Of a DNA stretch of 64,000 nt, positions 1-64,000 are shown in pieces (the first letter of the stretch is position 1; each line of letters starts with the position of its first letter). The notes under the pieces are model-generated. The model searched no databases and was not told where the DNA came from. It saw nothing but the letters and a program-made list of their open reading frames with translations. Origin of the DNA: a virus; the IMG/VR virus record IMGVR_UViG_3300045131_002121, positions 1-64,000 of that record; one strand, given 5' to 3'. Both the position numbers and the translations under genes were made by a program.

Positions 1-2
1 AT

Positions 3-710
3 CTCAAGCGGGCCTCGTTTGTGGTCATCTGGAATGGTGCCCAGCACAATGGTCGCAACGCCAAGGCGCTCTGCGAGGCCATGAAGATCCCCTATGCCTT
101 CTTCGAGTGGGGTGTGGCCCCGCAGGCCAAGACCTTCCTTGTCGACCTCGATGGCTTCGCCGGGGATTCCATGCTCATGCGCCCCCTGGGCTGGGTCACC
201 GACGCTGACATCAAGGTGTACCGTGAGGGCGTCACCGAACTCCGCACCAAGTATCCCTTGGAGCCCAAGAAGGGACGAGTCCTCGTACCACTCCAGATCG
301 AGAACGACTCCCAGATCTTGTACCATTGCCCCTACCGCAACATGGGTGAGTTTGTTGAACACGTCGCTGCGATGTATCCCAGTCATGACATCATCGTCCG
401 CCCCCATCCCAAGTCGGGATCCCAGAGGCCCTGGAAGTCAGCACGGGCCACCATTGAGAACCGAGACACCATCAAAGACTTCTATGAAGCCGCGCGTATC
501 AGTGAAGTCGTCGTCGGCATCAATTCGACCTCCCTCGTCGAAGCCGCCATGATTGGGGTGCCCGTGGTGGCCATGGGCAAGTGTCCCCTGCAAGTCCAGC
601 CCTGGCGCCACCGCGAGCGCCTTCTCGCCGGGTACTGGGCACTTAGAGTTCCGCGTACCGCAAGCATTGGAGATGTCCTCCAACGCTTCAACATCAAACC
701 CATAGACTAA
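3..710 (+). CDS. Capsule-type glycosyltransferase-like protein, 5'-truncated
   Basis: The reading frame is open to the left edge, so the true start lies outside the window; the GTG at 21 is only the first internal candidate. The C-terminal part contains RPHPKS followed by GINSTSLVEAA and a GVPVV segment. These fit the nucleotide-sugar-binding half of GT-B enzymes of the capsule-synthesis (KpsS/KpsC) or CDP-glycerol transferase kind. The role would be transfer of a sugar or sugar phosphate to a surface glycan. It is followed after 10 bases by a small gene and then by two large glycosyltransferase-like genes, which supports a glycan-modifying cluster. The family assignment is by motif recognition only, and the acceptor is unknown. 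Confidence 0.6.
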   Translation, partial: LKRASFVVIWNGAQHNGRNAKALCEAMKIPYAFFEWGVAPQAKTFLVDLDGFAGDSMLMRPLGWVTDADIKVYREGVTELRTKYPLEPKKGRVLVPLQIENDSQILYHCPYRNMGEFVEHVAAMYPSHDIIVRPHPKSGSQRPWKSARATIENRDTIKDFYEAARISEVVVGINSTSLVEAAMIGVPVVAMGKCPLQVQPWRHRERLLAGYWALRVPRTASIGDVLQRFNIKPID

Positions 711-720
711 GGAGATTACA

Positions 721-996
721 ATGGATTCGACCCCACCAGGCCCAGGTGCCCCGAGCAGACCTCCACTACCAGTGGAGATCCAGAATGTTCTCAACCATGT
801 CGCTGAAGCCAACAGGGTGATAGGGACTTTGCTTGCCGTTATCGGTCAGGCCGCGACGACCCCAGGCATCACCCCACAGGAGTTCAAGGCACGTATGAGC
901 ACGGACTACGTGCAGAATTTGTTTCCGAGGGTTAGCGACGAAGTCATACATACGAAATTCGCCATATCAGTGATCCCAGACGCCCCTCCGGCTTGA
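721..996 (+). CDS. Hypothetical protein, 91 aa
   Basis: This small protein has a proline-rich N-terminus (about residues 4-20) followed by a predicted helical stretch around residues 20-55. The start ATG follows a good ribosome-binding site (aaggagat, about 6 bases upstream). No recognised domain, signal peptide or membrane segment is visible. It lies between the truncated glycosyltransferase and another unknown gene on the same strand, so it is probably co-transcribed with them. The function is unknown. Confidence 0.7.
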   Translation: MDSTPPGPGAPSRPPLPVEIQNVLNHVAEANRVIGTLLAVIGQAATTPGITPQEFKARMSTDYVQNLFPRVSDEVIHTKFAISVIPDAPPA

Positions 997-1064
997 CACC
1001 ACTGAGAGTCATGGTTTACTGTGAGTCAACCCACCTACATGGGCTCACGCCCAGAGGAGACTAT

Positions 1065-1634
1065 ATGTCGAAATGTTCTAAATCCTGCAACCCCAACGCC
1101 AACTTCGAGCGCCTGAAAGAGATCGACATTCTCTTAAACTGCGTCATGGGGATCGCCAATCTCGAGGCCACCCGTCTGAATGGCCCCAACTGTATTGATG
1201 ATCTCTTCCAGAAGGTCAAGTCACGTCTCATGTACCTGATCCCTGGTGAAGGTCCATGTATTCTCCCACGTAGTGACGTCACGCCTCCTGTGAAGGGGTC
1301 CAGTCACGGCATCATTATCGATGGACTGTATTGGAAGGTCATTCGTCACGGGGACACCATAGTGGCGCGTGCTGATGTCGATGCCATGAAAAGCACCGCG
1401 GTAGTGCAGTTTAGTAGTAAACAAGATGTGGCCGAAACTCTGGCGCGCGCTACCCGAGATATTCATGGGGCTTTGCATGAGATGGCACATGATAAGGCAC
1501 ACGCGATGGCAGACGCCGCTGCTAAGAAATCGAAATCCAAGGTTAAACCTGGGGGCACCCTGAAGGCCAAGGTCAAGACAGTCTCCAGCGTCGAGACTGT
1601 GAAGGCCAAGGCGAAGAAGAAAGGGAAGGCATGA
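1065..1634 (+). CDS. Hypothetical protein with lysine/alanine-rich basic tail
   Basis: The start at 1065 is chosen because agaggaga lies 5-8 bases upstream; an in-frame TTG at 993 has no such site and would overlap the previous gene. The 189-residue product has a mixed N-terminal domain with several cysteines (near residues 3, 7, 24 and 41). It ends in a tail of about 45 residues dominated by K, A and V, reminiscent of histone-like or nucleic-acid-binding tails. The start of the next gene overlaps its stop by four bases (ATGA at 1631). An AGTCTC-N7-GAGACT inverted repeat lies inside its last codons (1580-1598). Function is unknown; DNA or RNA binding through the tail is only a guess. Confidence 0.7.
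   Translation: MSKCSKSCNPNANFERLKEIDILLNCVMGIANLEATRLNGPNCIDDLFQKVKSRLMYLIPGEGPCILPRSDVTPPVKGSSHGIIIDGLYWKVIRHGDTIVARADVDAMKSTAVVQFSSKQDVAETLARATRDIHGALHEMAHDKAHAMADAAAKKSKSKVKPGGTLKAKVKTVSSVETVKAKAKKKGKA
1580..1598. repeat. AGTCTC-N7-GAGACT element, copy 1
   Basis: AGTCTC-CAGCGTC-GAGACT lies near the 3' end of the basic-tail gene, 33 bases before the next start. It is one of six elements in the window. Confidence 0.6.
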
Positions 1635-1942
1635 GCACCGATCTCAAAGCAGTCATCGATGCCGCGACGGCATCTGTGGTCGGGGCTCCTGAGAAACCAG
1701 CGGCCACACCTGGGATCCTGACCCCTGAGGAACGCATGGCCTATGAGAAGGCCACAGGGGATCACCCCGGCAGCCGCGATGAAGCCCTGGAGAAGGCCAG
1801 GGCACTGCGCCGGCAGCGCATCCAGGAGGCCCGGAGTGCGGAGCAACAGCGCCAGCTCAGGCTCCTCAGGGAGCGCAGTATCGTTATCAAGGCACGGGCG
1901 CGTCGTGAGCACGCCAAGAAGAAAAAGACTCGCAGGAGTTAA
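1631..1942 (+). CDS. Hypothetical basic helical protein, 103 aa
   Basis: The start ATG overlaps the previous stop codon (ATGA), so translation is probably coupled. The C-terminal half is a highly charged Arg/Lys/Gln/Glu helix, likely coiled coil, and ends in a run of lysines and arginines. No known domain is visible. It lies two bases upstream of the large glycosyltransferase gene and is part of the same operon. Function is unknown. Confidence 0.7.
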   Translation: MSTDLKAVIDAATASVVGAPEKPAATPGILTPEERMAYEKATGDHPGSRDEALEKARALRRQRIQEARSAEQQRQLRLLRERSIVIKARARREHAKKKKTRRS

Positions 1943-1944
1943 GC

Positions 1945-4374
1945 ATGACCACCCACCCCGGGCGTCACGATGCCTTCAACATCATCACGGCAACTGAAGC
2001 CCGGGCTGGGCGCATCCTGCGTTCCCAGCCCGCCGTGTTCTTTACATCACAGATGGAGAACGCCTGGTTGGGACGTGCCTACGCGGGCGCCACTGCATTC
2101 CTGGTCTGTGGGGGCCCCAGCGCAGGAGCCGTCGACCTCAAGGCGCTCTCAACGACTCCTGGGGTCGTCACGATGGCGGTCAACAATGCTGCCCAGGGCT
2201 GGCGTCCCCAGCTCTGGTGTGGTCTCGATGAACCCCATCGCTTCCTCAACTCGATCTGGCTAGATCCCGGTATCCAGAAGTTCTATCCTCTGGCCTATCA
2301 GGACATGCCGTTGCGGGACCACCCCGTGCGGACCCCCAAGGATTGCCCGAACACTTGGTTCATCCGGCGCAATGACAAGTTTGATGCCAAGACCTGGCTG
2401 CACGAGGACACCATCAACTGGGGCCAGGAAGGCGATGACTCCAGGCGTGGGGGTCGCAGCACCATGGTCGCCGCGATGCGGATCCTCTACATCCTGGGCT
2501 TCAAGCAGGTCTACCTCGTCGGTGCTGACTTCAAGATGGACCCCAAGAAGGCGTACAACCATGATCAGGTCGTCGATGCAACAGTCGCTGCGAAGAACAA
2601 CTCACTCTTCGAGTACCTCAATGGGTTGTTCACCCAGCTCCAGGTCGAGTTCCTCCACCATGGATTCGATGTATTCAATACCACCCAGATCTCTGGGCTC
2701 ACCGCGTTCCCCTATAAGTCCTTTATCGATGCCAGGGCCCAGGCCACCAATGACTCCAAGGTGAACCCCAGGGAGTCCTCGGCTGGGCTCTACGATGGCC
2801 ACTTCAAGGAGCCCGTGAAGTCCACGCCGCCTCGAATAGCACCCCCTATACTAACGGATTCTTTGCGTGATCTCGCCTGGGGTTACTCCGCTGGTCTCGG
2901 TATCGCCGAGGTCAAGGCGGCCTGGGATGCCTATACCGCTGAGGTCGCCACCACGCCCGCTGGGAAGTCCACTGAACGCCTCGCTGGGCTCGAGGACAAA
3001 GCGCTGGCCGCCGCGGGGATCCCGCCTCGTAATGGGGCCTGGAGTATCCCGGCGACCACACGCCCCCTCAAGATGGACACCGACAAGCATGATGGCAGCC
3101 GACGTGCCTTCATCGTTGGCAATGGACCCACTGCTAACGTAGGTGAGGGCTGGCGGGATGATGGCATGCGATCCGATGATGCCATCATCCGAATCAATTT
3201 CCCACGCCTCGACGGCTACCCCGTCGGGGACCGCACCGACTACTGGGTACTGAACCCTCAGCATCCCCGTGCACTGGAAGACCTCGAGATCGGGCTGGCC
3301 ATGCTGAAGCCCTGGAGAGTTGTCCTCATCCAACCCAGGGTTCTCGAGAACCCCGCACAGGGTGCTCGATATGCCGAGGTGCTCTCACGGCTACGCCACA
3401 TCAGTGCGAACAAGCCAGATGTCTGGGATCCCGCCTACGCCGAGCGTCTCATGCAACCCCCGGTGGTCCACGAGACCTGGGGGCTATCCACTGGGGCTGA
3501 GGCCATCCGATGGGCGCGCACATGGGCTGATGCCATTGTGACCACGGGCATCGACACCCACATCGCACCCAAGATTGAACCCAAGCGTATCCGGTACTGG
3601 GGGGAACCCACCACGGGCGTCTATACACCACAGGAGCGACTGTACCTCAGGTTGCTCAAGCAGGCTGGCGGGTTCTCCGATCTCGAGGGCTTCGACTTAG
3701 AGCCCTTGGATCCCCCGACGGCTGAGGAGCCCACGATCCCCAAGATTATCCACATCATGGCTATCGGCACCAAGATTGAGGGTGCGGTTGCCTCCATGGT
3801 TGCCAGGAACATCAAGTTGTTGGAGTCCCTGGGCTGGGATGTCAACCTGTGGCAGGATACCCCGGAGACCGCCACGATGGTCACCAGTTTCTATGAAGAC
3901 GATCTAGGTGTCACTGTCGCCGAGTTGCCACGTGATGCCCTCAACGAGATCGCGAAGCCAGCAGCGCTCCGCATGGGCGTCGGGGGCCTCTGCATCGATG
4001 CCGACGTCGAAGTCATCCGTGATCCCAGTGCACTCTGCGCCATCGGTGCCGGTGCCTTTGGATTCAAGGACCTCGATGGTAAGGTGCGATCCAGGGTTGT
4101 CGGTGCTGCCTACGACTCAGTTACCATCTCGGCATGGGCTGACTCCTGCAAGGCCAGGGTCAAAAACAAGGTGAATGTCGAGCTGGCGCTGGACTCCGCG
4201 CTCTCAGGGAACACCCGAGCCAAAGATTTCGTTGAACTCCCCTGGTGGTACTTTGACCCCGCGGCAAAGGCTCGCGAGGCAGGGGACCCCAAGACACCGC
4301 CAACGATGACATTGGTCGGCTCGGCCTGGGACTTCCGGGATGGTGTCGGCCCCTACACTTTCATGACGAGGTAA
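1945..4374 (+). CDS. Three-domain MptE-like / GT29-like / DXD glycosyltransferase fusion
   Basis: The 809-residue protein has three recognisable parts. Residues about 45-250 look like the MptE-like (DUF115) Rossmann domain, with a CGGPSAG loop near 55 and LVGADF near 192. Residues about 385-570 resemble the sialyltransferase family (GT29), with VGNGPTANVG near 390 and IRIN shortly after. Residues about 600-809 match DXD sugar transferases (Gly_transf_sug, GT32-like), with IPKIIHIM near 600 and IDADVEV near 683, the likely metal/nucleotide-sugar site. Together they suggest assembly or remodelling of a surface or virion glycan in the cytoplasm. The gene is spaced 2 bases from its neighbours on both sides. 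Domain names rest on motif recognition; substrates are unknown. Confidence 0.65.
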   Translation: MTTHPGRHDAFNIITATEARAGRILRSQPAVFFTSQMENAWLGRAYAGATAFLVCGGPSAGAVDLKALSTTPGVVTMAVNNAAQGWRPQLWCGLDEPHRFLNSIWLDPGIQKFYPLAYQDMPLRDHPVRTPKDCPNTWFIRRNDKFDAKTWLHEDTINWGQEGDDSRRGGRSTMVAAMRILYILGFKQVYLVGADFKMDPKKAYNHDQVVDATVAAKNNSLFEYLNGLFTQLQVEFLHHGFDVFNTTQISGLTAFPYKSFIDARAQATNDSKVNPRESSAGLYDGHFKEPVKSTPPRIAPPILTDSLRDLAWGYSAGLGIAEVKAAWDAYTAEVATTPAGKSTERLAGLEDKALAAAGIPPRNGAWSIPATTRPLKMDTDKHDGSRRAFIVGNGPTANVGEGWRDDGMRSDDAIIRINFPRLDGYPVGDRTDYWVLNPQHPRALEDLEIGLAMLKPWRVVLIQPRVLENPAQGARYAEVLSRLRHISANKPDVWDPAYAERLMQPPVVHETWGLSTGAEAIRWARTWADAIVTTGIDTHIAPKIEPKRIRYWGEPTTGVYTPQERLYLRLLKQAGGFSDLEGFDLEPLDPPTAEEPTIPKIIHIMAIGTKIEGAVASMVARNIKLLESLGWDVNLWQDTPETATMVTSFYEDDLGVTVAELPRDALNEIAKPAALRMGVGGLCIDADVEVIRDPSALCAIGAGAFGFKDLDGKVRSRVVGAAYDSVTISAWADSCKARVKNKVNVELALDSALSGNTRAKDFVELPWWYFDPAAKAREAGDPKTPPTMTLVGSAWDFRDGVGPYTFMTR

Positions 4375-4376
4375 CC

Positions 4377-6296
4377 ATGCCGAATGTCTTTGAATCAACA
4401 GAAAACGTAGATGCCATGCTGCGTTCTAAGCGTGTCTTGGTTGTCGGTAACGGGCCTTCTGCACGGTCTGTAAAGATACCAGAGATCATGGGGGATTACG
4501 ATTTAGTTGTAAGGTTTAACTGTTGGAAGAAGGACTCGCATACATCGGGTGAGAGATGCGATGTCTGGGTAACCAATCTGAGCCCGCATGACACGGAAAA
4601 ACATCTTCCAAAAGCAGCAGCAGAGGGGTACAAGGCTTCACTGTTTTTGATTTGTGCTGGCCTCGGGGCACCTAGTTCTGTGCGAGTTTGCCACTTTAGG
4701 GATATCATTAAGACCGGGTTTGGGGATGTCCCCGTGGGGGAAGTCCCGCCCAGTTTCGCGAAGACTCTAAGTAAGCGGGTAGGAATCAAGGTAACCACTG
4801 GGCTGACAGCAATACACTACCTGCTTAGCCTGGGGTGTGAGGTGACGATCTGTGGGTTTGATATCCTCGCTGGGAGGCAGTGTACTCCTCGCCATTATTG
4901 GGGAGGTAGGTCGAATATACGCAAGAGTCACTCCCCTGCTAAAGAGGGCAGCATTCTGTGGGAGCTGATCTCGAGTGGTGCCATACGTACCGTAGGCGAC
5001 GTGCCCGCGTTGTGGGTGGATACATCCCCAGTACGATCGCTGGATTACTTTGATAGCATGCAGGAAACTATACCAAGGATTATTCATTTGGTGTGGTTGG
5101 GTACAATGGTTCCAGAGTGGGTACGCGCTTTCATGCAAGCGGTTATAGACCTACACCCTCAATGGGAGGTTAAGCTGCACACAGATCTACCCAGTAGTGC
5201 TGGTAGTGAACTCGCCGAGGCGTACAACTCGGCGGAGCAGTGGTGCCAGCGTGCAGATATCGTGCGGTATGTAGCGCTCCGTGATTTCGGAGGCATCTAC
5301 ATTGATGCCGACTGCGTCATCCTTCGGGCGCTCGACCCCTTGCTGAAAGCAGGGCCTTTCTGGATCGCGCGTCAAGCCGACGGGCGCTTCAACAACGCAT
5401 TCATTGGGTGCGAGAAAGGGTGTAAAGAGATCAATCAGATCATCCAGGAAGTCATCACTGTGCATCGCGGGGGCTCTAGTCGGAGGGCGAGGTTTGGTCC
5501 TGACATGCTGACCAATATGGTGGATGTCAGTAAGTCGATCACGGTAAACCAGCTCCCCAAGCATTATTTTATGATACTGGATAAGCAGTCATCCGCACAC
5601 AAATTTCTTCATTCTGATACTCAGGCAAGGGCGGGTCATCTTAATAATTTGCAGGGTAGAATTACAGACGGAGTAACCCCATTCTTAGTTCATCTGTGGG
5701 GTTACGAGGGGTCTTCAAAGGCTCCAGTTTCCGAGGCTGAATCCGCTGCTGTATTGAAGCAATCAGAAGCCTACAGCAGGGTCGACGGGTATGCCACACA
5801 TCTACCTGCGTTGACCTTTGCGGTAGAGTGCATGATGTCTAACTTCTCTTCGCCGCGTGTAGTAGAACTGGGGTGTGGATTTTATAGCAGTGTTTTTCTG
5901 AATGCTCTTTCAAAATCGTATGGGTTTAGGTACGACATAGTTTTCCAAGATGAAGCATGGGCCGATGCCATCAAGCCCCTTGTACCTAACGCTAATTGGA
6001 TTCGTGTCGCCAAGTGGGATGCAGTGAAGTCTGTGCTCGGGGACTCACCAGACATTGGGCTGTGCTTGGTAGACCAGGAACAGGTTGTCGTCAACCGGTT
6101 ACGGACTGCGTTGACGATTCGAGACATTTGTAAAATAATGGTGTTCCATGATTCTGATCGAATTGGTGCTGGGGGTAACAGTTCAAAGGGGCCATTAAGC
6201 ATGGCAAACTTTAAGTTCCGTCGAGACTTTCTCATTAGAAAACCGTTCACGTCAGTGGTGAGTGATTTCATCGACGTGGCCAGTTTCACACCCTAG
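4377..6296 (+). CDS. GT29-like / GT32-like / methyltransferase fusion protein
   Basis: The 639-residue protein repeats part of the upstream architecture in a different order. Residues about 18-200 carry a sialyltransferase-like (GT29) domain starting VVGNGPSARSV. Residues about 230-420 are a DXD glycosyltransferase (GT32-like) with IPRIIHLVWLG and ADIVRYVALRDFGG leading into IDADC (D310, D312). Residues about 480-639 start with VVELGCGFYSS, an S-adenosylmethionine-binding loop of a class I methyltransferase. The gene is visibly more A+T-rich than its neighbours, suggesting separate acquisition. A plausible role is transfer and capping methylation of a glycan. The order and presence of the three domains are seen in the sequence; the activity is inferred. 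Confidence 0.65.
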   Translation: MPNVFESTENVDAMLRSKRVLVVGNGPSARSVKIPEIMGDYDLVVRFNCWKKDSHTSGERCDVWVTNLSPHDTEKHLPKAAAEGYKASLFLICAGLGAPSSVRVCHFRDIIKTGFGDVPVGEVPPSFAKTLSKRVGIKVTTGLTAIHYLLSLGCEVTICGFDILAGRQCTPRHYWGGRSNIRKSHSPAKEGSILWELISSGAIRTVGDVPALWVDTSPVRSLDYFDSMQETIPRIIHLVWLGTMVPEWVRAFMQAVIDLHPQWEVKLHTDLPSSAGSELAEAYNSAEQWCQRADIVRYVALRDFGGIYIDADCVILRALDPLLKAGPFWIARQADGRFNNAFIGCEKGCKEINQIIQEVITVHRGGSSRRARFGPDMLTNMVDVSKSITVNQLPKHYFMILDKQSSAHKFLHSDTQARAGHLNNLQGRITDGVTPFLVHLWGYEGSSKAPVSEAESAAVLKQSEAYSRVDGYATHLPALTFAVECMMSNFSSPRVVELGCGFYSSVFLNALSKSYGFRYDIVFQDEAWADAIKPLVPNANWIRVAKWDAVKSVLGDSPDIGLCLVDQEQVVVNRLRTALTIRDICKIMVFHDSDRIGAGGNSSKGPLSMANFKFRRDFLIRKPFTSVVSDFIDVASFTP

Positions 6297-6306
6297 GAGC
6301 CCACCC

Positions 6307-6897
6307 ATGTCGCCAACCGATCCAGACACCACCAAGGACTCGACTCCCCTGCTTCGCGCACGGGTCATCGAGGCTGAGTTCGACGTCAAGCCGAACCCCG
6401 TGGATTTCGATGCTGAAGTCGCCCGCATCAAGGCGAGTGGGCTAGAGCGTGATTCATTGCCAAAGGTGCTCGCACTCGTGAAAGGTCTCGCGGAGCAACC
6501 CCCACAACCCGCGGTTATGATGAACGCCGTGGAAGCCCGGGCACGAGGGGTCGACCTCACCGGGATCCACGCTGAGCTCGCCAACCGCCCGACCTGCCTG
6601 GACTGCGCTCGCAAGCATGTCGGCAGTGCGCGTGCCCTCCTCGTCGAGGCCAGGCTGGGTTACGCCCGACATGCCTGGTATGCCGTCGGGGAACTCGCCC
6701 AGGCCGAAGCCGAGCTCGTCGACAAATACGACTTCCTCGCCGAGTATGTCAGGGGTGTCCGCCTCGACCTCATGGCCTCCCTGGATCCCGCGACATCGTT
6801 GACCGCTGGAGGCCCCAGCATTGATCCTGGCCTGATCAAGTACCCGGATTGGGATTCCCTGATGGATGCGCTTGTGGACACCGCGGTGACCAAGTAG
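6307..6897 (+). CDS. Conserved phage hypothetical with C-x2-C-x2-KH motif
   Basis: The start at 6307 is preceded by taggag; an upstream in-frame codon at 6262 would overlap the previous gene. The 196-residue product has a central segment CLDCARKHVGSA (about residues 98-109) followed by an alanine-rich helix ending in HAWYAVGELAQAEAE. I recall this Cys/Lys-His plus 'GY..H.W.A.GHLAEA' pattern from many uncharacterised phage proteins, but know no function. The two cysteines and the histidines could bind a metal. It begins the run of small unknown genes after the glycan cluster. Confidence 0.6.
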   Translation: MSPTDPDTTKDSTPLLRARVIEAEFDVKPNPVDFDAEVARIKASGLERDSLPKVLALVKGLAEQPPQPAVMMNAVEARARGVDLTGIHAELANRPTCLDCARKHVGSARALLVEARLGYARHAWYAVGELAQAEAELVDKYDFLAEYVRGVRLDLMASLDPATSLTAGGPSIDPGLIKYPDWDSLMDALVDTAVTK

Positions 6898-6910
6898 GCG
6901 GCATCGGCGT

Positions 6911-6927
6911 CCTTGCCGGGGGCAAGG
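6911..6927 (+). other. Intergenic stem-loop
   Basis: CCTTGCC and GGCAAGG form a perfect 7-bp stem with a GGG loop. It sits between the gene ending at 6897 and the GTG start at 6961. No U-tract follows, so it is more likely an RNA-processing or stability element than an intrinsic terminator. Confidence 0.4.
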
Positions 6928-6960
6928 GCGGCATAAGCTCGCCCATCGATAGGAATCCAT

Positions 6961-7536
6961 GTGGCATCTCCGCACCGTTTGACAACCCCAGATGGGGCAG
7001 TTTACGATCTCCGCTGGGTGATCTCGTTCAAAGACGATCTCTCCAAGATCGCTGCGACTTTCTTTGGATCCCCGTACTCTCCGGTGATCTTTGATCGTAC
7101 TGCTTTCTTGGCTCAATGGGACGCCTCCCGTGCAGGTAACCCAGCGTTCCTGGGCTGCCCCGCGATAGGTGCTCTACCTGATCTCATCTTGGGACAGACC
7201 ACCCTCAATGTCCTCATGGTCACCCGGTTTGTGGACTACCCCGCCTTGGCGCAGGTCTACGCCTGGTTAGCACAGTCCGCGATGGCTGAGGACGCCCAGG
7301 TCCCCGTGGATGTTCCCATTCGGATTCCCCGTGCGACTTTCTTAGCCGCGTGGCCCAGTGGGTTGCCGTGGTGGAATCCAGGTGGGGGTTCCTCGTATTA
7401 CAACCTCGACTGGGTGACGTCCTGGAACCGGGAGACCACCGCGATGTCTCGCTTTGCTGATTCACCTGATGTCGTCATCGGACTCCCCAGGGATGCCCTG
7501 GAGACCGCGATGCAGGCATCGAAGACGAGGTCCTAA
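6961..7536 (+). CDS. Two-copy small-domain protein (local paralogue family)
   Basis: The start is a GTG preceded by ataggaatccat. The 191-residue product has an N-terminal unit YDLRWVISFKDD..DRTAFLAQWDA (about residues 15-55) and a C-terminal unit YYNLDWVTSW..GLPRDALETAMQA (about residues 143-187). Both resemble the single units encoded by the next two genes: Y-[DN]-L/V, an aromatic strand, a polar gap, a V/F strand, then an arginine/aspartate turn and an alanine-rich helix. This suggests tandem duplication of a small domain. Function is unknown. The gene ends where the next begins (7536). Confidence 0.6.
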   Translation: MASPHRLTTPDGAVYDLRWVISFKDDLSKIAATFFGSPYSPVIFDRTAFLAQWDASRAGNPAFLGCPAIGALPDLILGQTTLNVLMVTRFVDYPALAQVYAWLAQSAMAEDAQVPVDVPIRIPRATFLAAWPSGLPWWNPGGGSSYYNLDWVTSWNRETTAMSRFADSPDVVIGLPRDALETAMQASKTRS

Positions 7537-7730
7537 TGGCTTTCATCTCTAACTTCTTCACCCCTGTGCCAGGGGGATCCACCTATAACGTCCGCGAGGC
7601 CGTGATGTGGATTCCAATTGGTGGCGGTAAGGTCGCCGTACGTTTTGTCTCCCAGCCCAACGCTATGGTGGTTTTTGACGCCGTGCAGTGGGCTGCCGCG
7701 GTAGCCGCCTCGGATGCCTCGGGGTTCTGA
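7536..7730 (+). CDS. Small single-domain protein, local paralogue family
   Basis: This 64-residue protein starts at the last base of the previous stop codon (TAATG), so it is translationally coupled. It contains YNVREAVMWIPIGG then VAVRFVSQ and a DAVQWAAAVAA helix. That is the same layout as the units in the neighbouring genes at 6961 and 7800. No transmembrane segment or catalytic motif is visible. Function is unknown. Confidence 0.55.
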   Translation: MAFISNFFTPVPGGSTYNVREAVMWIPIGGGKVAVRFVSQPNAMVVFDAVQWAAAVAASDASGF

Positions 7731-7799
7731 TGTCTTGCACGGACACCTGCGAGATCAGAATCCTGCCATCAACGATTTTGTGGACTCAAGGGGGATCAT

Positions 7800-7994
7800 A
7801 TGGGACTTGTTACCGCGCCGCAGATCTGGTATCCAAATGGGGCCAATGGCTCCGCCTATGATCTCACCAAGATCACCTGGTACGCGCCTGACAAAGACCC
7901 CGCTTTTGTGAATGTTCGCTTCAGAGGTCTCGATGCCGCCACGGTAAGATTTCCGCGTGCATCTTTTGAAGCCGCGATGGCCGCTGTCGGGTGA
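7800..7994 (+). CDS. Small single-domain protein, local paralogue family
   Basis: The 64-residue product starts at an ATG with gggggat 4-10 bases upstream. It contains YDLTKITWYAPDKD, VNVRFRGL and RASFEAAMAAVG, matching the domain pattern of the genes at 6961 and 7536. An overlapping frame at 7714-7911 was judged a shadow, because it lacks this family resemblance and a good ribosome-binding site. Function is unknown. Confidence 0.55.
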   Translation: MGLVTAPQIWYPNGANGSAYDLTKITWYAPDKDPAFVNVRFRGLDAATVRFPRASFEAAMAAVG

Positions 7995-7997
7995 TCC

Positions 7998-8282
7998 ATG
8001 AAAAAGAAAACGAAATCGGCTCCTCGGCGTAAGCCGACGGAGTACACCCCACACACGGATCGCATGGTCGCCAGCAATGGTGTCGGCGACAGGAAGCACC
8101 CGGCAACTCGGGCTCCAGGTGCCCCCTCGACGTCTACCCCGATTAAAAAGAAACTCAAGGAGTCAGCACCCTTCCTTGATCTCTGTGTTGATCTTCTCAA
8201 TTCAGTGGAAGACTTGAAAACACGCGTAGCCATTCTGGAAACAGAACGTGCGGCCACAAAACCCACCCGACGGCGTACCTGA
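7998..8282 (+). CDS. Hypothetical basic protein, 94 aa
   Basis: The N-terminal half is rich in Lys, Arg, Pro and Thr and probably disordered. Residues about 60-85 form a likely amphipathic or coiled-coil helix. It begins three bases after the previous stop codon. No domain is recognised. It is the last gene before the intergenic region leading to the ribonucleotide reductase. Confidence 0.6.
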   Translation: MKKKTKSAPRRKPTEYTPHTDRMVASNGVGDRKHPATRAPGAPSTSTPIKKKLKESAPFLDLCVDLLNSVEDLKTRVAILETERAATKPTRRRT

Positions 8283-8298
8283 GAGGATACCAACTGAC

Positions 8299-8338
8299 TT
8301 GACTGAGAGTAAACCCCCGCAGGATGTAACCCCTGCGG
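8299..8338 (+). promoter_or_regulatory. Possible leader: GAGAGT motif plus stem-loop upstream of the reductase gene
   Basis: TTGACT-GAGAGTAAAC (8299-8313) is followed by a perfect stem CCGCAGG/CCTGCGG (8317-8338). The reductase ATG is at 8370, with ctggag as its ribosome-binding site. Similar GAGAGT(C/A) motifs followed by stems occur before the genes at 1065 and 11755. A promoter with a structured leader is possible, but no convincing -10 box is seen. The stem is not followed by a U-tract. Confidence 0.35.
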
Positions 8339-8369
8339 CGCAAAAACCAACGACTACCTGGAGTGTTAT

Positions 8370-10922
8370 ATGACCACGCAATCCCTAGCAGCCTACAAGT
8401 TCGCAGCATCTTATGGACGCTTTTTACCTGAACTGAATAGACGCGAAATACCAAGTGAGAGTTTTGAACGTGTCATCGAAATGCACCGCACGAAATACAA
8501 AGGAGTTGATATCGAAGCCGAGTTGAGTTTCTGTCTGGAAGCCATGAAAGATGGCCTGGTCTTGGGCTCCCAGAGAGCACTTCAATTCGGCGGTTCCCCT
8601 ATCCTGCGCAAAGAGGCCAGAGCGTTCAATTGTTCGGGGTCCTATGCGGATCGCCCCCGGTTCTTCCAGGAATGCCTGTATCTCCTGCTCTGTGGTTGCG
8701 GCACCGGGTTCTCGGTGCAACGCCATCACGTCGCCAGGCTGCCCAAGTTAATCGCGGTGGATAAACACCAGATCAAGGTGTTCACGGTTGCCGACAGTGT
8801 TGAAGGCTGGGCTGATGCCCTCGGCGTTCTCCTGGCCTCCTATGGATGCCTGGGTAGCGGCATGAACGAGTTCGCCGAAGAAACAGCACCAGGGGATGAC
8901 TCCAAGGTGTCCTTCCAGCACCCCGGCTGCTTCGCCGATTACGTGGGCAGCCATGTCAGCTTTGATTACTCTCGCATCCGTAACCAGGGCTCGAGTCTGA
9001 GCACCGGTGCAGGCAAGGCTCCAGGACCTGGGCCTCTCTCGGCATCCCTGGAAAAGATTCGCGGGGTCCTCGATACCGCGTTGACCCGGTGCCATGGTGA
9101 GGACTGCCATCTCCGCCCCATCGATGTCTACGATATCATCATGCACGCCTCAGATGCTGTCCTCGCCGGTGGAGTCCGCCGTAGTGCCACGATTTGCTTG
9201 TTCAGTGTTGATGATCCCGAGATGATGAACGCGAAGACTGGGAACTGGATGCAGGACAACCCCCAGCGGGCGCGTTCTAATAACTCGGCGATGTTGATCC
9301 GTGGTGAGACCACCTGGGAAGCCTTCCATGACATCTTCATGCTGGCACGCCGCCAGTACGGGGAGCCCGGGTTCGTGTGGTCGGATAGCCCCGAGCTCAT
9401 GGTGAACCCCTGCGTGGAAACCGGGATGTACCCCGCGATCTCCTTCAAGGATCTCTACGAGATGAATGGGGTGCCTTCTGCAGAAGGAGGGGATTGCCCT
9501 GTGCAGCGGATATCTGAATACTCGGGATGGGCATTCTGCAACCTCTGTGAAGTCAATGCCAAGGCCTGCCGTACCGATAAGGACTGGGGGCGTGCGTGCA
9601 CCGCAGCGGCGATCCTGGGCACCCTCCAGGCCGGCTACACCAAGTTTGACTACCTCGGTAATGTCAGCGAGTGTATCGCGAAACGTGAAGCCCTCCTCGG
9701 GGTCTCCATGACTGGGATGATGGACAACCCCTCGCAGTCCTTTGATCCCAAGCGGCAACGTGACCTCGCCAAGCTCATCCTCGATGTCAACGCTGCGCTG
9801 GCACCCCGCCTGGGCATCCGACCGACAGCACGGGCTACCTGTGTTAAACCCGCGGGATCGACGTCATGCCTTCTCGGGACATCGAGTGGGATCCATGCCC
9901 AACACGCCAAGCGGTACTTCCGGAGAGCCCAGGCCAACGTCAACGAGGCCCCCTTCCAATACTTCAAGGTCCACAACCCCGATGCCGTTGAACGCTCGGT
10001 GTGGGAACCCAATGGGAACACCGCGGTGATCACGTTCTGCATCGAGGCCTCCGACGAAGCCCTGACGCGACGTGAGGTCAATGGGCTCAAGCAGCTCGAG
10101 TACGTCAAGCTCACCCAGGACAACTGGGTTGCCGCCGGCAGTGTTCCCGAGCGCGCCGTGAAGCCCTGGCTGCACCACAATGTCTCCAACACGATCACGA
10201 TTCGTCAGAACCAAGAGGAAGACGCCGCCCGTTACATCTACGATCACCGGGAGTCCTTCACAGGGGTCAGCATCCTGGGGACCTCAGGGGATCTCGATTA
10301 TCCCCAGGCCCCGTTCTGCGAGGTCCGTACCGAGAGCGAGATCCTGGAGCGCTATGGTCGCGGTGCCTTCTTTGCATCCGGCCTCATCGTCGATGGGCTC
10401 CACGCCTTTGGTAACAATCTCTGGTTGGCCTGCGATACCGTGATGGGACTCGGTGAAGCCTCGGTTCTCGCCAACGGGGTTCCGTATCCCGCGGATCCCA
10501 ACACGCTCCCCGATGCCATCCGTGAGGCCTACGAGCACGTCCACGCACTCAAGAAGGATTGGATCCGGCGTGCACGTAAGTTCGCTGAGAATTACTTTGG
10601 ATTCGACTCGGAGAAGGAAGTCGCGCTCAAGAAAAAACTTAATGTTGATAGTTCGGTCCCCCGGGCGGGTCGTTCGGTCCCCAAGTCGACTTCGCTGTCT
10701 AATCATTACGATGCACTGCATGATTTATACGCACAACGCGACGCCCTGCGGCAGATGACCTACTGCCTCAAGGAAGTCAACAACCTCCATCTCTGGGAGC
10801 GACTGACCAGGGGCTGGAGTGAAGTCGACTACTCCCTGATGGTTGAGGAACACGATGGCACCAAGGGGGCTCAACCCGAGATGGCCTGTGCCGGTGGAGC
10901 CTGCACCTTACAGCACGCCTGA
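8370..10922 (+). CDS. nrdJ: Adenosylcobalamin-dependent class II ribonucleotide reductase
   Basis: The 850-residue protein reduces ribonucleotides to deoxyribonucleotides using a cobalamin-generated thiyl radical, supplying precursors for phage DNA. The layout fits the monomeric Lactobacillus-type enzyme: FNCSGS (C88, one half of the active-site disulfide), GGVRRSAT near 267, NPCVE (N346, C348 thiyl cysteine, E350), FCNLCE (C390 and C393, partner cysteine region), KPAGSTS near 495, and a C-terminal CAGGAC (C840, C845) that shuttles reducing equivalents. The usual NPCGE glycine is valine here. It is about 110 residues longer than the Lactobacillus enzyme. No small subunit or activase gene is present nearby, as expected for class II. 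Activity needs host or scavenged B12. A strong terminator follows. Confidence 0.9.
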   Translation: MTTQSLAAYKFAASYGRFLPELNRREIPSESFERVIEMHRTKYKGVDIEAELSFCLEAMKDGLVLGSQRALQFGGSPILRKEARAFNCSGSYADRPRFFQECLYLLLCGCGTGFSVQRHHVARLPKLIAVDKHQIKVFTVADSVEGWADALGVLLASYGCLGSGMNEFAEETAPGDDSKVSFQHPGCFADYVGSHVSFDYSRIRNQGSSLSTGAGKAPGPGPLSASLEKIRGVLDTALTRCHGEDCHLRPIDVYDIIMHASDAVLAGGVRRSATICLFSVDDPEMMNAKTGNWMQDNPQRARSNNSAMLIRGETTWEAFHDIFMLARRQYGEPGFVWSDSPELMVNPCVETGMYPAISFKDLYEMNGVPSAEGGDCPVQRISEYSGWAFCNLCEVNAKACRTDKDWGRACTAAAILGTLQAGYTKFDYLGNVSECIAKREALLGVSMTGMMDNPSQSFDPKRQRDLAKLILDVNAALAPRLGIRPTARATCVKPAGSTSCLLGTSSGIHAQHAKRYFRRAQANVNEAPFQYFKVHNPDAVERSVWEPNGNTAVITFCIEASDEALTRREVNGLKQLEYVKLTQDNWVAAGSVPERAVKPWLHHNVSNTITIRQNQEEDAARYIYDHRESFTGVSILGTSGDLDYPQAPFCEVRTESEILERYGRGAFFASGLIVDGLHAFGNNLWLACDTVMGLGEASVLANGVPYPADPNTLPDAIREAYEHVHALKKDWIRRARKFAENYFGFDSEKEVALKKKLNVDSSVPRAGRSVPKSTSLSNHYDALHDLYAQRDALRQMTYCLKEVNNLHLWERLTRGWSEVDYSLMVEEHDGTKGAQPEMACAGGACTLQHA

Positions 10923-10965
10923 TAGTAGGCCTTGGCGGATCCCCAATCCCTGGTAGATTTTCAGG

Positions 10966-11033
10966 GTCGTCTGGATCCTCAGGGGTGGGTGAGTCAGACG
11001 ACGAAGATGATTGGTGTGGCACCTAACCGTGCC
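10966..11033 (+). other. Structured intergenic RNA region upstream of a terminator
   Basis: The 239-base gap after the reductase gene holds no credible gene. It contains an 8-bp inverted repeat GTCGTCTG/CAGACGAC (10966-10973 with 10995-11002) and a second stem GGCAC/GTGCC (11018-11033), directly before a terminator hairpin. This may be a structured 3' untranslated region or a small RNA; neither can be decided from the sequence alone. Confidence 0.35.
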
Positions 11034-11038
11034 GAGGT

Positions 11039-11069
11039 GGCCTCCGGGGAAACCCGGAGGCCCTTTTTA
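11039..11069 (+). terminator. Rho-independent terminator after the reductase gene
   Basis: GGCCTCCGGG-GAAA-CCCGGAGGCC is a perfect 10-bp G+C-rich stem with a GNRA tetraloop, followed by CTTTTTATT. It should end transcription of the reductase unit. The next gene starts at 11162, so a new promoter is expected in 11070-11160. No clear -35/-10 pair is visible there, although TTGATA at 11099 could contribute. Confidence 0.9.
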
Positions 11070-11161
11070 TTGGCGACCCCGTGACCTCTTCCACGACTTG
11101 ATATCTCGCTTACGCTGGGGACTTCACCGACGTCCCCGTCAACTCTTCTAGGAGATTTCCC

Positions 11162-11641
11162 ATGACCAAAGGTATCAATGAAGCCGGCGCTCTCCGCCTC
11201 ACCGTGGATTCCCGCGAACGCAGTGCAGGCCGCGCCAAGACCAAGCGCTCCCTGGAAAACCGCAATGTTGAGAAGTTCAACTTCCTCGGCACCACCACCA
11301 ATGCCACGGCCACCGAGCTCTTCCAGAACGGTGACCAACGCCTCCCCGTTGGCATCTTCGCCGATGGCAGCGTTGGCCTGATCGAAGTCAAGGCTGTGGC
11401 CCGTAAATCCGACGGCGCCAAAGTCGCCGCTGAGATCCGGCGTTACCTCGTCAAGGTTGTCGGCGCCGAGGTCACCTTGTTGGAATCCGGCTCCCCCACT
11501 GCTGTTGATCACATCGGTGAAGCCGCCTACACGGTTGCCTTGATTGACGACGCCAACGTCCTCAAGCTCAAGGTTACCGGCGCCGCCGCGGAAACCGTGG
11601 GTTGGGATGTCCACGTCGAAGCCGTCGCCTTCATTCCCTGA
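11162..11641 (+). CDS. Putative virion protein, 159 aa
   Basis: The start ATG has taggagat 6-13 bases upstream. The product has a basic N-terminal segment (about residues 12-35) and then a predicted all-beta region with alternating hydrophobic residues. It ends in TVGWDVHVEAVAFIP, a type of ending I associate with small phage head or fibre proteins. It is flanked by a terminator on each side (11039-11069 and 11663-11692). It may therefore be expressed alone and strongly, as an abundant structural protein would be. The specific role is unknown. Confidence 0.55.
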   Translation: MTKGINEAGALRLTVDSRERSAGRAKTKRSLENRNVEKFNFLGTTTNATATELFQNGDQRLPVGIFADGSVGLIEVKAVARKSDGAKVAAEIRRYLVKVVGAEVTLLESGSPTAVDHIGEAAYTVALIDDANVLKLKVTGAAAETVGWDVHVEAVAFIP

Positions 11642-11662
11642 ACTCAGGTGAGTGTATGAGCC

Positions 11663-11692
11663 GAGGTCACGTCTCCTAGGGGACGTGACCTC
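11663..11692 (+). terminator. Terminator-like long hairpin
   Basis: GAGGTCACGTC and GACGTGACCTC form an 11-bp perfect stem, extended by a few pairs around a short loop. A pyrimidine-rich stretch follows (cgcgtttcgtctcttt) rather than a clean U-run. It lies 21 bases after the stop of the 159-residue gene. It could be a weak intrinsic terminator or an mRNA 3'-end stabiliser. Confidence 0.55.
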
Positions 11693-11713
11693 GACGCGTT
11701 TCGTCTCTTTACA

Positions 11714-11748
11714 GAGAGTCAACCCTCATAGGCTGTACGCCATGAGGG
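11714..11748 (+). promoter_or_regulatory. GAGAGTCAAC motif plus hairpin sequestering the ribosome-binding site
   Basis: GAGAGTCAAC is followed by a hairpin: CCCTCAT-A-GGC, loop TGTAC, GCC-ATGAGGG (11723-11748). The 3' arm contains gaggg, the only good Shine-Dalgarno match for the ATG at 11755. Folding would hide it and could make translation conditional. The same motif/stem combination is seen before 8370 and, more weakly, before 1065. Confidence 0.45.
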
Positions 11749-11754
11749 CCTACG

Positions 11755-12525
11755 ATGTCATCCTATAACTGGGAACAACTCGAACGATTCTTTCCGGGGT
11801 GCACCCATGCCGCCATTGATCCCTTTGGGATGCTGGTGGTCATGAAGTGCACCAAGGGCATCCCCTCCTTTGGCCAGGCCAGGCGCTGGATCCCTGGCCT
11901 CGTGGGGGAGCGCAGGGACTGCATGCTCACCAATGCCTATGGCCCCGACTTCATGCCGGAGACCACCCTGGAAGCCAATCCCAACCGTGTCGCCGAGATC
12001 CAGGCCGCGGTGCAGGCCGCTGCTGGGGAGTCCGTGGCCCAGGCGAGTCCAGCGCACCAGAACGTGGCCAAACCACCCATGGCGGCTCCGACCCCTGCGG
12101 AGACCCTGGCAGCCGCAGCAGCCGCGGGGACCAATAAGCATGGCTTCATGAATCCCCCGGAACAAGCCCACAGTGTCGACGGGGGTCAAGGCGTAGTCCA
12201 CGGCATGACGTCCCCAGGCCCTGGTGTAACCGACCCCTGCAGGGTCAGCGCAGCCCTGGTCCCCAATCAAGTCAACACCAATACTCCCTTGAGTGAGGCC
12301 CCTGTCGTCACGACAAAGCCTGCGTACGGGGAGACCAGTGCGCTGCCCAAGTTCGAGATGGGACCCAAGACACCTGATCTCCACCCGCTCAGGAATCCCC
12401 AGGCCCCCAGCATGATTCAACTCGCCGCAGCGATCATAGACATCGCCGAGGGCACCCCCGTACAGAACTTTATCCCCATGGCGAAACAAGTCCTCCGGGA
12501 CTTCGCCGCAGGAAAGATATCATGA
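11755..12525 (+). CDS. Hypothetical virion-associated protein, 256 aa
   Basis: The N-terminal ~75 residues look folded (aromatic-rich, with CTHAAIDPFGMLVVM). The middle (about 80-200) is Pro/Ala/Thr-rich and probably disordered. The C-terminal ~40 residues form a helix. The stop overlaps the start of the following repressor gene (ATGA at 12522). No known domain is recognised. Translation may be controlled by the upstream hairpin that covers its ribosome-binding site. Confidence 0.6.
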   Translation: MSSYNWEQLERFFPGCTHAAIDPFGMLVVMKCTKGIPSFGQARRWIPGLVGERRDCMLTNAYGPDFMPETTLEANPNRVAEIQAAVQAAAGESVAQASPAHQNVAKPPMAAPTPAETLAAAAAAGTNKHGFMNPPEQAHSVDGGQGVVHGMTSPGPGVTDPCRVSAALVPNQVNTNTPLSEAPVVTTKPAYGETSALPKFEMGPKTPDLHPLRNPQAPSMIQLAAAIIDIAEGTPVQNFIPMAKQVLRDFAAGKIS

Positions 12526-12779
12526 AGACCACACCGAAGCCTCCGCCCCCACGTAATCTCGGCGAGGCCTGGAAACGCGCCCGGCTGGGGTGTGGCCTCG
12601 CCCAGGACAAGATGGCGGCCGCCCTGGGGGTCAGCGACTCCTATCTCAGTCTCATCGAGGCGAACCGGAGAACCCCCACGATTGACTTGCTCCGCAAGAT
12701 GTCTGGGCTCACGGGATGGTCGATGGAAAAGTTATCCCCGGATCCCTTGTCCGCGGTTTCAGTTGAGGACCCCACATAG
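12522..12779 (+). CDS. Cro/CI-type (XRE) helix-turn-helix regulator
   Basis: The 85-residue protein is essentially one XRE helix-turn-helix domain (about residues 12-70). The pattern LGEAWKRARLGCGLAQDKMA, then AALGVSDSYLSLIEANRR and PTIDLLRKMSG is typical of DNA-binding repressors and antitoxin-like regulators. The start overlaps the previous stop (ATGA), suggesting coupled translation. A perfect 18-bp palindrome begins at its stop codon (12778-12795) and is a natural candidate operator. No dimerisation domain is visible beyond the helix-turn-helix. Confidence 0.85.
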   Translation: MKTTPKPPPPRNLGEAWKRARLGCGLAQDKMAAALGVSDSYLSLIEANRRTPTIDLLRKMSGLTGWSMEKLSPDPLSAVSVEDPT

Positions 12780-12795
12780 TCTCGACGTCGAGACT
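12778..12795. promoter_or_regulatory. Perfect 18-bp palindrome, candidate operator
   Basis: AGTCTCGAC/GTCGAGACT is perfectly self-complementary. It lies at the end of the XRE regulator gene and 55 bases before the next start codon (12851). It belongs to a set of six AGTCTC-N6/7-GAGACT elements in the window. A second stem GAAGCC-TTA-GGCTTC (12832-12846) sits just before the 12851 start. Binding by the neighbouring regulator is inferred from position and symmetry. Confidence 0.5.
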
Positions 12796-12850
12796 GTTCA
12801 GGGCGAGGGCATAGGCTTTCCTCGTCGGCTTGAAGCCTTAGGCTTCGCAC

Positions 12851-13600
12851 ATGGGAATCATTCGCTCAGTTAATAACCCCGCGAATGGGGAGCGCAGGAT
12901 TCTGCGACGGCGACCCGACTCGGCGGGCCCCGTGGCATCAGCGAACACGGAGACCGCGGTTCCCGATGCCACCATGTTGGATCAATGGGAAAACCATGGG
13001 ATCATCAAGCACGGCGTCCGTGGTGATGGTCGCGTCGTGATCCCACGTTTCCTCAGTGATCCCGCGTCACCTCAAGAAGGTGATTTCTGGATCCTCTATG
13101 ACGAGGGTGTGGTATCCCTGCGGTATCGTACCGGGGGTATCACCTATAACTACACCGGTGGTAGCGGGAGTTCAGCGGGTTCCCAGTTCTCAGGGATCCC
13201 TGATACCGCAGGTCTCCGCAAGGGAGTCGCGGTGAGAACCTCGAGTACGGGCAAGGTTGGGCTCGCCCGTGCCGGCACGAATTCCGTTGCCGACAATCTC
13301 TACGAACCCCTGGGGCTCCTGAGTGCCACAGTTCCTGGATCCCCGAGTACCCCCGTGGACGACTTCGGTGTTATCCTTCCTGGGCATGTCATCGAGCTCA
13401 CCCCAGGTGACGCAGGTGAGATCAAGTATCTCACCGGGGTATCTGCGTTGATTCCGAATCGGGTCTACTACCTCTCCAATATCTCGGGAAAATGGGTACT
13501 CAACCCAGACACCGCCGGTTGTGAAGCCGCGGTTCCCCTGTGTCGAGCACTGACGACCACAAAGGCCCTCGTTGATTTCAGCATGGCGATCATCCTATGA
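12851..13600 (+). CDS. Putative virion/tail protein, 249 aa
   Basis: The product is predicted to be mainly beta-structured. Residues about 75-110 contain PQEGDFWILYDEGVVSLRYRTGG, like small carbohydrate-binding or fibre-tip modules. The second half (about 120-249) has a compact beta pattern with LIPNRVYYLSNISGKWVL, reminiscent of head or fibre decoration domains. Position just upstream of tail-fibre genes supports a virion role. It overlaps the next gene by four bases (ATGA). Exact function is unknown. Confidence 0.55.
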   Translation: MGIIRSVNNPANGERRILRRRPDSAGPVASANTETAVPDATMLDQWENHGIIKHGVRGDGRVVIPRFLSDPASPQEGDFWILYDEGVVSLRYRTGGITYNYTGGSGSSAGSQFSGIPDTAGLRKGVAVRTSSTGKVGLARAGTNSVADNLYEPLGLLSATVPGSPSTPVDDFGVILPGHVIELTPGDAGEIKYLTGVSALIPNRVYYLSNISGKWVLNPDTAGCEAAVPLCRALTTTKALVDFSMAIIL

Positions 13601-14061
13601 CACTTGATACATTCCTGGCTTCCAATCTTGTTAAAGTTTCTGCGGAGGCGGATTTGCTTGCCCAGCCCAAACGGGAGCCACTGGAAGTCCACACCCTGCC
13701 GCCCCCGAATCCCACTCCAGGAGTAGGCCTCGCGGAATCCCTGGGCATGGGGATGCCATGGAAGGGTGCCCTCATCGGTGGCCTTGGTTTAGGTGCCTAC
13801 AAATACCTGACTGCAAAGAAGGGTGACAAACTGCGGGATACCATGAAGGGGGCCATCACTGGCGCCCTTGGTGGTGCGGGTACCGAACTCGGCGCTGGTC
13901 TCGGTGGCGAGGTCGCCAGACGTCATGCTCGTTATGGTGAAGGCGGCCCCATGGCTACCACTGGTATCGCCGCAGGGGGCACCGCAGCTGGCGCCGGCCT
14001 CGGTCTGGGTTCCGCGTATCTCCTCAACAAGTTTTTGAGTCGAGATGGTGAGGATGAATAA
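13597..14061 (+). CDS. Glycine-zipper membrane-like protein with N-terminal K-x-S-A-E peptide
   Basis: The 154-residue protein begins with an N-terminal peptide ending LVKVSAE (K13-E17), shared in form with many head-module proteins. It then has two glycine/alanine-rich hydrophobic stretches (about 48-65 and 118-145) separated by a G-rich region (GALGGAGTELGAGLGGE). These glycine zippers suggest membrane insertion or helix oligomerisation, as in proteins that help DNA cross the host membrane. Overlaps on both sides (ATGA; TAATG) suggest coupled translation. Function is inferred only. Confidence 0.55.
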   Translation: MTLDTFLASNLVKVSAEADLLAQPKREPLEVHTLPPPNPTPGVGLAESLGMGMPWKGALIGGLGLGAYKYLTAKKGDKLRDTMKGAITGALGGAGTELGAGLGGEVARRHARYGEGGPMATTGIAAGGTAAGAGLGLGSAYLLNKFLSRDGEDE

Positions 14062-16631
14062 TGGCTACTCAGAAACCACTCTACTTTGATGGTCGCCAGC
14101 TCCGCAGGGCTTCCTCTACGAACCCTATTGCGGCGTCGGTCCTGGAATCCACTGTTGTCACCACCGATGGTCTCCACCCCTTCGTAGCCAATGTCGCGGG
14201 TGCAAAGGCTACCGAAGACGCCCACTTGACGACTCGCCTGGTCGTCGACCGCAGAATCGCGGATGGCTATTGGGGTGGCCCCGTTCAAGCCATCACGAAT
14301 ACACCTCCGGTATCCCCTGGTGCCGAGCAGCGCTGGATCACGGGTACACTCCCCACGGGGGACTGGTCTGGGAACCCCAATGCTTTTGCGGCATACCGCG
14401 ATGGTGTCTGGAAATTCACCTCAGCAGCTGAAGGCGTCTTCGTCTTCAACAGGGCGACGCACTCCTATGTCCACTACACGGGTTCGGCATGGGCACCCAT
14501 CCTAGGTACCGGTACGGTGACATCAGTGGGGCTCGCGCTCCCCGCTGAGTTCGACGTCACGGTCTCCCCGGTGACCGGTTCTGGAGATCTCACCGCGGGA
14601 TGGGCGGTTCAGGCCCCCGGGGTTGTCTTCGCGGGTCCCAGTGATCCCCTGGTAGACCCTGCAGTACCTGGGTTCAGACCTCTAGTTGAAACTGATATTC
14701 CCTTTTGTGCCCTCAAGGGGGACGTGGGGTCATCTGGGCTCACCATGACCTCTGCACGGCTCCTCGGCAGGATCTCCGATGATCCCGGTGCCATCGAGGA
14801 GATCTCGATTGGGGACGGTCTGAGTCTATCCGCAGGGCAACTGAGCTGCACTGTATCACCTGCGTTGGAAACTGGTCGCGTTGGGTTCGGGGGATCAGAC
14901 GACATTCTCACGGGGTCTATCTATCTAACCTATGTGAGTGATGGCGACACGGGCGGATTGGTTATCTCTAATACCACCGCATCGACCAGTACGACTACAG
15001 GAGCCCTTGTAGTCACTGGTGGTTTAGGTGTTGGTGGAACCAGCTTTTTTGGGGGTAGAGTTGATATTTCCTGTATTGGCTCGACACCCCCGGTTTTGAC
15101 CATTAATCAGAATAGTTACCTAGCCGCCGATGGTGGGGGTAACACCGTTTTACACGTCTTTGACCATGAAGACACCCTTCGTGGAAAGGGTATCAGGTAC
15201 ACTGGAGGTTTTGGTGCTACTCGTGCGACTGGCCGCGCTATTTATGTTGCTCCTTGGCTGACTGTATTTGTTTGCACTGGTATCACAACACCGCCGTCGC
15301 GGTACGATAGATACACTGTTAATGGTATCACTTATGCGATAACTACTGTAAATGGTTCTCTTGTATATGCAGTTCGACTGACCAGTAGCACAGCGCTCCC
15401 CCCGGCATCGGGTAAACTTACTCGTACGGTCGGATCCGGCGATGCCGAGATATTATACACTGAGGTTTCGCTGATGGAAACTGAAGCCGTGCAGGCATCA
15501 GTTATTATTCGGTCGAACGGTGCAATTTCATTTGGTAACATCTGGGAAAATTGGGGTAATGTATCTATTGGAACCCTGGCGCACCCAGGTTTAGACGCAG
15601 CATCTCGCGAGCAGAAAACACTTGGGGTCTATGAAACCACGCAGACAGGTGAGCCTGACGAGGGCCACCTGTCCGTTTACGGCACAATTCGTCTGCAAGG
15701 GATCCAAAGCAAGGATGTTGCCAACGGTATATTGCAGTACAATGCGACAAATAAGTTCCAGGGGTATTACAACGGACAATGGAACACGTTTCTGACAGGC
15801 ACTTTTTTTACAAATCGCGTTGCCTACGGCGGGGCGCTTGGAATAACCGATAGTGCAAACCTAACTTTTGATGGTGCAAATCTCAATGTTACAGGTACAG
15901 TAACAGCTATTTCCGCTGATCTTCGAGATGGGTTACAATTGATGGGTCGGGCTGGTGGAACAGGTTCATATCTCGGAACTTTTATACCAACTACGTTGAC
16001 AGAATCTCGCACATACACCATGCCGGATAAAGACGGCACTGTGGCGATGACGAGCGATATAGTTGCTCCGAGTCTTGCAGATACCCAGGTAGGGTTTGGT
16101 AGCGGAAGTGATCTTCTTACTGGTTCTGCAAATTTAACATACATTTCGACTCTGGCTACTGGTGGATTAACAATCTCAAATACTACTGCATCGACCAGCA
16201 CTACTACTGGTGCTCTTGTTGTTGCCGGAGGCCTCGGTGTCGGCGGTTCAGTCTATGCTGGCTCCGATGTCTCCGTAGGTGGAACTCTCATAATCAAGAA
16301 TGTTAATGAGGCCGTGAACACTATTGGCAACACAGGCACGGGCACGATTACAGTCAACTGTCTGACCGCAAACCGGGTTACCATGACGGTGACAGGAAAC
16401 GTAACCCTTGCGTTCACGAATGTCCCCTCCGCGGGCACCGCGAAGACGATGGTTTTGCACATAACTAATGGGGCTGCATTCACATTTGCGTTCCCGGCTA
16501 ATACGCGGTGGTCAGGTGGTATCGCCCCTGTTCTCCGATCCTCGGGGCTGGACATCATAGGTCTGACCACGATTGATGGGGGAAACACTTGGGATGGAAT
16601 CCCGATGTCGTTGGATAGTAAGGTACCATGA
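14061..16631 (+). CDS. Tail fibre protein with DUF2793-like module and internal duplication
   Basis: The 856-residue protein has a DUF2793-like segment near residues 80-155 (RWITGTLPTGDW, AYRDGVWKFTS, SYVHYTGSAWAP), common near phage tail-fibre attachment regions. Two copies of a fibre repeat follow: VGFGGSDDILTGS to VVTGGLGVGG (14878-15036) and VGFGSGSDLLTGS to VVAGGLGVGG (16091-16249). Both include TASTSTTTGALVV, typical of trimeric fibre shafts. The distal half (from about 15050) is more A+T-rich and probably faces diversifying selection. No chaperone domain is evident. The role is host recognition at the tail tip. Confidence 0.8.
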   Translation: MATQKPLYFDGRQLRRASSTNPIAASVLESTVVTTDGLHPFVANVAGAKATEDAHLTTRLVVDRRIADGYWGGPVQAITNTPPVSPGAEQRWITGTLPTGDWSGNPNAFAAYRDGVWKFTSAAEGVFVFNRATHSYVHYTGSAWAPILGTGTVTSVGLALPAEFDVTVSPVTGSGDLTAGWAVQAPGVVFAGPSDPLVDPAVPGFRPLVETDIPFCALKGDVGSSGLTMTSARLLGRISDDPGAIEEISIGDGLSLSAGQLSCTVSPALETGRVGFGGSDDILTGSIYLTYVSDGDTGGLVISNTTASTSTTTGALVVTGGLGVGGTSFFGGRVDISCIGSTPPVLTINQNSYLAADGGGNTVLHVFDHEDTLRGKGIRYTGGFGATRATGRAIYVAPWLTVFVCTGITTPPSRYDRYTVNGITYAITTVNGSLVYAVRLTSSTALPPASGKLTRTVGSGDAEILYTEVSLMETEAVQASVIIRSNGAISFGNIWENWGNVSIGTLAHPGLDAASREQKTLGVYETTQTGEPDEGHLSVYGTIRLQGIQSKDVANGILQYNATNKFQGYYNGQWNTFLTGTFFTNRVAYGGALGITDSANLTFDGANLNVTGTVTAISADLRDGLQLMGRAGGTGSYLGTFIPTTLTESRTYTMPDKDGTVAMTSDIVAPSLADTQVGFGSGSDLLTGSANLTYISTLATGGLTISNTTASTSTTTGALVVAGGLGVGGSVYAGSDVSVGGTLIIKNVNEAVNTIGNTGTGTITVNCLTANRVTMTVTGNVTLAFTNVPSAGTAKTMVLHITNGAAFTFAFPANTRWSGGIAPVLRSSGLDIIGLTTIDGGNTWDGIPMSLDSKVP

Positions 16632-16632
16632 C

Positions 16633-19600
16633 ATGCCGATAGGCGGTGGAAACATCATGTACCCCTCGGCAGCGTACGCACCAATTACGCTGTATTGGGA
16701 TACCAATGGTACCAGCATCGGCGCCACAAACTCGACGACGGCCACGGGGACCTGGGGGACCAATAACTTTTGGAGCACGGATCCCGCAGGACTCGTGGCT
16801 ACGAGGGCCTGGATACCCGGTGGTGACGCCGTGTTCTCCGCTGGTAGTAACGCCACCGGGGTCTACACGGTGACAGTATCGGGTTTGCAGCCTGTAAGAA
16901 ACATCACTGTTCGCAATGGCACGATTACGTTCACGACCGGCACACTACAAATCGCGCCGAGTGCTCAATGGTATAACGAGACATCAAATCTGGTTTCGGT
17001 TACCGCTGGGATCCGGTACACGAACACACTCACCCTGAAAAGTGGGGCATGGGTGATCACGAGTGCGGCGAGTGTGGGCACCGCAGGGGTTACCTTAGAT
17101 GGCAATGGAGTCTGGGTACGGTCAGGTCACGCCAACTCTTTTGGAACAGGTATTCTAACTCTGAAGGACGGAAAATTGAGTTCCGACTCTGGTGCTGCCC
17201 GCGCCTTTACCAGTGGTCTCCTGATCTCGGCTTCTATCACTCTTGGAGATTTAACTAACACCGGGGCACTCTCCTTTGGGTCCAGCCAATCCATCACGAA
17301 TCCAGCGGTGATCACTGCCTTGAGCAATGTCACCTTTGGCACCAACATGACTTGGGATGGCAACGCCATCACTTTTAGAGGCCCCGGAGTAGTCACACAG
17401 ACCTCGACTATCCCGGCGGCGTCGCATACAGGATCTATAACTATTGGCGATGGCACCACTTTCTCCGGCAACAACGTCGGGGGAATCGTGTCGGTGGGCA
17501 GTCAGAATAATTTGGGAAGTGGTGAGGTCACCGTCAATTATGGGGGCAGTCTGCTCTTTAGTGGGCTCTTCACGCCAACGAACATTATCACGGTCAACGC
17601 CGGAGGCACGCTCAATGCACTCTCCAATGTTCATGGGGTTTACGGCAGCGCCCCTGGTACACTCATTGTGCGCAGCATGGCCACTCTGGCTGAGGTGTCC
17701 AACACGGAGTTCCGGGTCACGGGCAACACATTCCCCGCCGCTGGTGTCCTGATAGGGGCCAACAATGGTAACAGATTGTTTATCGGCGACCGTGATGGGA
17801 GCTACATAAATTCGCAACCCTATCCCATACTCACTGGTACGATGGTCTTCAATCAGGTCGGTCCTAATGCTGCTAATGGTTTCTTTTTTGGTCCACTCAA
17901 CACCGGCACTGCTCCGACAATTGCGTTCAATAATTCGGTTCCTTTGGTGAGCGGCATCAATTTCAATGGCACCACTTTGGGTGGCGATCTCACCCTCGCC
18001 GGCAGTGGCAACACCGGTCTGACGGGCCTGGTGCCCACTGGTGCGGCGGGTGTGTTGGGGACAGTCAGTGGCAATCATGCGGTTACCGTGAACATGGCTC
18101 CAACTGGGGCGGTGTCGCTCACCGATCATGCCACGACCAAGTTGACCACGTTGACCGTCAATTCAGGCACCGCCATCGTCAGTACCGATCTGGGTAGCAA
18201 TACCGCACAACTCAATGGCGGCGGCATCCGCATGGGCACCGCCATCAGTTCGGCCATCAACGTCGGCGCCAATGGCGGCGTGCTCGAAACCGCTTCGGCC
18301 TTGAGTTACACCGGCAATCTGACGGCAACCGCAGGAGCATCCAACCTTGTCCTCCGCAGTGCAGGCGGCGCCCTGACGATTGCGACCGGCACGAATACCG
18401 GCCTTAACGCTGGGATCACCCTCGCCACCGCCGGAACGCCCAGGAGCGTTTATTTCAATGGGACGGCTACCCAACTCCCCAACGCCGCTTACAACATCAC
18501 CATCCCCGCCGGTATCTCCTTCGGCGGCACGGCAGTCAATACCAGCGCCTACACCAACAAGGGTCGCTTCGTCCTCCAAAGCGGTACAACCGACGCGGTC
18601 TATGACATCGACGCCCACGACACCTCGCCCAATCTGTCGGACACAGGTCTGGACAAGGATGTCTGGATCGGTTTGTCAGGTACAGCCCTGGCCGCCAGCG
18701 GGTACACGCTTCGCACCACTGGGAGTTACCAGAACGATTACCGCGTCGTCCCCATCGCTACCACCACCCAGAATAACACCGTTTTCACCGGCGCGGGTAA
18801 GAACCTGATCGTTTCCACAGGTGTCGTGCCCACCGACGTCAATTCCAGCGCCACCGACGTCCTGGGCAGTGGCTTCGCGCTAACCATCACCGCCGCCCAG
18901 AACTACACCGGCTCGACCACTGTCCAGGGCACCGTCAAGAACGCCCTGATGGGCGGCGGGGTGAGTGGGCCGACACTGGGGATTGGGGCGCTCGGTGACT
19001 TGTCGGGTACGACCGGCATCACACTGGACAAGTCAGCTACGATGATCACCAGCGGCGGCCCGGCCAACTACGGCCGCATCACCGCCGCCAATGTGCCCAT
19101 CACTGTCAAGGGCGGCGCGATGTTGACGGATGGTTCTCTCAACAACAACGAAAACATCGGTGTAACCGATCGCATCGTCACATCTGCCGACCTGACCCTC
19201 GGCGGCGACACCGGCGGCGGCGCATTCCGCATGGCGTTCCCGGTATCGGGCATCCATGCCCAGACGCTCGACGCCCTTACCGTGAACGCTGGTTATAGCG
19301 CCATAACCAGCATCAACTCCGGCAGTACAGCGAACCTGACCTTCAGCGGCGGGGCCAAGGTGACCCGCAGTACCGGCGGCGTGCTTGCCATCGCGACCGT
19401 CACCAATTACAACATCGCCTTCACCGCCGCCCCCAATGCCACCGGCATGGTCTCCGGTGGCACGTACCCCATCCTTATCGGTGTGGTCAGAGGGCCGAGT
19501 GTGGGTGGTGGGATTCAACCGACCGAATGGGTGGCCGCAGGCGCAGGTGGTCTGGCCTCCACGACCTATGTCAACAACGACTATAGTTCGGCCAACAATA

Positions 19601-21864
19601 ACGTAGATGCTACCGCCAGTGCCAATATCGCCGCAGGCAGCACGATTAACTCGTTGCGGTCCATTGCTACCGCCACGCTCACCCTCGCTGGCAATCTGAC
19701 TATCAATTCTGGTGGTATCCTAATGGACCCCGGGGCCGGCAATAAAACGTACAGCATCACCGGCGGGACGCTTCGTTCCGGTGTTGATGAATTGATCATC
19801 TTCGGTAACTATGGGGCTGGAAATGCTCTGACCATCAGTTCTCAGATCACCGGTGCAAACCCGCAGAACATCACGTTGGCCGGCGACAATACTCGCACCA
19901 CGGTCACCCTCTCCAACGCCAGCAACTCGGTTGGCAACATCTACATCTATGGCGGCACGTTGATTTCCAGCGTCGCCGGGGCACTTACTACCGGCAGTAC
20001 CGACACGATCTATATGTTCGGCGGCTTTCTCAGTTTTCCCAACAGCACGACGCAGGACTACGCCGGCCGCAAACTCGTCGTCGGCCCAGCCGGCAGCACT
20101 TACATCGACGGGGGTACAGCAGCGGTGAGTTCGCTAGGCGGTGCGGTCACGCTCAACGGCAACCTGAACGTCACGGGTTTGGGCAACAAGACTCTCTCCG
20201 GCAACATTGGCACCGCACTCGGCATCGAGGGTGGTGGGCAGGGCACGATCACAGCCCAGACCAATGCCGGGCGACTCACCCTCAGCGGCAACAACCAATA
20301 CTGGACCGGCGGCCTGAGGGTTGGCAACGGCATGCAGGTACGTCTGAATCACGCCAATGCCGCTGGCAGCGGTCCCCTCGTCAACCACGGGGCCATCGGC
20401 ATCATCGAGTTCACCAGTAACTTCGGCACGAGTCTGGCCAACGATGTCATCGGCTCGGTTAGTACATCCGAGACCCTCATCAGTAACGCGAAGACCGACG
20501 CAGCGGTAACCCTGAGTGGTCGGATCTATTCCGTCGGCGGCCTGACCTTCCAGGGCTACGACAACGCAGGTGCCGTCAGCGAAACCGTCCTATCCGGCAC
20601 CCTGTCCATCTCTGGCATCCCCGACATCTATTCTTACGGCGATACCTCCAACCTACAGCGCTTCGTCAATGGCCAGGGCGGCATCAACTCAGGCATCACC
20701 AAGTACCAGACCACCACGGCGTTGACCTATGGCACCGCTGGTTTCCTGGCCTATGCGGGTGGCACCACGACGGCGGTCGAAAACGGCGCCGAGGGCTATG
20801 TCCGGTTTAGTGGCGCCAACAGTTTCATCCCCGGTGCCGTCGGACCCGGATACCTCGCAGCCCTCCGCAAGGGGGGTGCCAGCGCTTTGAACTACGGCTA
20901 CCTACTCACCGCAGGCAGCACCTACAGGCTTCCCCAAGGAAAATCCTTTGTCCTCGGCACCCTGGGCTCCGGCACCGCCCAGGTCGGCACCCTGGGCGCC
21001 ACGGGTTCTGGAACCGCCAACCTGGATGGTGGCACCAAACATGAGGCCAGCACCGGCCAACTCCTCGCCGGTCTCTACGGCGGCGACATCAATATCCACG
21101 GCAACGCCAGCGGGGATACCGGGAGTCTCAAACTCCTGACCCGGGACGCCGACACCACCCTGGTCCTGGGCAATACAAGCCAAGTCGTGTTCACCCCAAC
21201 CTGGGGCGACAGCGGTGGCCAGTCCTGCATGACATTGATGCGCCACCGCAGTGGCAACACCACGCTGCGCAAAACTGGTCTGGGTACCCTGGTAGTCAAG
21301 AACACTGCCTATAACCAGGTCAGTGGAGTCGATGCCCGTGGTACCTTTACCTGGCAAGTCGATGCTGGAACCCTGCGGTATGATCAGGTTGATACCGGCA
21401 CCGACGCCGATTATTTGGGTTTCAACGTCAATAGCACTGCAACCCTGGCTGGATCGGGAACGATCAAGGCAAGTGTATCCGTGGTCTCCGGTACTCTCAA
21501 CCCAGGCAGTGCGACGAGCCCAGCAGCGTTGACCATGAAGTCACTCACGCTGAACGACTCCAGTGCGGTAGTCGCCCTTGATCTCGCCGGGGATACCGCG
21601 GGGACCCAGTATGACCAGCTCGTGATCCCAAGCGGAGGTGATGGTGTTTTCCTGAACAATGCCACGCTTGCCATTGTATTGAGCTATTCTCCTGCTGTAG
21701 GTAAAGTATTTACCATTATTGACAGGCAGTCCGCCGGGGCCGTCACCGGGGTGTTCAATGGGCTCGCCGAGGGTGCCACTGTTGCGAGCACGGGGATCAC
21801 GCGTAATTTCACCATATCATACGTTGGCGGCGACGGGAATGATGTCACACTAACCGCGCAATAA
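16633..21864 (+). CDS. Giant autotransporter-associated beta-strand repeat protein (putative tail spike)
   Basis: The start at 16633 is chosen because it directly follows the tail-fibre stop (overlapping ATGACATG); 16657 is an alternative. The 1743-residue protein is almost entirely short beta-strand repeats rich in G, T, N and S, such as LTLSGNNQYWTGGLRV and LTITAAQNYTGSTTV. These match autotransporter passenger-associated strand repeats (PATR) that fold as beta helices. The C-terminus (AVVALDLAGDTAGTQYDQL, FTIIDRQSAGAVTG, ISYVGGDGNDVTLTAQ) is the standard ending of planctomycete/verrucomicrobial surface proteins. No signal peptide, outer-membrane barrel or anchor is seen. Placed directly after a fibre gene, it is probably a tail spike. 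An origin by transfer from a bacterial surface protein is inferred. Confidence 0.75.
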   Translation: MPIGGGNIMYPSAAYAPITLYWDTNGTSIGATNSTTATGTWGTNNFWSTDPAGLVATRAWIPGGDAVFSAGSNATGVYTVTVSGLQPVRNITVRNGTITFTTGTLQIAPSAQWYNETSNLVSVTAGIRYTNTLTLKSGAWVITSAASVGTAGVTLDGNGVWVRSGHANSFGTGILTLKDGKLSSDSGAARAFTSGLLISASITLGDLTNTGALSFGSSQSITNPAVITALSNVTFGTNMTWDGNAITFRGPGVVTQTSTIPAASHTGSITIGDGTTFSGNNVGGIVSVGSQNNLGSGEVTVNYGGSLLFSGLFTPTNIITVNAGGTLNALSNVHGVYGSAPGTLIVRSMATLAEVSNTEFRVTGNTFPAAGVLIGANNGNRLFIGDRDGSYINSQPYPILTGTMVFNQVGPNAANGFFFGPLNTGTAPTIAFNNSVPLVSGINFNGTTLGGDLTLAGSGNTGLTGLVPTGAAGVLGTVSGNHAVTVNMAPTGAVSLTDHATTKLTTLTVNSGTAIVSTDLGSNTAQLNGGGIRMGTAISSAINVGANGGVLETASALSYTGNLTATAGASNLVLRSAGGALTIATGTNTGLNAGITLATAGTPRSVYFNGTATQLPNAAYNITIPAGISFGGTAVNTSAYTNKGRFVLQSGTTDAVYDIDAHDTSPNLSDTGLDKDVWIGLSGTALAASGYTLRTTGSYQNDYRVVPIATTTQNNTVFTGAGKNLIVSTGVVPTDVNSSATDVLGSGFALTITAAQNYTGSTTVQGTVKNALMGGGVSGPTLGIGALGDLSGTTGITLDKSATMITSGGPANYGRITAANVPITVKGGAMLTDGSLNNNENIGVTDRIVTSADLTLGGDTGGGAFRMAFPVSGIHAQTLDALTVNAGYSAITSINSGSTANLTFSGGAKVTRSTGGVLAIATVTNYNIAFTAAPNATGMVSGGTYPILIGVVRGPSVGGGIQPTEWVAAGAGGLASTTYVNNDYSSANNNVDATASANIAAGSTINSLRSIATATLTLAGNLTINSGGILMDPGAGNKTYSITGGTLRSGVDELIIFGNYGAGNALTISSQITGANPQNITLAGDNTRTTVTLSNASNSVGNIYIYGGTLISSVAGALTTGSTDTIYMFGGFLSFPNSTTQDYAGRKLVVGPAGSTYIDGGTAAVSSLGGAVTLNGNLNVTGLGNKTLSGNIGTALGIEGGGQGTITAQTNAGRLTLSGNNQYWTGGLRVGNGMQVRLNHANAAGSGPLVNHGAIGIIEFTSNFGTSLANDVIGSVSTSETLISNAKTDAAVTLSGRIYSVGGLTFQGYDNAGAVSETVLSGTLSISGIPDIYSYGDTSNLQRFVNGQGGINSGITKYQTTTALTYGTAGFLAYAGGTTTAVENGAEGYVRFSGANSFIPGAVGPGYLAALRKGGASALNYGYLLTAGSTYRLPQGKSFVLGTLGSGTAQVGTLGATGSGTANLDGGTKHEASTGQLLAGLYGGDINIHGNASGDTGSLKLLTRDADTTLVLGNTSQVVFTPTWGDSGGQSCMTLMRHRSGNTTLRKTGLGTLVVKNTAYNQVSGVDARGTFTWQVDAGTLRYDQVDTGTDADYLGFNVNSTATLAGSGTIKASVSVVSGTLNPGSATSPAALTMKSLTLNDSSAVVALDLAGDTAGTQYDQLVIPSGGDGVFLNNATLAIVLSYSPAVGKVFTIIDRQSAGAVTGVFNGLAEGATVASTGITRNFTISYVGGDGNDVTLTAQ

Positions 21865-21880
21865 CGAAAGAGAGATAGCC

Positions 21881-22465
21881 ATGCCCTACAAGATACCTAA
21901 ATATACCCCAAACGTGGAACCCGGGGAAAAGCGGCGGCGCATCTGGCGCAACGAGAATGAGAATCCGCTGTCGGGTACTCCCTATGCACGGATGCACGAA
22001 GAAGAGGCGGTCCTCGTCGAGGATGACGACGGCAACCTCGTCGAGCGCTCATTTGGCAATCGCCCACCACCCCTGACGCATGTCCCCAAGGACCCCAACG
22101 AAGTCGTCGAACTCAGGAGTCTCGTGGATGACACCTTGCTCGGGCAGACCACGCTAGGCATGGTTCATACCATGATCTACTCCCTGGGCCGTCACATGCA
22201 GAAACTCCGCGATATCGCGGAGACCGCACGTATCAAGGCAGAGGAAGTCGCCGCGGCCACGGAGGCCGCACGTCTCGCCCGTGTAGCCGCCGACAATGCC
22301 TTATGTGATGCCGGCCGCCTCGCCGATTTCGCCGCTGCGCTGCCTGCAGGTGAAGAGAAGGTCGCCGCTGAACAGATAGCATTGGATGCCGCTGCAGCAG
22401 CTGCGCTTCTGGTCGCCGAAGCCGACAGGCTGGATGCCGTTCTCGCCGCGCTCATCGCATCCTAG
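21881..22465 (+). CDS. Hypothetical helical protein after the tail spike
   Basis: The 194-residue product has a charged N-terminal half (with EEEAVLVEDDDGN near residues 41-53). A long alanine-rich helical C-terminal half (about 90-194) has heptad-like spacing and is likely coiled coil. The start has gaaagagag upstream. It could be a fibre-associated or trimerisation protein given its position after the spike, but no family is recognised. Confidence 0.6.
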   Translation: MPYKIPKYTPNVEPGEKRRRIWRNENENPLSGTPYARMHEEEAVLVEDDDGNLVERSFGNRPPPLTHVPKDPNEVVELRSLVDDTLLGQTTLGMVHTMIYSLGRHMQKLRDIAETARIKAEEVAAATEAARLARVAADNALCDAGRLADFAAALPAGEEKVAAEQIALDAAAAAALLVAEADRLDAVLAALIAS

Positions 22466-22545
22466 TACATCGGATGAACCCGCGTGGAGATGTCGTGCCA
22501 GGCGGGTAGGTTGCTCTCTGGATGGCTGCCATCAGAATCCTCATT

Positions 22546-22573
22546 ACTCACCTGCTCGCAGCAGGAGGTGAGT
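22546..22573 (+). other. Stem-loop in intergenic leader
   Basis: ACTCACC and GGTGAGT pair around an inner TGC-TCGCA-GCA stem with a small bulge. It lies 26 bases before the terminator-like hairpin at 22586-22606. The two together look like an alternating leader structure upstream of the 22619 gene. No open reading frame for a leader peptide is convincing. Confidence 0.4.
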
Positions 22574-22585
22574 ACACCCACCCAT

Positions 22586-22606
22586 GCCTGCGTAGTCAGG
22601 CTTTTT
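22586..22606 (+). terminator. Terminator-like hairpin just upstream of a ribosome-binding site
   Basis: GCCTG-CGTAGT-CAGGC is followed directly by TTTTT, the minimal form of an intrinsic terminator. The aaggaga ribosome-binding site and ATG (22619) of the next gene follow within a few bases. Transcription of that gene must therefore read through or be attenuated here. Confidence 0.55.
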
Positions 22607-22618
22607 CAAGGAGATTCC

Positions 22619-23014
22619 ATGAAGATTTCAAACCGCGGCATCCTCGAGCTTCGTCAGGCCCTGATCGCTCTCGATGGACTCCCAACCCCGACGTCTCTTG
22701 AGAACAGGAACGCGCAGACGTATTTGAAACCATATGACTTCACGGGAACCGTGCGTTTCAGAATTGGTAAGACACTGAATGCACTTAAACCAATAGCGGA
22801 AGCCATTGAAAAGGCGGGCGATGAAGTCACCCGGAAGTATGCTGTGGATAACATGATTCCGGGGCCAATGGTGAGTGCGTACACCGTTGAGCGCACCGAA
22901 CTCATGGATGTCGAGAATGAAATCGACATTCCCAAATTGACTGAAGCCGATCTCAAACTCGACGTCAATGCGATCCCCGGCAGCGTCCTCAGCATTTTGT
23001 CCGTTATGATGTGA
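22619..23014 (+). CDS. Hypothetical protein, 131 aa
   Basis: The start at 22619 is chosen for its strong ribosome-binding site (aaggagattcc). An in-frame codon at 22484 would place the coding region across two hairpins. The protein is predicted to be mostly helical: an N-terminal helix (ILELRQALIALDG), a middle helix (ALKPIAEAIEKAGDEVTRKYA), and a short beta-like tail. No family is recognised. It is probably cytoplasmic. Confidence 0.65.
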   Translation: MKISNRGILELRQALIALDGLPTPTSLENRNAQTYLKPYDFTGTVRFRIGKTLNALKPIAEAIEKAGDEVTRKYAVDNMIPGPMVSAYTVERTELMDVENEIDIPKLTEADLKLDVNAIPGSVLSILSVMM

Positions 23015-23045
23015 TCTCATCGCGTGGTCCACGCAGGAGCCCAAG

Positions 23046-23867
23046 ATGCCTATTGTCGGTGATGCCAAGAAAGTTCGGAACTCCATGGAAGACACCTACG
23101 GCAGTAAGGAAAAGGCCGAACGCGTGTTTTATGCGACTGCGAATAAGCAGAAGCGTGACCACAAGAACTGGAAGAAGGAGGCCTGGGAGCTCGGCCTTGG
23201 AAAGGTGGCTGTGGAGATCCTCCGTGGAGGTGAAGGTGACGGGATCGCCGCTGATCAACTCGATCCCCAGGCACTTGCCAAGGGAATGAAAGAAGAGGGG
23301 GAGCACACATCCAATCTGGCCCTGCGCAAAGAGATCGCCACTGATCACCTCGCCAAGGATCGCAAGTATTACGATAAGCTGGAAAAGATGGAGAAGAAGG
23401 CGGTTGCACCACCTCCATCGACTCAGCTTCCAGTGGCTAAGCTCCCAGGCCCAGGGACAGGTGCAACTAGGCCACCGATCCAGAACAGGCCGGTGACATC
23501 AACCACGCAGCTTCCCCAGCAACCCCCTGCGCAAAAAGGCGGCGGCCTCCAACTGATCCCTAATAATGGACCCTGTGATCAAGTTGTACCACCTCAGAAT
23601 AGATCGAAGACTTTGAAGACTTCGGTGGCCGGTGGGGTCCCCGGGGGTAAGGCAAGTGTTACGAGCCCAATTGGAGCCCACGCGGCATCGACATCGATGA
23701 CCACTCCGGTATCGCCTCAAATAGGCTCAGTGGCTCAGCCATTGAAGTCCCCGGCGAGTCCTGGGTTCTCAGATGACCTCAGTGCATCGCAACCCACCCA
23801 GGTGAAGACATCAGTTGAACTCCGCAGACTCGGCGCCTATGCGATCCGGTATCTCGGAGGCATCTGA
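23046..23867 (+). CDS. Phage structural-module protein with DUF5661-like segment
   Basis: Residues about 18-50 (YGSKEKAERVFYATANKQK) resemble a short helical module found in many phage capsid-associated proteins. Residues about 78-115 (GMKEEGEHTSNL, EIATDHLAKD, YYDKLEKME) match the DUF5661 pattern. The remaining ~150 residues are Pro/Ser/Thr/Gln-rich and probably disordered, ending in a short helix. The start of the next gene overlaps its last base. A role in head assembly or packaging is likely by company, but the activity of DUF5661 is unknown. Confidence 0.65.
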   Translation: MPIVGDAKKVRNSMEDTYGSKEKAERVFYATANKQKRDHKNWKKEAWELGLGKVAVEILRGGEGDGIAADQLDPQALAKGMKEEGEHTSNLALRKEIATDHLAKDRKYYDKLEKMEKKAVAPPPSTQLPVAKLPGPGTGATRPPIQNRPVTSTTQLPQQPPAQKGGGLQLIPNNGPCDQVVPPQNRSKTLKTSVAGGVPGGKASVTSPIGAHAASTSMTTPVSPQIGSVAQPLKSPASPGFSDDLSASQPTQVKTSVELRRLGAYAIRYLGGI

Positions 23868-25954
23868 TGCGTGCTGAGACCAAGATTCCATCTCCGGGTC
23901 GGGGTAGTGATCGCCCCGTGACCAATACACCCATGGCAACACCCACGGGTGGGAATCCTGTCAAGGCAACCAATGCCCACATGGTCGAGGGCAAAACCTT
24001 TCTTGAACTGTTCAGTGGTGGCGACTGCAGGGGGACCTCAGAGGACCACGACCTCCCATCTCCTGCGGAGCGGGTGTGGACCAATGCGAAGAAGATGCTG
24101 CCGGCGAAACCCAAGGATGTCGAGCCCGATGCGGCGACCTGGGCGAAGCAGCGCAGGGATCACAGCTTCGCCAGGGGTCTTGGCAAGAAAGCCGCTGAGA
24201 ACGAACCTACACCTGATAAGCACGAGGGCTCCCCATCACAACTCCTGCGCCCGAGATCCGAACTCATCGCCTTCGATAAGGATGGTGTCGTCGGCATCGA
24301 CAAGGGTGACTACATCCTGTTCCCTGGTGGGGGCATCGATGACGGCGAACCCCCGTTACTCGCCGCGATTCGGGAAGCCATCGAGGAAGCCGATCTCAAG
24401 ATCATTTCTCCGGAGACCCGTGAGATCGTAGAATCGATTTGGCCAAGTGGGGTCAACGACTTCTGGGATGACTCCGCATTCGATGGCGAACGCACCTATT
24501 TCTTCACTGGGGTCCACGAAGGCAAACTGGGGACCACGCACCCGGATCGGGAGGATTTCGATGTGATCCCCTTTGCTACGCTGATCACCAGGCTAAAAGA
24601 ACTCATTGCCAAGAACGACTGGGCCAAGAGGGCTAACGAGGTCCGCCTCGAACTCGTCGAGGCCGCCAGGGACATGGCGAAGAAGGATCCCGAGCTCAAG
24701 GGCAAGAAGTTGGCCAGTGTACCCCGCCAGCATCACGGCTGGGCGCTGTACCGTAACAGTCTTCGGCGCATCTATGCCCCCAAGGATCCCAAGGTCTTCG
24801 TGAAGGCGCTCCAGGACCTCGAGGCTGTCCATGGCCACTACTTCGATGAGGTCCGGAGATTCCCTGATGGCAGAGTCCTGGTTGTCCTCCGCAGCGGGGA
24901 TGCCCCGACCAACGGGGACTTCACGATGGCCAAGCACACCAACACTATCGCCGAGAAGCATGCCGCGGAGATCTCGGGGTCCATGAGAACCCAGAAGTTC
25001 CAGGACAAGGTGCCCTCGGCGGCCCCAGGGCTCCTCGTCGACCTCGATGGTACCGTGGTCGCCGAATGGGATGACGACGCCGGCATCGAGGCCACCCAGA
25101 AGGTACAACCCGGGGTCAAAGAGCTCCTGCAGAAGTTTAAGGCTGCAGGGGTCCGCATCATCGGGGTCACCAATCGCAGTATCATGGGTACGAACACACT
25201 GCCCGATCTCCTCGACTTCAATGAGGAAACCCTTGAGCTCCTCCCTGAAATCGACGACATCGTGTTCTGCACGGATTGCGAAGACGCGGGCAGGAAGCCA
25301 TCCCCCTCGATGCTCGAATACGCCGAGGAAGCGTTTTCCCTGGATCCCGTGCTCTGCATGGTCGGTAACTCCCCTGATGACAAGGGTGCCGCGGAAGCCG
25401 CTGGGGTCACCTACTTCGATGGAGACGAGTTTTTCACAGGCGGGGTCGGAGATGACGTACTGGCCACGCACACCGAGATGCCATTGAAGAAGCAGGCAGA
25501 TGCTGCCGCGCTGCTTCCTAAAACTGAGTACGTCTATTTGGACCCCGAAGGTAAAGTATTGGTCCGACGTGACAGCAACCGTCGGTTTCATTTCCCCACC
25601 GAGGGTAAGGGGGCCCCTGCACCTTACTCGTCCAACGTCCGCGTTCTTCCCGATGAGGGCGTCGCGGAGCCTGGGTACCACGGCTACGACTACGCCTTTC
25701 ATCTCGGTGAAGGCGAGGCACCTGTGGATTTCCCCGGTGAGTGGATCCCCCATGACCAGGTCCTCAAGCAGGTCTACGGGTCCATGGGCCTAGCCATCAA
25801 TAAGCCATTCCGTAATCTTGATCGTGCCAGGGCACGGGTGATTCATCGCGCGATTCGGAAGTCGAAGGCGGTGAAGCCGGAGACCCCGGAGATCCAGAAC
25901 CCAGAAGAAGTCGCACAGGTTACACCGGTGCCCTCACAGGAGTCGCAGTCATGA
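23867..25954 (+). CDS. Nudix-HAD fusion protein
   Basis: The 695-residue protein has an N-terminal disordered part containing GLGKKAAENEP. A Nudix domain follows (about 125-240) with box G155-x5-E161-x7-RE-x2-EE; the usual glycine near the end of the box is replaced by aspartate. After a helical linker comes a HAD phosphatase domain (about 385-560): DLDGT (D392, D394), VTNRS, RKPSPSM and GNSPDD, the four HAD motifs, closest in feel to polynucleotide-kinase-phosphatase or heptose-bisphosphatase types. A third region (about 565-690) with YVYLDPEGKVLVRRDSNRRF may be a degenerate Nudix-like fold. Hydrolysis of nucleotide derivatives and a phosphomonoester is inferred. Confidence 0.7.
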   Translation: MRAETKIPSPGRGSDRPVTNTPMATPTGGNPVKATNAHMVEGKTFLELFSGGDCRGTSEDHDLPSPAERVWTNAKKMLPAKPKDVEPDAATWAKQRRDHSFARGLGKKAAENEPTPDKHEGSPSQLLRPRSELIAFDKDGVVGIDKGDYILFPGGGIDDGEPPLLAAIREAIEEADLKIISPETREIVESIWPSGVNDFWDDSAFDGERTYFFTGVHEGKLGTTHPDREDFDVIPFATLITRLKELIAKNDWAKRANEVRLELVEAARDMAKKDPELKGKKLASVPRQHHGWALYRNSLRRIYAPKDPKVFVKALQDLEAVHGHYFDEVRRFPDGRVLVVLRSGDAPTNGDFTMAKHTNTIAEKHAAEISGSMRTQKFQDKVPSAAPGLLVDLDGTVVAEWDDDAGIEATQKVQPGVKELLQKFKAAGVRIIGVTNRSIMGTNTLPDLLDFNEETLELLPEIDDIVFCTDCEDAGRKPSPSMLEYAEEAFSLDPVLCMVGNSPDDKGAAEAAGVTYFDGDEFFTGGVGDDVLATHTEMPLKKQADAAALLPKTEYVYLDPEGKVLVRRDSNRRFHFPTEGKGAPAPYSSNVRVLPDEGVAEPGYHGYDYAFHLGEGEAPVDFPGEWIPHDQVLKQVYGSMGLAINKPFRNLDRARARVIHRAIRKSKAVKPETPEIQNPEEVAQVTPVPSQESQS

Positions 25955-27054
25955 GTCCATCTAAAATCATGCTTTTCTACCTGACTCGCAAAGTCGCGGC
26001 TTCCAGGATATTTAACCCCATAGTCATGGGGTCCACTATAGGTGTAGGGGCTGGGGTGGGTGCTCACGCCGCTGGTGAAAATTTACCTGCAGCGATTAGT
26101 GATGCGGTCACACTTGGTATGATTGGTGGTTCCGCATTCAGTAGAGGCACTAAACGTAAGCTCTTTGGTGGAGACGCCGGGCAGGCCCGACGAGATCTCC
26201 AGGCAGGCAATCTTGCTAACTCCTCGGTCTGGAAACACAACCCGGTGACTGGAAAGCGCGAGTTCACCTTTTTCGATGATGAGCTAAACGCACAACGCTC
26301 CGTAGCACACGACTCACCGGGGGTGATCGATGTACTCAAGGATAAGTCTTCCGCGATCACCAACCGCGCGATTATGAGAGACCTCGTGGCCAATAAACTA
26401 GGTCTAACCGCACTTACCGCTGGTGCACGTGGTGCAGTCGAGCTGGCAGGCGTCACTGGCGACATCAAGGCTGTCACTGGGGAGGCCAAGAATCAGCTCA
26501 CTGGTGATAAAGGTTTGCTTGCAGACACCTCGGCCAAAGTCAGAAACGTGACTAACCGCGCTGATAAAGCAGTTGGTAATCTTGAGAGAGGGGTTGATAG
26601 CGCTGTAAAGAATACTGAACAAGCTGGGAAGGACATAGTCTCGGTAACTGGTAACGCTGCGGCGGCATCCAAGTCACTCCCCGACATACTGACGAACACC
26701 AACAAGGCGATTGATAATCTAGGTGCAGTAGGACCCGCAGCTGCTGCGCTGCCAACAGCAATTGACTCCCTTGGGAAAAACGTCAATAAGGGGTTACAGT
26801 CGACCGCAGGTAGCATGGACTCCCTGGCCAAATCAACTGAGAGGGTAACTAACTTCTTAACAGATCCAAAGAATTATGCTATTGCTGGTGCCGGGATAGC
26901 CACCCTTGGGTTAGGGTATATCCTGTACAAGGCGTTGACAGATAAGGAAGACGAGGCTCCGACCCAAAAGGCCCCGCGTGCACCACGTAGCGCGGGTCCG
27001 CGTACCAAGTATGCCCCCGCAGATCACTCACACCCCGAATTTAAGCCGGCATGA
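25951..27054 (+). CDS. Putative internal virion/membrane protein with long coiled coil
   Basis: The 367-residue product begins with a short peptide ending TRKVAAS (K14-S18), the recurring N-terminal motif of this module. A glycine-rich hydrophobic segment (about 25-60) follows, then a long Ala/Asn/Thr-rich helical region (about 180-305) resembling a coiled coil. Next are a transmembrane segment (YAIAGAGIATLGLGYILY, about 309-326) and a Pro/Arg-rich tail. Overlaps with both neighbours suggest coupled translation. It may be an injected or tape-like protein; the length of the coiled coil alone does not make it the tape measure. Confidence 0.55.
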   Translation: MSPSKIMLFYLTRKVAASRIFNPIVMGSTIGVGAGVGAHAAGENLPAAISDAVTLGMIGGSAFSRGTKRKLFGGDAGQARRDLQAGNLANSSVWKHNPVTGKREFTFFDDELNAQRSVAHDSPGVIDVLKDKSSAITNRAIMRDLVANKLGLTALTAGARGAVELAGVTGDIKAVTGEAKNQLTGDKGLLADTSAKVRNVTNRADKAVGNLERGVDSAVKNTEQAGKDIVSVTGNAAAASKSLPDILTNTNKAIDNLGAVGPAAAALPTAIDSLGKNVNKGLQSTAGSMDSLAKSTERVTNFLTDPKNYAIAGAGIATLGLGYILYKALTDKEDEAPTQKAPRAPRSAGPRTKYAPADHSHPEFKPA

Positions 27055-27914
27055 TGGCGTCTGGCATGTTCGGAGTCGTCGATGTCGTCGACGTCCACGG
27101 TGCCCGGCAGCTCCGAATCAATGGGCAGGTCCAGGGAGCCTCATTTCTGGAGCCCCCATCTGAACACGGGGGTCCCGGGGTTGTCTCGGCGTCCCCGTAC
27201 ACCGCGGGCTGGTTGGCCGCCGCGGTGATGAACCACAACGGCAGAGGCCTCATGGTGGGCTTGGGTAGTGGGGCCGGTGCCATCACGGTACTCGCCAACT
27301 TCCCTGGAGTCTGTCTCGATGTCGTCGAGATCGATCCCGTCGCGGTCCACATGTGCAAGCAAGGATTCCCGGAGGTCAACGCCGCCATTGAATCCGGCCG
27401 ACTCCGTGTTTTCACCGCTGACGCCCTCGCCCTGATCCCACTCATCTCGAGGTGCCCCCGGGATAGGTACCACTACGATTTCATTCTTCACGACGCCTAT
27501 GATGGCAAATCACTGATCACCGGGGATCAAGTCGACTTCTTCAAGTCCTGTGCAGCGGTTACTCCGAACATCTGGATCAACATCATTGGGCGCCCCAACA
27601 TTGATCCCATGAAGACTTTGCTTCAGGATCTCGGCACCGCTGGGGTCGCCCCTCACAGTCTCTTCTTCGCTGACCACACCTTGTTGCAGCCCTTTGATAC
27701 CAACACTGCGGGGAACCACAACTGGATAGTCTCGACGCAGGAGACAAACCCAGAGCTCCTCGATTCATTTACCCCGCATGCCGACACCGAGGGGGAAACC
27801 CCGGCGGCGCAGCGGAATCTCCATGGGGTCCGTGTGCTCTGGGAACGTGTTTTACAGACCGAGATCTCGGGTCCCGAGCTGGACGCCTATGTCGCAGGGC
27901 TTGACGCTCAGTGA
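27051..27914 (+). CDS. Spermidine-synthase-like Rossmann protein
   Basis: The 287-residue protein carries a class I methyltransferase/polyamine-synthase fold. GLGSGAGAI (about 75-83) is the nucleotide-binding loop, VVEIDP (about 95-100) the acidic residue that binds the ribose, and YDFILHDAYDG (about 143-153) the next motif, matching the D-A-(Y/F)-D segment of spermidine synthases. It could transfer aminopropyl groups to putrescine or be a derived methyltransferase. An AGTCTC-N7-GAGAC element lies in its 3' part (27728-27745). It is the only obvious enzyme between structural genes here. Substrate is unproven. Confidence 0.65.
   Translation: MMASGMFGVVDVVDVHGARQLRINGQVQGASFLEPPSEHGGPGVVSASPYTAGWLAAAVMNHNGRGLMVGLGSGAGAITVLANFPGVCLDVVEIDPVAVHMCKQGFPEVNAAIESGRLRVFTADALALIPLISRCPRDRYHYDFILHDAYDGKSLITGDQVDFFKSCAAVTPNIWINIIGRPNIDPMKTLLQDLGTAGVAPHSLFFADHTLLQPFDTNTAGNHNWIVSTQETNPELLDSFTPHADTEGETPAAQRNLHGVRVLWERVLQTEISGPELDAYVAGLDAQ
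27728..27745. repeat. AGTCTC-N7-GAGAC element, copy 3
   Basis: AGTCTC-GACGCAG-GAGAC lies inside the spermidine-synthase-like gene; the outermost base pair is lost (A instead of T). Confidence 0.55.
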
Positions 27915-27948
27915 ACCCCGTCGAGACTTCCAGCATAAGGAATAACTC

Positions 27949-28830
27949 ATGCCTGGAGAATTTGACGGTGTCGTGGACTCCCTGAGCCCACAACCCACCA
28001 CACGCGAACCCCTGGAGCGAGTTGAGTACCATCTCGACCAGCACATCGATCATCGCCAGGCCTCGACGCCATCGGTGGCCGAGAGCGCTGATGCCCTTGG
28101 TATCGTGACCCTGCAGTCCCCGAATCCACAGGGCATCGCACAAGAGGTTCTCCTCGCCGCGAACCAGGATGGCCTCCCCGATGGGGCCACCGTGGTCATG
28201 AAGCCCCGCGCCGTCGAGGTCCAGAGAGGGGATGGCCCCGCGAAACGTGGCAAGGGTGCCGTGATGTCCTCCCGCGATCTCGGGCTCTCCGAGCGCCCCA
28301 TTCTGATCCAGACCTGTGCTGACGTCGACAAGTTTGGTGTCCCCATGAATATAGATGGGTTCAAACCAAAGGTGTTTGCATCGGATGGCACCGCAGCGGG
28401 GTTACAGAACATCAATGCCACGCAGTCGGTGACCAGAGAGGATGGTGGTGAAGTCCGCGTCAAGGCACCCGTGGTCAAGGCGGCCGAGGAAGCCCCAGTG
28501 ATGGCTGAGCGGGTGCCCCGTGCGGCCCCCGTGGCCCCAGTGGTCAGTGTACCCCCACCGAAGCCCCCACGTCGCCGCGTTGTCTTCATGCCCGCAGATG
28601 GCAGCAAGGTGCGCTCCCAGGTCGACGACATCATCATTAGCCCCAGCATCATCATTCTGATCTATGATGCCGATGCTGAGACCATCTACGAACCCAACCC
28701 CGCGGGAGCCAAGGCTCCCCTGCAGCTCCAGATCGATGCGAACTCGTATCAGTGCATTTACGGGGGGTGGTCGGCGGAGAAGGACAACAAGCTGTATTTT
28801 GTTTTCGTCATTGTTCCCGCCGCCCAGTAG
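27949..28830 (+). CDS. Hypothetical virion-module protein, 293 aa
   Basis: The start has aaggaataactc upstream. The N-terminal ~200 residues are charged and partly disordered, with a Pro/Ala/Val-rich hinge (about 180-205). The C-terminal ~85 residues look like a small beta domain (RRRVVFMPADG, IIILIYDADAETIYEP, LYFVFVIVPAAQ). No family is recognised. It is placed just before the portal gene, so a structural or assembly role is plausible. Confidence 0.6.
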   Translation: MPGEFDGVVDSLSPQPTTREPLERVEYHLDQHIDHRQASTPSVAESADALGIVTLQSPNPQGIAQEVLLAANQDGLPDGATVVMKPRAVEVQRGDGPAKRGKGAVMSSRDLGLSERPILIQTCADVDKFGVPMNIDGFKPKVFASDGTAAGLQNINATQSVTREDGGEVRVKAPVVKAAEEAPVMAERVPRAAPVAPVVSVPPPKPPRRRVVFMPADGSKVRSQVDDIIISPSIIILIYDADAETIYEPNPAGAKAPLQLQIDANSYQCIYGGWSAEKDNKLYFVFVIVPAAQ

Positions 28831-28893
28831 TCTTGTCCGGTTTGCTCCTCAGAGTACGCTGGGACACCGCTGCTACCTAGATTGGGAACTCCT

Positions 28894-29091
28894 ATGCCAC
28901 ATTGCGCTGATGCCTCGACGGAACCCGTGCTCGCCGCGATCGCTGAAGACGCCGGAGCCGAGACCGCGATTCGCATGAACTCCCGTGTTTTCGCCGTTGT
29001 CGGGATAAGTGATGAGGTCGCCGCCGAGAACATCCAGCGCCTGTGTGCTCAGGCCACACTGTTACACGATTATCACCCGAGCCCACGATAA
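28894..29091 (+). CDS. Small hypothetical protein, 65 aa
   Basis: The start at 28894 is the first ATG in a frame that runs to 29091; a TTG at 28882 is an alternative. The product is a simple alpha/beta sequence with two cysteines and no known motif. It ends 12 bases before the portal start and is probably co-transcribed with it. Function is unknown. Confidence 0.5.
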   Translation: MPHCADASTEPVLAAIAEDAGAETAIRMNSRVFAVVGISDEVAAENIQRLCAQATLLHDYHPSPR

Positions 29092-29103
29092 GGTTCTGAC
29101 CCC

Positions 29104-31959
29104 ATGGCAAATCTCAATGTCAATGGTGGGGATCGCGGCCAAGCCGTTCGTCAGCTCCATGTCCCCTGGCTCGACTATGCCTCCACGGTGATGCCCACCA
29201 ACCATGAGCTCATCATGTGGTGGGCCCAGTACCTCTGGCTCACCGATGGCAACTATCGTTCTGCTTTTGGACGTGTGATCTCCCACTTCATCACCAATGT
29301 CCAGTTCCCAGCGCTCTCCGAGAACGAGGAGTCCGAGTTCAAGGATCTCTTCCAGAAGCATCTCAATTATCAGAGAGAACTCAAAGCCGCGGGATCCGAT
29401 TTCCTGTGCTTCCACGGCGACACCAAGGCGGTTACCCGGAAAGGTGTCTTCAAGCTGCGTGACCTCGCTGGCCAGACCGTGGACGTCCTCTCCCAGGGCG
29501 GCGTGTACCGCAAGGCGCACTTCAAGTCCTTTGGTCGTCAGGAGCTTCTTGAGGTTACCTTCAGCGACGGCCGCACTGTCCTGGCAACCCCGGAGCACCA
29601 GTGGATCGTGGCGAAGTCGACCGGTGGAGCCGTCAAGGTTCCAACGACCAAGCTCCAGGGCCGTCGCATCGAGCGCACCGTGGCTACACGCCCCGCTCAG
29701 GGGGATGAGTACCGGGCCGGTGTCCGGCATGGCTTCGTGTTCGGGGATGGCTCCACATACAACAAGCACCGCAAGACTCCCCAGGGCGTCGCCAACTTCT
29801 ACGGCGCCAAAGACGCCGAGATGGTGCCGTTCTTCGAGGGTTTCGGTGGTGAACCCCGTTCCTACACCACGGCGACCGGTGGGGATCTCATCAAGATCCA
29901 CGGGCTCCCCGCGGAGTGGAAACAGCTCCCGGATCCCTGCGCCAGTGCGGAATACTGGTACGGGTTCGTGTCCGGCTTCATGGCGGCCGATGGTTCAGTG
30001 GACACCTATGGCTGCTGCATCCTGACCCAGAAGTCCAGGGCCACCCTAGAAGCCATCGCGCTGCAGCTCCCCCGCATCGGCATGGTAGCTGGCCCCATTC
30101 GGAGCCATGCGCGCGTCGCCGATCTCTCCGAAGTCAACGGGGACCCCGAGGGGATCTATGAAGGCGAGATAAGTTACGTGACACTGCTAAAGCAGTTCAT
30201 GCAGCCGCAGGACATCCTGCTGTCGAGTCACAAGGCCAAGTTCGATTCGAGCCCGTCGTCGGCGAGTTACGGTAAGTTCATCAGGGTGACCTCTGTCAAG
30301 CCGACTGGCATCTTCGATGAGGTCTTCTGCTGCGTTGAGCACGAGACCCACAGCTTTGTCCTGGAGAACGGCGTCCTGACAGGTAACTGTTACGGCAACG
30401 TATTCCTCTCGATCTACCTACCATTCAAACGGCATCTGTCCTGCCCGCATTGCTACTTTGAACAGCCCATCAAGCATGTCGACTACACCATTGAGCTCAC
30501 CGCACAGCGTGGAGTTCGCTGGCTCCGCAAGAAGCCGTGCCCCCAGTGTGGGAACACCCAGGACTTCGTGCTCCGGGATCGCAAGGATCCCGATATCTCC
30601 CGGATCCGGGTTCTCCGCTACTCCCCCTTTGAGATCGAGCTCGCCCAGAACTTTTGGTCGCAACGCAAGAATGTGTGGTGGCGGATCCCCAATGACTTCC
30701 GCCAGGACATCCTGTCGAAGGCGCGCATCTTCGTTGACGACACCCCCATCGAGGTCCTCGAAGCCGTCGCCGTCAATGGGCGGCTCCTCTTCGACGAAGA
30801 CATGATCTATCACGTCGATGAACCCGTGATCTCAGGGATGCGGACTCGTGGCTGGGGTGTCCCCGCCTCGATCTCCAACTTCCGGACATTCTGGTTACAG
30901 CAGATCCTGAACCGCGCCGACCAAGCCATTGCTTCCGATTACACCTTGGGTCTCCGTTTGATTTCGCCGGCAATGGCGAACCAGAACGATCCCATGATCC
31001 AGCATGGCATGGATAACTTTGTTGGCGGCATGAATCGCATCATCAATGCGCATCGCGCCGAACCCATGTCGTACCACACCGCCCCGTATCCCGTGAACTA
31101 CCAGTTCCTGGGTGGTGAAGGCAAGGACCTCCTGCCCGCGGACAAGTTGAAGTTCCGTCAGCAGGAATCCCTGAACCAATGCAATGTTCCACTTGAGTAC
31201 CACCAGATGACTCTGACTGCTCAGGCGGCTCCGATGGCCCTGCGGCTCTTTGAATCGGCGTGGTCGGCGGTACCCTCGATGTACACCTCGATCCTGCAAT
31301 GGATCGTTAAAGTTGCGGCTCGTAACTTTGGTCTCGAGGAAACCGATGTCCGCATCCAACGCAGTACCATCGCGGATGACCAGGAACGCAAGAACATCCT
31401 CATGCAGCTCATGGCTGCGAATCAGATCAGTCCCCAGACTGCCCTGGAACCCCTTGGGGTCCTCGCCGGTGATGAAGCCCGAAAGGTCTTCAAGCACCAA
31501 GAGTTCATCCAGGAGCTCCAGAAGGAGCAGGACGACAAGGCACTCAAGGATCAGGAGATGGGTGCTGTCAGCGCCCTCGCCGGAGCCCAGAGCCCCTCGG
31601 CGATGCTGCAGCAGCAGCAACAGGCCGCCCAGCAGCAAGGCGGCGCTGGTGCCCCGCCTCCGGGGATGCCAATGGGTGGAGCCCCAATGGGAGGGCTTCC
31701 CGCTGGCGGCGGTGCCAATGCGGGTACCCTGAGTGGCATGGCTTCCCAGGCCGAGCAGATCGCTGGTCAACTCGCCGGGATGCCGGAATGGGATCGCAAG
31801 CAGCAGCTCAAGGCGCTCAGAGAAGGCAACAAAGATCTCCATGGCCTCGTCAAGGCCAAGCTGGATGAGATTCGCCAGCAGGCGTCCTCACAGGGCCAGC
31901 AGATGCTTCTCCAGGGTGGGCAGGGAGGTCAAGCCCCTGGTGGTGGAGCTCCCCAATGA
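29104..31959 (+). CDS. Portal protein precursor containing an intein
   Basis: The 951-residue precursor is a head portal interrupted by an intein at residues 102-428; splicing would give about 624 residues, a normal size for a large-phage portal. The extein starts with a helical N-terminus, continues after the intein with CYGNVFLSIYLPF, and carries a zinc-ribbon-like pair CPHC (near 447) and CPQC (near 479). It then has the helical wing/stem part (SPFEIELAQNFW to LQQILNRADQAIASDY, HGMDNFVGGMNRI). The C-terminus is Gln/Gly/Pro/Met-rich and disordered. The portal forms the DNA channel at the head vertex. Position at the start of the head module agrees. Confidence in 'portal' comes from the whole pattern and context, not a single catalytic motif. 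Confidence 0.75.
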   Translation: MANLNVNGGDRGQAVRQLHVPWLDYASTVMPTNHELIMWWAQYLWLTDGNYRSAFGRVISHFITNVQFPALSENEESEFKDLFQKHLNYQRELKAAGSDFLCFHGDTKAVTRKGVFKLRDLAGQTVDVLSQGGVYRKAHFKSFGRQELLEVTFSDGRTVLATPEHQWIVAKSTGGAVKVPTTKLQGRRIERTVATRPAQGDEYRAGVRHGFVFGDGSTYNKHRKTPQGVANFYGAKDAEMVPFFEGFGGEPRSYTTATGGDLIKIHGLPAEWKQLPDPCASAEYWYGFVSGFMAADGSVDTYGCCILTQKSRATLEAIALQLPRIGMVAGPIRSHARVADLSEVNGDPEGIYEGEISYVTLLKQFMQPQDILLSSHKAKFDSSPSSASYGKFIRVTSVKPTGIFDEVFCCVEHETHSFVLENGVLTGNCYGNVFLSIYLPFKRHLSCPHCYFEQPIKHVDYTIELTAQRGVRWLRKKPCPQCGNTQDFVLRDRKDPDISRIRVLRYSPFEIELAQNFWSQRKNVWWRIPNDFRQDILSKARIFVDDTPIEVLEAVAVNGRLLFDEDMIYHVDEPVISGMRTRGWGVPASISNFRTFWLQQILNRADQAIASDYTLGLRLISPAMANQNDPMIQHGMDNFVGGMNRIINAHRAEPMSYHTAPYPVNYQFLGGEGKDLLPADKLKFRQQESLNQCNVPLEYHQMTLTAQAAPMALRLFESAWSAVPSMYTSILQWIVKVAARNFGLEETDVRIQRSTIADDQERKNILMQLMAANQISPQTALEPLGVLAGDEARKVFKHQEFIQELQKEQDDKALKDQEMGAVSALAGAQSPSAMLQQQQQAAQQQGGAGAPPPGMPMGGAPMGGLPAGGGANAGTLSGMASQAEQIAGQLAGMPEWDRKQQLKALREGNKDLHGLVKAKLDEIRQQASSQGQQMLLQGGQGGQAPGGGAPQ
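29407..30387 (+). other. Intein with LAGLIDADG-type endonuclease in the portal gene
   Basis: The in-frame insert runs from Cys102 (CFHGDTKAVTRKG, block A) to Asn428, with Cys429 as the +1 residue (LTGN|CYGN). Block B is ATPEHQW (TxxH). The C-terminal block is VEHETHSFVLENGVLTGN. The middle carries two LAGLIDADG-like motifs, HGFVFGDGS and GFVSGFMAADGS, with the catalytic acidic residues. The penultimate residue is Gly, not the usual His. At 327 residues it is a full-size bifunctional intein, and all residues needed for splicing appear intact. Confidence 0.88.
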
Positions 31960-34900
31960 AACCCAAGGCGGAGATCAAGCGCGTCAAGAATCGACGCGCT
32001 CATTTTCCTATTGCTGAGCTCCGCAACAATACACCCAATTTCTTTGGGCATGGCAAGACACGTAAACTCGCCGCGCACTCCAGGAACCCGCATCACGACG
32101 AGGACGACGAAGACGAGAAGTCTGATACCTGGATCTGGTTAGCCGCCATTGGTGGTCTCGGCGCCGCAGGCTATCTCTGGATCAAGAACTACCCAGATAA
32201 GGCTCGAGAAGTCCTGACCTCGATAGGGGCCATGAGGATCCCTGGGCTCAGCGATCTCGTGGATACCATTGCGGGGGGTAAGACTCCGAATCCCAAACAA
32301 GAGGAGACCGTGAAGTCTGCGGCCCAGGAGATGTTGCCAAGCCTACCAGTGGTATCCGATAAGTTGTCGCCAGGTCTCAAGCTGGAATACACCGCACACC
32401 TTGCAGATGATGCCGACGCGAAAGATGGCGAGTTCAAGTTCTGGGAAGCTCCGCCTGCTCCAACCGGCGACCCCGCCAAGGACACCGCGGCTGCCCAGGA
32501 GTGGGTTGGGCGCAGGTACTGGGCCGCGTTGACCTATGAAGGCGGCAAGGAGAGTGGGTTGTCACGGGACCAAATCATACGGAACTATGACGCCACTGTT
32601 GGCAAGGCAGGTGAGTCGTATTCCCGAAAGGCCATAGAGGAGACCACACGTCGAGTGGTCAATACGTCTATAGCATTCAACGAGTATCGCGCATCTGGGT
32701 TACCCCCATTACTTTTTAACGTGGATCCAAAGTTGGCGGGAACCCGCGAGGGTTATGAGCCCGGACCCCAGGCCATCCAGTCTGCGCAGGACAGCATCGG
32801 TAAGGTTGATAAGGCTGGTAAGCCGTCGACTGACATTGATCTTCTCCTTATCAGTTCTGCGCTCACGGCCTCAGCGGAATCCCTGAAGGCAAGAAGTCAG
32901 CCCTCGAACATGGCCAGAGTTGCCCAGCAGGAAATGGAGAGGGCCACAGGGCTTGGGATTAACCCGACCACGGTACTCACCGCGTTCATGTCGGATCCTA
33001 GCTCGGCACCTGCCCAAGAGTTCGTCAAGAAACTTAGAGCAGGCTTTATTGCGGATGTCTCTAAGACAGTGGCCCAGCACAATGACACCGCGGGGGCCAT
33101 GTCTCCGTTTCGCGAGCAGTTCAAGAATGTACCCCAGGACACCGAATCAGTTCTGAAAGCTGGGGTGGATACTGGAGACCTATTACGAAGTGCTTTCAAC
33201 GCACATTCCACAATAATCGCGCAGATCCGGCTTCGAGATTCCCTGGCCATTGAACAGAAGTCTGACTATATCAAAGCACAGCTCACCGCGCTGCAAAATG
33301 GGTACACCCCCGCGAAAACGGTGGCTGCATCTCTCGTCGACGCAGTCGACGTCCCCGCTGAAATAATTTCACCGTTTCTGGGCTATATCAACATTGCTTT
33401 GTCCAAGGTACTGCCCACTGACTCCTCAATGAATAGATACGAGGACTCCCAGGCTGCTATCATCCAGGATGGGCCGGATGCCGTGGTCCGCAGGGATCTC
33501 AACAAGCTCACGGAGACCTATCAGCGTGCTGTTGCGCTTTATGCCGCCGGTGATCACGCAGGTGCCAAGAACCTCGCCAGGGCCAGTTTATCAGCTGAGG
33601 TCAAGAACGGGTCTGAGGTCGCCCAGTCCGCACTCAACTCCAATGCTGTCGGAGGTGCGGCTCAGAATACGACCTGGATGCTGTCGTCTATCGCATCGCG
33701 GAATGCAGGTTACCTGATAACCCCAGTCCTGTTATCAGGTGCCACGATCGTCGGGTTACATGGGCAATGGTCCAGTGATCCCGAGGCCTCCAAGAAACCA
33801 TTTTTAAGTTACGCAGGTGAGCACGCCGATACTATCGCGGAGAGTATTGGGAAATCGGCAAGCCAGTTCGCGACTCAGAAATACTACTGGAATAAATTGG
33901 ATCCCGCGCTGCGAGAGACCCTCTCGAAGTCTGCCCCCGGCGTTAGCCAGGCCACCCTATACCAGCGTTTTAAGGGGGCGGTAAAGGCAACTGGCGAAGC
34001 CGTGAAAAATCCAAAGAATATATTGACATACGGAAAGACCGTGTTGCAGGGGATGGGGAATCGTGCGTCAGTTCTTGGAAGGGTGGTGACCTCAGATGCC
34101 CTCGCTGGTGCCGCGGCGCCTTCCACAGCTGCGGCTGCGAACCAGTTTGGTAATGCACTCAGAGCTATCAGGTTGGGGGCCACCAACATAGTGGGAGCCG
34201 GGATTATTATGGAGGGTGTGGCCTCAGCGTGGGATGTCGGCAGGGTTTTGTATGCACGTGACAAATATGACGACGAACACATACAGGATATGGCACGGCT
34301 CGCGTTTGCCTATGAAGGCAAACAGGTAGGGCTGTTCGACTTTGTCACCCAGCCGGTCAATGCGGCAAAGGTATGGATGGCACGCGAGGCATATAAGGGC
34401 GAGAACCAGAGTCCACACGCTCTTGGTTATAGGAAGGGACTCGAGTGGGTGATGGAGGCCAAGCTGATCAAGTCCTCGACCGACTTTGCCAACAAAGCCG
34501 TTCTCGAAAATCCGTTGTTTTCCACACTTCCAGGTGATCTCCAGCTCCAGCTCGCCAGACGGGTTGGGAGTAACGTGTATGACGATGCACGTTCGAGTGT
34601 AGAACATCTATTTGATGAAACCAATTACATTCGCCCCGAGTTCCTGGAACCCGGTGGGCGGGTCTCCAAGATACTTGATAATAGTGTTGTCGAGGCATCG
34701 GGCTCAAACATGAAGCGAGGACCAACCCCAGAAGGCCTCGATAAATCTGTATGGGATCAACACTGGCAGCCCGCGGGAAACATGACGAACTTTCAGCGCA
34801 TCTTAGGTGACGAGGGGTTCAAGCAGGTCGTCGAGGCTACTGCAACAGTTACCAGGGCGAGACTACACGACACGATCAAGGATGCGTTTGAAACTCATCC

Positions 34901-37700
34901 ACATCTCCGTGGACTCCCTGCACCCACCAAGGAAGCCATGTTATCGCGGGCCTACAATCGGCAGATCATAGGTCTTGATAATTCACTGAAACAGATGCTT
35001 AGCGCGCAGACCCCAGACGACCTAAATGTCAGTGCTGCGCTTGTCGCCAAGTTCGTTGAACCCATTGGGGACCGCATCAATGATTTCAGCGCGCAGCCGA
35101 CCTCAGAGGGATTCCGCACCGCGCTGAGCAAGTATGATCCCAGGTACTCTGATCTCAACGCGGCCACAGGGGATCCGAACTCCATTGCGGATCGCACTGA
35201 TAAGTTCCTGGAGGGCGTACTGGCGCCAGAGGACATCGAGTATCTCAAGAGCCCTGAAGTCGAGAAGGCTATTGAAGCCAACACCGGGATGTCTTTTGAC
35301 CAACGCATAGCCAACTACCGTGCTGAGATCAACGGGGGTTCGGATACCGCACCGATGACCCCAGAAGCCAGGCAGGGTATTCGGGACGCCAACTTAGTCG
35401 AACACATGAAGGCAACTGACCCCAATCTGCTATCAACCTATGTTGGGGGTGACACCCTGGACTCAACGTACACCCTAGGTGGTAAGTCTTATGGCGGTGG
35501 GCAGGAGTACCGGGATTGGGGGTTGGCCTCTATGGGCATCCTGTCGACCCCGAAGACATCGCTGTCCACGTTACGTGCTCAGATCGACAAGAAAATCGAT
35601 ACCGTAAAAGGCGAGGTCCTCAAGCAATTCGGGATTCAGGATAAGAATCCTGATGTCGCCGATGCCAGGCTTCGAGCCACGCTGTCCGAGATGGATTCCA
35701 ATGAGATCGCAGGGATACCGAGTCTGAAGGATCTCGCCAGCCTCAATAACCTACGGAATCGGCTTGCTAATGATCCACGCGCCGTTTTAGGACATAATGC
35801 TAACCTGGGGATACCTGGACAGGGGAGCACAGAGTTCATCAACCCAGACGCCGCCCAGGACCTCATGTCGGAGTACGGCAAGGTGTACGGGATGGATGAA
35901 GTAGACCCAGGGGTATCCCAGGGCAGCTACTACGTGGATCCCGAGACTGGGCTCCGTACTGAGGTCACCGCAAAGAATCCAGCCCCACAAGGCGTCCAGG
36001 TGGTAAATCGAGGGGTTGATTACGCATCCTTGATCCCCAACGCGGCGGCCCCAAATGCTCGGAATCGTGAGTATTATTATAGCCCCAACCCCACGAGCAT
36101 GCGGATCACCAAGATTCCGGCAGCGGGCGTCAATAGCGGTTTCAGGTACAAGACTCCAATCGAGGACCCCGCGACCACGGCGACGTGGTATCAGCGCGCA
36201 GTCAACGAGCACCCCGAGTTCTTCGCTGGGCGTGGGGCTTATGCAGCACAGACCCGTGAGAACATGGTCACCGCTGAACGTAATCGCAGGCTGCAGGCCA
36301 GTCACGTTGTCCCCGACAAAAACGAAGAGATCCCGGCCTATATCCATGGACCCAACGGCGAAGTCATGACTTCCCAACAAGTCGAAGGGGCTTCCAAACC
36401 GGTGACCTGGGGGGATACCTATGCGGATATGCAAAAGTACCCCGAGAGGTACAAACAGTATATCCCCGAGAAACTGACTTCCCTTCGGAAGCCAGTTACT
36501 CCTGCCACACCACCTCTAGTGGGTGCTGCGAAATCCGCACCAGTTCCCCTAGTCCAAGAACCCGCTAAGGTCGATCCTCTGCAGGAGAATCCAGTGAAAC
36601 CTGTTGCGCCAATAATGAAAAAGACCAATGCTGTCGCATCGATCTGGGCACGGGGGTGTAAGCTCGCCGTAGAAGGTGCCGTGACACCGACCCAGGCTCC
36701 GAATCTGGATAACTCAAAGCCTAACAGATACTCGCCCAGTGCCTGGGAAAAGGCGGGTAACAATCTAGGAAAGTTATTTGAAACGATGCTGCCTGGCCGG
36801 ACCTCCCAACCTGACCAGACACCAGTGGCCCCCAAATCATCTGTGCCTACACAAGGCGCAGAACAGTCACTGCCTCAAAACTCTGGTGTACTCCAGTCGA
36901 GTACGCAGTCTCAGGTCGCAGACGCGCGCCATAAGGCCGACGAAGCTAGGCGGAGGGATGCAGCGCAAACCAATGGGCAGGTGGGTGTGCAGGACGCAAC
37001 AGCACAGGATGTAGTCACGGAAAACCAGACTACGAATCCTACCGCTACTCCCACAGATAACCCAGACGCTGCGAAAAAACCGCCTTCGACCTGGGATCAG
37101 GTCAAGGCTACCGCGCAAGACGGTATGGACTGGGCTCAGAAATATAATCTCGATATCGCTGCGATCCCCGTGGGACTCGGACTCATGCTCATGGGTGGCA
37201 AGGCTGGTGCCATCATGGGTGCACTTATCATGGGTGGGGGTGCCTATGGGGTTTATCAACGATATCAGTCATTGAATAACGCTGGGGGTGAGATCAAGTT
37301 TACGGATCCGAAGATACTTGCAGCCATCAAGGAAAATCCAAAGCTCGAGGATGACCTGAGGGCCAAAGAGGTCGAACGCCGTCTTGATGTCATGCGGCAG
37401 GCGTCTGAGGATGAGGAAAAATGGCAGAAATGGATGAGTGTTCCTGATAACTCTAAGTTTTTCAGCAATCTAAAACTGGCGCATGATTGGCTTCCCAGCT
37501 TTGTGCAGTCCCGTGTTCAAGCCTCGGACAAGAACCTAAGTGATATAAACTCCAACCAGTACCAGTATGTGATGTCTTATATGACTGGGGGTAGACTCGG
37601 TAAGCCAGTGCATAACACGACTGACAAGGCTGATTTGATGAAGCGTGTGGCCAAGAAAAGAAGTCCTCTCCTATCTGCGTTCATGGGGAACACGCAATGA
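31956..37700 (+). CDS. Giant putative internal virion protein, 1914 aa
   Basis: The start overlaps the portal stop (ATGA). The N-terminus is basic, with RKLAAHS near residue 36 and an acidic run before a transmembrane-like segment (about 59-76). Most of the length is helical and soluble, with a hydrophobic patch near 575-595. The last ~400 residues are Pro/Gln/Asn-rich, with CKLAVEG near 1568, followed by a glycine-rich hydrophobic hairpin (about 1734-1767) and a charged tail. Its size and position next to the portal fit an ejected internal protein or tape measure. I searched by eye for T7-type or N4-type RNA polymerase, lysozyme and protease motifs and saw none. Function is unassigned. Confidence 0.65.
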   Translation: MKPKAEIKRVKNRRAHFPIAELRNNTPNFFGHGKTRKLAAHSRNPHHDEDDEDEKSDTWIWLAAIGGLGAAGYLWIKNYPDKAREVLTSIGAMRIPGLSDLVDTIAGGKTPNPKQEETVKSAAQEMLPSLPVVSDKLSPGLKLEYTAHLADDADAKDGEFKFWEAPPAPTGDPAKDTAAAQEWVGRRYWAALTYEGGKESGLSRDQIIRNYDATVGKAGESYSRKAIEETTRRVVNTSIAFNEYRASGLPPLLFNVDPKLAGTREGYEPGPQAIQSAQDSIGKVDKAGKPSTDIDLLLISSALTASAESLKARSQPSNMARVAQQEMERATGLGINPTTVLTAFMSDPSSAPAQEFVKKLRAGFIADVSKTVAQHNDTAGAMSPFREQFKNVPQDTESVLKAGVDTGDLLRSAFNAHSTIIAQIRLRDSLAIEQKSDYIKAQLTALQNGYTPAKTVAASLVDAVDVPAEIISPFLGYINIALSKVLPTDSSMNRYEDSQAAIIQDGPDAVVRRDLNKLTETYQRAVALYAAGDHAGAKNLARASLSAEVKNGSEVAQSALNSNAVGGAAQNTTWMLSSIASRNAGYLITPVLLSGATIVGLHGQWSSDPEASKKPFLSYAGEHADTIAESIGKSASQFATQKYYWNKLDPALRETLSKSAPGVSQATLYQRFKGAVKATGEAVKNPKNILTYGKTVLQGMGNRASVLGRVVTSDALAGAAAPSTAAAANQFGNALRAIRLGATNIVGAGIIMEGVASAWDVGRVLYARDKYDDEHIQDMARLAFAYEGKQVGLFDFVTQPVNAAKVWMAREAYKGENQSPHALGYRKGLEWVMEAKLIKSSTDFANKAVLENPLFSTLPGDLQLQLARRVGSNVYDDARSSVEHLFDETNYIRPEFLEPGGRVSKILDNSVVEASGSNMKRGPTPEGLDKSVWDQHWQPAGNMTNFQRILGDEGFKQVVEATATVTRARLHDTIKDAFETHPHLRGLPAPTKEAMLSRAYNRQIIGLDNSLKQMLSAQTPDDLNVSAALVAKFVEPIGDRINDFSAQPTSEGFRTALSKYDPRYSDLNAATGDPNSIADRTDKFLEGVLAPEDIEYLKSPEVEKAIEANTGMSFDQRIANYRAEINGGSDTAPMTPEARQGIRDANLVEHMKATDPNLLSTYVGGDTLDSTYTLGGKSYGGGQEYRDWGLASMGILSTPKTSLSTLRAQIDKKIDTVKGEVLKQFGIQDKNPDVADARLRATLSEMDSNEIAGIPSLKDLASLNNLRNRLANDPRAVLGHNANLGIPGQGSTEFINPDAAQDLMSEYGKVYGMDEVDPGVSQGSYYVDPETGLRTEVTAKNPAPQGVQVVNRGVDYASLIPNAAAPNARNREYYYSPNPTSMRITKIPAAGVNSGFRYKTPIEDPATTATWYQRAVNEHPEFFAGRGAYAAQTRENMVTAERNRRLQASHVVPDKNEEIPAYIHGPNGEVMTSQQVEGASKPVTWGDTYADMQKYPERYKQYIPEKLTSLRKPVTPATPPLVGAAKSAPVPLVQEPAKVDPLQENPVKPVAPIMKKTNAVASIWARGCKLAVEGAVTPTQAPNLDNSKPNRYSPSAWEKAGNNLGKLFETMLPGRTSQPDQTPVAPKSSVPTQGAEQSLPQNSGVLQSSTQSQVADARHKADEARRRDAAQTNGQVGVQDATAQDVVTENQTTNPTATPTDNPDAAKKPPSTWDQVKATAQDGMDWAQKYNLDIAAIPVGLGLMLMGGKAGAIMGALIMGGGAYGVYQRYQSLNNAGGEIKFTDPKILAAIKENPKLEDDLRAKEVERRLDVMRQASEDEEKWQKWMSVPDNSKFFSNLKLAHDWLPSFVQSRVQASDKNLSDINSNQYQYVMSYMTGGRLGKPVHNTTDKADLMKRVAKKRSPLLSAFMGNTQ

Positions 37701-38425
37701 CGATGGAATCCGCAGCAGCGATGATCGCGGTGAGCGACGCCAAGGACAGGGTCTTCATGGACCCCTCGTTGAATCTATGGGATAAGGTCAAGAGCATTGA
37801 GATCATTGATCGTGCCGCGGCGCAACAGCCGGCATCGAAACCATGGATCACACCCACTCAGGTCATGCAGGGTGCCATTGGTGCCGGAGTAGGTCTTGGC
37901 ATCGGTGCCATTGCTGCGAGATGGTTGGGTGTCAGTGATTCCACGGCATCCACAATGAAAACTTTTGGTGCCGGACTCGGTACTCTCCTCAACATGAAAA
38001 CTGGAACGGAGGCCGCGAAAATGAAGCCGGCAGAACTCATAAAACTCGCCATTGAACGAGATGTCCGCAACGCGGTCAGGCTGGGATTCCTCGAGGGCGC
38101 CCGGGCATCGGGGCTCATTGATCACGAGGGGTTCTGCAAGACAGGTCATGTCAAAGAAGCCGCATCATTTCTTGTCGACCCCACCCTGATCACGGCCCCA
38201 ATCAAGGGCATTACCGCGGCGTCTTCGGGCATCTACGGTGGTGCTGGTACCATGATGGGTCACGTCCTCGGCGAAGATGACGCCGACGAAGACATCGAGC
38301 GCACCATGGTGGAGAAGCGGCTTCTCGAGCAGAAAGCGGATCAGTTGAAGTCGCAGCGCACAAACCGTATCCTGTCAGCCATCCTGGCCAAACGTACGGC
38401 ACCCAAACATTCGACGAGGTTCTAA
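37697..38425 (+). CDS. Putative membrane-associated virion protein, 242 aa
   Basis: A glycine-zipper hydrophobic segment (VMQGAIGAGVGLGIGAIAA, about 54-72) and a second glycine-rich patch near 175-195 lie in an otherwise helical, charged protein. It contains LIKLAIERD and HVKEAASF, variants of the K-x-A-x-E motif common in this module. Overlaps with both neighbours (ATGA at 37697; TAATG at 38425) suggest coupled expression with the 1914-residue protein. Function is unknown. Confidence 0.6.
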   Translation: MTMESAAAMIAVSDAKDRVFMDPSLNLWDKVKSIEIIDRAAAQQPASKPWITPTQVMQGAIGAGVGLGIGAIAARWLGVSDSTASTMKTFGAGLGTLLNMKTGTEAAKMKPAELIKLAIERDVRNAVRLGFLEGARASGLIDHEGFCKTGHVKEAASFLVDPTLITAPIKGITAASSGIYGGAGTMMGHVLGEDDADEDIERTMVEKRLLEQKADQLKSQRTNRILSAILAKRTAPKHSTRF

Positions 38426-38847
38426 TGGACTCTAACCCGAGGCCACCTGACGTCATCCGTGGGGAATCCGTACGACAGGGCACCAGGGTACCCTTGCCCA
38501 ATGGGATGCGAGTGGTCCGCCACGTCGCCCAGCGCGAGGTCCCCATCGCCGGTGAAGTCCCCCTGATCCACCCCAAGGATCCGGACTCCAAGCAAGTCAA
38601 AGAGTTTTATACCGCTGAGGTCGCCGTATTCGATCTCGATAACCAGGACCACCTCGACGCGTATCGTCGGGTCTGGCAGGAAATCGCAGAGGGCAGCTCA
38701 GTGGTCTCCGAGCATCGAGTTGATTTCTCGGAGAAGCACGGCAAGTACAAGGCTTACATGAGATGGTCTGCGCTGGACTACGGGCTCCCGGGTTCCCCGA
38801 GGCCCCCGCGCAGGTTTGCCCCTCCCCAGGTATCCCCGGAACAATAG
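38425..38847 (+). CDS. Hypothetical protein, 140 aa
   Basis: The product is soluble, with a compact middle part (VPLPNGMRVVRH; FYTAEVAVFDLDNQDHL) and a Pro/Arg-rich tail. No domain is recognised. Its start overlaps the preceding stop by one base, and it is followed after nine bases by the next gene. It is part of the run leading to the RNA polymerase genes. Confidence 0.6.
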   Translation: MDSNPRPPDVIRGESVRQGTRVPLPNGMRVVRHVAQREVPIAGEVPLIHPKDPDSKQVKEFYTAEVAVFDLDNQDHLDAYRRVWQEIAEGSSVVSEHRVDFSEKHGKYKAYMRWSALDYGLPGSPRPPRRFAPPQVSPEQ

Positions 38848-38856
38848 GATCCCGTC

Positions 38857-39624
38857 ATGCCCCTCAATCTTACCTACGGTGACGTCGCATTCCCTGCTAT
38901 TGCCGGTCTAGGACTCGGTGTTGGTGCCCGCTTGGCCAGGTGGGGTTACGACATCGCGAATAAGTCGGGGACGCGTGCCCCGATCAAGTTGCCACCTGTG
39001 GAGAGCTCAGCGGTTGAGGTCCCCGTGGATGTCACCGAGGAAGAAGCCGAGGAGCTCAAGAAGCAAGGCATCAAAGTCAAAACAGCGGCCGATAACATCT
39101 TGGATACCGCGGTTCAAGGCAGCATTGGAACACTATCCGCAGTTGGCGGGTGGTCCGCACTTGACAGCTTCCTGGACAAGAAGCGAAAGGACAAGGCACA
39201 CAAATCACTGGAGAGAAGCCGTAGGCGTGTCCAGGCCTTGATCAATGGTGAAGCCGACCCCGCGGATGCCGGGCTCTCCCGTGCAATGAAGGTCGCCGAA
39301 GACGTCTATATTGATAACGTGGGGACCTCTGAACTCGGGAGTAACACAGCTGAGTTCCAGAAGGTTTCTGGCATCGTCGCCGATCTCGGACTTCGAGGTG
39401 CAGAGGGTATTGGCGAGTTCCTGGCGCCGGTTGGGATCCCCTTGGGTATCGCGGGGACCATTGTGGCCATGAACGCCTACAACAAGAGTAAAGATGAAAA
39501 CAAGTATCGCGCCAAGGCCAAGGCGATGCGTGACTACCTCAACAACATTGGTGCGAGTACCCCGACTGCGGTCATGGTACCCATATTGAAGAAGCGTGAT
39601 CCGGCCACTGAGAACGCGGGGTAG
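38857..39624 (+). CDS. Membrane-like virion-module protein, 255 aa
   Basis: There is a hydrophobic glycine-rich segment near the N-terminus (FPAIAGLGLGVGARLARWG, about 9-27) and another near the C-terminus (APVGIPLGIAGTIVAM, about 189-204). Between them lie VKTAADNI and AMKVAEDV, which fit the recurring K-x-A-x-[ED] pattern. The protein ends two bases before the RNA polymerase gene. It may be an internal head protein that reaches the host membrane; this is inference. Confidence 0.55.
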   Translation: MPLNLTYGDVAFPAIAGLGLGVGARLARWGYDIANKSGTRAPIKLPPVESSAVEVPVDVTEEEAEELKKQGIKVKTAADNILDTAVQGSIGTLSAVGGWSALDSFLDKKRKDKAHKSLERSRRRVQALINGEADPADAGLSRAMKVAEDVYIDNVGTSELGSNTAEFQKVSGIVADLGLRGAEGIGEFLAPVGIPLGIAGTIVAMNAYNKSKDENKYRAKAKAMRDYLNNIGASTPTAVMVPILKKRDPATENAG

Positions 39625-39626
39625 AC

Positions 39627-42600
39627 ATGCTTGGCGGCCTCAAAGGTGCATTCGATGCCCCCGAGGGTACCCAGAGTCCCGTGTCCCCGGTGACCTATAG
39701 AAGTTTTGATGACGTCAGTGGTCAACGCGACGCCATCTACTCCAACGCGCTTCGTGGGGTCCGTGCCCTGAAGCCAGTGGAGAACGAGAAGTACAGGGTT
39801 GAGATCGCGGATCCCGATTACGCCCAGGACTACAACCCCAGCATCAGTGATGAAAAGAAAGCGTTGATGGCTCGGCAGAGCATGCAGCGCGCCATCAAGG
39901 GCAGGGTTCGCTTGGTCGACAAGACATCTGGGGCCGTCGTCGATGAAACCGAGACCACCCTTGCTCACGTCCCCCATTTGACTCCGCGTGGCATCTTTGT
40001 TCGTGGTGGCACCATCTGGGCTGCCAAGAACCAACAGCGCTTGCGTCCCGGGGTCTACGTGCTCCGCCAACAGAACGGGGACGTCAAGGCACAGGTGAAT
40101 CCGAAGCCAGGGAGTGGACGCGGCTTCGATATCCAGCTCGAGCCCGCCACTGGTGTCTTCAAGTTAAACGTGGGTCAGAGTGGAACCCGGTTGTACCCCT
40201 TGTTGAGATCGATGGGGGTCCCCGATGACATGATCAAGGAAGCCTGGGGGGAGGACCTCTTCAAGCTGAACTGGCGACCACCCGGGGGTCATGACGCCCA
40301 GGAGGCCCGGAAGATCGTGGGCAAGATGGGGCGTCGTGGTGACCAAGAAGTCGCCAGCGAATCCCTCAAAGACAAACTCCATGAGATCCTGGGGAGAGCT
40401 GAGCTCGACGAGGAAACCACGGAGACCACGCTGGGCACCAAGTACAAGAACTTTAACATTGATACCATGCTGCATGCGACGACGAAGATGTTGAAGCGGA
40501 GTCGCAATGAGGTCCCCGATGACGTCCGGGATTCCCAGGCCTTCCAGAGCTTCCATGGCCCCGAGGACTTCTTCGAGGAGCGCCTGAGCCGTGGTGGCGA
40601 CGCCATGCGAAAACTGCTGTGGCGGGCCACACGTGAGGGTAAACTCGGCAATGTTTCCCCAGGGCTATTGAACCCAGCAGTGGACAGCGCTTTTCAGAGC
40701 GGTCTCTTTGCTTCAGTTGAAGACACAAACCCCATGGAAATCATGGATGCCCGGCAGACTATAACACGACTTGGTGAAGGTGGGATCTCATCCAACCAGG
40801 CCGTACCGCGATCTGCACGTGGGGTCCAGCCCAGTTATTTCGGTCTCATCGATCCCATCCGGGCCCCTGAAGGTCAAAACATCGGCGTCGACATGCGGGT
40901 CACCGATGGCGCCCTCAAGGGATCCGATGGTCGGCTCTACTTCAAGGTCCGCTCCCGTAAGGGGGACGAGGTCACGCTCTCAGCACTCCAGGCCTCCAAG
41001 AAGCCGATTGCGTTCCCAGGTGAGTTCGCGAAGGCGGCGAAGCGGGAGCTCTACAGGGTTCCCCTGATGGGGGCTGAGGGCAAATACGAGGATCACGTCG
41101 TCGACATGAATGACATCGCCAATGACCCCGAGATCTCGGCGTCAGTGGGTATGCACGGTCTCGGGAAGCCATTGCCCCCAATGGTGCGTGTCCTCGATGG
41201 TGAAGACATCAAGTGGAAGCCTGCCACAGAGGTCGACTACGAACTCCCCCATGGCTCCTCGATGTTCTCCCGGCTCACCAACATGGTGCCGATGACTCAA
41301 GGTGCGAAGTCGCAGCGAACCCTGATGGGGGCGCGCATGCACTCCCAGGCATTGCCTCTCCAGAACCCAGAGGCCCCGTTGGTGCAATCCGCGAATCCCG
41401 ATGGCACCTCGATTCATGACTCCATGGGTACCTGGATGGGTGCCGTGAAGGCCAAGGCCCCCGGTCGTGTTGTTGCGGTAACACCAGACCACATCGATGT
41501 CGTCTACGCCGGTGGTAAAAAAGAGCGCCACGAATTGTATAACAACTACCCCTTGGCGCGTAAAACGAGTTTGCATAACACTCCATTGGTCCGAGAAGGC
41601 GACGCCTTCAAGCCAGGCGATGTCCTCGCGAGGTCGAACTTCACTGATGACAAAGGCCAGGCCACCATGGGGGCCAACTTCAACGTGGGCTACATGGTGG
41701 GTTCCGGACACACCTACGAAGACGGCTTCAAGATCTCGGAGTCCACGGCTCGACGGCTATCATCCCAGCACGCCTACAAACACGAGATCGAACTCGACAA
41801 GACCATTCATTCCATGAAGAAAGCGGATTACTCCTCGATCTTCCAAGGCAAGTATAAACCAGAGCAGATCTCAGGTATCGATGATGATGGCGTCATCAAA
41901 GAAGGCACCATTGTGCAGCCCGGGGATCCCGTGCTCCTCGCGGTGCGCAAGAAGACGCCGAGACCTGGTGGGGTCGTCACCCCCTCGGTGAGGTCTGCAT
42001 TCGCCGATGCCTCGCAGACCTGGGATCACACGACCCCAGGCCAGGTCACCGATGTCGTGAGAACCCGTAAGGGCATCAAGGTCATGATCTCCAGTGTGGA
42101 ACCCATGACCGAGGGCTCCAAGCTCACCGCACGTTACGGCAACAAAGGTGTGGTCTCCCAGATCGTACCCGATGGCGAAATGCCTATTGGTGCCGATGGC
42201 AAGCCCCTGGATATCATCGTGAACTCCTTGGGTGTCATCTCCCGTGCGAACCCTTCGGTACTCGCTGAAACCCTGCTGGGCAAGGTGGCCAGGAAAACCG
42301 GGAAGCCATATGTTCTCAAATCTTTTGATCACGATGACCTCGGTGACTTCGCCCTGAATGAGGCCAAGGTCAATGGGATCACTGAACTCGACGATGTCAC
42401 GGATCCCAAGACTGGTCATAAGATCAAGGACATCTTCACTGGGGTCCAGCATCTCATGCGGTTGCACCACACCGCGGAGTCCGGGCTCGCCGCACGTGAT
42501 ACCGGGGGTTACACCTCTGATGATTCCCCAGCCAAGGGTGGCCCCGAGGGCAGCAAGAAGATCGCGCTCCTCGGTGTCCAATGCTTGCTCAGCGCTGGGG

Positions 42601-44153
42601 CCACCAATGTTCTCAAGGACGCCAAGCTCATCCGGGGGCAGCGTAACGATGATTACTGGCGTGCAGTGAAACTCGGCATGGATCCCACGATGCCGCAGGC
42701 CTCAGGTGCCCATGGTCACTTCCTCGACCTCCTCAAGGGAGCCGGGGTCAATGTCCGTGAGAACCAGGGTCGGCTGAAGCTGGCCCCGATGACGGATGCT
42801 GACACCGACGCCCTGGCCCCACACTCAGTCTCCAGCTCGGAGACTTTTGACTTCGAGACCATGCAGCCCAAGGAAAACGGGCTCTTCGACCTCGCCAAAA
42901 CCGGGGGTGCCGATGGTCGCCACTTCACCAGGATTGAGCTCCCCCAGAAGATCCCGAATCCCGTGATGGAAGAACCCATCATCAGGATCCTTGGGCTCAC
43001 CAAGCAGAAGTTCCTCGATGTCCTCAGTGGTCAGGAAAAGATTGGCGACAAAACGGGACCGGAAGCCATTGAGACCGCTCTCAAGGGGATCAATGTTGAC
43101 CGTGAGATCGCCATGCACGTCCAGGGGGTCAAGACGGGATCGAGGTCATCCCGTGATGTCCACGTCCGTGCTCTCAACTATCTCAGTGGTCTGAAGTCAG
43201 CTGAGGTCAACCCCGCTGATCTCATGATCTCCAAGATCCCTGTTATACCTCCGAAGTTCAGACCTGTTATACGTGCTGGCAAAATGGATATCATTCATGA
43301 TGCCAACTATCTCTACCATGATCTCATGGAGTCCGGGAAGAATTACACGGAGGCCCAGAAGGCCTTCGGAGACGCCGGTGAGGAATACGGGGCCATGTAT
43401 GCGGCTGCCAAAGCCGTGGCTGGTCTCGGTGCCCCCATCAACCCCAAGCATGTCGAACAAGGCGTCAAGGGGCTTCTCCAGAACGCCATTGGTGTCGGCG
43501 ACTCCCCCAAGTTTGCACGCTTCCAACGCAAGGTTCTCGGGCAAGCCGTGGATTCCGTGGGTCGCGGTGTGGCCACCCCGGATCCCGAACTCGACATGGA
43601 TCAGGTCTCGATCCCCAAGGAAATGGCGTGGACCCTGTATCGGCCCTATGTCATCCGTCGCCTCGTCAGATCGGGGTGGAGTGCGCGTGAAGCCGTCATG
43701 GCTGTCCGGGAACAGAAGCCAGCGGCGTTCCGTGAACTCCAAGCCGAGATGAAGGCACGCCCGGTTTACTGGGATCGCGCCCCGGCACTCCAGAGGTACA
43801 ATTACGTGGGGGCCTGGCCAGTGCTCTCCAGGGGCAACAACATTGGGGTCCCCCAGGTCGTCGAACCCGGGGCGAACCTCGACTTCGATGGCGACAAGAT
43901 CAATCTCCATGTGCCCTCACATCACTCCGCTGTTCAAGATGTCATCGAGAAGATGATGCCCTCGAAGAATCTCTGGCATCCCAAAGATTTTGATGTCCAC
44001 TTGAAGCCCGATAAAGACTACCTCGCCGGTCTCTATCTCGCCACCAATGTTAAAAAAGATAAGCCAGCGCGAACCTTTGCCTCCAAGGAAGACGCCTATA
44101 AGGCCTACCTCAGGGGGGATCTTGGTGTCGCCGATCCAGTTGTTATCCTGTGA
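39627..44153 (+). CDS. RNA polymerase beta subunit fused to the N-terminal half of beta'
   Basis: The 1508-residue protein is part of a multisubunit RNA polymerase. Residues 1 to about 1055 are beta-like: HVPHLTPRGIFVRGG near 112, IDPIRAPEGQNIG (408-420), GSKLTARYGNKGVV (K832 and K840 match the two active-site lysines of bacterial beta), and a C-terminal GVQCLLSAGATNVL region. Residues about 1070-1508 are beta'-like: MQPKENGLFD (start of beta'), IPVIPPKFRPVI near 1205, DRAPALQR near 1383, and NLDFDGDKINLHVP, where D1419, D1421 and D1423 bind the catalytic Mg. The beta' zinc-binding cysteines are missing. The rest of beta' is encoded at 47981. No alpha or sigma gene is seen. A position in the head module suggests a virion polymerase. 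Confidence 0.92.
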   Translation: MLGGLKGAFDAPEGTQSPVSPVTYRSFDDVSGQRDAIYSNALRGVRALKPVENEKYRVEIADPDYAQDYNPSISDEKKALMARQSMQRAIKGRVRLVDKTSGAVVDETETTLAHVPHLTPRGIFVRGGTIWAAKNQQRLRPGVYVLRQQNGDVKAQVNPKPGSGRGFDIQLEPATGVFKLNVGQSGTRLYPLLRSMGVPDDMIKEAWGEDLFKLNWRPPGGHDAQEARKIVGKMGRRGDQEVASESLKDKLHEILGRAELDEETTETTLGTKYKNFNIDTMLHATTKMLKRSRNEVPDDVRDSQAFQSFHGPEDFFEERLSRGGDAMRKLLWRATREGKLGNVSPGLLNPAVDSAFQSGLFASVEDTNPMEIMDARQTITRLGEGGISSNQAVPRSARGVQPSYFGLIDPIRAPEGQNIGVDMRVTDGALKGSDGRLYFKVRSRKGDEVTLSALQASKKPIAFPGEFAKAAKRELYRVPLMGAEGKYEDHVVDMNDIANDPEISASVGMHGLGKPLPPMVRVLDGEDIKWKPATEVDYELPHGSSMFSRLTNMVPMTQGAKSQRTLMGARMHSQALPLQNPEAPLVQSANPDGTSIHDSMGTWMGAVKAKAPGRVVAVTPDHIDVVYAGGKKERHELYNNYPLARKTSLHNTPLVREGDAFKPGDVLARSNFTDDKGQATMGANFNVGYMVGSGHTYEDGFKISESTARRLSSQHAYKHEIELDKTIHSMKKADYSSIFQGKYKPEQISGIDDDGVIKEGTIVQPGDPVLLAVRKKTPRPGGVVTPSVRSAFADASQTWDHTTPGQVTDVVRTRKGIKVMISSVEPMTEGSKLTARYGNKGVVSQIVPDGEMPIGADGKPLDIIVNSLGVISRANPSVLAETLLGKVARKTGKPYVLKSFDHDDLGDFALNEAKVNGITELDDVTDPKTGHKIKDIFTGVQHLMRLHHTAESGLAARDTGGYTSDDSPAKGGPEGSKKIALLGVQCLLSAGATNVLKDAKLIRGQRNDDYWRAVKLGMDPTMPQASGAHGHFLDLLKGAGVNVRENQGRLKLAPMTDADTDALAPHSVSSSETFDFETMQPKENGLFDLAKTGGADGRHFTRIELPQKIPNPVMEEPIIRILGLTKQKFLDVLSGQEKIGDKTGPEAIETALKGINVDREIAMHVQGVKTGSRSSRDVHVRALNYLSGLKSAEVNPADLMISKIPVIPPKFRPVIRAGKMDIIHDANYLYHDLMESGKNYTEAQKAFGDAGEEYGAMYAAAKAVAGLGAPINPKHVEQGVKGLLQNAIGVGDSPKFARFQRKVLGQAVDSVGRGVATPDPELDMDQVSIPKEMAWTLYRPYVIRRLVRSGWSAREAVMAVREQKPAAFRELQAEMKARPVYWDRAPALQRYNYVGAWPVLSRGNNIGVPQVVEPGANLDFDGDKINLHVPSHHSAVQDVIEKMMPSKNLWHPKDFDVHLKPDKDYLAGLYLATNVKKDKPARTFASKEDAYKAYLRGDLGVADPVVIL
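42827..42845. repeat. AGTCTC-N7-GAGACT element, copy 4, at the beta/beta' junction
   Basis: AGTCTC-CAGCTCG-GAGACT encodes residues about 1067-1073 of the RNA polymerase fusion. That is within the short linker between the end of beta and the first beta' motif. Confidence 0.6.
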
Positions 44154-44180
44154 TCCCATAACCCATAGTAGGAATCTTCC

Positions 44181-45701
44181 ATGCGCGCAACACAGCTCCT
44201 CGCCCTGGCCATTGTTAAACACGCCGCCGATAGTGCCCCCGGGGTTCCCGCGGATATCCATGCCTCAGGGCTCATGCTCAACCCCATTATCACGGGCATG
44301 GGTGGAGCTGGCATCGGCGCCCTAATCAACGCTATTCGCGGTAAGAACGCTGGCCGTGGAGCACTTACAGGTGGTATCACTGGTTTAGGTGTTTCCGCGG
44401 GAACGCTGGGTGGTAGCATCGCAGGAACACAAATGGGAGCCCAGGCATCGGGGTCACTTCCCGGAGCCGGCACGGGCGCCAGAGTTGGTATGCCCGTAGG
44501 TGGTGCTCTCGGTGGTCTACTCGGCTATCTGGCGTCGCGTGATACATCTGAGGAAAAAAAGGAAAAGAAACCCGGTGAACTCAAGACCGCGGCTGCCGCT
44601 GAAGTCCCCTTCTACGAGGATCCCTCAAACATTGGTGCCGCCGCTGGTGCCGCCATTGGTGGTAGTGGTGCCGCCCTGCTGAGTAAGAAGAACAAGTGGC
44701 GTAATGCCCTCATCGCAGCTCTCGCCGGTGGTGCCGCTGGTTATGTTGCCGGCCCACATGTCGACAAAGCGGTTCCCCAGATTCGTGAAGGTCTGGGTGC
44801 TCTATCAGGGGCCGGCGTACGCGCGTTTAAGGGGAGTGCGGCGAAAATGAGTGATACCCCCGCTGGCTATGAGCCCCCACCAGATTACGCGAAACAACTC
44901 TTCGAGAAACAGAACCCCGTGAAGCCGGTGAAGCCGGTGAAGCCGGTGAAGCCCCCCGTGGTGAAACCAGGTATCAAGAAGAAATCTCAGGAAGCCCCTC
45001 CGGCGACCCCATTCTACCAGGACCCCTCAATTATTGGTGCTGGCCTCGGCGCGCTTGGCGCCGGCGGTGCCGCTGCTCTTATGAGCAAGAAGAAAAACAA
45101 GTGGCGTAATGCGCTCATCGCAGCTCTAGCCGGCGGTGCAGGTGGATACTTCGCTGGTCCTTGGGTTGACAAGCAATTCCCTCAGATTCGCGAAGGTCTT
45201 GGCTCAATGTTCCCTGGTGATGCCCCCAAGGGTGATGGTTCAAAGGGGGAGAAACAGCAGGAGCAGCAGGAACAGGAACCGCCGCAGAAGCCGCTGGAGC
45301 AAGTCGTCAAGGAGTCACAAAAACCTGGAGCGACGATGACACCTGACTTAAAAGATGCTGGTTTTGATACTCCAGAGCCAAATCAGCAAACGCAGGACGA
45401 AAAGTATGACCAAATGTTTGCCAAGATAAGGGCAAGGTCGTATGGTGGTCAACCCGGGGTACCCGGGATTCGGTTGGTGAATGGTAAGCGTCAAGTTTTG
45501 ATGAATGGTGAGCCTGCTCCGAAGCAGTTTCAGGTAGAGGATTTTTCAGACGCACCTGCCCCTAAGGTGCTACCCTCAGCACCTATGAGTGCCACATCTG
45601 GCAAAGTGGTGCTACCCTCAGCGCCTGCGAGTGCAACAACTGGTAATATGCGTGGTACACCACTGCCACCGAAGCCAGCAACCAGCTCAGTAATTAAGTG
45701 A
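44181..45701 (+). CDS. Glycine-zipper protein with internal duplication
   Basis: The start has taggaatcttcc upstream. The N-terminus ends IVKHAAD (K13-D17). Residues about 30-120 are Gly/Ala-rich hydrophobic zippers. Two copies of a ~65-residue unit (FYEDPSNIGA.., NKWRNALIAALAGGAAGY.., PQIREGLG) lie at 44607-44800 and 45008-45204, separated by a (V-K-P) repeat. The tail is Gln/Pro-rich with a duplicated VLPSAP-x-SAT motif. ELKTAAAAEVPFY precedes the first unit. Repeated membrane-active segments suggest pore or channel formation during DNA entry. It is the first of four genes between the polymerase halves. Confidence 0.6.
   Translation: MRATQLLALAIVKHAADSAPGVPADIHASGLMLNPIITGMGGAGIGALINAIRGKNAGRGALTGGITGLGVSAGTLGGSIAGTQMGAQASGSLPGAGTGARVGMPVGGALGGLLGYLASRDTSEEKKEKKPGELKTAAAAEVPFYEDPSNIGAAAGAAIGGSGAALLSKKNKWRNALIAALAGGAAGYVAGPHVDKAVPQIREGLGALSGAGVRAFKGSAAKMSDTPAGYEPPPDYAKQLFEKQNPVKPVKPVKPVKPPVVKPGIKKKSQEAPPATPFYQDPSIIGAGLGALGAGGAAALMSKKKNKWRNALIAALAGGAGGYFAGPWVDKQFPQIREGLGSMFPGDAPKGDGSKGEKQQEQQEQEPPQKPLEQVVKESQKPGATMTPDLKDAGFDTPEPNQQTQDEKYDQMFAKIRARSYGGQPGVPGIRLVNGKRQVLMNGEPAPKQFQVEDFSDAPAPKVLPSAPMSATSGKVVLPSAPASATTGNMRGTPLPPKPATSSVIK
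44919..44953 (+). repeat. Tandem 9-bp repeat encoding V-K-P
   Basis: gtgaagccg is repeated three times with a fourth partial copy, giving a K-P-V-rich linker between the two duplicated membrane units. The copies are identical in DNA, so the array is recent or prone to slippage. Confidence 0.8.
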
Positions 45702-45719
45702 ACACCCATTGAGGTCATC

Positions 45720-46475
45720 ATGGACATCTCCGCAAGACTTTTTCAACGAGGCCTCAACGAGTTCGCACAGAAGCGGGCCTTTGTAGCCGCACCTCCTCCG
45801 GGCAGTGATCCCGCCGCGGCTGGCGGTGCACCTCCTGGGGGTGACCCCGCGGCTGCAGGGGCTCCTCCGATGCCTCCTGGTGGTGATCCCGCTGCCATGG
45901 GTGGAATGCCTCCTGGTGGTGATCCCGCTGCCATGGGTGGCATGCCTCCGGGCGGCGACCCCGCAGCGATGGGTGGGATGCCACCTGGTGGTGATCCCGC
46001 TGCCATGGGTGGTATGCCACCTGGTGATGACATGCTCAGTGCCATCGGTGGTGGAGACCCCTCAGCAGGTGGTGACCCCAGCGCGGGTGCCCCGGATCCC
46101 ACGGCTCCGGGGACCCCTGATGTCAAGGGAACCCCTGATGACGCCGTAACCCGTGGCCAAGCCGACGTTGTCATGGACATCGTTGAACGCGCCATGGCCT
46201 CCATCGGTGAAGGCCGCACCAAGGAACAAGCCCAGGCCGAGTTCGAGCTCGAACAAGAAGGCAAGAAGAAGGAACAAGAGAACAAGGGCAAGAAGTCGGA
46301 TGCCGACGCCGCGGCAACAGCCAATGGTGCCATCACGGGTCAACCCCAAGGTGGTGGGGGCCCCATGGGTTCCCTCGGCGGCCAACTCGACCCCAACGCC
46401 ATTGGTGGCAACACCGTGAAGATGGCCAAGGAACTCATCTCGCGGCTTAATCTCTCCAAACCAGCGTTGAGGTAA
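45720..46475 (+). CDS. Repeat-rich virion-module protein (PPGGDPAAMGGM repeats)
   Basis: The 251-residue product starts with an amphipathic basic N-terminus (about 1-22, ending AQKRAFVAA). A low-complexity Pro/Gly/Asp/Ala/Met region follows, with four 12-residue repeats, then a helical Glu/Lys-rich segment (about 145-195) and a short tail with LISRLNLSKPALR. It resembles scaffold-like or internal head proteins in being disordered and charged. No enzymatic motif is seen. It is followed after one base by the next small gene. Confidence 0.55.
   Translation: MDISARLFQRGLNEFAQKRAFVAAPPPGSDPAAAGGAPPGGDPAAAGAPPMPPGGDPAAMGGMPPGGDPAAMGGMPPGGDPAAMGGMPPGGDPAAMGGMPPGDDMLSAIGGGDPSAGGDPSAGAPDPTAPGTPDVKGTPDDAVTRGQADVVMDIVERAMASIGEGRTKEQAQAEFELEQEGKKKEQENKGKKSDADAAATANGAITGQPQGGGGPMGSLGGQLDPNAIGGNTVKMAKELISRLNLSKPALR
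45870..46013 (+). repeat. Four tandem 36-bp coding repeats
   Basis: Units start at 45870, 45906, 45942 and 45978, each encoding MPPGGDPAAMGG with synonymous differences between copies. Period and reading frame are preserved, showing selection at the protein level. A degenerate fifth unit starts at 46014. Confidence 0.9.
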
Positions 46476-46476
46476 C

Positions 46477-46695
46477 ATGCGCGCCCGCATCCGCCTCTCC
46501 GATGGACGCCAGATCCACATCAGCGTTGCCGAGGTCATTGTTACAGATGACTTCGGGCAACCCCTGGCGTTGTCCTATGAGGAAAACGGATTGGTTGCAC
46601 ATACCGATGCCACGAAGTCAGATTTCTCATCCACAGTTCGTAAACTTGGTTTGATCCCAACCCCTGTTGAGGTCATCCGCACCGGGGGTCGATAA
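46477..46695 (+). CDS. Small hypothetical protein, 72 aa
   Basis: This compact, probably beta-rich protein begins one base after the previous stop. RARIRLSDGRQIHISVAEVIV reads like two strands of a small barrel (first 21 residues; no motif assigned). Its stop overlaps the next start (TAATG), so it is coupled to the metallopeptidase-like gene. Function is unknown. Confidence 0.55.
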   Translation: MRARIRLSDGRQIHISVAEVIVTDDFGQPLALSYEENGLVAHTDATKSDFSSTVRKLGLIPTPVEVIRTGGR

Positions 46696-47981
46696 TGTTG
46701 ACTCCCGCTCAAGCCCTTCATTTCCTGTGCTCTAAAGTTGCAGCTGAGGTGGCCTACGACCCCCCTATGGGTGTAGATGGTATTAAGAAAAAATACCCAA
46801 AGCTGTTAAAGGATCCCATCCATCGCTGGCGAGCTCAGAATGGAATCGAGCTCGTGCATCAGGAGCCCTCTGACGCCGAGTTAAATCGGATCTGGGCGAA
46901 TTGGCAGCGCATGTCGGCTGAGCAGAAGAAGATTAGCGATCAGAAGAGTCTTGAGCTGTTTGGTGTTAATAATGCGGACAACTATAAAAAATTGTTCTCC
47001 AAAGTTGCAGCGGACAGCGACAACAAGTCATACGCACCTCTTGCCAGTCGAGGCGAGCAGGCCGCGGAACCATCTAGTCGCGCCTACAAGGAGTTGATTT
47101 CTGGGCTGTACACGCAGGGTCGAGGTATAGGTGCAGGTGGAGATCCAATAAACCCATCTTTCCTTCGCAGTTTCTCCTGGCCAGATGCGAAACGGGCGCC
47201 AGTACCCCCCAAGTACAATGGGAACGCTGTTGTTGAGCGAGTCGATGGTAAACGGGAACAGGCGATTTCGCTGCGCCCAGCATTTGGGTTCCAGGGGCCC
47301 ACACGGGTGGTTTTGACTTCGTCTCCGGATAGCCCAACGGACCAATCTGTACTCACACATGAACTCGCCCACCTCTATGATCCCTGGATGGCGAAACCCA
47401 ATCTGATCTTTCCTGGATCAACTGTACGTGGGGAAGCTGAGGTCCCAGCGATTGTCGCTGAAACCGCGTATGATCTCAATGCAGGAAACCAACCCCCACA
47501 GTGGGCACCTGGCGCCCCCTGGATATATGACGCGATCCGAAAACATGGACCTCAGGTGTCCCCTGGACAGACTGACCTAGAACGTGAAGACGCACTCCGG
47601 ACCTGGATGAAGGCGTTACGTGATAAAAATAGCAACCTGGGCAGTAAGTATAATGACTGGCTGAAGTCGGAGGCGGAGAGGGTGAAGCAGCAACAAGAGG
47701 GTACCTACGTGAAGCCAGAACACGGGGATATCCAGGAAGTTCTTAATAAGATGGATAGGAATAATCCACGTGTTAAGGCTTTCTTGGATAAATTAAATCC
47801 AGAAAAGAAGAGTTTGTTATCCAAGATACCAACCCCATTACTATGGGGTGGCGCCATTGTGGGTGCCGGTGCCGCAGGGCTCCTAGCCTATTGGTTGTAC
47901 AAAAAGTTCACAAAGGATGACAAGAAAGAAGACACGGATAAAAACGATATTCAAATGCCGGAAGGCGTAGTAGCTGCATAA
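46695..47981 (+). CDS. Membrane-anchored HELAH zincin-like metallopeptidase
   Basis: The 428-residue protein begins with an N-terminal peptide ending FLCSKVAAE (K14-E18); a second SKVAAD lies near residue 103. The centre has THELAHLYDP (H222, E223, H226), the HExxH zinc motif of zincin peptidases, followed by EAEVPAIVAETAYD, which may supply the third zinc ligand. A transmembrane segment (LLWGGAIVGAGAAGLLAYWLY, about 380-400) precedes a Lys/Asp-rich tail. It could be packaged and cut host envelope proteins or virion precursors. The hydrolase role is inferred from the motif only. It ends on the first base of the beta' C-terminal gene. Confidence 0.6.
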   Translation: MLTPAQALHFLCSKVAAEVAYDPPMGVDGIKKKYPKLLKDPIHRWRAQNGIELVHQEPSDAELNRIWANWQRMSAEQKKISDQKSLELFGVNNADNYKKLFSKVAADSDNKSYAPLASRGEQAAEPSSRAYKELISGLYTQGRGIGAGGDPINPSFLRSFSWPDAKRAPVPPKYNGNAVVERVDGKREQAISLRPAFGFQGPTRVVLTSSPDSPTDQSVLTHELAHLYDPWMAKPNLIFPGSTVRGEAEVPAIVAETAYDLNAGNQPPQWAPGAPWIYDAIRKHGPQVSPGQTDLEREDALRTWMKALRDKNSNLGSKYNDWLKSEAERVKQQQEGTYVKPEHGDIQEVLNKMDRNNPRVKAFLDKLNPEKKSLLSKIPTPLLWGGAIVGAGAAGLLAYWLYKKFTKDDKKEDTDKNDIQMPEGVVAA

Positions 47982-50900
47982 TGGATCCCACCACCGTCGG
48001 CACCCTTTTGTTGAATGACAGTCTTCCCCCTGAGCTCCAACTCCGGGGTAAAGCCATCGACAAAAAAGCGCTGATGCCAATTCTCAGACATGTCGCCGAG
48101 AAGTACCCCGAGCGTTACAAAGAGGTCCTGAAAACGATGAACGATGTCGGCAGGGATGCCGCGTTCACCGAGGGCGTCAGCGTCAGTCTCAGCGGGCTCA
48201 AGAAAACAGATAAAGAGAAAAAGCTGATCCAGAGGGCTCGCTCCAGGGTCATGGCCATTGAGACCTCAGACCTCGATCCCGATGCGAAGAAGCAAGCCAT
48301 CACGGATGTCATGTTTCCTATGGTCGAGAAGATGCAGAAAGCGCTCGAGGAGTCCGGTGAAGCCGAGAACAACCCGTACTGGTTCCAGGTCAAATCTGGG
48401 GCACGCGGCAAGATGTCGGATTACAACGCGATTCGCGGGGCCTCTGGGTTGGTCAACGATCACCGCAGTGAAATCGTCCCGATTCCCATCCTCCACAGTC
48501 TCAGTGAGGGTCTCGACCCCGTGGAGTACTGGGCGGGGACCTATGGGCAACGCCGCGGCATGATCGCGGTGAAGATGTGTCTATCGCTGGAAACACTGGT
48601 TCTCATGGGGGACCTTACAACCAAGCAGTTACGGGACATAAAGCCGGGCGATATGGTCATGGGTTCAGATATGCACGGCAACCTCGCACCAACTAGAGTG
48701 GTTTCTGTGTACGACAATGGTCCTCGCATGCTGATGCGCTACACGTTTAGGCGTAGTCTTTCTAAAGAAACCATGAAGTTGGATGCAACAGTCGACCATA
48801 AGATGTTATCGAGGATAGCATCCGCACACCTGAGTCGAACTGATAAAAATCTTAAAAAGAGACCGTTATCGGATGCACGTGTATTTAATGACCCGAGCAA
48901 GAATGAATACGTCTGCGCAGCTCCACGTGGGGGAGCGCTTGGGGTAGTCAGTGAGCCACGCGCTCTGTTTTACGGGGTAATGGCTGGGGATGGCTGCTGC
49001 AGCCCATCTGCCAAGTCTGCGATGGTGTCTCAGATTGACCCCACATTCATTGCTGAGCTTGGAGAATATCTTTCACCATGGGGTCTCCGAATCCATGGTG
49101 ACACATCAAAATCACCATCTCATATAATTGTGGAAACTGAGTGGAAGTCGAGGAAAAGGGCCTATGACCGTGCAGGACACAAGTTCAAGGCAGGAGGCTT
49201 AGCACTTCCTCGCAGGTGGCTCGAAGAAACAGGTATGTGGGGTAAATACGCCTACAGTAAAACGATGCCAGTTAATGCGTACCGGTGGGACAATGCCTCT
49301 ATGGCGGCGTTTATTGGCGGCTACTTCTCTTGTGATGGTTGTGTGTCTCAGGAGGGGACCAACGTCTGCATCAGGTTGACCTCCACGTCGGAGAATCTTG
49401 TAGCGGAAGTCAGACACCATCTGCTATTCAGGTGGGGGATACACACCACGGCGAGGCCAGTGAAAATGCGGGCGTGTATGCGGCGGCCACAAACATGTAT
49501 TGCAGTGAGTTTACGTGAATCCGTAGATTTGTTTGCAAAGAACATCCCGCTAATAGGTAAAAAACGGGAAGAATTGCAGTCTGCTCTACAGAGCACGCCT
49601 GCACGGCGTATATTCCCTGCTGGGTTCAAAATGATTGGATTCGAGCCACTGGGTATGCTCCCCACCGCAGATCTCGAAGTCGAGCACCCGGACCATCTCT
49701 ACGTTCTAGCCAATGGGTTGATCAGCTCGAACTCAACTGCTGATGCCGGATTCCTCAGCAAGAAGCTGGCGAATGCGGCACATCGCATCGTCGTCAACAA
49801 AGATTCTCCACCGATGACCAGGTTACCCGTGGGGTTGCCTACCAAGGTCAGCGATGCCGACAACGTCGGTGCTGTACTCGCCAAGGATGCCGGGGCTCAC
49901 AAAGCCGGCGAACGCATCACCGCGGATATCCTTGAATCGTTATCCGAAGACGGGGTCGAGGATATCTTGGTGCACAGCCCGATGACGGAGCCCTCTGAGG
50001 ACGGTGGCGTCTCCCGTGTCGCCGCGGGTCGTCGGGATCGCACTGATCTCAGCAATGTCGGCGATGCCATTGGGATCGCGTCTGCGCAAAGTGTTGGGGA
50101 GCCCCTCTCCCAGGCCACCCTCAATGAGAAGCACCGCCAGGGTACCATTGGTAAGAGAAACCTTCGCATGGGGTTTGAGTACCTCAACCGTGTTATAGAG
50201 GCCCCGGAGACGTTCCCGGAATCAGGTCCCCTCGCCGAGGTCGATGGCGTCGTCAAGGCGATCCGGGAGGCCCCCCAGGGTGGCCAGTTCGTTACCGTGG
50301 ATGACCGCGACTACTACCTCCACCCCGACATCAATCCAGTGGTGAAACCAGGGGATACCCTGGAAGCCGGGGATGACATCTCTGATGGCGCCCCGCATCC
50401 CGAACAGCTCGTCAGGCTTCGTGGCATCGGTGAGGCCCGCCGCAGGTATGCCGAGATGCTGCAGGAGGCCCTGACCAACCACGGCATCAAGACTCACCGC
50501 AGGAACATTGAAACCGTGGTCGCCGGCCTCCTCAACTGGGTCAAGGTCACCAACCCCAATGGTGTCGGGGAGCACGTCGTCGATGATGTCGCCTCCTACA
50601 ACTCGGTAGCCGGGGCCTACAAGGCCAGAGCGGGTACCAAGCGGGTAGCCCCGAACTCAGCGGTTGGGAAGTATCTCGAGGAGCCCGTGCTCCACTACAC
50701 CCCGGGGACCCGGGTGACCAAGAAGGTATCCGCGGACCTCCAGAAGTGGGGGGTCAAGGATATCGATGCCCACGATGATGACCCCGACTTCCAGCCCGTG
50801 ATGCAACGTGGGGTCATGGGGGTCTACAATGACAATGATTGGCAGACCAGGCTCTCCGGTTTCTATACCTCGTCAGGGTTCCTTGACAGTGTTCACCGCT

Positions 50901-51037
50901 CCAGGGTCTCGGATCCCAACTCGACATCCTATGTCCCCGCCCTTGCCAAGGCCACCGGGTTCGGGGATACCCTGAAGACCACAGGGGCCTATGGCACGCC
51001 GACACCACCGTCTTCCCCTGCGCGGTCCCCGCGCTAA
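47981..51037 (+). CDS. RNA polymerase beta' C-terminal half, interrupted by an intein
   Basis: The 1018-residue precursor begins with TTVGTLLLNDSLP, equal to the bacterial beta' segment after the catalytic barrel. It continues with KSGARGKMSDYN near 138 (secondary channel region), then the bridge helix GQRRGMIAVKM|STADAGFLSKKL with the intein between M199 and S585. The trigger loop is GEPLSQATLNEKH (706-718): the glutamine and final histidine of bacterial GEPGTQLTMRTFH are kept, but Met and Arg become Leu and Asn. After splicing about 633 residues remain. With the 39627 product it would complete beta'. The start overlaps the previous stop. The C-terminal ~100 residues are divergent. Confidence 0.9.
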   Translation: MDPTTVGTLLLNDSLPPELQLRGKAIDKKALMPILRHVAEKYPERYKEVLKTMNDVGRDAAFTEGVSVSLSGLKKTDKEKKLIQRARSRVMAIETSDLDPDAKKQAITDVMFPMVEKMQKALEESGEAENNPYWFQVKSGARGKMSDYNAIRGASGLVNDHRSEIVPIPILHSLSEGLDPVEYWAGTYGQRRGMIAVKMCLSLETLVLMGDLTTKQLRDIKPGDMVMGSDMHGNLAPTRVVSVYDNGPRMLMRYTFRRSLSKETMKLDATVDHKMLSRIASAHLSRTDKNLKKRPLSDARVFNDPSKNEYVCAAPRGGALGVVSEPRALFYGVMAGDGCCSPSAKSAMVSQIDPTFIAELGEYLSPWGLRIHGDTSKSPSHIIVETEWKSRKRAYDRAGHKFKAGGLALPRRWLEETGMWGKYAYSKTMPVNAYRWDNASMAAFIGGYFSCDGCVSQEGTNVCIRLTSTSENLVAEVRHHLLFRWGIHTTARPVKMRACMRRPQTCIAVSLRESVDLFAKNIPLIGKKREELQSALQSTPARRIFPAGFKMIGFEPLGMLPTADLEVEHPDHLYVLANGLISSNSTADAGFLSKKLANAAHRIVVNKDSPPMTRLPVGLPTKVSDADNVGAVLAKDAGAHKAGERITADILESLSEDGVEDILVHSPMTEPSEDGGVSRVAAGRRDRTDLSNVGDAIGIASAQSVGEPLSQATLNEKHRQGTIGKRNLRMGFEYLNRVIEAPETFPESGPLAEVDGVVKAIREAPQGGQFVTVDDRDYYLHPDINPVVKPGDTLEAGDDISDGAPHPEQLVRLRGIGEARRRYAEMLQEALTNHGIKTHRRNIETVVAGLLNWVKVTNPNGVGEHVVDDVASYNSVAGAYKARAGTKRVAPNSAVGKYLEEPVLHYTPGTRVTKKVSADLQKWGVKDIDAHDDDPDFQPVMQRGVMGVYNDNDWQTRLSGFYTSSGFLDSVHRSRVSDPNSTSYVPALAKATGFGDTLKTTGAYGTPTPPSSPARSPR
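48578..49732 (+). other. Intein with LAGLIDADG-type endonuclease inside the beta' bridge helix
   Basis: The in-frame insert runs from Cys200 (CLSLETLVLMGD, block A) to Asn584 (ANGLISSN) with Ser585 as +1. Block B is DATVDHKML (TxxH). The endonuclease motifs are FYGVMAGDGCC and FIGGYFSCDGCVS. Length is 385 residues. Removing it joins VKM to STADAGF and restores an uninterrupted bridge helix of bacterial length. The penultimate residue is Ser rather than His. The segment is visibly more A+T-rich than the flanking extein, consistent with recent arrival. Confidence 0.9.
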
Positions 51038-51066
51038 TCTTTGATGCACCGCTAGGAGCACTCACG

Positions 51067-53322
51067 ATGCCACAAGACACCTCTGAGTCCGCGCTGGAGC
51101 AGACGTTCTCTGATCTCGCCAACGCCAGACTTCGTGATAAGTCACCTGTTCTCCTCGACTATCTCGTCGGGTTTCAACTCATTGATGCCGATGAGGATGG
51201 CGGTCGTGCAGTCGGCATGTTCGCTTTTGAGATCGGTGGTGACTGGCATTACAGCCCCGTGTTCTTCCTCAACGGGGAGATCAAGGGACTCGACTCCATT
51301 TATTCCGTGAACTCAGATCTCTTCGTTCCCTTGAGTGAAGACTGGGTTAATTCCATCATCAATCGTCGCCCCACTGTTCTCGGTGAAGCCGATAAACGCA
51401 ACCGGGTCCAACGTGGTGTGCGCACCCCAGATTACAATCGTCTCCGCACATTACCCGCTGGTATTTATGATGGCGATGGTGGCGGCAGCAGTTTGTCCAA
51501 GCGGGCCTCGGCGCGTAAAGCCGCCGGTGACTGCCCCGTGGTCCCCATCCATAAGATCACGCATATCCGCAAGATCGCGGGTGCCGTGGATCTCCCCAGT
51601 GGTATCGAAGCCCTGGGTCACGATGTCGCCTCGATGTTCATGGATACCATTGTGAACCCGAAGACCGCAGGGCACGTTAAACTTGCCAATGCGGTTCGTA
51701 AGTTCTACCCCGATCTCGCCTTCGTGGTCCCCGGTGTTGTTAAACTCGCCGCGGAACAAAAGGGTGAGCCCATCACTGTGATCTCGACCATTGACCAAGA
51801 AGGCGTCGATGAACTCACCGATGCCCAACGCAAGCAGATCCTCGAAGGTGATGTCGCCGTTGTCGACAAGCGTCCTGAGATGTCGAAGTCCATTGTGTAC
51901 TCGACTCAGACCAAGCAGCAGCTGACCTCACCCACCGGTGGTGGTCTCTACGATGTCCTCTACGCCAATGGTTCCGTGGAACCCACACTTGTGATCCCGA
52001 TGTCATCGGATAACGGCAGGGTCTTCGTGATCCGGTGCTCCGATGAGAAAACTTGTATCACCGCAGTTGGTGCAATCTCAACACTGCGGCAGTACACTGA
52101 AACCGATTTTGCCAAGGAACTCGAGAAGGTCAGCGTTGCCGCCAACAAGGTGCGCCCCGGTGATCAAGTCATCTTCGTCGCCAAAGATGGTATCAAGACC
52201 TCGGCTCCCCTGGATGTCTTCACTGCGGTCAGCGATGACGGCATCACGACCTATAAGACCCACGGGGGTTCCACCTGGGATCTCCGCTCGATCCCCGAGC
52301 GTTTTGCTCACAAGGATCGCGGAGTCTTCGCCATCAACCGCCCCTTGGGTTACATTGGTGAGCACGACTGCGATCAGGTCATTGTCTCCGAAGCCGGAAA
52401 CCGTGATCTCAAGAAAACGAACTCGACGCTGTATGTGAACTCGAAGTATTACGCCGCCGTGGTTTACGGTAAGCGTGAGGAATGCGACCCCACGAAAGAC
52501 TGGGGTGACCGCGAGAAAGAACGCGTCGACAAACATCTCGAGGCCTCTGACTTCGGTGACCACAACACCATCATCGAAGTCCTCAAGAAGCAGGCCAGTG
52601 CTGTTAAAGTCTGGACCGATGAAACCGGCATCAACATCAAGGATGATTTTGGTAGCCACTACTTCGGGAAGACAGCTGCGATCAGTTATCTCATGAAGAA
52701 ACATGGGTGCTCGGAATCCGACACCCGCAGCATGCTTCGTCACGCCCTCCGTGCTCCCCAGAACTGGTTGGTGAAGCAAGCGGCATCCGAGAACATGATG
52801 GCGTTCCCGGACATCAATGACACCGCCGAAGGTGGTGTCATGTCGAGTTTCCATACCACCAAGGTCCCGTATGAAACCCAGGCGCGGACCTCGCAGACCC
52901 CCGACAACCGCCAGCAATACCAATACTTCTCCCCCTTTGGTCACGGCGACGCCGAGAACGAAGGTGGCGGTGATCCCTTCCAAGCCATCGACCAAGCCGC
53001 GAAGACAGGCCAAAAAGAAGTCTTCGACTCCGCTGTCCTCGGTAGCCTGACCAAGACCCATGCCCCCGTCGAAATGATCGAACGCTTCCTGCCCACCATT
53101 GTTGCAGGTATGGACCGCCTTGGTCGTATCCTGTTCTTGATGCACTGGCACTACGACGAGTTCCAGGAAAAGTTTGGCAAGGAAGACAGTGTTGAACTCG
53201 GTGACAACCTGAAGTCGTCATTCGAGGGCCTCGGTGATCTCGTCATCTTCCTCCGCAAGCGCACGCTCTCCGGGGACCCCGAGTTCTACGGTCTCGGTAT
53301 CAATTCAACCATGGACGGCTAA
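51067..53322 (+). CDS. Large virion-module protein of unknown function, 751 aa
   Basis: The start has taggagcactcacg upstream. The protein is soluble, mixed alpha/beta, and of even composition. Several K-x-A motifs occur along it (VVKLAAEQK near 236, KKQASAV near 505, WLVKQAASENM near 574). These could be processing sites or simply reflect the module's style. Residues about 370-450 (VRPGDQVIFVAKDG.. TYKTHGGSTWDL) look like a small beta domain. No catalytic motif is visible. Its place between the polymerase and head genes supports a virion or assembly role. Confidence 0.6.
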   Translation: MPQDTSESALEQTFSDLANARLRDKSPVLLDYLVGFQLIDADEDGGRAVGMFAFEIGGDWHYSPVFFLNGEIKGLDSIYSVNSDLFVPLSEDWVNSIINRRPTVLGEADKRNRVQRGVRTPDYNRLRTLPAGIYDGDGGGSSLSKRASARKAAGDCPVVPIHKITHIRKIAGAVDLPSGIEALGHDVASMFMDTIVNPKTAGHVKLANAVRKFYPDLAFVVPGVVKLAAEQKGEPITVISTIDQEGVDELTDAQRKQILEGDVAVVDKRPEMSKSIVYSTQTKQQLTSPTGGGLYDVLYANGSVEPTLVIPMSSDNGRVFVIRCSDEKTCITAVGAISTLRQYTETDFAKELEKVSVAANKVRPGDQVIFVAKDGIKTSAPLDVFTAVSDDGITTYKTHGGSTWDLRSIPERFAHKDRGVFAINRPLGYIGEHDCDQVIVSEAGNRDLKKTNSTLYVNSKYYAAVVYGKREECDPTKDWGDREKERVDKHLEASDFGDHNTIIEVLKKQASAVKVWTDETGINIKDDFGSHYFGKTAAISYLMKKHGCSESDTRSMLRHALRAPQNWLVKQAASENMMAFPDINDTAEGGVMSSFHTTKVPYETQARTSQTPDNRQQYQYFSPFGHGDAENEGGGDPFQAIDQAAKTGQKEVFDSAVLGSLTKTHAPVEMIERFLPTIVAGMDRLGRILFLMHWHYDEFQEKFGKEDSVELGDNLKSSFEGLGDLVIFLRKRTLSGDPEFYGLGINSTMDG

Positions 53323-53356
53323 GGCCGTCTTCAATTTCCCAGAAAAGGAATCCGCT

Positions 53357-53560
53357 ATGTCGTTATCCAAGTCTGCTTCAGACGTCCTCCTCAAAAAGCT
53401 GGCAGCCGCCGAGGAAGTCGATGGCGCCAATGCCGTTGACCTCGGTTTCTACGAAGCCGCCAGTGGCATGGGCCTCAGCGATGACCAGATCCGCGGTCTC
53501 GCCAAGGTTGCCCATGCACGCCTCGACGCCTTCGCTGCTGCACAGGCTGCTCAGAAGTAA
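53357..53560 (+). CDS. Small helical head-module protein, 67 aa
   Basis: The start at 53357 is preceded by aaaaggaat; an in-frame upstream codon at 53234 would overlap the previous gene. The product is entirely helical, with a basic N-terminal peptide KKLAAAEE (K13-E20) like those of other head-module proteins. Its last ~25 residues are alanine-rich. It ends two bases before the next gene. It may be a small internal head or scaffold component. Confidence 0.6.
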   Translation: MSLSKSASDVLLKKLAAAEEVDGANAVDLGFYEAASGMGLSDDQIRGLAKVAHARLDAFAAAQAAQK

Positions 53561-53562
53561 TC

Positions 53563-54495
53563 ATGAAGCTCATCGGCGACATCTACGCTAAGAAATACGG
53601 GCGCTCCAGGGATATCCATGGAAGCGCTCTGTTCCGTGCGGACTGGCGCTGGGGCAAGGTCTGCGAGCTCACCGCGATGCGGGAGACCGCAGCCCGAGTC
53701 CGTCTCGAAGAGATCAATGATCACGGGGTGACCTCGGCCTACGAGTTCAAGACTTTCAGGGATCGTGAGATCGATGTTGGTGAAGACTACTCCTGTCTTA
53801 AAAACGCCTACACGCTTTTCACGGAATGCCCTGGGTTGAGATCATCCCTTGAAGCCTATCTGTTATGTTCGGACATCGAAGTCGAGGACATCCTGACCAA
53901 GTGGAGTCAAGGTGCCGAGGAGGGTCTCAAGCTAGGCGACATCTATGCCTACGCGGAGACCTTCTTTGATGTCCGTGGCATCCTGCATAAGCCTGAATGG
54001 ATCTGCACACTGTTGTTCGGGGACATCCTTGGCCTCATCAGGGACGTCAATAATACCAGCCGACTCGGTGAACACCATCGCGCCGGCTGGCTCCTGGGAT
54101 CCAAGATCCTGGAGACCTATGTGGACCCCATGGGGCACCTGAAGTCCACGATGCGGGGTGCCGAGCTCCGAGAAGCCCTGTCATCCCAGATCGAAGAGAT
54201 CGCGTATCGTCAGACCCTGATCGCCTCGTTCTGCAAGACTCGTGGGGATGAACGCAGCTTGGAAACCATGAGATCAGTGCTCATGATGATCAAGGATCGT
54301 GCTATCCATGCCTTGGGTGGTGCGGGTACCGGGGATTCCAATGCCGATGCCGTCATGGCGTTCCTGCAAGACATCCCGTTCTCAGTGGCGAATCCTTCAT
54401 TGGAAGCCAATAAACAACTCCCGGCTCGGGAGGCTCGTGTTCACGAAATGATTCGCACTGTGGACGCCACAGTGCTCGAGGAGACCACGGTATGA
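53563..54495 (+). CDS. Hypothetical helical protein, 310 aa
   Basis: The protein is mostly helical and soluble with scattered cysteines (near 36, 81, 91, 105 and 151), no signal peptide and no membrane segment. The middle (YAYAETFFDVRGILHK.., GWLLGSKILETYVDP) is well ordered. The stop overlaps the following start (ATGA at 54492). No family is recognised. Context suggests head assembly. Confidence 0.6.
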   Translation: MKLIGDIYAKKYGRSRDIHGSALFRADWRWGKVCELTAMRETAARVRLEEINDHGVTSAYEFKTFRDREIDVGEDYSCLKNAYTLFTECPGLRSSLEAYLLCSDIEVEDILTKWSQGAEEGLKLGDIYAYAETFFDVRGILHKPEWICTLLFGDILGLIRDVNNTSRLGEHHRAGWLLGSKILETYVDPMGHLKSTMRGAELREALSSQIEEIAYRQTLIASFCKTRGDERSLETMRSVLMMIKDRAIHALGGAGTGDSNADAVMAFLQDIPFSVANPSLEANKQLPAREARVHEMIRTVDATVLEETTV

Positions 54496-55991
54496 GCCTT
54501 GAACTCATGGGACCCCGGCGTCACGCCATTCTTATCAAAGCCGCCGAGGCCTGTGTTGACGGCATGAATGATGGCGCCGCACCCAACGCAGCGCTGCGCA
54601 AGGCCGCCCAGGAGTTCGACCTCAACGCAAAAGAGGTCGCCTTGGTCAGTCATGCCGTCAATAACTCGCGGACCCTCAGTCATCTCGCGAACTCGGAATC
54701 CGAGGCCAAAGCGGATCCCTTCCCGTTGACCAACGCTGACGAGGTCACCCAGGAACTCTTCCCGGAACCCGATGCTGAGAACAAGAAGCCAGCGAATGGG
54801 ACGAGGCCAGGGGACTGCCCTGATGTCGAATCCCCGAACAAGTTACCGGGTGCCAAGAAAACTGCTGCGGAATCCGAAGGCAAAGCGGACCCCGAAGACG
54901 TCGATGACTCCTATGAGGAAGACGACGACTTCAAAGATGCCGTCAGTGATGCCGACTCCGAAGCCGAGGACGCCGAACTCTTTAAGACTGCACGTGAAGC
55001 CTTTGGTATCGATCCCATGGCGCTACGCCGTGGGCGCACCAAGATTGCGTGTGACCTCAACGGTCTCGGTGTCAGCGCTGACTTCGGCATGGAAGCCTCG
55101 AGGATCCGGGAAGCCCTGGACACCGGACTCCATGGTGTGGACTGCTCCCGTCTCGCCGACAACCCCTTTATCAAACTTCAGAACCTGAAGGCTGCCGCGG
55201 AAGCCGCGAGAACCAAGTTCTCCGAGCACCGTGATGCCGCCTTTGTCAAACTTGCTCGAATCATTGAATCCTTTGCTCGCATTGATTCCCCGGCGTTCTC
55301 CCGTGTGGAGACCCTGGCGAAACGTGCTGGTGTGGATCCCGCAACCCTGGATGTCATCTGGGTCACAGGCAGCCTCGAGAACCGGGGTCACCACAGGGCG
55401 ACCCCAGCGATGAAGATCGCCAGTGATGTCATCGCTACGTGCTCACCTCGTGAGAAAGCGGTCGTCGACTCAGTCTCGACTCTGGAGACTTTGTGGAAAC
55501 ACGCCTCGCACTGCCTCGCCGCCAAGAATGAAGTCGATCGCAGACTCGCCGAAGCCGGTCCCTGGGTAGCCAAGATAGCTGAGGACGTCGGTGGCTACGT
55601 CAAGAATATCTCGGATACCGCGACATCACTGCCACAGGATGCCATGGGGGGTGAAAAACTCGAAGCCGTGGTTGGCGGTGCGCTTGGGAATCGTGGCAGC
55701 GGGGAATCCCCGGATTATGGAGTCTCCCCTAAGTCCCCTCTGGGTGCCGGGGGCCAACAGCGACTCAAGAACACGGGTGCCGCGGTTTCCCTGGCATCTC
55801 TGATGGATGACCCCTACATTGCACAGCGACCCATTCCAGAAACTGTTAAAGCCTTCAATGCTGTGATGTCCACGCATCCCGATGCCGACGCATCCATGAT
55901 GCGCAGACTTGTCAAGGATCAGCTCGCCAGTGGTGGTGACCTCGACACCGACGTCATGATACGCCTCCAGAAAAACCGCGCAAAGGGCTGA
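54492..55991 (+). CDS. Head-module protein, 499 aa, with N-terminal K-A-A-E peptide
   Basis: The N-terminus ends AILIKAAEACVDG (K16-E19). Residues about 135-165 are a strongly acidic, probably disordered stretch (Asp/Glu-rich). The remainder is helical, with a cysteine-containing segment near 195-225. An AGTCTC-N7-GAGACT element lies inside the gene (55472-55490). It lies before the membrane-like gene and the protease, as internal head or scaffold proteins often do. Function is unknown. Confidence 0.6.
   Translation: MSLELMGPRRHAILIKAAEACVDGMNDGAAPNAALRKAAQEFDLNAKEVALVSHAVNNSRTLSHLANSESEAKADPFPLTNADEVTQELFPEPDAENKKPANGTRPGDCPDVESPNKLPGAKKTAAESEGKADPEDVDDSYEEDDDFKDAVSDADSEAEDAELFKTAREAFGIDPMALRRGRTKIACDLNGLGVSADFGMEASRIREALDTGLHGVDCSRLADNPFIKLQNLKAAAEAARTKFSEHRDAAFVKLARIIESFARIDSPAFSRVETLAKRAGVDPATLDVIWVTGSLENRGHHRATPAMKIASDVIATCSPREKAVVDSVSTLETLWKHASHCLAAKNEVDRRLAEAGPWVAKIAEDVGGYVKNISDTATSLPQDAMGGEKLEAVVGGALGNRGSGESPDYGVSPKSPLGAGGQQRLKNTGAAVSLASLMDDPYIAQRPIPETVKAFNAVMSTHPDADASMMRRLVKDQLASGGDLDTDVMIRLQKNRAKG
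55472..55490. repeat. AGTCTC-N7-GAGACT element, copy 5
   Basis: AGTCTC-GACTCTG-GAGACT lies inside the 499-residue head-module gene. Confidence 0.6.
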
Positions 55992-55995
55992 ACAC

Positions 55996-57030
55996 ATGGT
56001 AACTCGTGCTGACCACGATGCCTTTGCTAAACAGGCCGCCGAAGCCGTGTACCCGGTCTCTGATGACGAAGAGGACGAGGACGACGACAAGGGTTGGGGG
56101 GCCAAGGAATGGCTTACCCTGGCCCTGGCCAGTGGTACCCTCGCCGCAGGTCTCGGCGCCGCCTACGTGTATCGCAAGGATATCGACAAGGCACTTGGTG
56201 GCCGCATATTTGGAGACAATCGTGAGAAGGTGAATGCTTGGCTTCAGGACAACCTACCCGGGGGTTACGGAGCCTTCGGTCTAGGTGCCGGTGCTGGTGT
56301 CGCGCATAGCATGGTGCCCGCACTAAAAAGGTTGCCCGGTGGGGTGGATCACAACATCCAAACCACAGGAGGGCTCGTAAACAAACTTAATCAAGGCGGA
56401 GATGCCGCTGAACCCCACCTACGCGCCATGGGTTCACATGCTGCAATTACTGATGATAAAGGAAAAATCAAAGATCCCCTGGATTCCGGTAGGGCACTAC
56501 ATACGTTTACCACAGGCGCCACGGTTGACCCCCGCCATCCCCTGGCGATCCTAAATCACCAGGATCTATTTAATAAGCCTACTCTATTAAATGAGATCAT
56601 CCAAGGCACTGCTAAGGGGGAGTTGATTGAAGACCCTAGCAAGAAGTCCTTTGTCAGGCGTGTGTTTGGAGGCAACAGCGACCCCGCTGCAGCTACCCGG
56701 CTGAAGAATGTCAACGCACTAAATGAGCACATGGCGGCGGCGCAACGTAAAATCGAAGCTAATAAGGCTAATGCAGCTACGGCTAATCCAGGGGCACCAA
56801 TTCAGCTGACCCAGCAGGAAGACGCAGCTGATAAATTGCATAACAGGATTAAAGGGAATCTGGGGGCAAAATCGGTAAACGTACCCGGTATAGTCACTGG
56901 TGTGGAAGCCGCCAAGCGGATTGGAACCCCAGCCACGCTGGCGGGCACCGCGGGAAGGGCGCTTACGTACGGTACATTGGCATCACTAGGGTCGATGCTG
57001 GCAGAGAAGTGGCTCGGGGGTCCCAAGTGA
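55996..57030 (+). CDS. Membrane-like head-module protein, 344 aa
   Basis: The N-terminus ends AFAKQAAE (K12-E16), followed by a very acidic run (about 20-32) and a transmembrane-like segment (WLTLALASGTLAAGLGAAYVY, about 40-60). A Gly-rich patch (about 88-105) is followed by a soluble alpha-helical region and a final small hydrophobic stretch. The stop overlaps the GTG start of the protease gene. The acidic run right after the candidate cleavage site recalls precursor proteins trimmed during head maturation. Confidence 0.55.
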   Translation: MVTRADHDAFAKQAAEAVYPVSDDEEDEDDDKGWGAKEWLTLALASGTLAAGLGAAYVYRKDIDKALGGRIFGDNREKVNAWLQDNLPGGYGAFGLGAGAGVAHSMVPALKRLPGGVDHNIQTTGGLVNKLNQGGDAAEPHLRAMGSHAAITDDKGKIKDPLDSGRALHTFTTGATVDPRHPLAILNHQDLFNKPTLLNEIIQGTAKGELIEDPSKKSFVRRVFGGNSDPAAATRLKNVNALNEHMAAAQRKIEANKANAATANPGAPIQLTQQEDAADKLHNRIKGNLGAKSVNVPGIVTGVEAAKRIGTPATLAGTAGRALTYGTLASLGSMLAEKWLGGPK

Positions 57031-58427
57031 TCGCCAAGATTCTTTCTCCGCACACCTATGATTTCCAGGCCCCTGAGGTGACCCTGGTGAGATTCTCGAG
57101 TCGTGGGTTCGACAAAGAGTTGTTCATGAAGACGGCGAAGGAGGCCGGTGGTCTCCTGTTCCAGAAGGAACTCGCCGAGATGAAGCCGATCCCGGGGAAG
57201 ACCATTATACACACCATCGCGGTTGGTGATGAAGAACGCTATGGCGACAACCGCAACAACGATGGCTTCAGCGAAAAAGACAACAAGACTTGTCATACCA
57301 GATTTAAGACGCATGGGCATGTCTTCAAGAACCATGACAACGATGACCCCGATAAGAAAACGGGCGACATCTTGCTCACCGGTCATAATGGACCCATGTC
57401 TCGTATCGAGTTGATCTCAGCACTCGACAACGAGAAAAACGCTGACGAAGTCCAGGCTCTCGAAGAAGGCAAGGATGTCCCGGTGTCCATGGGGTCCATG
57501 CAGGCCTACGACGTCTGCTCGGCATGTGGACACAAGGCACCTGAGGCCAAGGACCACTGTGAGCACATCAAGCACATGCTTGGTGAGATCACCAAGGATG
57601 GTCAAAAAGTTTACATGAAAAATCCGAATCCATATTACATGGATCTCTCCACGGTATGGAAACCCGCTGACCGCATTGGTTATACTTTGCGGAAGGTTGC
57701 CCTGGAACGCCCAGGAGTCCCTGGTTTTGAGGTCGCCATGCAGACCTCGATGCGGAAGCTGAACTCCTCGAAGTATGCGATGATGATGCGCCTGGCCACC
57801 ATTGAGAAGCGCATCGGTGGACTCGCCCAACTCGCCGATATCGGGCCGGAACCCAAGGATCTCGACCTCGAGACCCGCAAGGAGATCAAGAAAGCATTCG
57901 AGGCCCATGGGGTCCCCGCGATGCTGAACTGGCTCCACAAGCGTGGATGCGTCCTCGGTATCCGAGACTTCGCTGACTTCGTGGTCGACATCCCCATGGC
58001 ATCGATCTCCCCAGATGTTCACCTCGCCCATGATCTCGCTGTTAAACAAGGTTTTCATGGTCTCCTGAAATCAGCGGTAGAAATCAACTCTTTAGATGGC
58101 GTCGAATCCACGACCCCGATTCGTCTTGAGGACGATGTCATGGGCTCCCTGGATTACGCGACATCGATGCGCGGAGATCACCCGGCTCGTCGGGTTCTCC
58201 ACGCCACAATCTCCGGTCAGCCGAATGTGAAGTTGGCCGGTGCTGGTCGTGCTCCTGATGTCACGGCGAGTAGGGGTCTTGCTGATCTCTATCTTCACTA
58301 CAAAGTAGCTTTCGCCGTGCATCCCAATAACCACGCAGATGAAGCCACGCTCGGAGCCCTCGTTCAGGGCATGGCCTTGTCGAGGCGCGCAACCCCGTTA
58401 CCATCACCCTTGTCACCAAGGAAGTAG
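57027..58427 (+). CDS. Prohead maturation protease
   Basis: The start is a GTG overlapping the previous stop (GTGA), with cgggggtcc upstream; a GTG at 57009 is an alternative. The 466-residue protein resembles myovirus prohead proteases: NRNNDGFSEKDN near 71-82, then THGHVFKNHDN (H98, H103), then VSMGS (S154, likely nucleophile) and a cysteine/histidine cluster CSACGHKAPEAKDHCEH after it. The spacing of about 50 residues between histidine and serine agrees with T4 gp21-type enzymes. It would cleave scaffold and internal proteins during capsid maturation. The gene directly precedes the scaffold-like gene, as in many tailed phages. Confidence 0.78.
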   Translation: MIAKILSPHTYDFQAPEVTLVRFSSRGFDKELFMKTAKEAGGLLFQKELAEMKPIPGKTIIHTIAVGDEERYGDNRNNDGFSEKDNKTCHTRFKTHGHVFKNHDNDDPDKKTGDILLTGHNGPMSRIELISALDNEKNADEVQALEEGKDVPVSMGSMQAYDVCSACGHKAPEAKDHCEHIKHMLGEITKDGQKVYMKNPNPYYMDLSTVWKPADRIGYTLRKVALERPGVPGFEVAMQTSMRKLNSSKYAMMMRLATIEKRIGGLAQLADIGPEPKDLDLETRKEIKKAFEAHGVPAMLNWLHKRGCVLGIRDFADFVVDIPMASISPDVHLAHDLAVKQGFHGLLKSAVEINSLDGVESTTPIRLEDDVMGSLDYATSMRGDHPARRVLHATISGQPNVKLAGAGRAPDVTASRGLADLYLHYKVAFAVHPNNHADEATLGALVQGMALSRRATPLPSPLSPRK

Positions 58428-58429
58428 CT

Positions 58430-59950
58430 ATGACTCAAAAGACACAGCGCACGATCATGGAGGATTTAGACCTCATGATCAAACGCGCCTCCGAAGTCCC
58501 CACCGAAGGCCTCGCCAAATCCGCGAGCCCCGCTGATCCCCTGGACAGCGATAACGGCACTGAAGCCGTGAAAAAAGGTGAACAATACAACCAGAACATC
58601 GAAGAGGCCGGTAAGCATACCGCTGCCAAGGTCGATGGCGGCGCCGTGGCCAATAAGCCCGGTGCAAGTGTCGAAGCCTCCACAGAGGGTGCCACCGCGG
58701 TGTCCACTGATGGCCAAGAAGGCGGCAAAGGTGCCGACCTCGAAGTCAAAGGTGAAGCCGACAATGGTCCCGTACCCCAGAGCGAACTCTCGAAGTCCGC
58801 TGCTGAGTACATCTCAACTGGACGCAAGATTTCTGCTTATCTGAAAGCCGCTGCTGAAAGAGCACCGGTTGATGCCAATGCAGCTGCGGCCCAACAGAAG
58901 GTTGCCAGTATTCTGGGAAAATCCAACGGTCAGCCTGAAGCCGCCAAGCCCCTGACCGGCATGAGCGCATACATCGCGAAAAAGGCGATGGAAGCCGCAG
59001 GCGGCGGAGATGCCGCTGCAGGTGCTGCCGCCATCCCTGGTGGCGAACAAGGTGCCGCGCAAGCCGGAGCCCAAGAGCTCATGGCGGCTCTCCAAAATGG
59101 TGAGATCGACGACGCCCAAGCCGAACAGATCCTTCAGGAAGCCGCGCGTAGCGGTGCATTGTCCCCTGAAGACCTCCAAGAACTCCAAGCCTTAGCTGAA
59201 CAAATGGGTGGAGAAGCCGGTGCTGGTGGTGGTGATCCCGCTGCTGGACTCCATCCTGGCGGTGACGCCGGGGCTCCCCCCGAGGATGCCATGGGTGGCG
59301 CGGGTCCCGCAGGTGCACTTCCCCCCGGCGGCGACGCCGGTGGTGAACTCGCCCCCGAAGACCTCCAGGCCATGAAAACTGCTGCGTTGGATGTGACCCC
59401 CGGTCACCCCGACTACCCCCAGAAGCTCCGTGTGCTCCACAAAGCCGCCCATGCTTTTGGTTTCAATTTGGCGATCAAGACTGCTCAGGAACTCGAAGAA
59501 GCCGCAAAGCATGAAGCCGGCGAAGGCGAAGGCCACGAGGGCTCCGAGGGTTCCAAGGCTGAGGAAGGCGAGAAGGAAGGCGACTCCGCTGCGCACGAGC
59601 AAGGCGAGACCCCTGCCCAAGAAAACGCCGAACATCTCCCCGGTGGTGAAGAAGCCGGTATCCCCGGTGGTGCCCCCGGCGCAGGTATCCCTGGTGCAGC
59701 CCCCACGGGTTCCCCCGTTGGTGGCGACCCCATGGCTGGACTCGAAGCCAAGACCCCTGAGGAACAAGCAGCTCTGATGCAAGTTCTCCAGGAAATGGGA
59801 CTCGACCCCCAGGCCCTGCAGCAGCTCCAAGCCGCACCGATGCCCGCGATGGACAAAATCGCGAGTTACAAGGCGCGGGTCAGTGCCGCGATCTTCAAGA
59901 AGGCCGCTGCTATCCAAATCGCGCAAACCTCCACCAACAAGAAAGCCTGA
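58430..59950 (+). CDS. Putative scaffold/prohead core protein
   Basis: The 506-residue protein is low in aromatic residues and rich in Ala, Gly, Glu and Pro, as expected of scaffolds. It carries multiple candidate processing motifs: MIKRASEVP (residues 16-24), LAKSASPAD, ELSKSAAEYIS, YLKAAAERAP and AMKTAALD. The C-terminal helix (PAMDKIASYKARVSAAIFKK) may bind the capsid shell. It lies two bases after the protease and upstream of the decoration-like and capsid genes, the classic scaffold position. No similarity to a named family is claimed. Confidence 0.6.
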   Translation: MTQKTQRTIMEDLDLMIKRASEVPTEGLAKSASPADPLDSDNGTEAVKKGEQYNQNIEEAGKHTAAKVDGGAVANKPGASVEASTEGATAVSTDGQEGGKGADLEVKGEADNGPVPQSELSKSAAEYISTGRKISAYLKAAAERAPVDANAAAAQQKVASILGKSNGQPEAAKPLTGMSAYIAKKAMEAAGGGDAAAGAAAIPGGEQGAAQAGAQELMAALQNGEIDDAQAEQILQEAARSGALSPEDLQELQALAEQMGGEAGAGGGDPAAGLHPGGDAGAPPEDAMGGAGPAGALPPGGDAGGELAPEDLQAMKTAALDVTPGHPDYPQKLRVLHKAAHAFGFNLAIKTAQELEEAAKHEAGEGEGHEGSEGSKAEEGEKEGDSAAHEQGETPAQENAEHLPGGEEAGIPGGAPGAGIPGAAPTGSPVGGDPMAGLEAKTPEEQAALMQVLQEMGLDPQALQQLQAAPMPAMDKIASYKARVSAAIFKKAAAIQIAQTSTNKKA

Positions 59951-59954
59951 TCCC

Positions 59955-60392
59955 ATGACTGGCAATGAGCTCAAGAAAGTTGCGAGCACTATCGATGGTC
60001 TCGCCTCCACCCTGGAACAAGCCCAGGGTATCATCCAAAAACAAGCCAGTGAAAACGCAGCCCTCAAGGCTCAGCTTTCCCTGGCGCAGAAAACGCAAAA
60101 GACTGCCAGCGAAGCCGACCAGGCCAAGACGGCAAATCTGCGTGGACTCGCCAAGCGTGCCGCTGCAACCCTGTTGCAAACCGGCATGATCTCGAGTCCC
60201 GAGCGTGCCGAAGCATTTGCCAACGAAGTCATGGATCACTCCAAGGCTGTCACGGCATTGCAAAAGTTTGCTGAAGTCGCCAGCCGTGCCCCGAAGACTG
60301 CCAGCGTCGTCGAGGACCCCGAAGCCCAAGTCGAGTCCTCGGACGCGGTCTGGGATCGTCATGCCCGTCAGCATATCCCCTCAGGCAACTGA
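59955..60392 (+). CDS. Small coiled-coil head-module protein, 145 aa
   Basis: The start at 59955 follows the scaffold-like stop by four bases; its in-frame upstream extension would overlap that gene. The N-terminus NELKKVAST is followed by a coiled-coil helix (about 15-60) and a second helical region. VASRAPKTASVVEDP near the end repeats the K-x-A pattern. It may be a second core component or capsid assembly helper. Confidence 0.6.
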   Translation: MTGNELKKVASTIDGLASTLEQAQGIIQKQASENAALKAQLSLAQKTQKTASEADQAKTANLRGLAKRAAATLLQTGMISSPERAEAFANEVMDHSKAVTALQKFAEVASRAPKTASVVEDPEAQVESSDAVWDRHARQHIPSGN

Positions 60393-60408
60393 ACCTGTCT
60401 GAATCACC

Positions 60409-60422
60409 GGGACAATAGTCCC
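60409..60422 (+). other. Intergenic stem-loop before the decoration-like gene
   Basis: GGGAC-AATA-GTCCC is a perfect 5-bp stem with a 4-base loop, 32 bases before the next start. The tail is CCTTCAC, so it is at most a weak terminator. It may mark mRNA processing ahead of abundant capsid transcripts. Confidence 0.4.
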
Positions 60423-60454
60423 CTTCACACGTCTTCACCAAAGGAAGATTAACC

Positions 60455-61066
60455 ATGAGTATCCCAACCAGTATGGGTGGCAAGAAGCTCGAAGTCCGTA
60501 AAGGCGACCGCAACACCTTGGTCGACTTTACCGGTCAACTCGGTGCAGGTGTCTCCATTGACGCCGGTTCTGTCTGCTCCATCAATCCCCTCACCGGCAA
60601 GCTCCGCGCTGGCCTCGACGCCGCCGATGCCCTGAACCAGCTCCCGCTGTTCGCATGGTCCGGCACCGATGTCAACAACAGTCCAGACGTCATCCGTGAC
60701 GGCCTGCTCAGTGGTGCCCTGAATGCCCAAACCCGCTCGAACGTCACTGGTGGCAATGGCTACGCCATGCCCTACGCCGGTGAAGCCCGTTTCGGCACCA
60801 TTGCATGGAAATCGGCTGTCGAACTCAGTACCACTGCTTTCGACTCCTCGAAGACCTATGCTCCTGGCCAACCCTTGACTGTGGTTGCCGCTGGTAACGC
60901 CAACGCCGGTGTTATCCGTGACCTCGCGACTCCTGCCACCGATATCATCATCGGTCGCGTCGCCCCCGCCGGTAAGTTCACCAGCCCCGATGGTTACGCC
61001 ACCTTGGCGTTCTACCCCGTCCTGGAACTCCTCCGCGCCGGAAACACCCTGCCTGCCAGCCTGTGA
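60455..61066 (+). CDS. Putative capsid decoration protein
   Basis: The start has aaggaagattaacc upstream, a strong ribosome-binding site. The 203-residue protein is predicted beta-rich and hydrophilic. Repeated small-residue segments (GAGVSIDAGSVCSINPLTG, FDSSKTYAPGQPLTVVAAG) resemble capsid-binding decoration or stabilising proteins usually encoded just before the major capsid protein. No K-x-A-A-E N-terminal peptide is present, fitting an exterior rather than interior location. Assignment is by position and composition. Confidence 0.55.
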   Translation: MSIPTSMGGKKLEVRKGDRNTLVDFTGQLGAGVSIDAGSVCSINPLTGKLRAGLDAADALNQLPLFAWSGTDVNNSPDVIRDGLLSGALNAQTRSNVTGGNGYAMPYAGEARFGTIAWKSAVELSTTAFDSSKTYAPGQPLTVVAAGNANAGVIRDLATPATDIIIGRVAPAGKFTSPDGYATLAFYPVLELLRAGNTLPASL

Positions 61067-61108
61067 GCTCGGTAGCCTCCAACCACAAACCAACAAGGAA
61101 TTGAGACC

Positions 61109-62047
61109 ATGAGTCAGAAAAAGCTGTCCGCGGCCCAGTCCAATGCTGCATTCTTCGGTATGCTCGAAAAGGGCCATATCAAAGCCGCAGCGGATATGGT
61201 GACCGACTTCACCCGCGTTCGCATCCGTGAATCCTCGTTCTTCGAGAAGATTCTGCCAGCGATCAAGATTGGGGATGACGAACTCACCCCACAACTCAGC
61301 AATGACAAGAACGTCAAGCTGGTCGAACGCGAACCCAATTCACCCGCTGCCATCACGATCCCCTTGGGTCAGCAGCCCATCCAATACTACTTCCGTGGCG
61401 ATCGCTACCCGGTCTTCTTCGACCGTATCGTGACCCATAAGTTCACCAAGGATACCTCGGAACTCCGTACCTACGGTATGGACATCCGCCAGGTCATCTC
61501 GGACAACGCCATCCTCGACATGGATTTCGAGTTCGACCGCAAGATGCTGTCGGCTTGCCAAGCCATCGTCGGACCTCAGGGCGGTATCGTTCCTGAAACC
61601 GGCATCGTCCAAAACGTCAAGATCGTTGATCCCGCGGGCATCACCCGTAACTCGTTGTTCGAGATCAAAAAGATCCTGCCACGTACTTTCGCTCACTTGG
61701 ACGGTGTGACCATCCTGGTCAACAACATCACCATCCATGACGTCAGTAAGTTCACCCGTGACGAAGCCGGTGGCGACCTGTCGCAAGACATGTTGGTCGA
61801 CGGCTTCCAACAGAAGAAACTGATTGGTTGCAACTGGGTTGTCACCAACAAAACTGAACTCGTCGCTGAGTCCAGCTTCTGGGTGTTCGCTTCCCCCGAG
61901 TTCCTGGGCAAGTCCTATGTCCTCGAAGACACCACGATGTACGTCGACAAGCGCGCGTACAACCTGGAGTTCTTTGCTTACGCCGAACGTGGCGCCACCA
62001 TCGCCAACCCCGCCGCGGTCGCCCTGGTGACCATTTCGCAGAACTGA
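61109..62047 (+). CDS. Major capsid protein (HK97-fold predicted)
   Basis: The start has aaggaattgagacc upstream. The 312-residue protein has an N-terminal helical arm (about 1-35). An alternating alpha/beta body follows with FFEKILPAIKI, PIQYYFRGDRYPVFFDRI, a long helix near 140-155 and a C-terminal beta region ending AAVALVTISQN. Position after protease, scaffold-like and decoration-like genes, even composition and a terminator directly after it all fit the most abundant virion protein. Fold assignment is inferred and has not been aligned. Confidence 0.75.
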   Translation: MSQKKLSAAQSNAAFFGMLEKGHIKAAADMVTDFTRVRIRESSFFEKILPAIKIGDDELTPQLSNDKNVKLVEREPNSPAAITIPLGQQPIQYYFRGDRYPVFFDRIVTHKFTKDTSELRTYGMDIRQVISDNAILDMDFEFDRKMLSACQAIVGPQGGIVPETGIVQNVKIVDPAGITRNSLFEIKKILPRTFAHLDGVTILVNNITIHDVSKFTRDEAGGDLSQDMLVDGFQQKKLIGCNWVVTNKTELVAESSFWVFASPEFLGKSYVLEDTTMYVDKRAYNLEFFAYAERGATIANPAAVALVTISQN

Positions 62048-62075
62048 GCCGACGGGTTAGTTTGAAATTGTAATA

Positions 62076-62110
62076 AGACGCCACCTGGGAAACCGGGTGG
62101 CGTCTTTCTT
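62076..62110 (+). terminator. Rho-independent terminator after the major capsid gene
   Basis: AGACGCCACCTGG-GAAA-CCGGGTGGCGTCT forms a 13-bp stem (one T.G wobble) with a GAAA loop, followed by TTCTT. It should end the head-gene transcript. Confidence 0.9.
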
Positions 62111-62124
62111 TGGCAGCCTACCCA

Positions 62125-62147
62125 CCCCGACTTGTTCGGGGGATTTT
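62125..62147 (+). terminator. Second hairpin with short T-run
   Basis: CCCCGA-CTTGT-TCGGGG is followed by GATTTTC. It sits 20 bases after the main terminator and 30 bases before the next start. It may be a backup terminator or a leader structure of the following gene. Confidence 0.45.
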
Positions 62148-62176
62148 CAAGCCTATCCTATCGCATCGGAGCACCC

Positions 62177-62506
62177 ATGAAATCCCGCGAATTACTCTTC
62201 CGGGTTGCACGGAAAATTGCAGCCCACACCGACACCCCTGTTAAACCCCGGAGTGGCACCAATGCGCCGCCGCCACCCCAGCAGCCTACCCAGCCCGACA
62301 CCAACGCCAAGGGTAAGATCACTCCTGCGATGGGCAATCCCAAAGCTGGCAAAAATAAGAAGAAAGCGGGAATCGTAAATAAATTCCTGGAAAAAACCGC
62401 AGCACAGTTCAAGGCAGCTGCACCTCGCCCAGGCCGTCTCGATGGCGACATCGCGTTGACCAAGTTGGCGAGTCGTCACAAGTCTGCTAAGAAGTCCGCA
62501 AAATGA
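62177..62506 (+). CDS. Small basic head-module protein, 109 aa
   Basis: The start at 62177 has a nearby ribosome-binding site (cggagc); an in-frame upstream codon at 62132 would lie within the hairpin. The N-terminus ends VARKIAAH (K13-H17), the same layout as other putative packaged proteins. The rest is Lys/Pro/Ala-rich and probably disordered, with FLEKTAAQFKAA near 74-85. It could bind DNA inside the head. Confidence 0.6.
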   Translation: MKSRELLFRVARKIAAHTDTPVKPRSGTNAPPPPQQPTQPDTNAKGKITPAMGNPKAGKNKKKAGIVNKFLEKTAAQFKAAAPRPGRLDGDIALTKLASRHKSAKKSAK

Positions 62507-62530
62507 ATACTTCAATAGCACACACCATTG

Positions 62531-62565
62531 TTGTAGTTAAATATCCACGTGTTATACTTACGTGG
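62531..62565 (+). promoter_or_regulatory. Sigma70-like promoter with overlapping inverted repeat
   Basis: TTGTAG (62531-62536), a 16-base spacer and TATACT (62553-62558) resemble -35/-10 boxes. The -10 box lies inside the inverted repeat CCACGT-N9-ACGTGG (62545-62565), so a protein bound there would block it. It lies in an unusually A+T-rich stretch just after a terminator-ended unit. Whether this stretch is also translated depends on which start the next gene uses. Confidence 0.45.
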
Positions 62566-62637
62566 ATCAAACCAAATCGCACCCTGGGCCCCGGCGTCTA
62601 CCACTTCGTAGGCGACCACCGCTGCAATATCCGGACG

Positions 62638-62979
62638 ATGTCGCAGCGCCAGGACATCCAGCGTGGTGCCCTTGATCTCTTCTTTGAAGACGGGGACACC
62701 AAGGAGTTCTTGGTCCGCCATCTCCGCCGCTGCCAGGCCGACATCCGGGATTCCGTGATTCGCGCCGAGAAGAATGGCAGGATCCCGGAGCCCGGGGTTA
62801 TCCACCCCCTCCAGGTCAATCTCAACTTCTACGCCAACCTGGCACGTATCCATGGCGTCGAACTCGCGCTGACCCCCAGTGGGGACATCACGGTGGCAGC
62901 GGATCCAGGGTCTAGCGAAGACTCCGAGATCTCAGAAGATGCTGGGGTACCCCGGGAAGACCTCGTTCAGGTGCCCTGA
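62638..62979 (+). CDS. Hypothetical protein, 113 aa (start uncertain)
   Basis: The start at 62638 is preferred because the upstream in-frame stretch from 62503 (coupled ATGA start, 158 residues in total) overlaps a promoter-like sequence and gives an unusual N-terminus. The body is helical (RQDIQRGALDLFFEDGDTKE.., CQADIRDSVIRAEKNG) with an acidic C-terminus. No family is recognised. A head-completion or neck protein is possible from its position after the capsid gene. Confidence 0.5.
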   Translation: MSQRQDIQRGALDLFFEDGDTKEFLVRHLRRCQADIRDSVIRAEKNGRIPEPGVIHPLQVNLNFYANLARIHGVELALTPSGDITVAADPGSSEDSEISEDAGVPREDLVQVP

Positions 62980-62985
62980 CCGAAT

Positions 62986-63004
62986 TGTCTCGGCGCTGGA
63001 GACT
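62986..63004. repeat. TGTCTC-N7-GAGACT element, copy 6
   Basis: GTCTC-GGCGCTG-GAGACTGTTCA lies directly before the start at 63009. The right arm and following GACTGTTCA match the element at 12778, which also continues into ACTGTTCA. Confidence 0.6.
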
Positions 63005-63008
63005 GTTC

Positions 63009-63770
63009 ATGAAAACCGCTGAGCTCCGCCTCGACTTGAAGTCAGCGCTGACCACGTTGGTGCCCCTGCGCCCCGCGGGTCGCCTGGTCCTCGACTCCGC
63101 TGACGACCTCAGCGTGCGTTTAGTCCTCGAGTACGACTCGGAACCCCTTGTTCTCAGGGCTCCATACCCCCGTCTTGGTGTGTTCACCGAGAAGGGCGCC
63201 TTGCTCTTGAGCACGAATTACATCCCAGGTGCGGCGACCTGGGCTCTCGAGAATCCCAACGCTGGCCGGATCCCCTACCAGATCAATGGCAGCAGTCATG
63301 CCTTCGATGTCCTCGACACCCTGAACCCCATCGATCTCGAATGGCGCCTCATCGGGGTATTCGATTCCTTGACCCCCCGTGAGATCACGGCGGTCAAGGG
63401 CATCATAACTTACTCGCCTGGGAAAACTGATGCCGCACCTGGGCCAACCCCAAGTGGGGACTGCTGTGATCAGATCGGTCTCGACATCGAGTTCGAGCTC
63501 GACAACCAAGCCTATTACACCGAGTACACCTGGGATGACGTCACCGGCAACCTCATCACGAAGACGCATTACTCCGACGCCACGAAGTCCACGATTCTCT
63601 TTGTTGTCACCTATGCCTGGTACCCCAGCGATCTCATCCACGTCAAGAGGATCACGAGGGTCCGTGATGGCGCCGTGCTCACGCTCACCTTTGAATGGGC
63701 ACCCCAGGACTCCACTCCTCTTTCCGAAACCTTGGTGTCGGTGACCCGCGTGCTGAACATGGGGCCGTAA
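63009..63770 (+). CDS. Putative virion protein, 254 aa
   Basis: The start at 63009 has ctggaga upstream within an AGTCTC-type inverted repeat (62986-63004), so a protein bound there could affect expression. The product is predicted beta-rich (LRPAGRLVLDSADDLSVRL.., YYTEYTWDDVTGNLITK). It has a CC pair near residue 156. No named family is recognised. It is probably a neck, tail or fibre component. Confidence 0.6.
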   Translation: MKTAELRLDLKSALTTLVPLRPAGRLVLDSADDLSVRLVLEYDSEPLVLRAPYPRLGVFTEKGALLLSTNYIPGAATWALENPNAGRIPYQINGSSHAFDVLDTLNPIDLEWRLIGVFDSLTPREITAVKGIITYSPGKTDAAPGPTPSGDCCDQIGLDIEFELDNQAYYTEYTWDDVTGNLITKTHYSDATKSTILFVVTYAWYPSDLIHVKRITRVRDGAVLTLTFEWAPQDSTPLSETLVSVTRVLNMGP

Positions 63771-63772
63771 CC

Positions 63773-64000
63773 ATGGCCATGAACATCATCCCAGGCGCCC
63801 TGCCTCTTATCGATAACGCCACGTTTGCTGGCCTTCCCCTCACGGAGCCCACTGAAGTGAATTACTGCGGCACCCTTGATATCGTGCTCCCCGAGGGCTT
63901 CCGTGACGCCGTGGGTGCCGACGTAAATATCTCGCATGGGATCTCGATCCCGGCGGCCTGCTTCCCCCAGCCCTTGGGAGCCGAAACCATTTCCCTGGCC
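63773..64000 (+). CDS. Putative virion protein, truncated at the right edge
   Basis: An open frame starts at ATG 63773 (or 63779), two bases after the previous stop, and runs off the window after 76 codons. The visible part (NIIPGALPLIDNATFAGL, YCGTLDIVLPEGF) is beta-like with no known motif. It continues the same operon. Function cannot be judged from the fragment. Confidence 0.55.
   Translation, partial: MAMNIIPGALPLIDNATFAGLPLTEPTEVNYCGTLDIVLPEGFRDAVGADVNISHGISIPAACFPQPLGAETISLA

What the first reader, a model, noticed from the sequence alone, without database searches (positions are those of the whole stretch)
16633..21864. Tail-spike-like protein built from bacterial autotransporter-associated repeats
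The whole 1743-residue protein follows the pattern of planctomycete/verrucomicrobial surface proteins, down to the C-terminal GGDGNDVTLTA ending. It lacks a signal peptide, barrel or anchor and follows a tail-fibre gene directly. This suggests a captured host surface protein now used for attachment, possibly by mimicking self-association of the host's own adhesin.
Basis: partly seen in the sequence, partly recalled or inferred. Interest (0 to 1): 0.65.

Follow-up and report, generated by a model that had tools for sequence, protein, structure and literature searches.

The report
Phage spike copying bacterial surface protein
A large bacteriophage carries, beside its tail-fibre gene, a 1743-residue protein that looks like the finished form of a surface protein of Verrucomicrobia-type bacteria, with its export signal and cell-wall sorting tail removed; the phage probably uses it as a swappable part for gripping host cells.

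Summary
The open reading frame 16633-21864 is real and most likely a captured bacterial surface protein. Residues 18-110 form an N-domain found by profile in 24 of 241 Verrucomicrobiota genomes, 0 of 199 Planctomycetota and 0 of 249 Pseudomonadota. In 20 full-length Verrucomicrobiota proteins this domain directly follows a signal-peptide-like stretch; 18 of the 20 end in a PEP-CTERM tail. The phage protein replaces the signal peptide with 17 residues (MPIGGGNIMYPSAAYAP) and stops after the C-domain, where bacterial versions continue into PEP-CTERM. The C-domain is shared by surface proteins of many phyla; its model matches autotransporter passengers (Ssp, antigen 43). A phage with a portal about 96% identical keeps the gene in the same place, but its protein is 44% identical, with a diverged middle and conserved ends. 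Another, with a 99% identical capsid protein, lacks it. It is therefore a rapidly diverging, gain-or-loss cassette in the tail-fibre module, as expected of a host-recognition protein. Virion incorporation, receptor and self-association mimicry remain untested inferences.

The parts
16633..21864 (+). Spike-like protein, 1743 aa, passenger-type beta-rich solenoid
   Evidence: orthologue of 1800 aa at the same place in phage G001
16633..16683 (+). 17-residue phage-specific N-terminal peptide MPIGGGNIMYPSAAYAP standing where bacterial homologues have the signal peptide; candidate virion-docking tag (inferred)
   Evidence: conserved start M-x-IG-x-GNI-x-YPS in G001; alignment with 20 Verrucomicrobiota proteins
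16684..16962 (+). N-domain (residues 18-110), Verrucomicrobiota-type: YWDxNGxxxGA...TGTWG...W...W..G..AVFSAG..ATG.YTVTV
16963..17532 (+). First part of the solenoid (residues 111-300), 53-56% identical to the G001 orthologue
17533..21132 (+). Diverged middle of the solenoid (residues 301-1500; 31-52% identical per 100-residue bin, with indels), likely recognition surface (inferred)
20257..20331 (+). Only recognisable PATR-like repeat, below the Pfam cut-off
21430..21861 (+). C-domain (residues 1600-1743), autotransporter-passenger-like C-terminal cap, 77% identical in G001
14061..16631 (+). Tail-fibre gene (DUF2793; PHROG tail-fibre families) directly upstream; its middle differs between related phages
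21881..22465 (+). 194-aa gene following the spike in both phages (49% identical); its homologue follows the fibre directly in G460
22484..23867 (+). Two further variable genes of the module (176 and 273 aa; 51-58% identical in G001)
14690..23805 (+). Hypervariable host-recognition module: close DNA matching of related phages stops at about 14690-14703 and resumes at about 23805, with only patches of 68-75% identity between

Best explanation
The gene encodes a virion adsorption protein (spike or fibre-tip adhesin) derived from the mature form of a Verrucomicrobiota-type exported surface protein. Steps shown: its N-domain and C-domain are homologous to the two ends of bacterial proteins that are exported by a signal peptide and carry a PEP-CTERM sorting tail; the phage form lacks both sorting elements, has a short conserved phage-specific N-terminal peptide, sits immediately behind the tail fibre, diverges fast in its middle, and is gained or lost as a cassette. 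Steps inferred: the protein is made in the cytoplasm during infection, folds as a single-chain right-handed beta-helix capped by the N-domain and nucleated by the passenger-like C-domain, docks to the fibre or baseplate through the 17-residue tag, and presents its variable solenoid to a surface component of the host.
For: Bacterial homology at both ends (L142 and L140 match both ends); 18 of 20 homologues end in PEP-CTERM and all 20 have the N-domain straight after a signal-peptide-like stretch; neither element in the phage form. Same position in G001. Contrast of conservation: portal 96-97% and capsid protein 99% identical but spike 44%. Absent from G460, whose capsid protein is 99% identical, with the fibre followed directly by the next gene. 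C-terminal model (pLDDT 80, pTM 0.81) matches autotransporter Ssp and antigen 43 passengers, and the sequence profile agrees (1.8e-18 to 8e7f). Published precedent that such hypervariable phage islands hold host-recognition genes, including a tail fibre with a YadA-like adhesin domain (PMC3909814).
Against: No proteomic or structural proof that it is in the virion. No known phage docking domain was found. The host is unknown. The N-terminal 500-residue model is weak (pLDDT 53) and has no significant structural match. Only two phages carry it among 2.9 million IMG/VR contigs as far as these scans reach and no cultured phage does.
Confidence: 0.62

Rival explanations
1. Same bacterial origin, but the protein works mainly by homotypic or matrix association: it sticks the virion to the like-shaped surface proteins or extracellular matrix of the host (Velcro-like), rather than by recognising an unrelated receptor.
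For: Both ends imitate the host-type protein; structural matches of the C-part include the self-associating adhesin antigen 43; it is the mature form without sorting signals.
Against: The middle diverges freely between two near-identical phages (31-42% identity in most bins) and no bacterial protein was found that matches the middle along its length (at most scattered local matches).
Confidence: 0.17
2. It is not a virion protein: it accumulates in the cell and is released at lysis, for instance as a decoy or matrix additive, or it blocks superinfection.
For: No known virion-attachment domain; no export signal.
Against: Position directly behind the fibre gene, variation together with the fibre module, and absence from the otherwise very similar module of G460.
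Confidence: 0.1
3. It is a depolymerase-type tail spike that degrades host polysaccharide, with a passenger-like fold.
For: Beta-helical tail spikes are commonly enzymes (general knowledge); the weak fold list for the N-part includes alginate lyases and tail spikes (none significant).
Against: No Pfam, NCBIfam or PHROG enzyme match; the significant matches of the C-part are autotransporter passengers (Ssp, antigen 43), and that part holds no recognised catalytic domain.
Confidence: 0.08
4. Convergence: an ordinary phage solenoid spike that resembles bacterial surface proteins by composition only.
For: Gly/Thr/Ala/Ser/Asn-rich composition; related phages have other solenoid-like proteins in the same modules.
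Against: Position-specific homology of both end domains at about 40-54% identity with E-values of 1e-20 and below.
Confidence: 0.03

Closest known systems
Verrucomicrobiota PEP-CTERM (exosortase-sorted) surface proteins with the YWDxNG N-domain
   Same: N-domain (about 33-50% identical) and, in L142 and L140, also the C-domain; long Gly/Thr/Asn-rich solenoid between
   Different: Phage protein has no signal peptide and no PEP-CTERM tail; instead a 17-residue N-terminal tag
Autotransporter (type Va) passenger domains with PATR repeats: Ssp, antigen 43, IcsA, pertactin
   Same: Fold and sequence profile of the last ~290 residues
   Different: No signal peptide, no beta-barrel; almost no recognisable PATR repeat
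Pelagiphage tail fibre with a YadA-like adhesin domain (PMC3909814)
   Same: Bacterial adhesin domain used in a phage host-recognition protein within a hypervariable island
   Different: There only one domain in a fibre; here a whole surface-protein architecture as a separate gene; YadA is a trimeric adhesin of another fold (general knowledge)
Phage tail-spike/receptor-binding cassettes
   Same: Position behind the fibre, hypervariability, presence/absence between close phages
   Different: No known spike head-binding or docking domain, no known enzyme domain

Membership tests
Type V autotransporter | Cleavable N-terminal signal peptide | tested here: not met
   No charged n-region or hydrophobic core in the first 45 residues; conserved start in G001
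Type V autotransporter | C-terminal beta-barrel translocator | tested here: not met
   Protein ends at the passenger-like C-domain; no Pfam match
Type V autotransporter | Beta-helical passenger with C-terminal cap region | tested here: met
   C-terminal model matches Ssp and antigen 43 (E 5.6e-4, 9.5e-4); profile to 8e7f 1.8e-18
PATR repeat family (PF12951) | Repeat score above the curated cut-off | tested here: not met
   One repeat at 18.2 bits, cut-off 27; none in hmmscan
PEP-CTERM surface proteins | C-terminal PEP motif, hydrophobic helix, basic end | tested here: not met
   Ends ...GGDGNDVTLTAQ*; tail present in 18 of 20 bacterial homologues
Verrucomicrobiota N-domain proteins | YWDxNG N-domain at the start of the mature protein | tested here: met
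Phage receptor-binding protein / tail spike | Gene within the tail-fibre module, variable between close relatives | tested here: met
Phage receptor-binding protein / tail spike | Known virion-attachment domain | tested here: not met
   No Pfam or PHROG match
Phage receptor-binding protein / tail spike | Present in virions and binds host | not testable with these tools
   Needs proteomics and binding assays
Phage receptor-binding protein / tail spike | Homotrimer | not testable with these tools
   Only single-chain prediction available; matched structures are single-chain passengers

The most novel reading that the evidence does not exclude
The phage wears a copy of the mature, exosortase-processed form of its host's own adhesin and uses like-with-like association with host surface proteins or matrix for adsorption, so that the end domains fix the host lineage and the middle fixes the strain.
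Probability: 0.17. Interest if true: 0.78.

Novelty: new variant of a known kind. Interest (0 to 1): 0.55.

Why it matters
Phages are known to borrow single adhesin domains, but here a whole surface-protein architecture appears to have been taken over, trimmed at both sorting signals, and turned into a swappable host-recognition part. It offers a sequence-based handle on the host of an uncultured group of large phages (Verrucomicrobiota) and a way to test whether virions can exploit the self-association of bacterial surface proteins.

Tried and rejected
Assembly chimera with a host contig: rejected, since the same gene sits in the same order in an independent contig, G001, and lacks sorting signals. 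Missed upstream signal peptide: the frame is open upstream with a start codon only to 16573, overlapping the fibre gene, and the conserved start is the ATG at 16633. Lineage from the C-domain tree: unresolved; the two phage sequences pair together (100/93) among mixed phyla, next to a Chloroflexota row. Full-length query in IMG/VR and in cultured phages: nothing; the full-length IMG/VR scan also missed G001, so that empty result is weak. N-domain mixed-profile scan of IMG/VR also missed the known G001 member, so its negative says nothing. Fold search of the N-terminal model: no significant match; C-model against viral structures: none significant. Host from capsid-protein homologues in genomes: 2 of 388 Verrucomicrobiota, 1 of 382 Planctomycetota, 0 of 388 Pseudomonadota: too few to decide. 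Papers on phage-borne PATR or autotransporter proteins: none found that settle it.

Full report
What is there. Frame 16633-21864 is open and encodes 1743 residues. The window is part of a 72,854-base virus record from IMG/VR that may be a fragment. It encodes RNA-polymerase-like subunits and a portal protein related to Salmonella phage Arash and Vibrio phages of about 187 kb, so it belongs to a group of large tailed phages. The gene starts one base after the stop codon of an 856-residue tail-fibre gene.

Phage relatives. One other IMG/VR contig, G001 (216 kb), encodes a full-length orthologue of 1800 residues at the same place: fibre, spike, 194-aa gene. Most other genes are 80-99% identical between the two phages (portal 96-97%, capsid protein 99%), but the spike is 44% identical. 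The capsid gene 61109-62047 was named from its very high conservation, not from a family match. Identity along the spike is 80% in residues 1-100, 53-56% in 101-300, mostly 31-42% in 301-1400, and 91% in the last 43 residues. A third phage, G460, has a 99% identical capsid protein and a 92% identical gene downstream of the module, but no spike at all: its fibre is followed directly by the homologue of 21881-22465. Close DNA matching of the two relatives stops near 14690-14703, inside the fibre gene, and resumes for good near 23805. The spike is thus a cassette in a hypervariable module. In marine phages such islands hold, among the genes with a known role, mainly host-recognition genes, including a fibre with a YadA-like domain (PMC3909814).

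Bacterial relatives. The C-terminal 144 residues match at least 208 stretches of bacterial genomes, 32-54% identical in most of the 77 loci kept, mostly Planctomycetota but many phyla. The N-domain profile (residues 1-146 of the two phages) matches 24 of 241 Verrucomicrobiota genomes (best E 3e-21), none of 199 Planctomycetota and none of 249 Pseudomonadota. In the 20 full-length Verrucomicrobiota proteins read here, the N-domain follows a signal-peptide-like stretch directly, and 18 end in a PEP-CTERM tail (signal peptides and tails judged by eye, no predictor was at hand). Two, L142 and L140, match the phage protein at both ends. PEP-CTERM proteins are thought to be sorted to the cell surface by exosortase, and some have been detected by mass spectrometry in Akkermansia (PMC4960237). 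In the phage protein the signal peptide is replaced by MPIGGGNIMYPSAAYAP, and the chain stops at GGDGNDVTLTAQ, where bacterial proteins such as L053 and L055 continue with VPEPG and a membrane tail. Bacteria to phage is the likelier direction, because the sorted form is common in bacteria and the phage form was seen in two phages only; the C-domain tree cannot settle it.

Structure. The C-terminal 294 residues are predicted as an all-beta fold with good confidence (pLDDT 80, pTM 0.81) and match the passengers of the autotransporters Ssp and antigen 43 (E 5.6e-4 and 9.5e-4). The sequence profile agrees: Ssp (8e7f) 1.8e-18, IcsA 3.6e-5, antigen 43 0.0022. The N-terminal 500 residues give a weak, beta-rich model without significant matches. 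Matched passengers are single chains, so a trimer is not indicated.

How it most likely works. Shown: origin of both end domains, loss of both sorting signals, location, rapid divergence, presence or absence between close phages. Inferred: incorporation in the virion through the N-terminal tag, and host binding by the variable solenoid. Self-association mimicry is possible but unproven. The host is unknown; the N-domain and a few distant capsid-protein homologues hint at Verrucomicrobiota.

Verdict. It is a new variant of a known kind: phage host-recognition proteins built from bacterial adhesin parts.

Noticed in passing
window 29413-30387 (inside portal gene 29104-31959): About 325 residues (104-428) inserted in the portal protein are absent from the 96-97% identical portal of phage G001, match phage ribonucleotide reductases that probably carry the same insert (tblastn), and match the Pfam intein splicing domain weakly: very likely an intein in a portal protein.
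   Followed up: partly
window 8370-10922, 39627-44153, 47981-51037: Ribonucleotide reductase and the two RNA-polymerase-like genes differ in length by about 290-470 residues from their otherwise 85-96% identical counterparts in G001 and/or G460, suggesting presence/absence of inteins or similar inserts.
   Followed up: partly
window 6961-7536: 191-aa frame matching only the C-terminus of an 1122-aa solenoid-like protein that is intact and 84% identical between G001 and G460: the window's phage seems to have lost about 930 residues of a second spike-like protein while keeping the spike studied here.
   Followed up: partly
L159 2691-3746 and 3849-5912 (phage G461): Two further solenoid-like proteins, starting TTTTFTGAIDNNWFTAGNWDNGVP and similar, in the fibre module of a more distant relative; by eye they resemble another kind of bacterial surface-protein start; no Pfam or PHROG family found.
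   Followed up: partly
window 16620-16635 and L003 3007-3024: Fibre stop and spike start nearly touch; G001 has CCC TGA at the fibre stop, a possible +1 slip site that would fuse fibre and spike. The window has CCA TGA C. Speculative, not tested.
   Followed up: no
window 31956-37700: 1914-residue gene after the portal gene that is only 34% identical in G001 although its neighbours are 86-96% identical; no family match.
   Followed up: no
window 27051-27914: Spermine/spermidine-synthase-like gene (just below the Pfam cut-off) within the structural gene region, 94% identical in G001.
   Followed up: no
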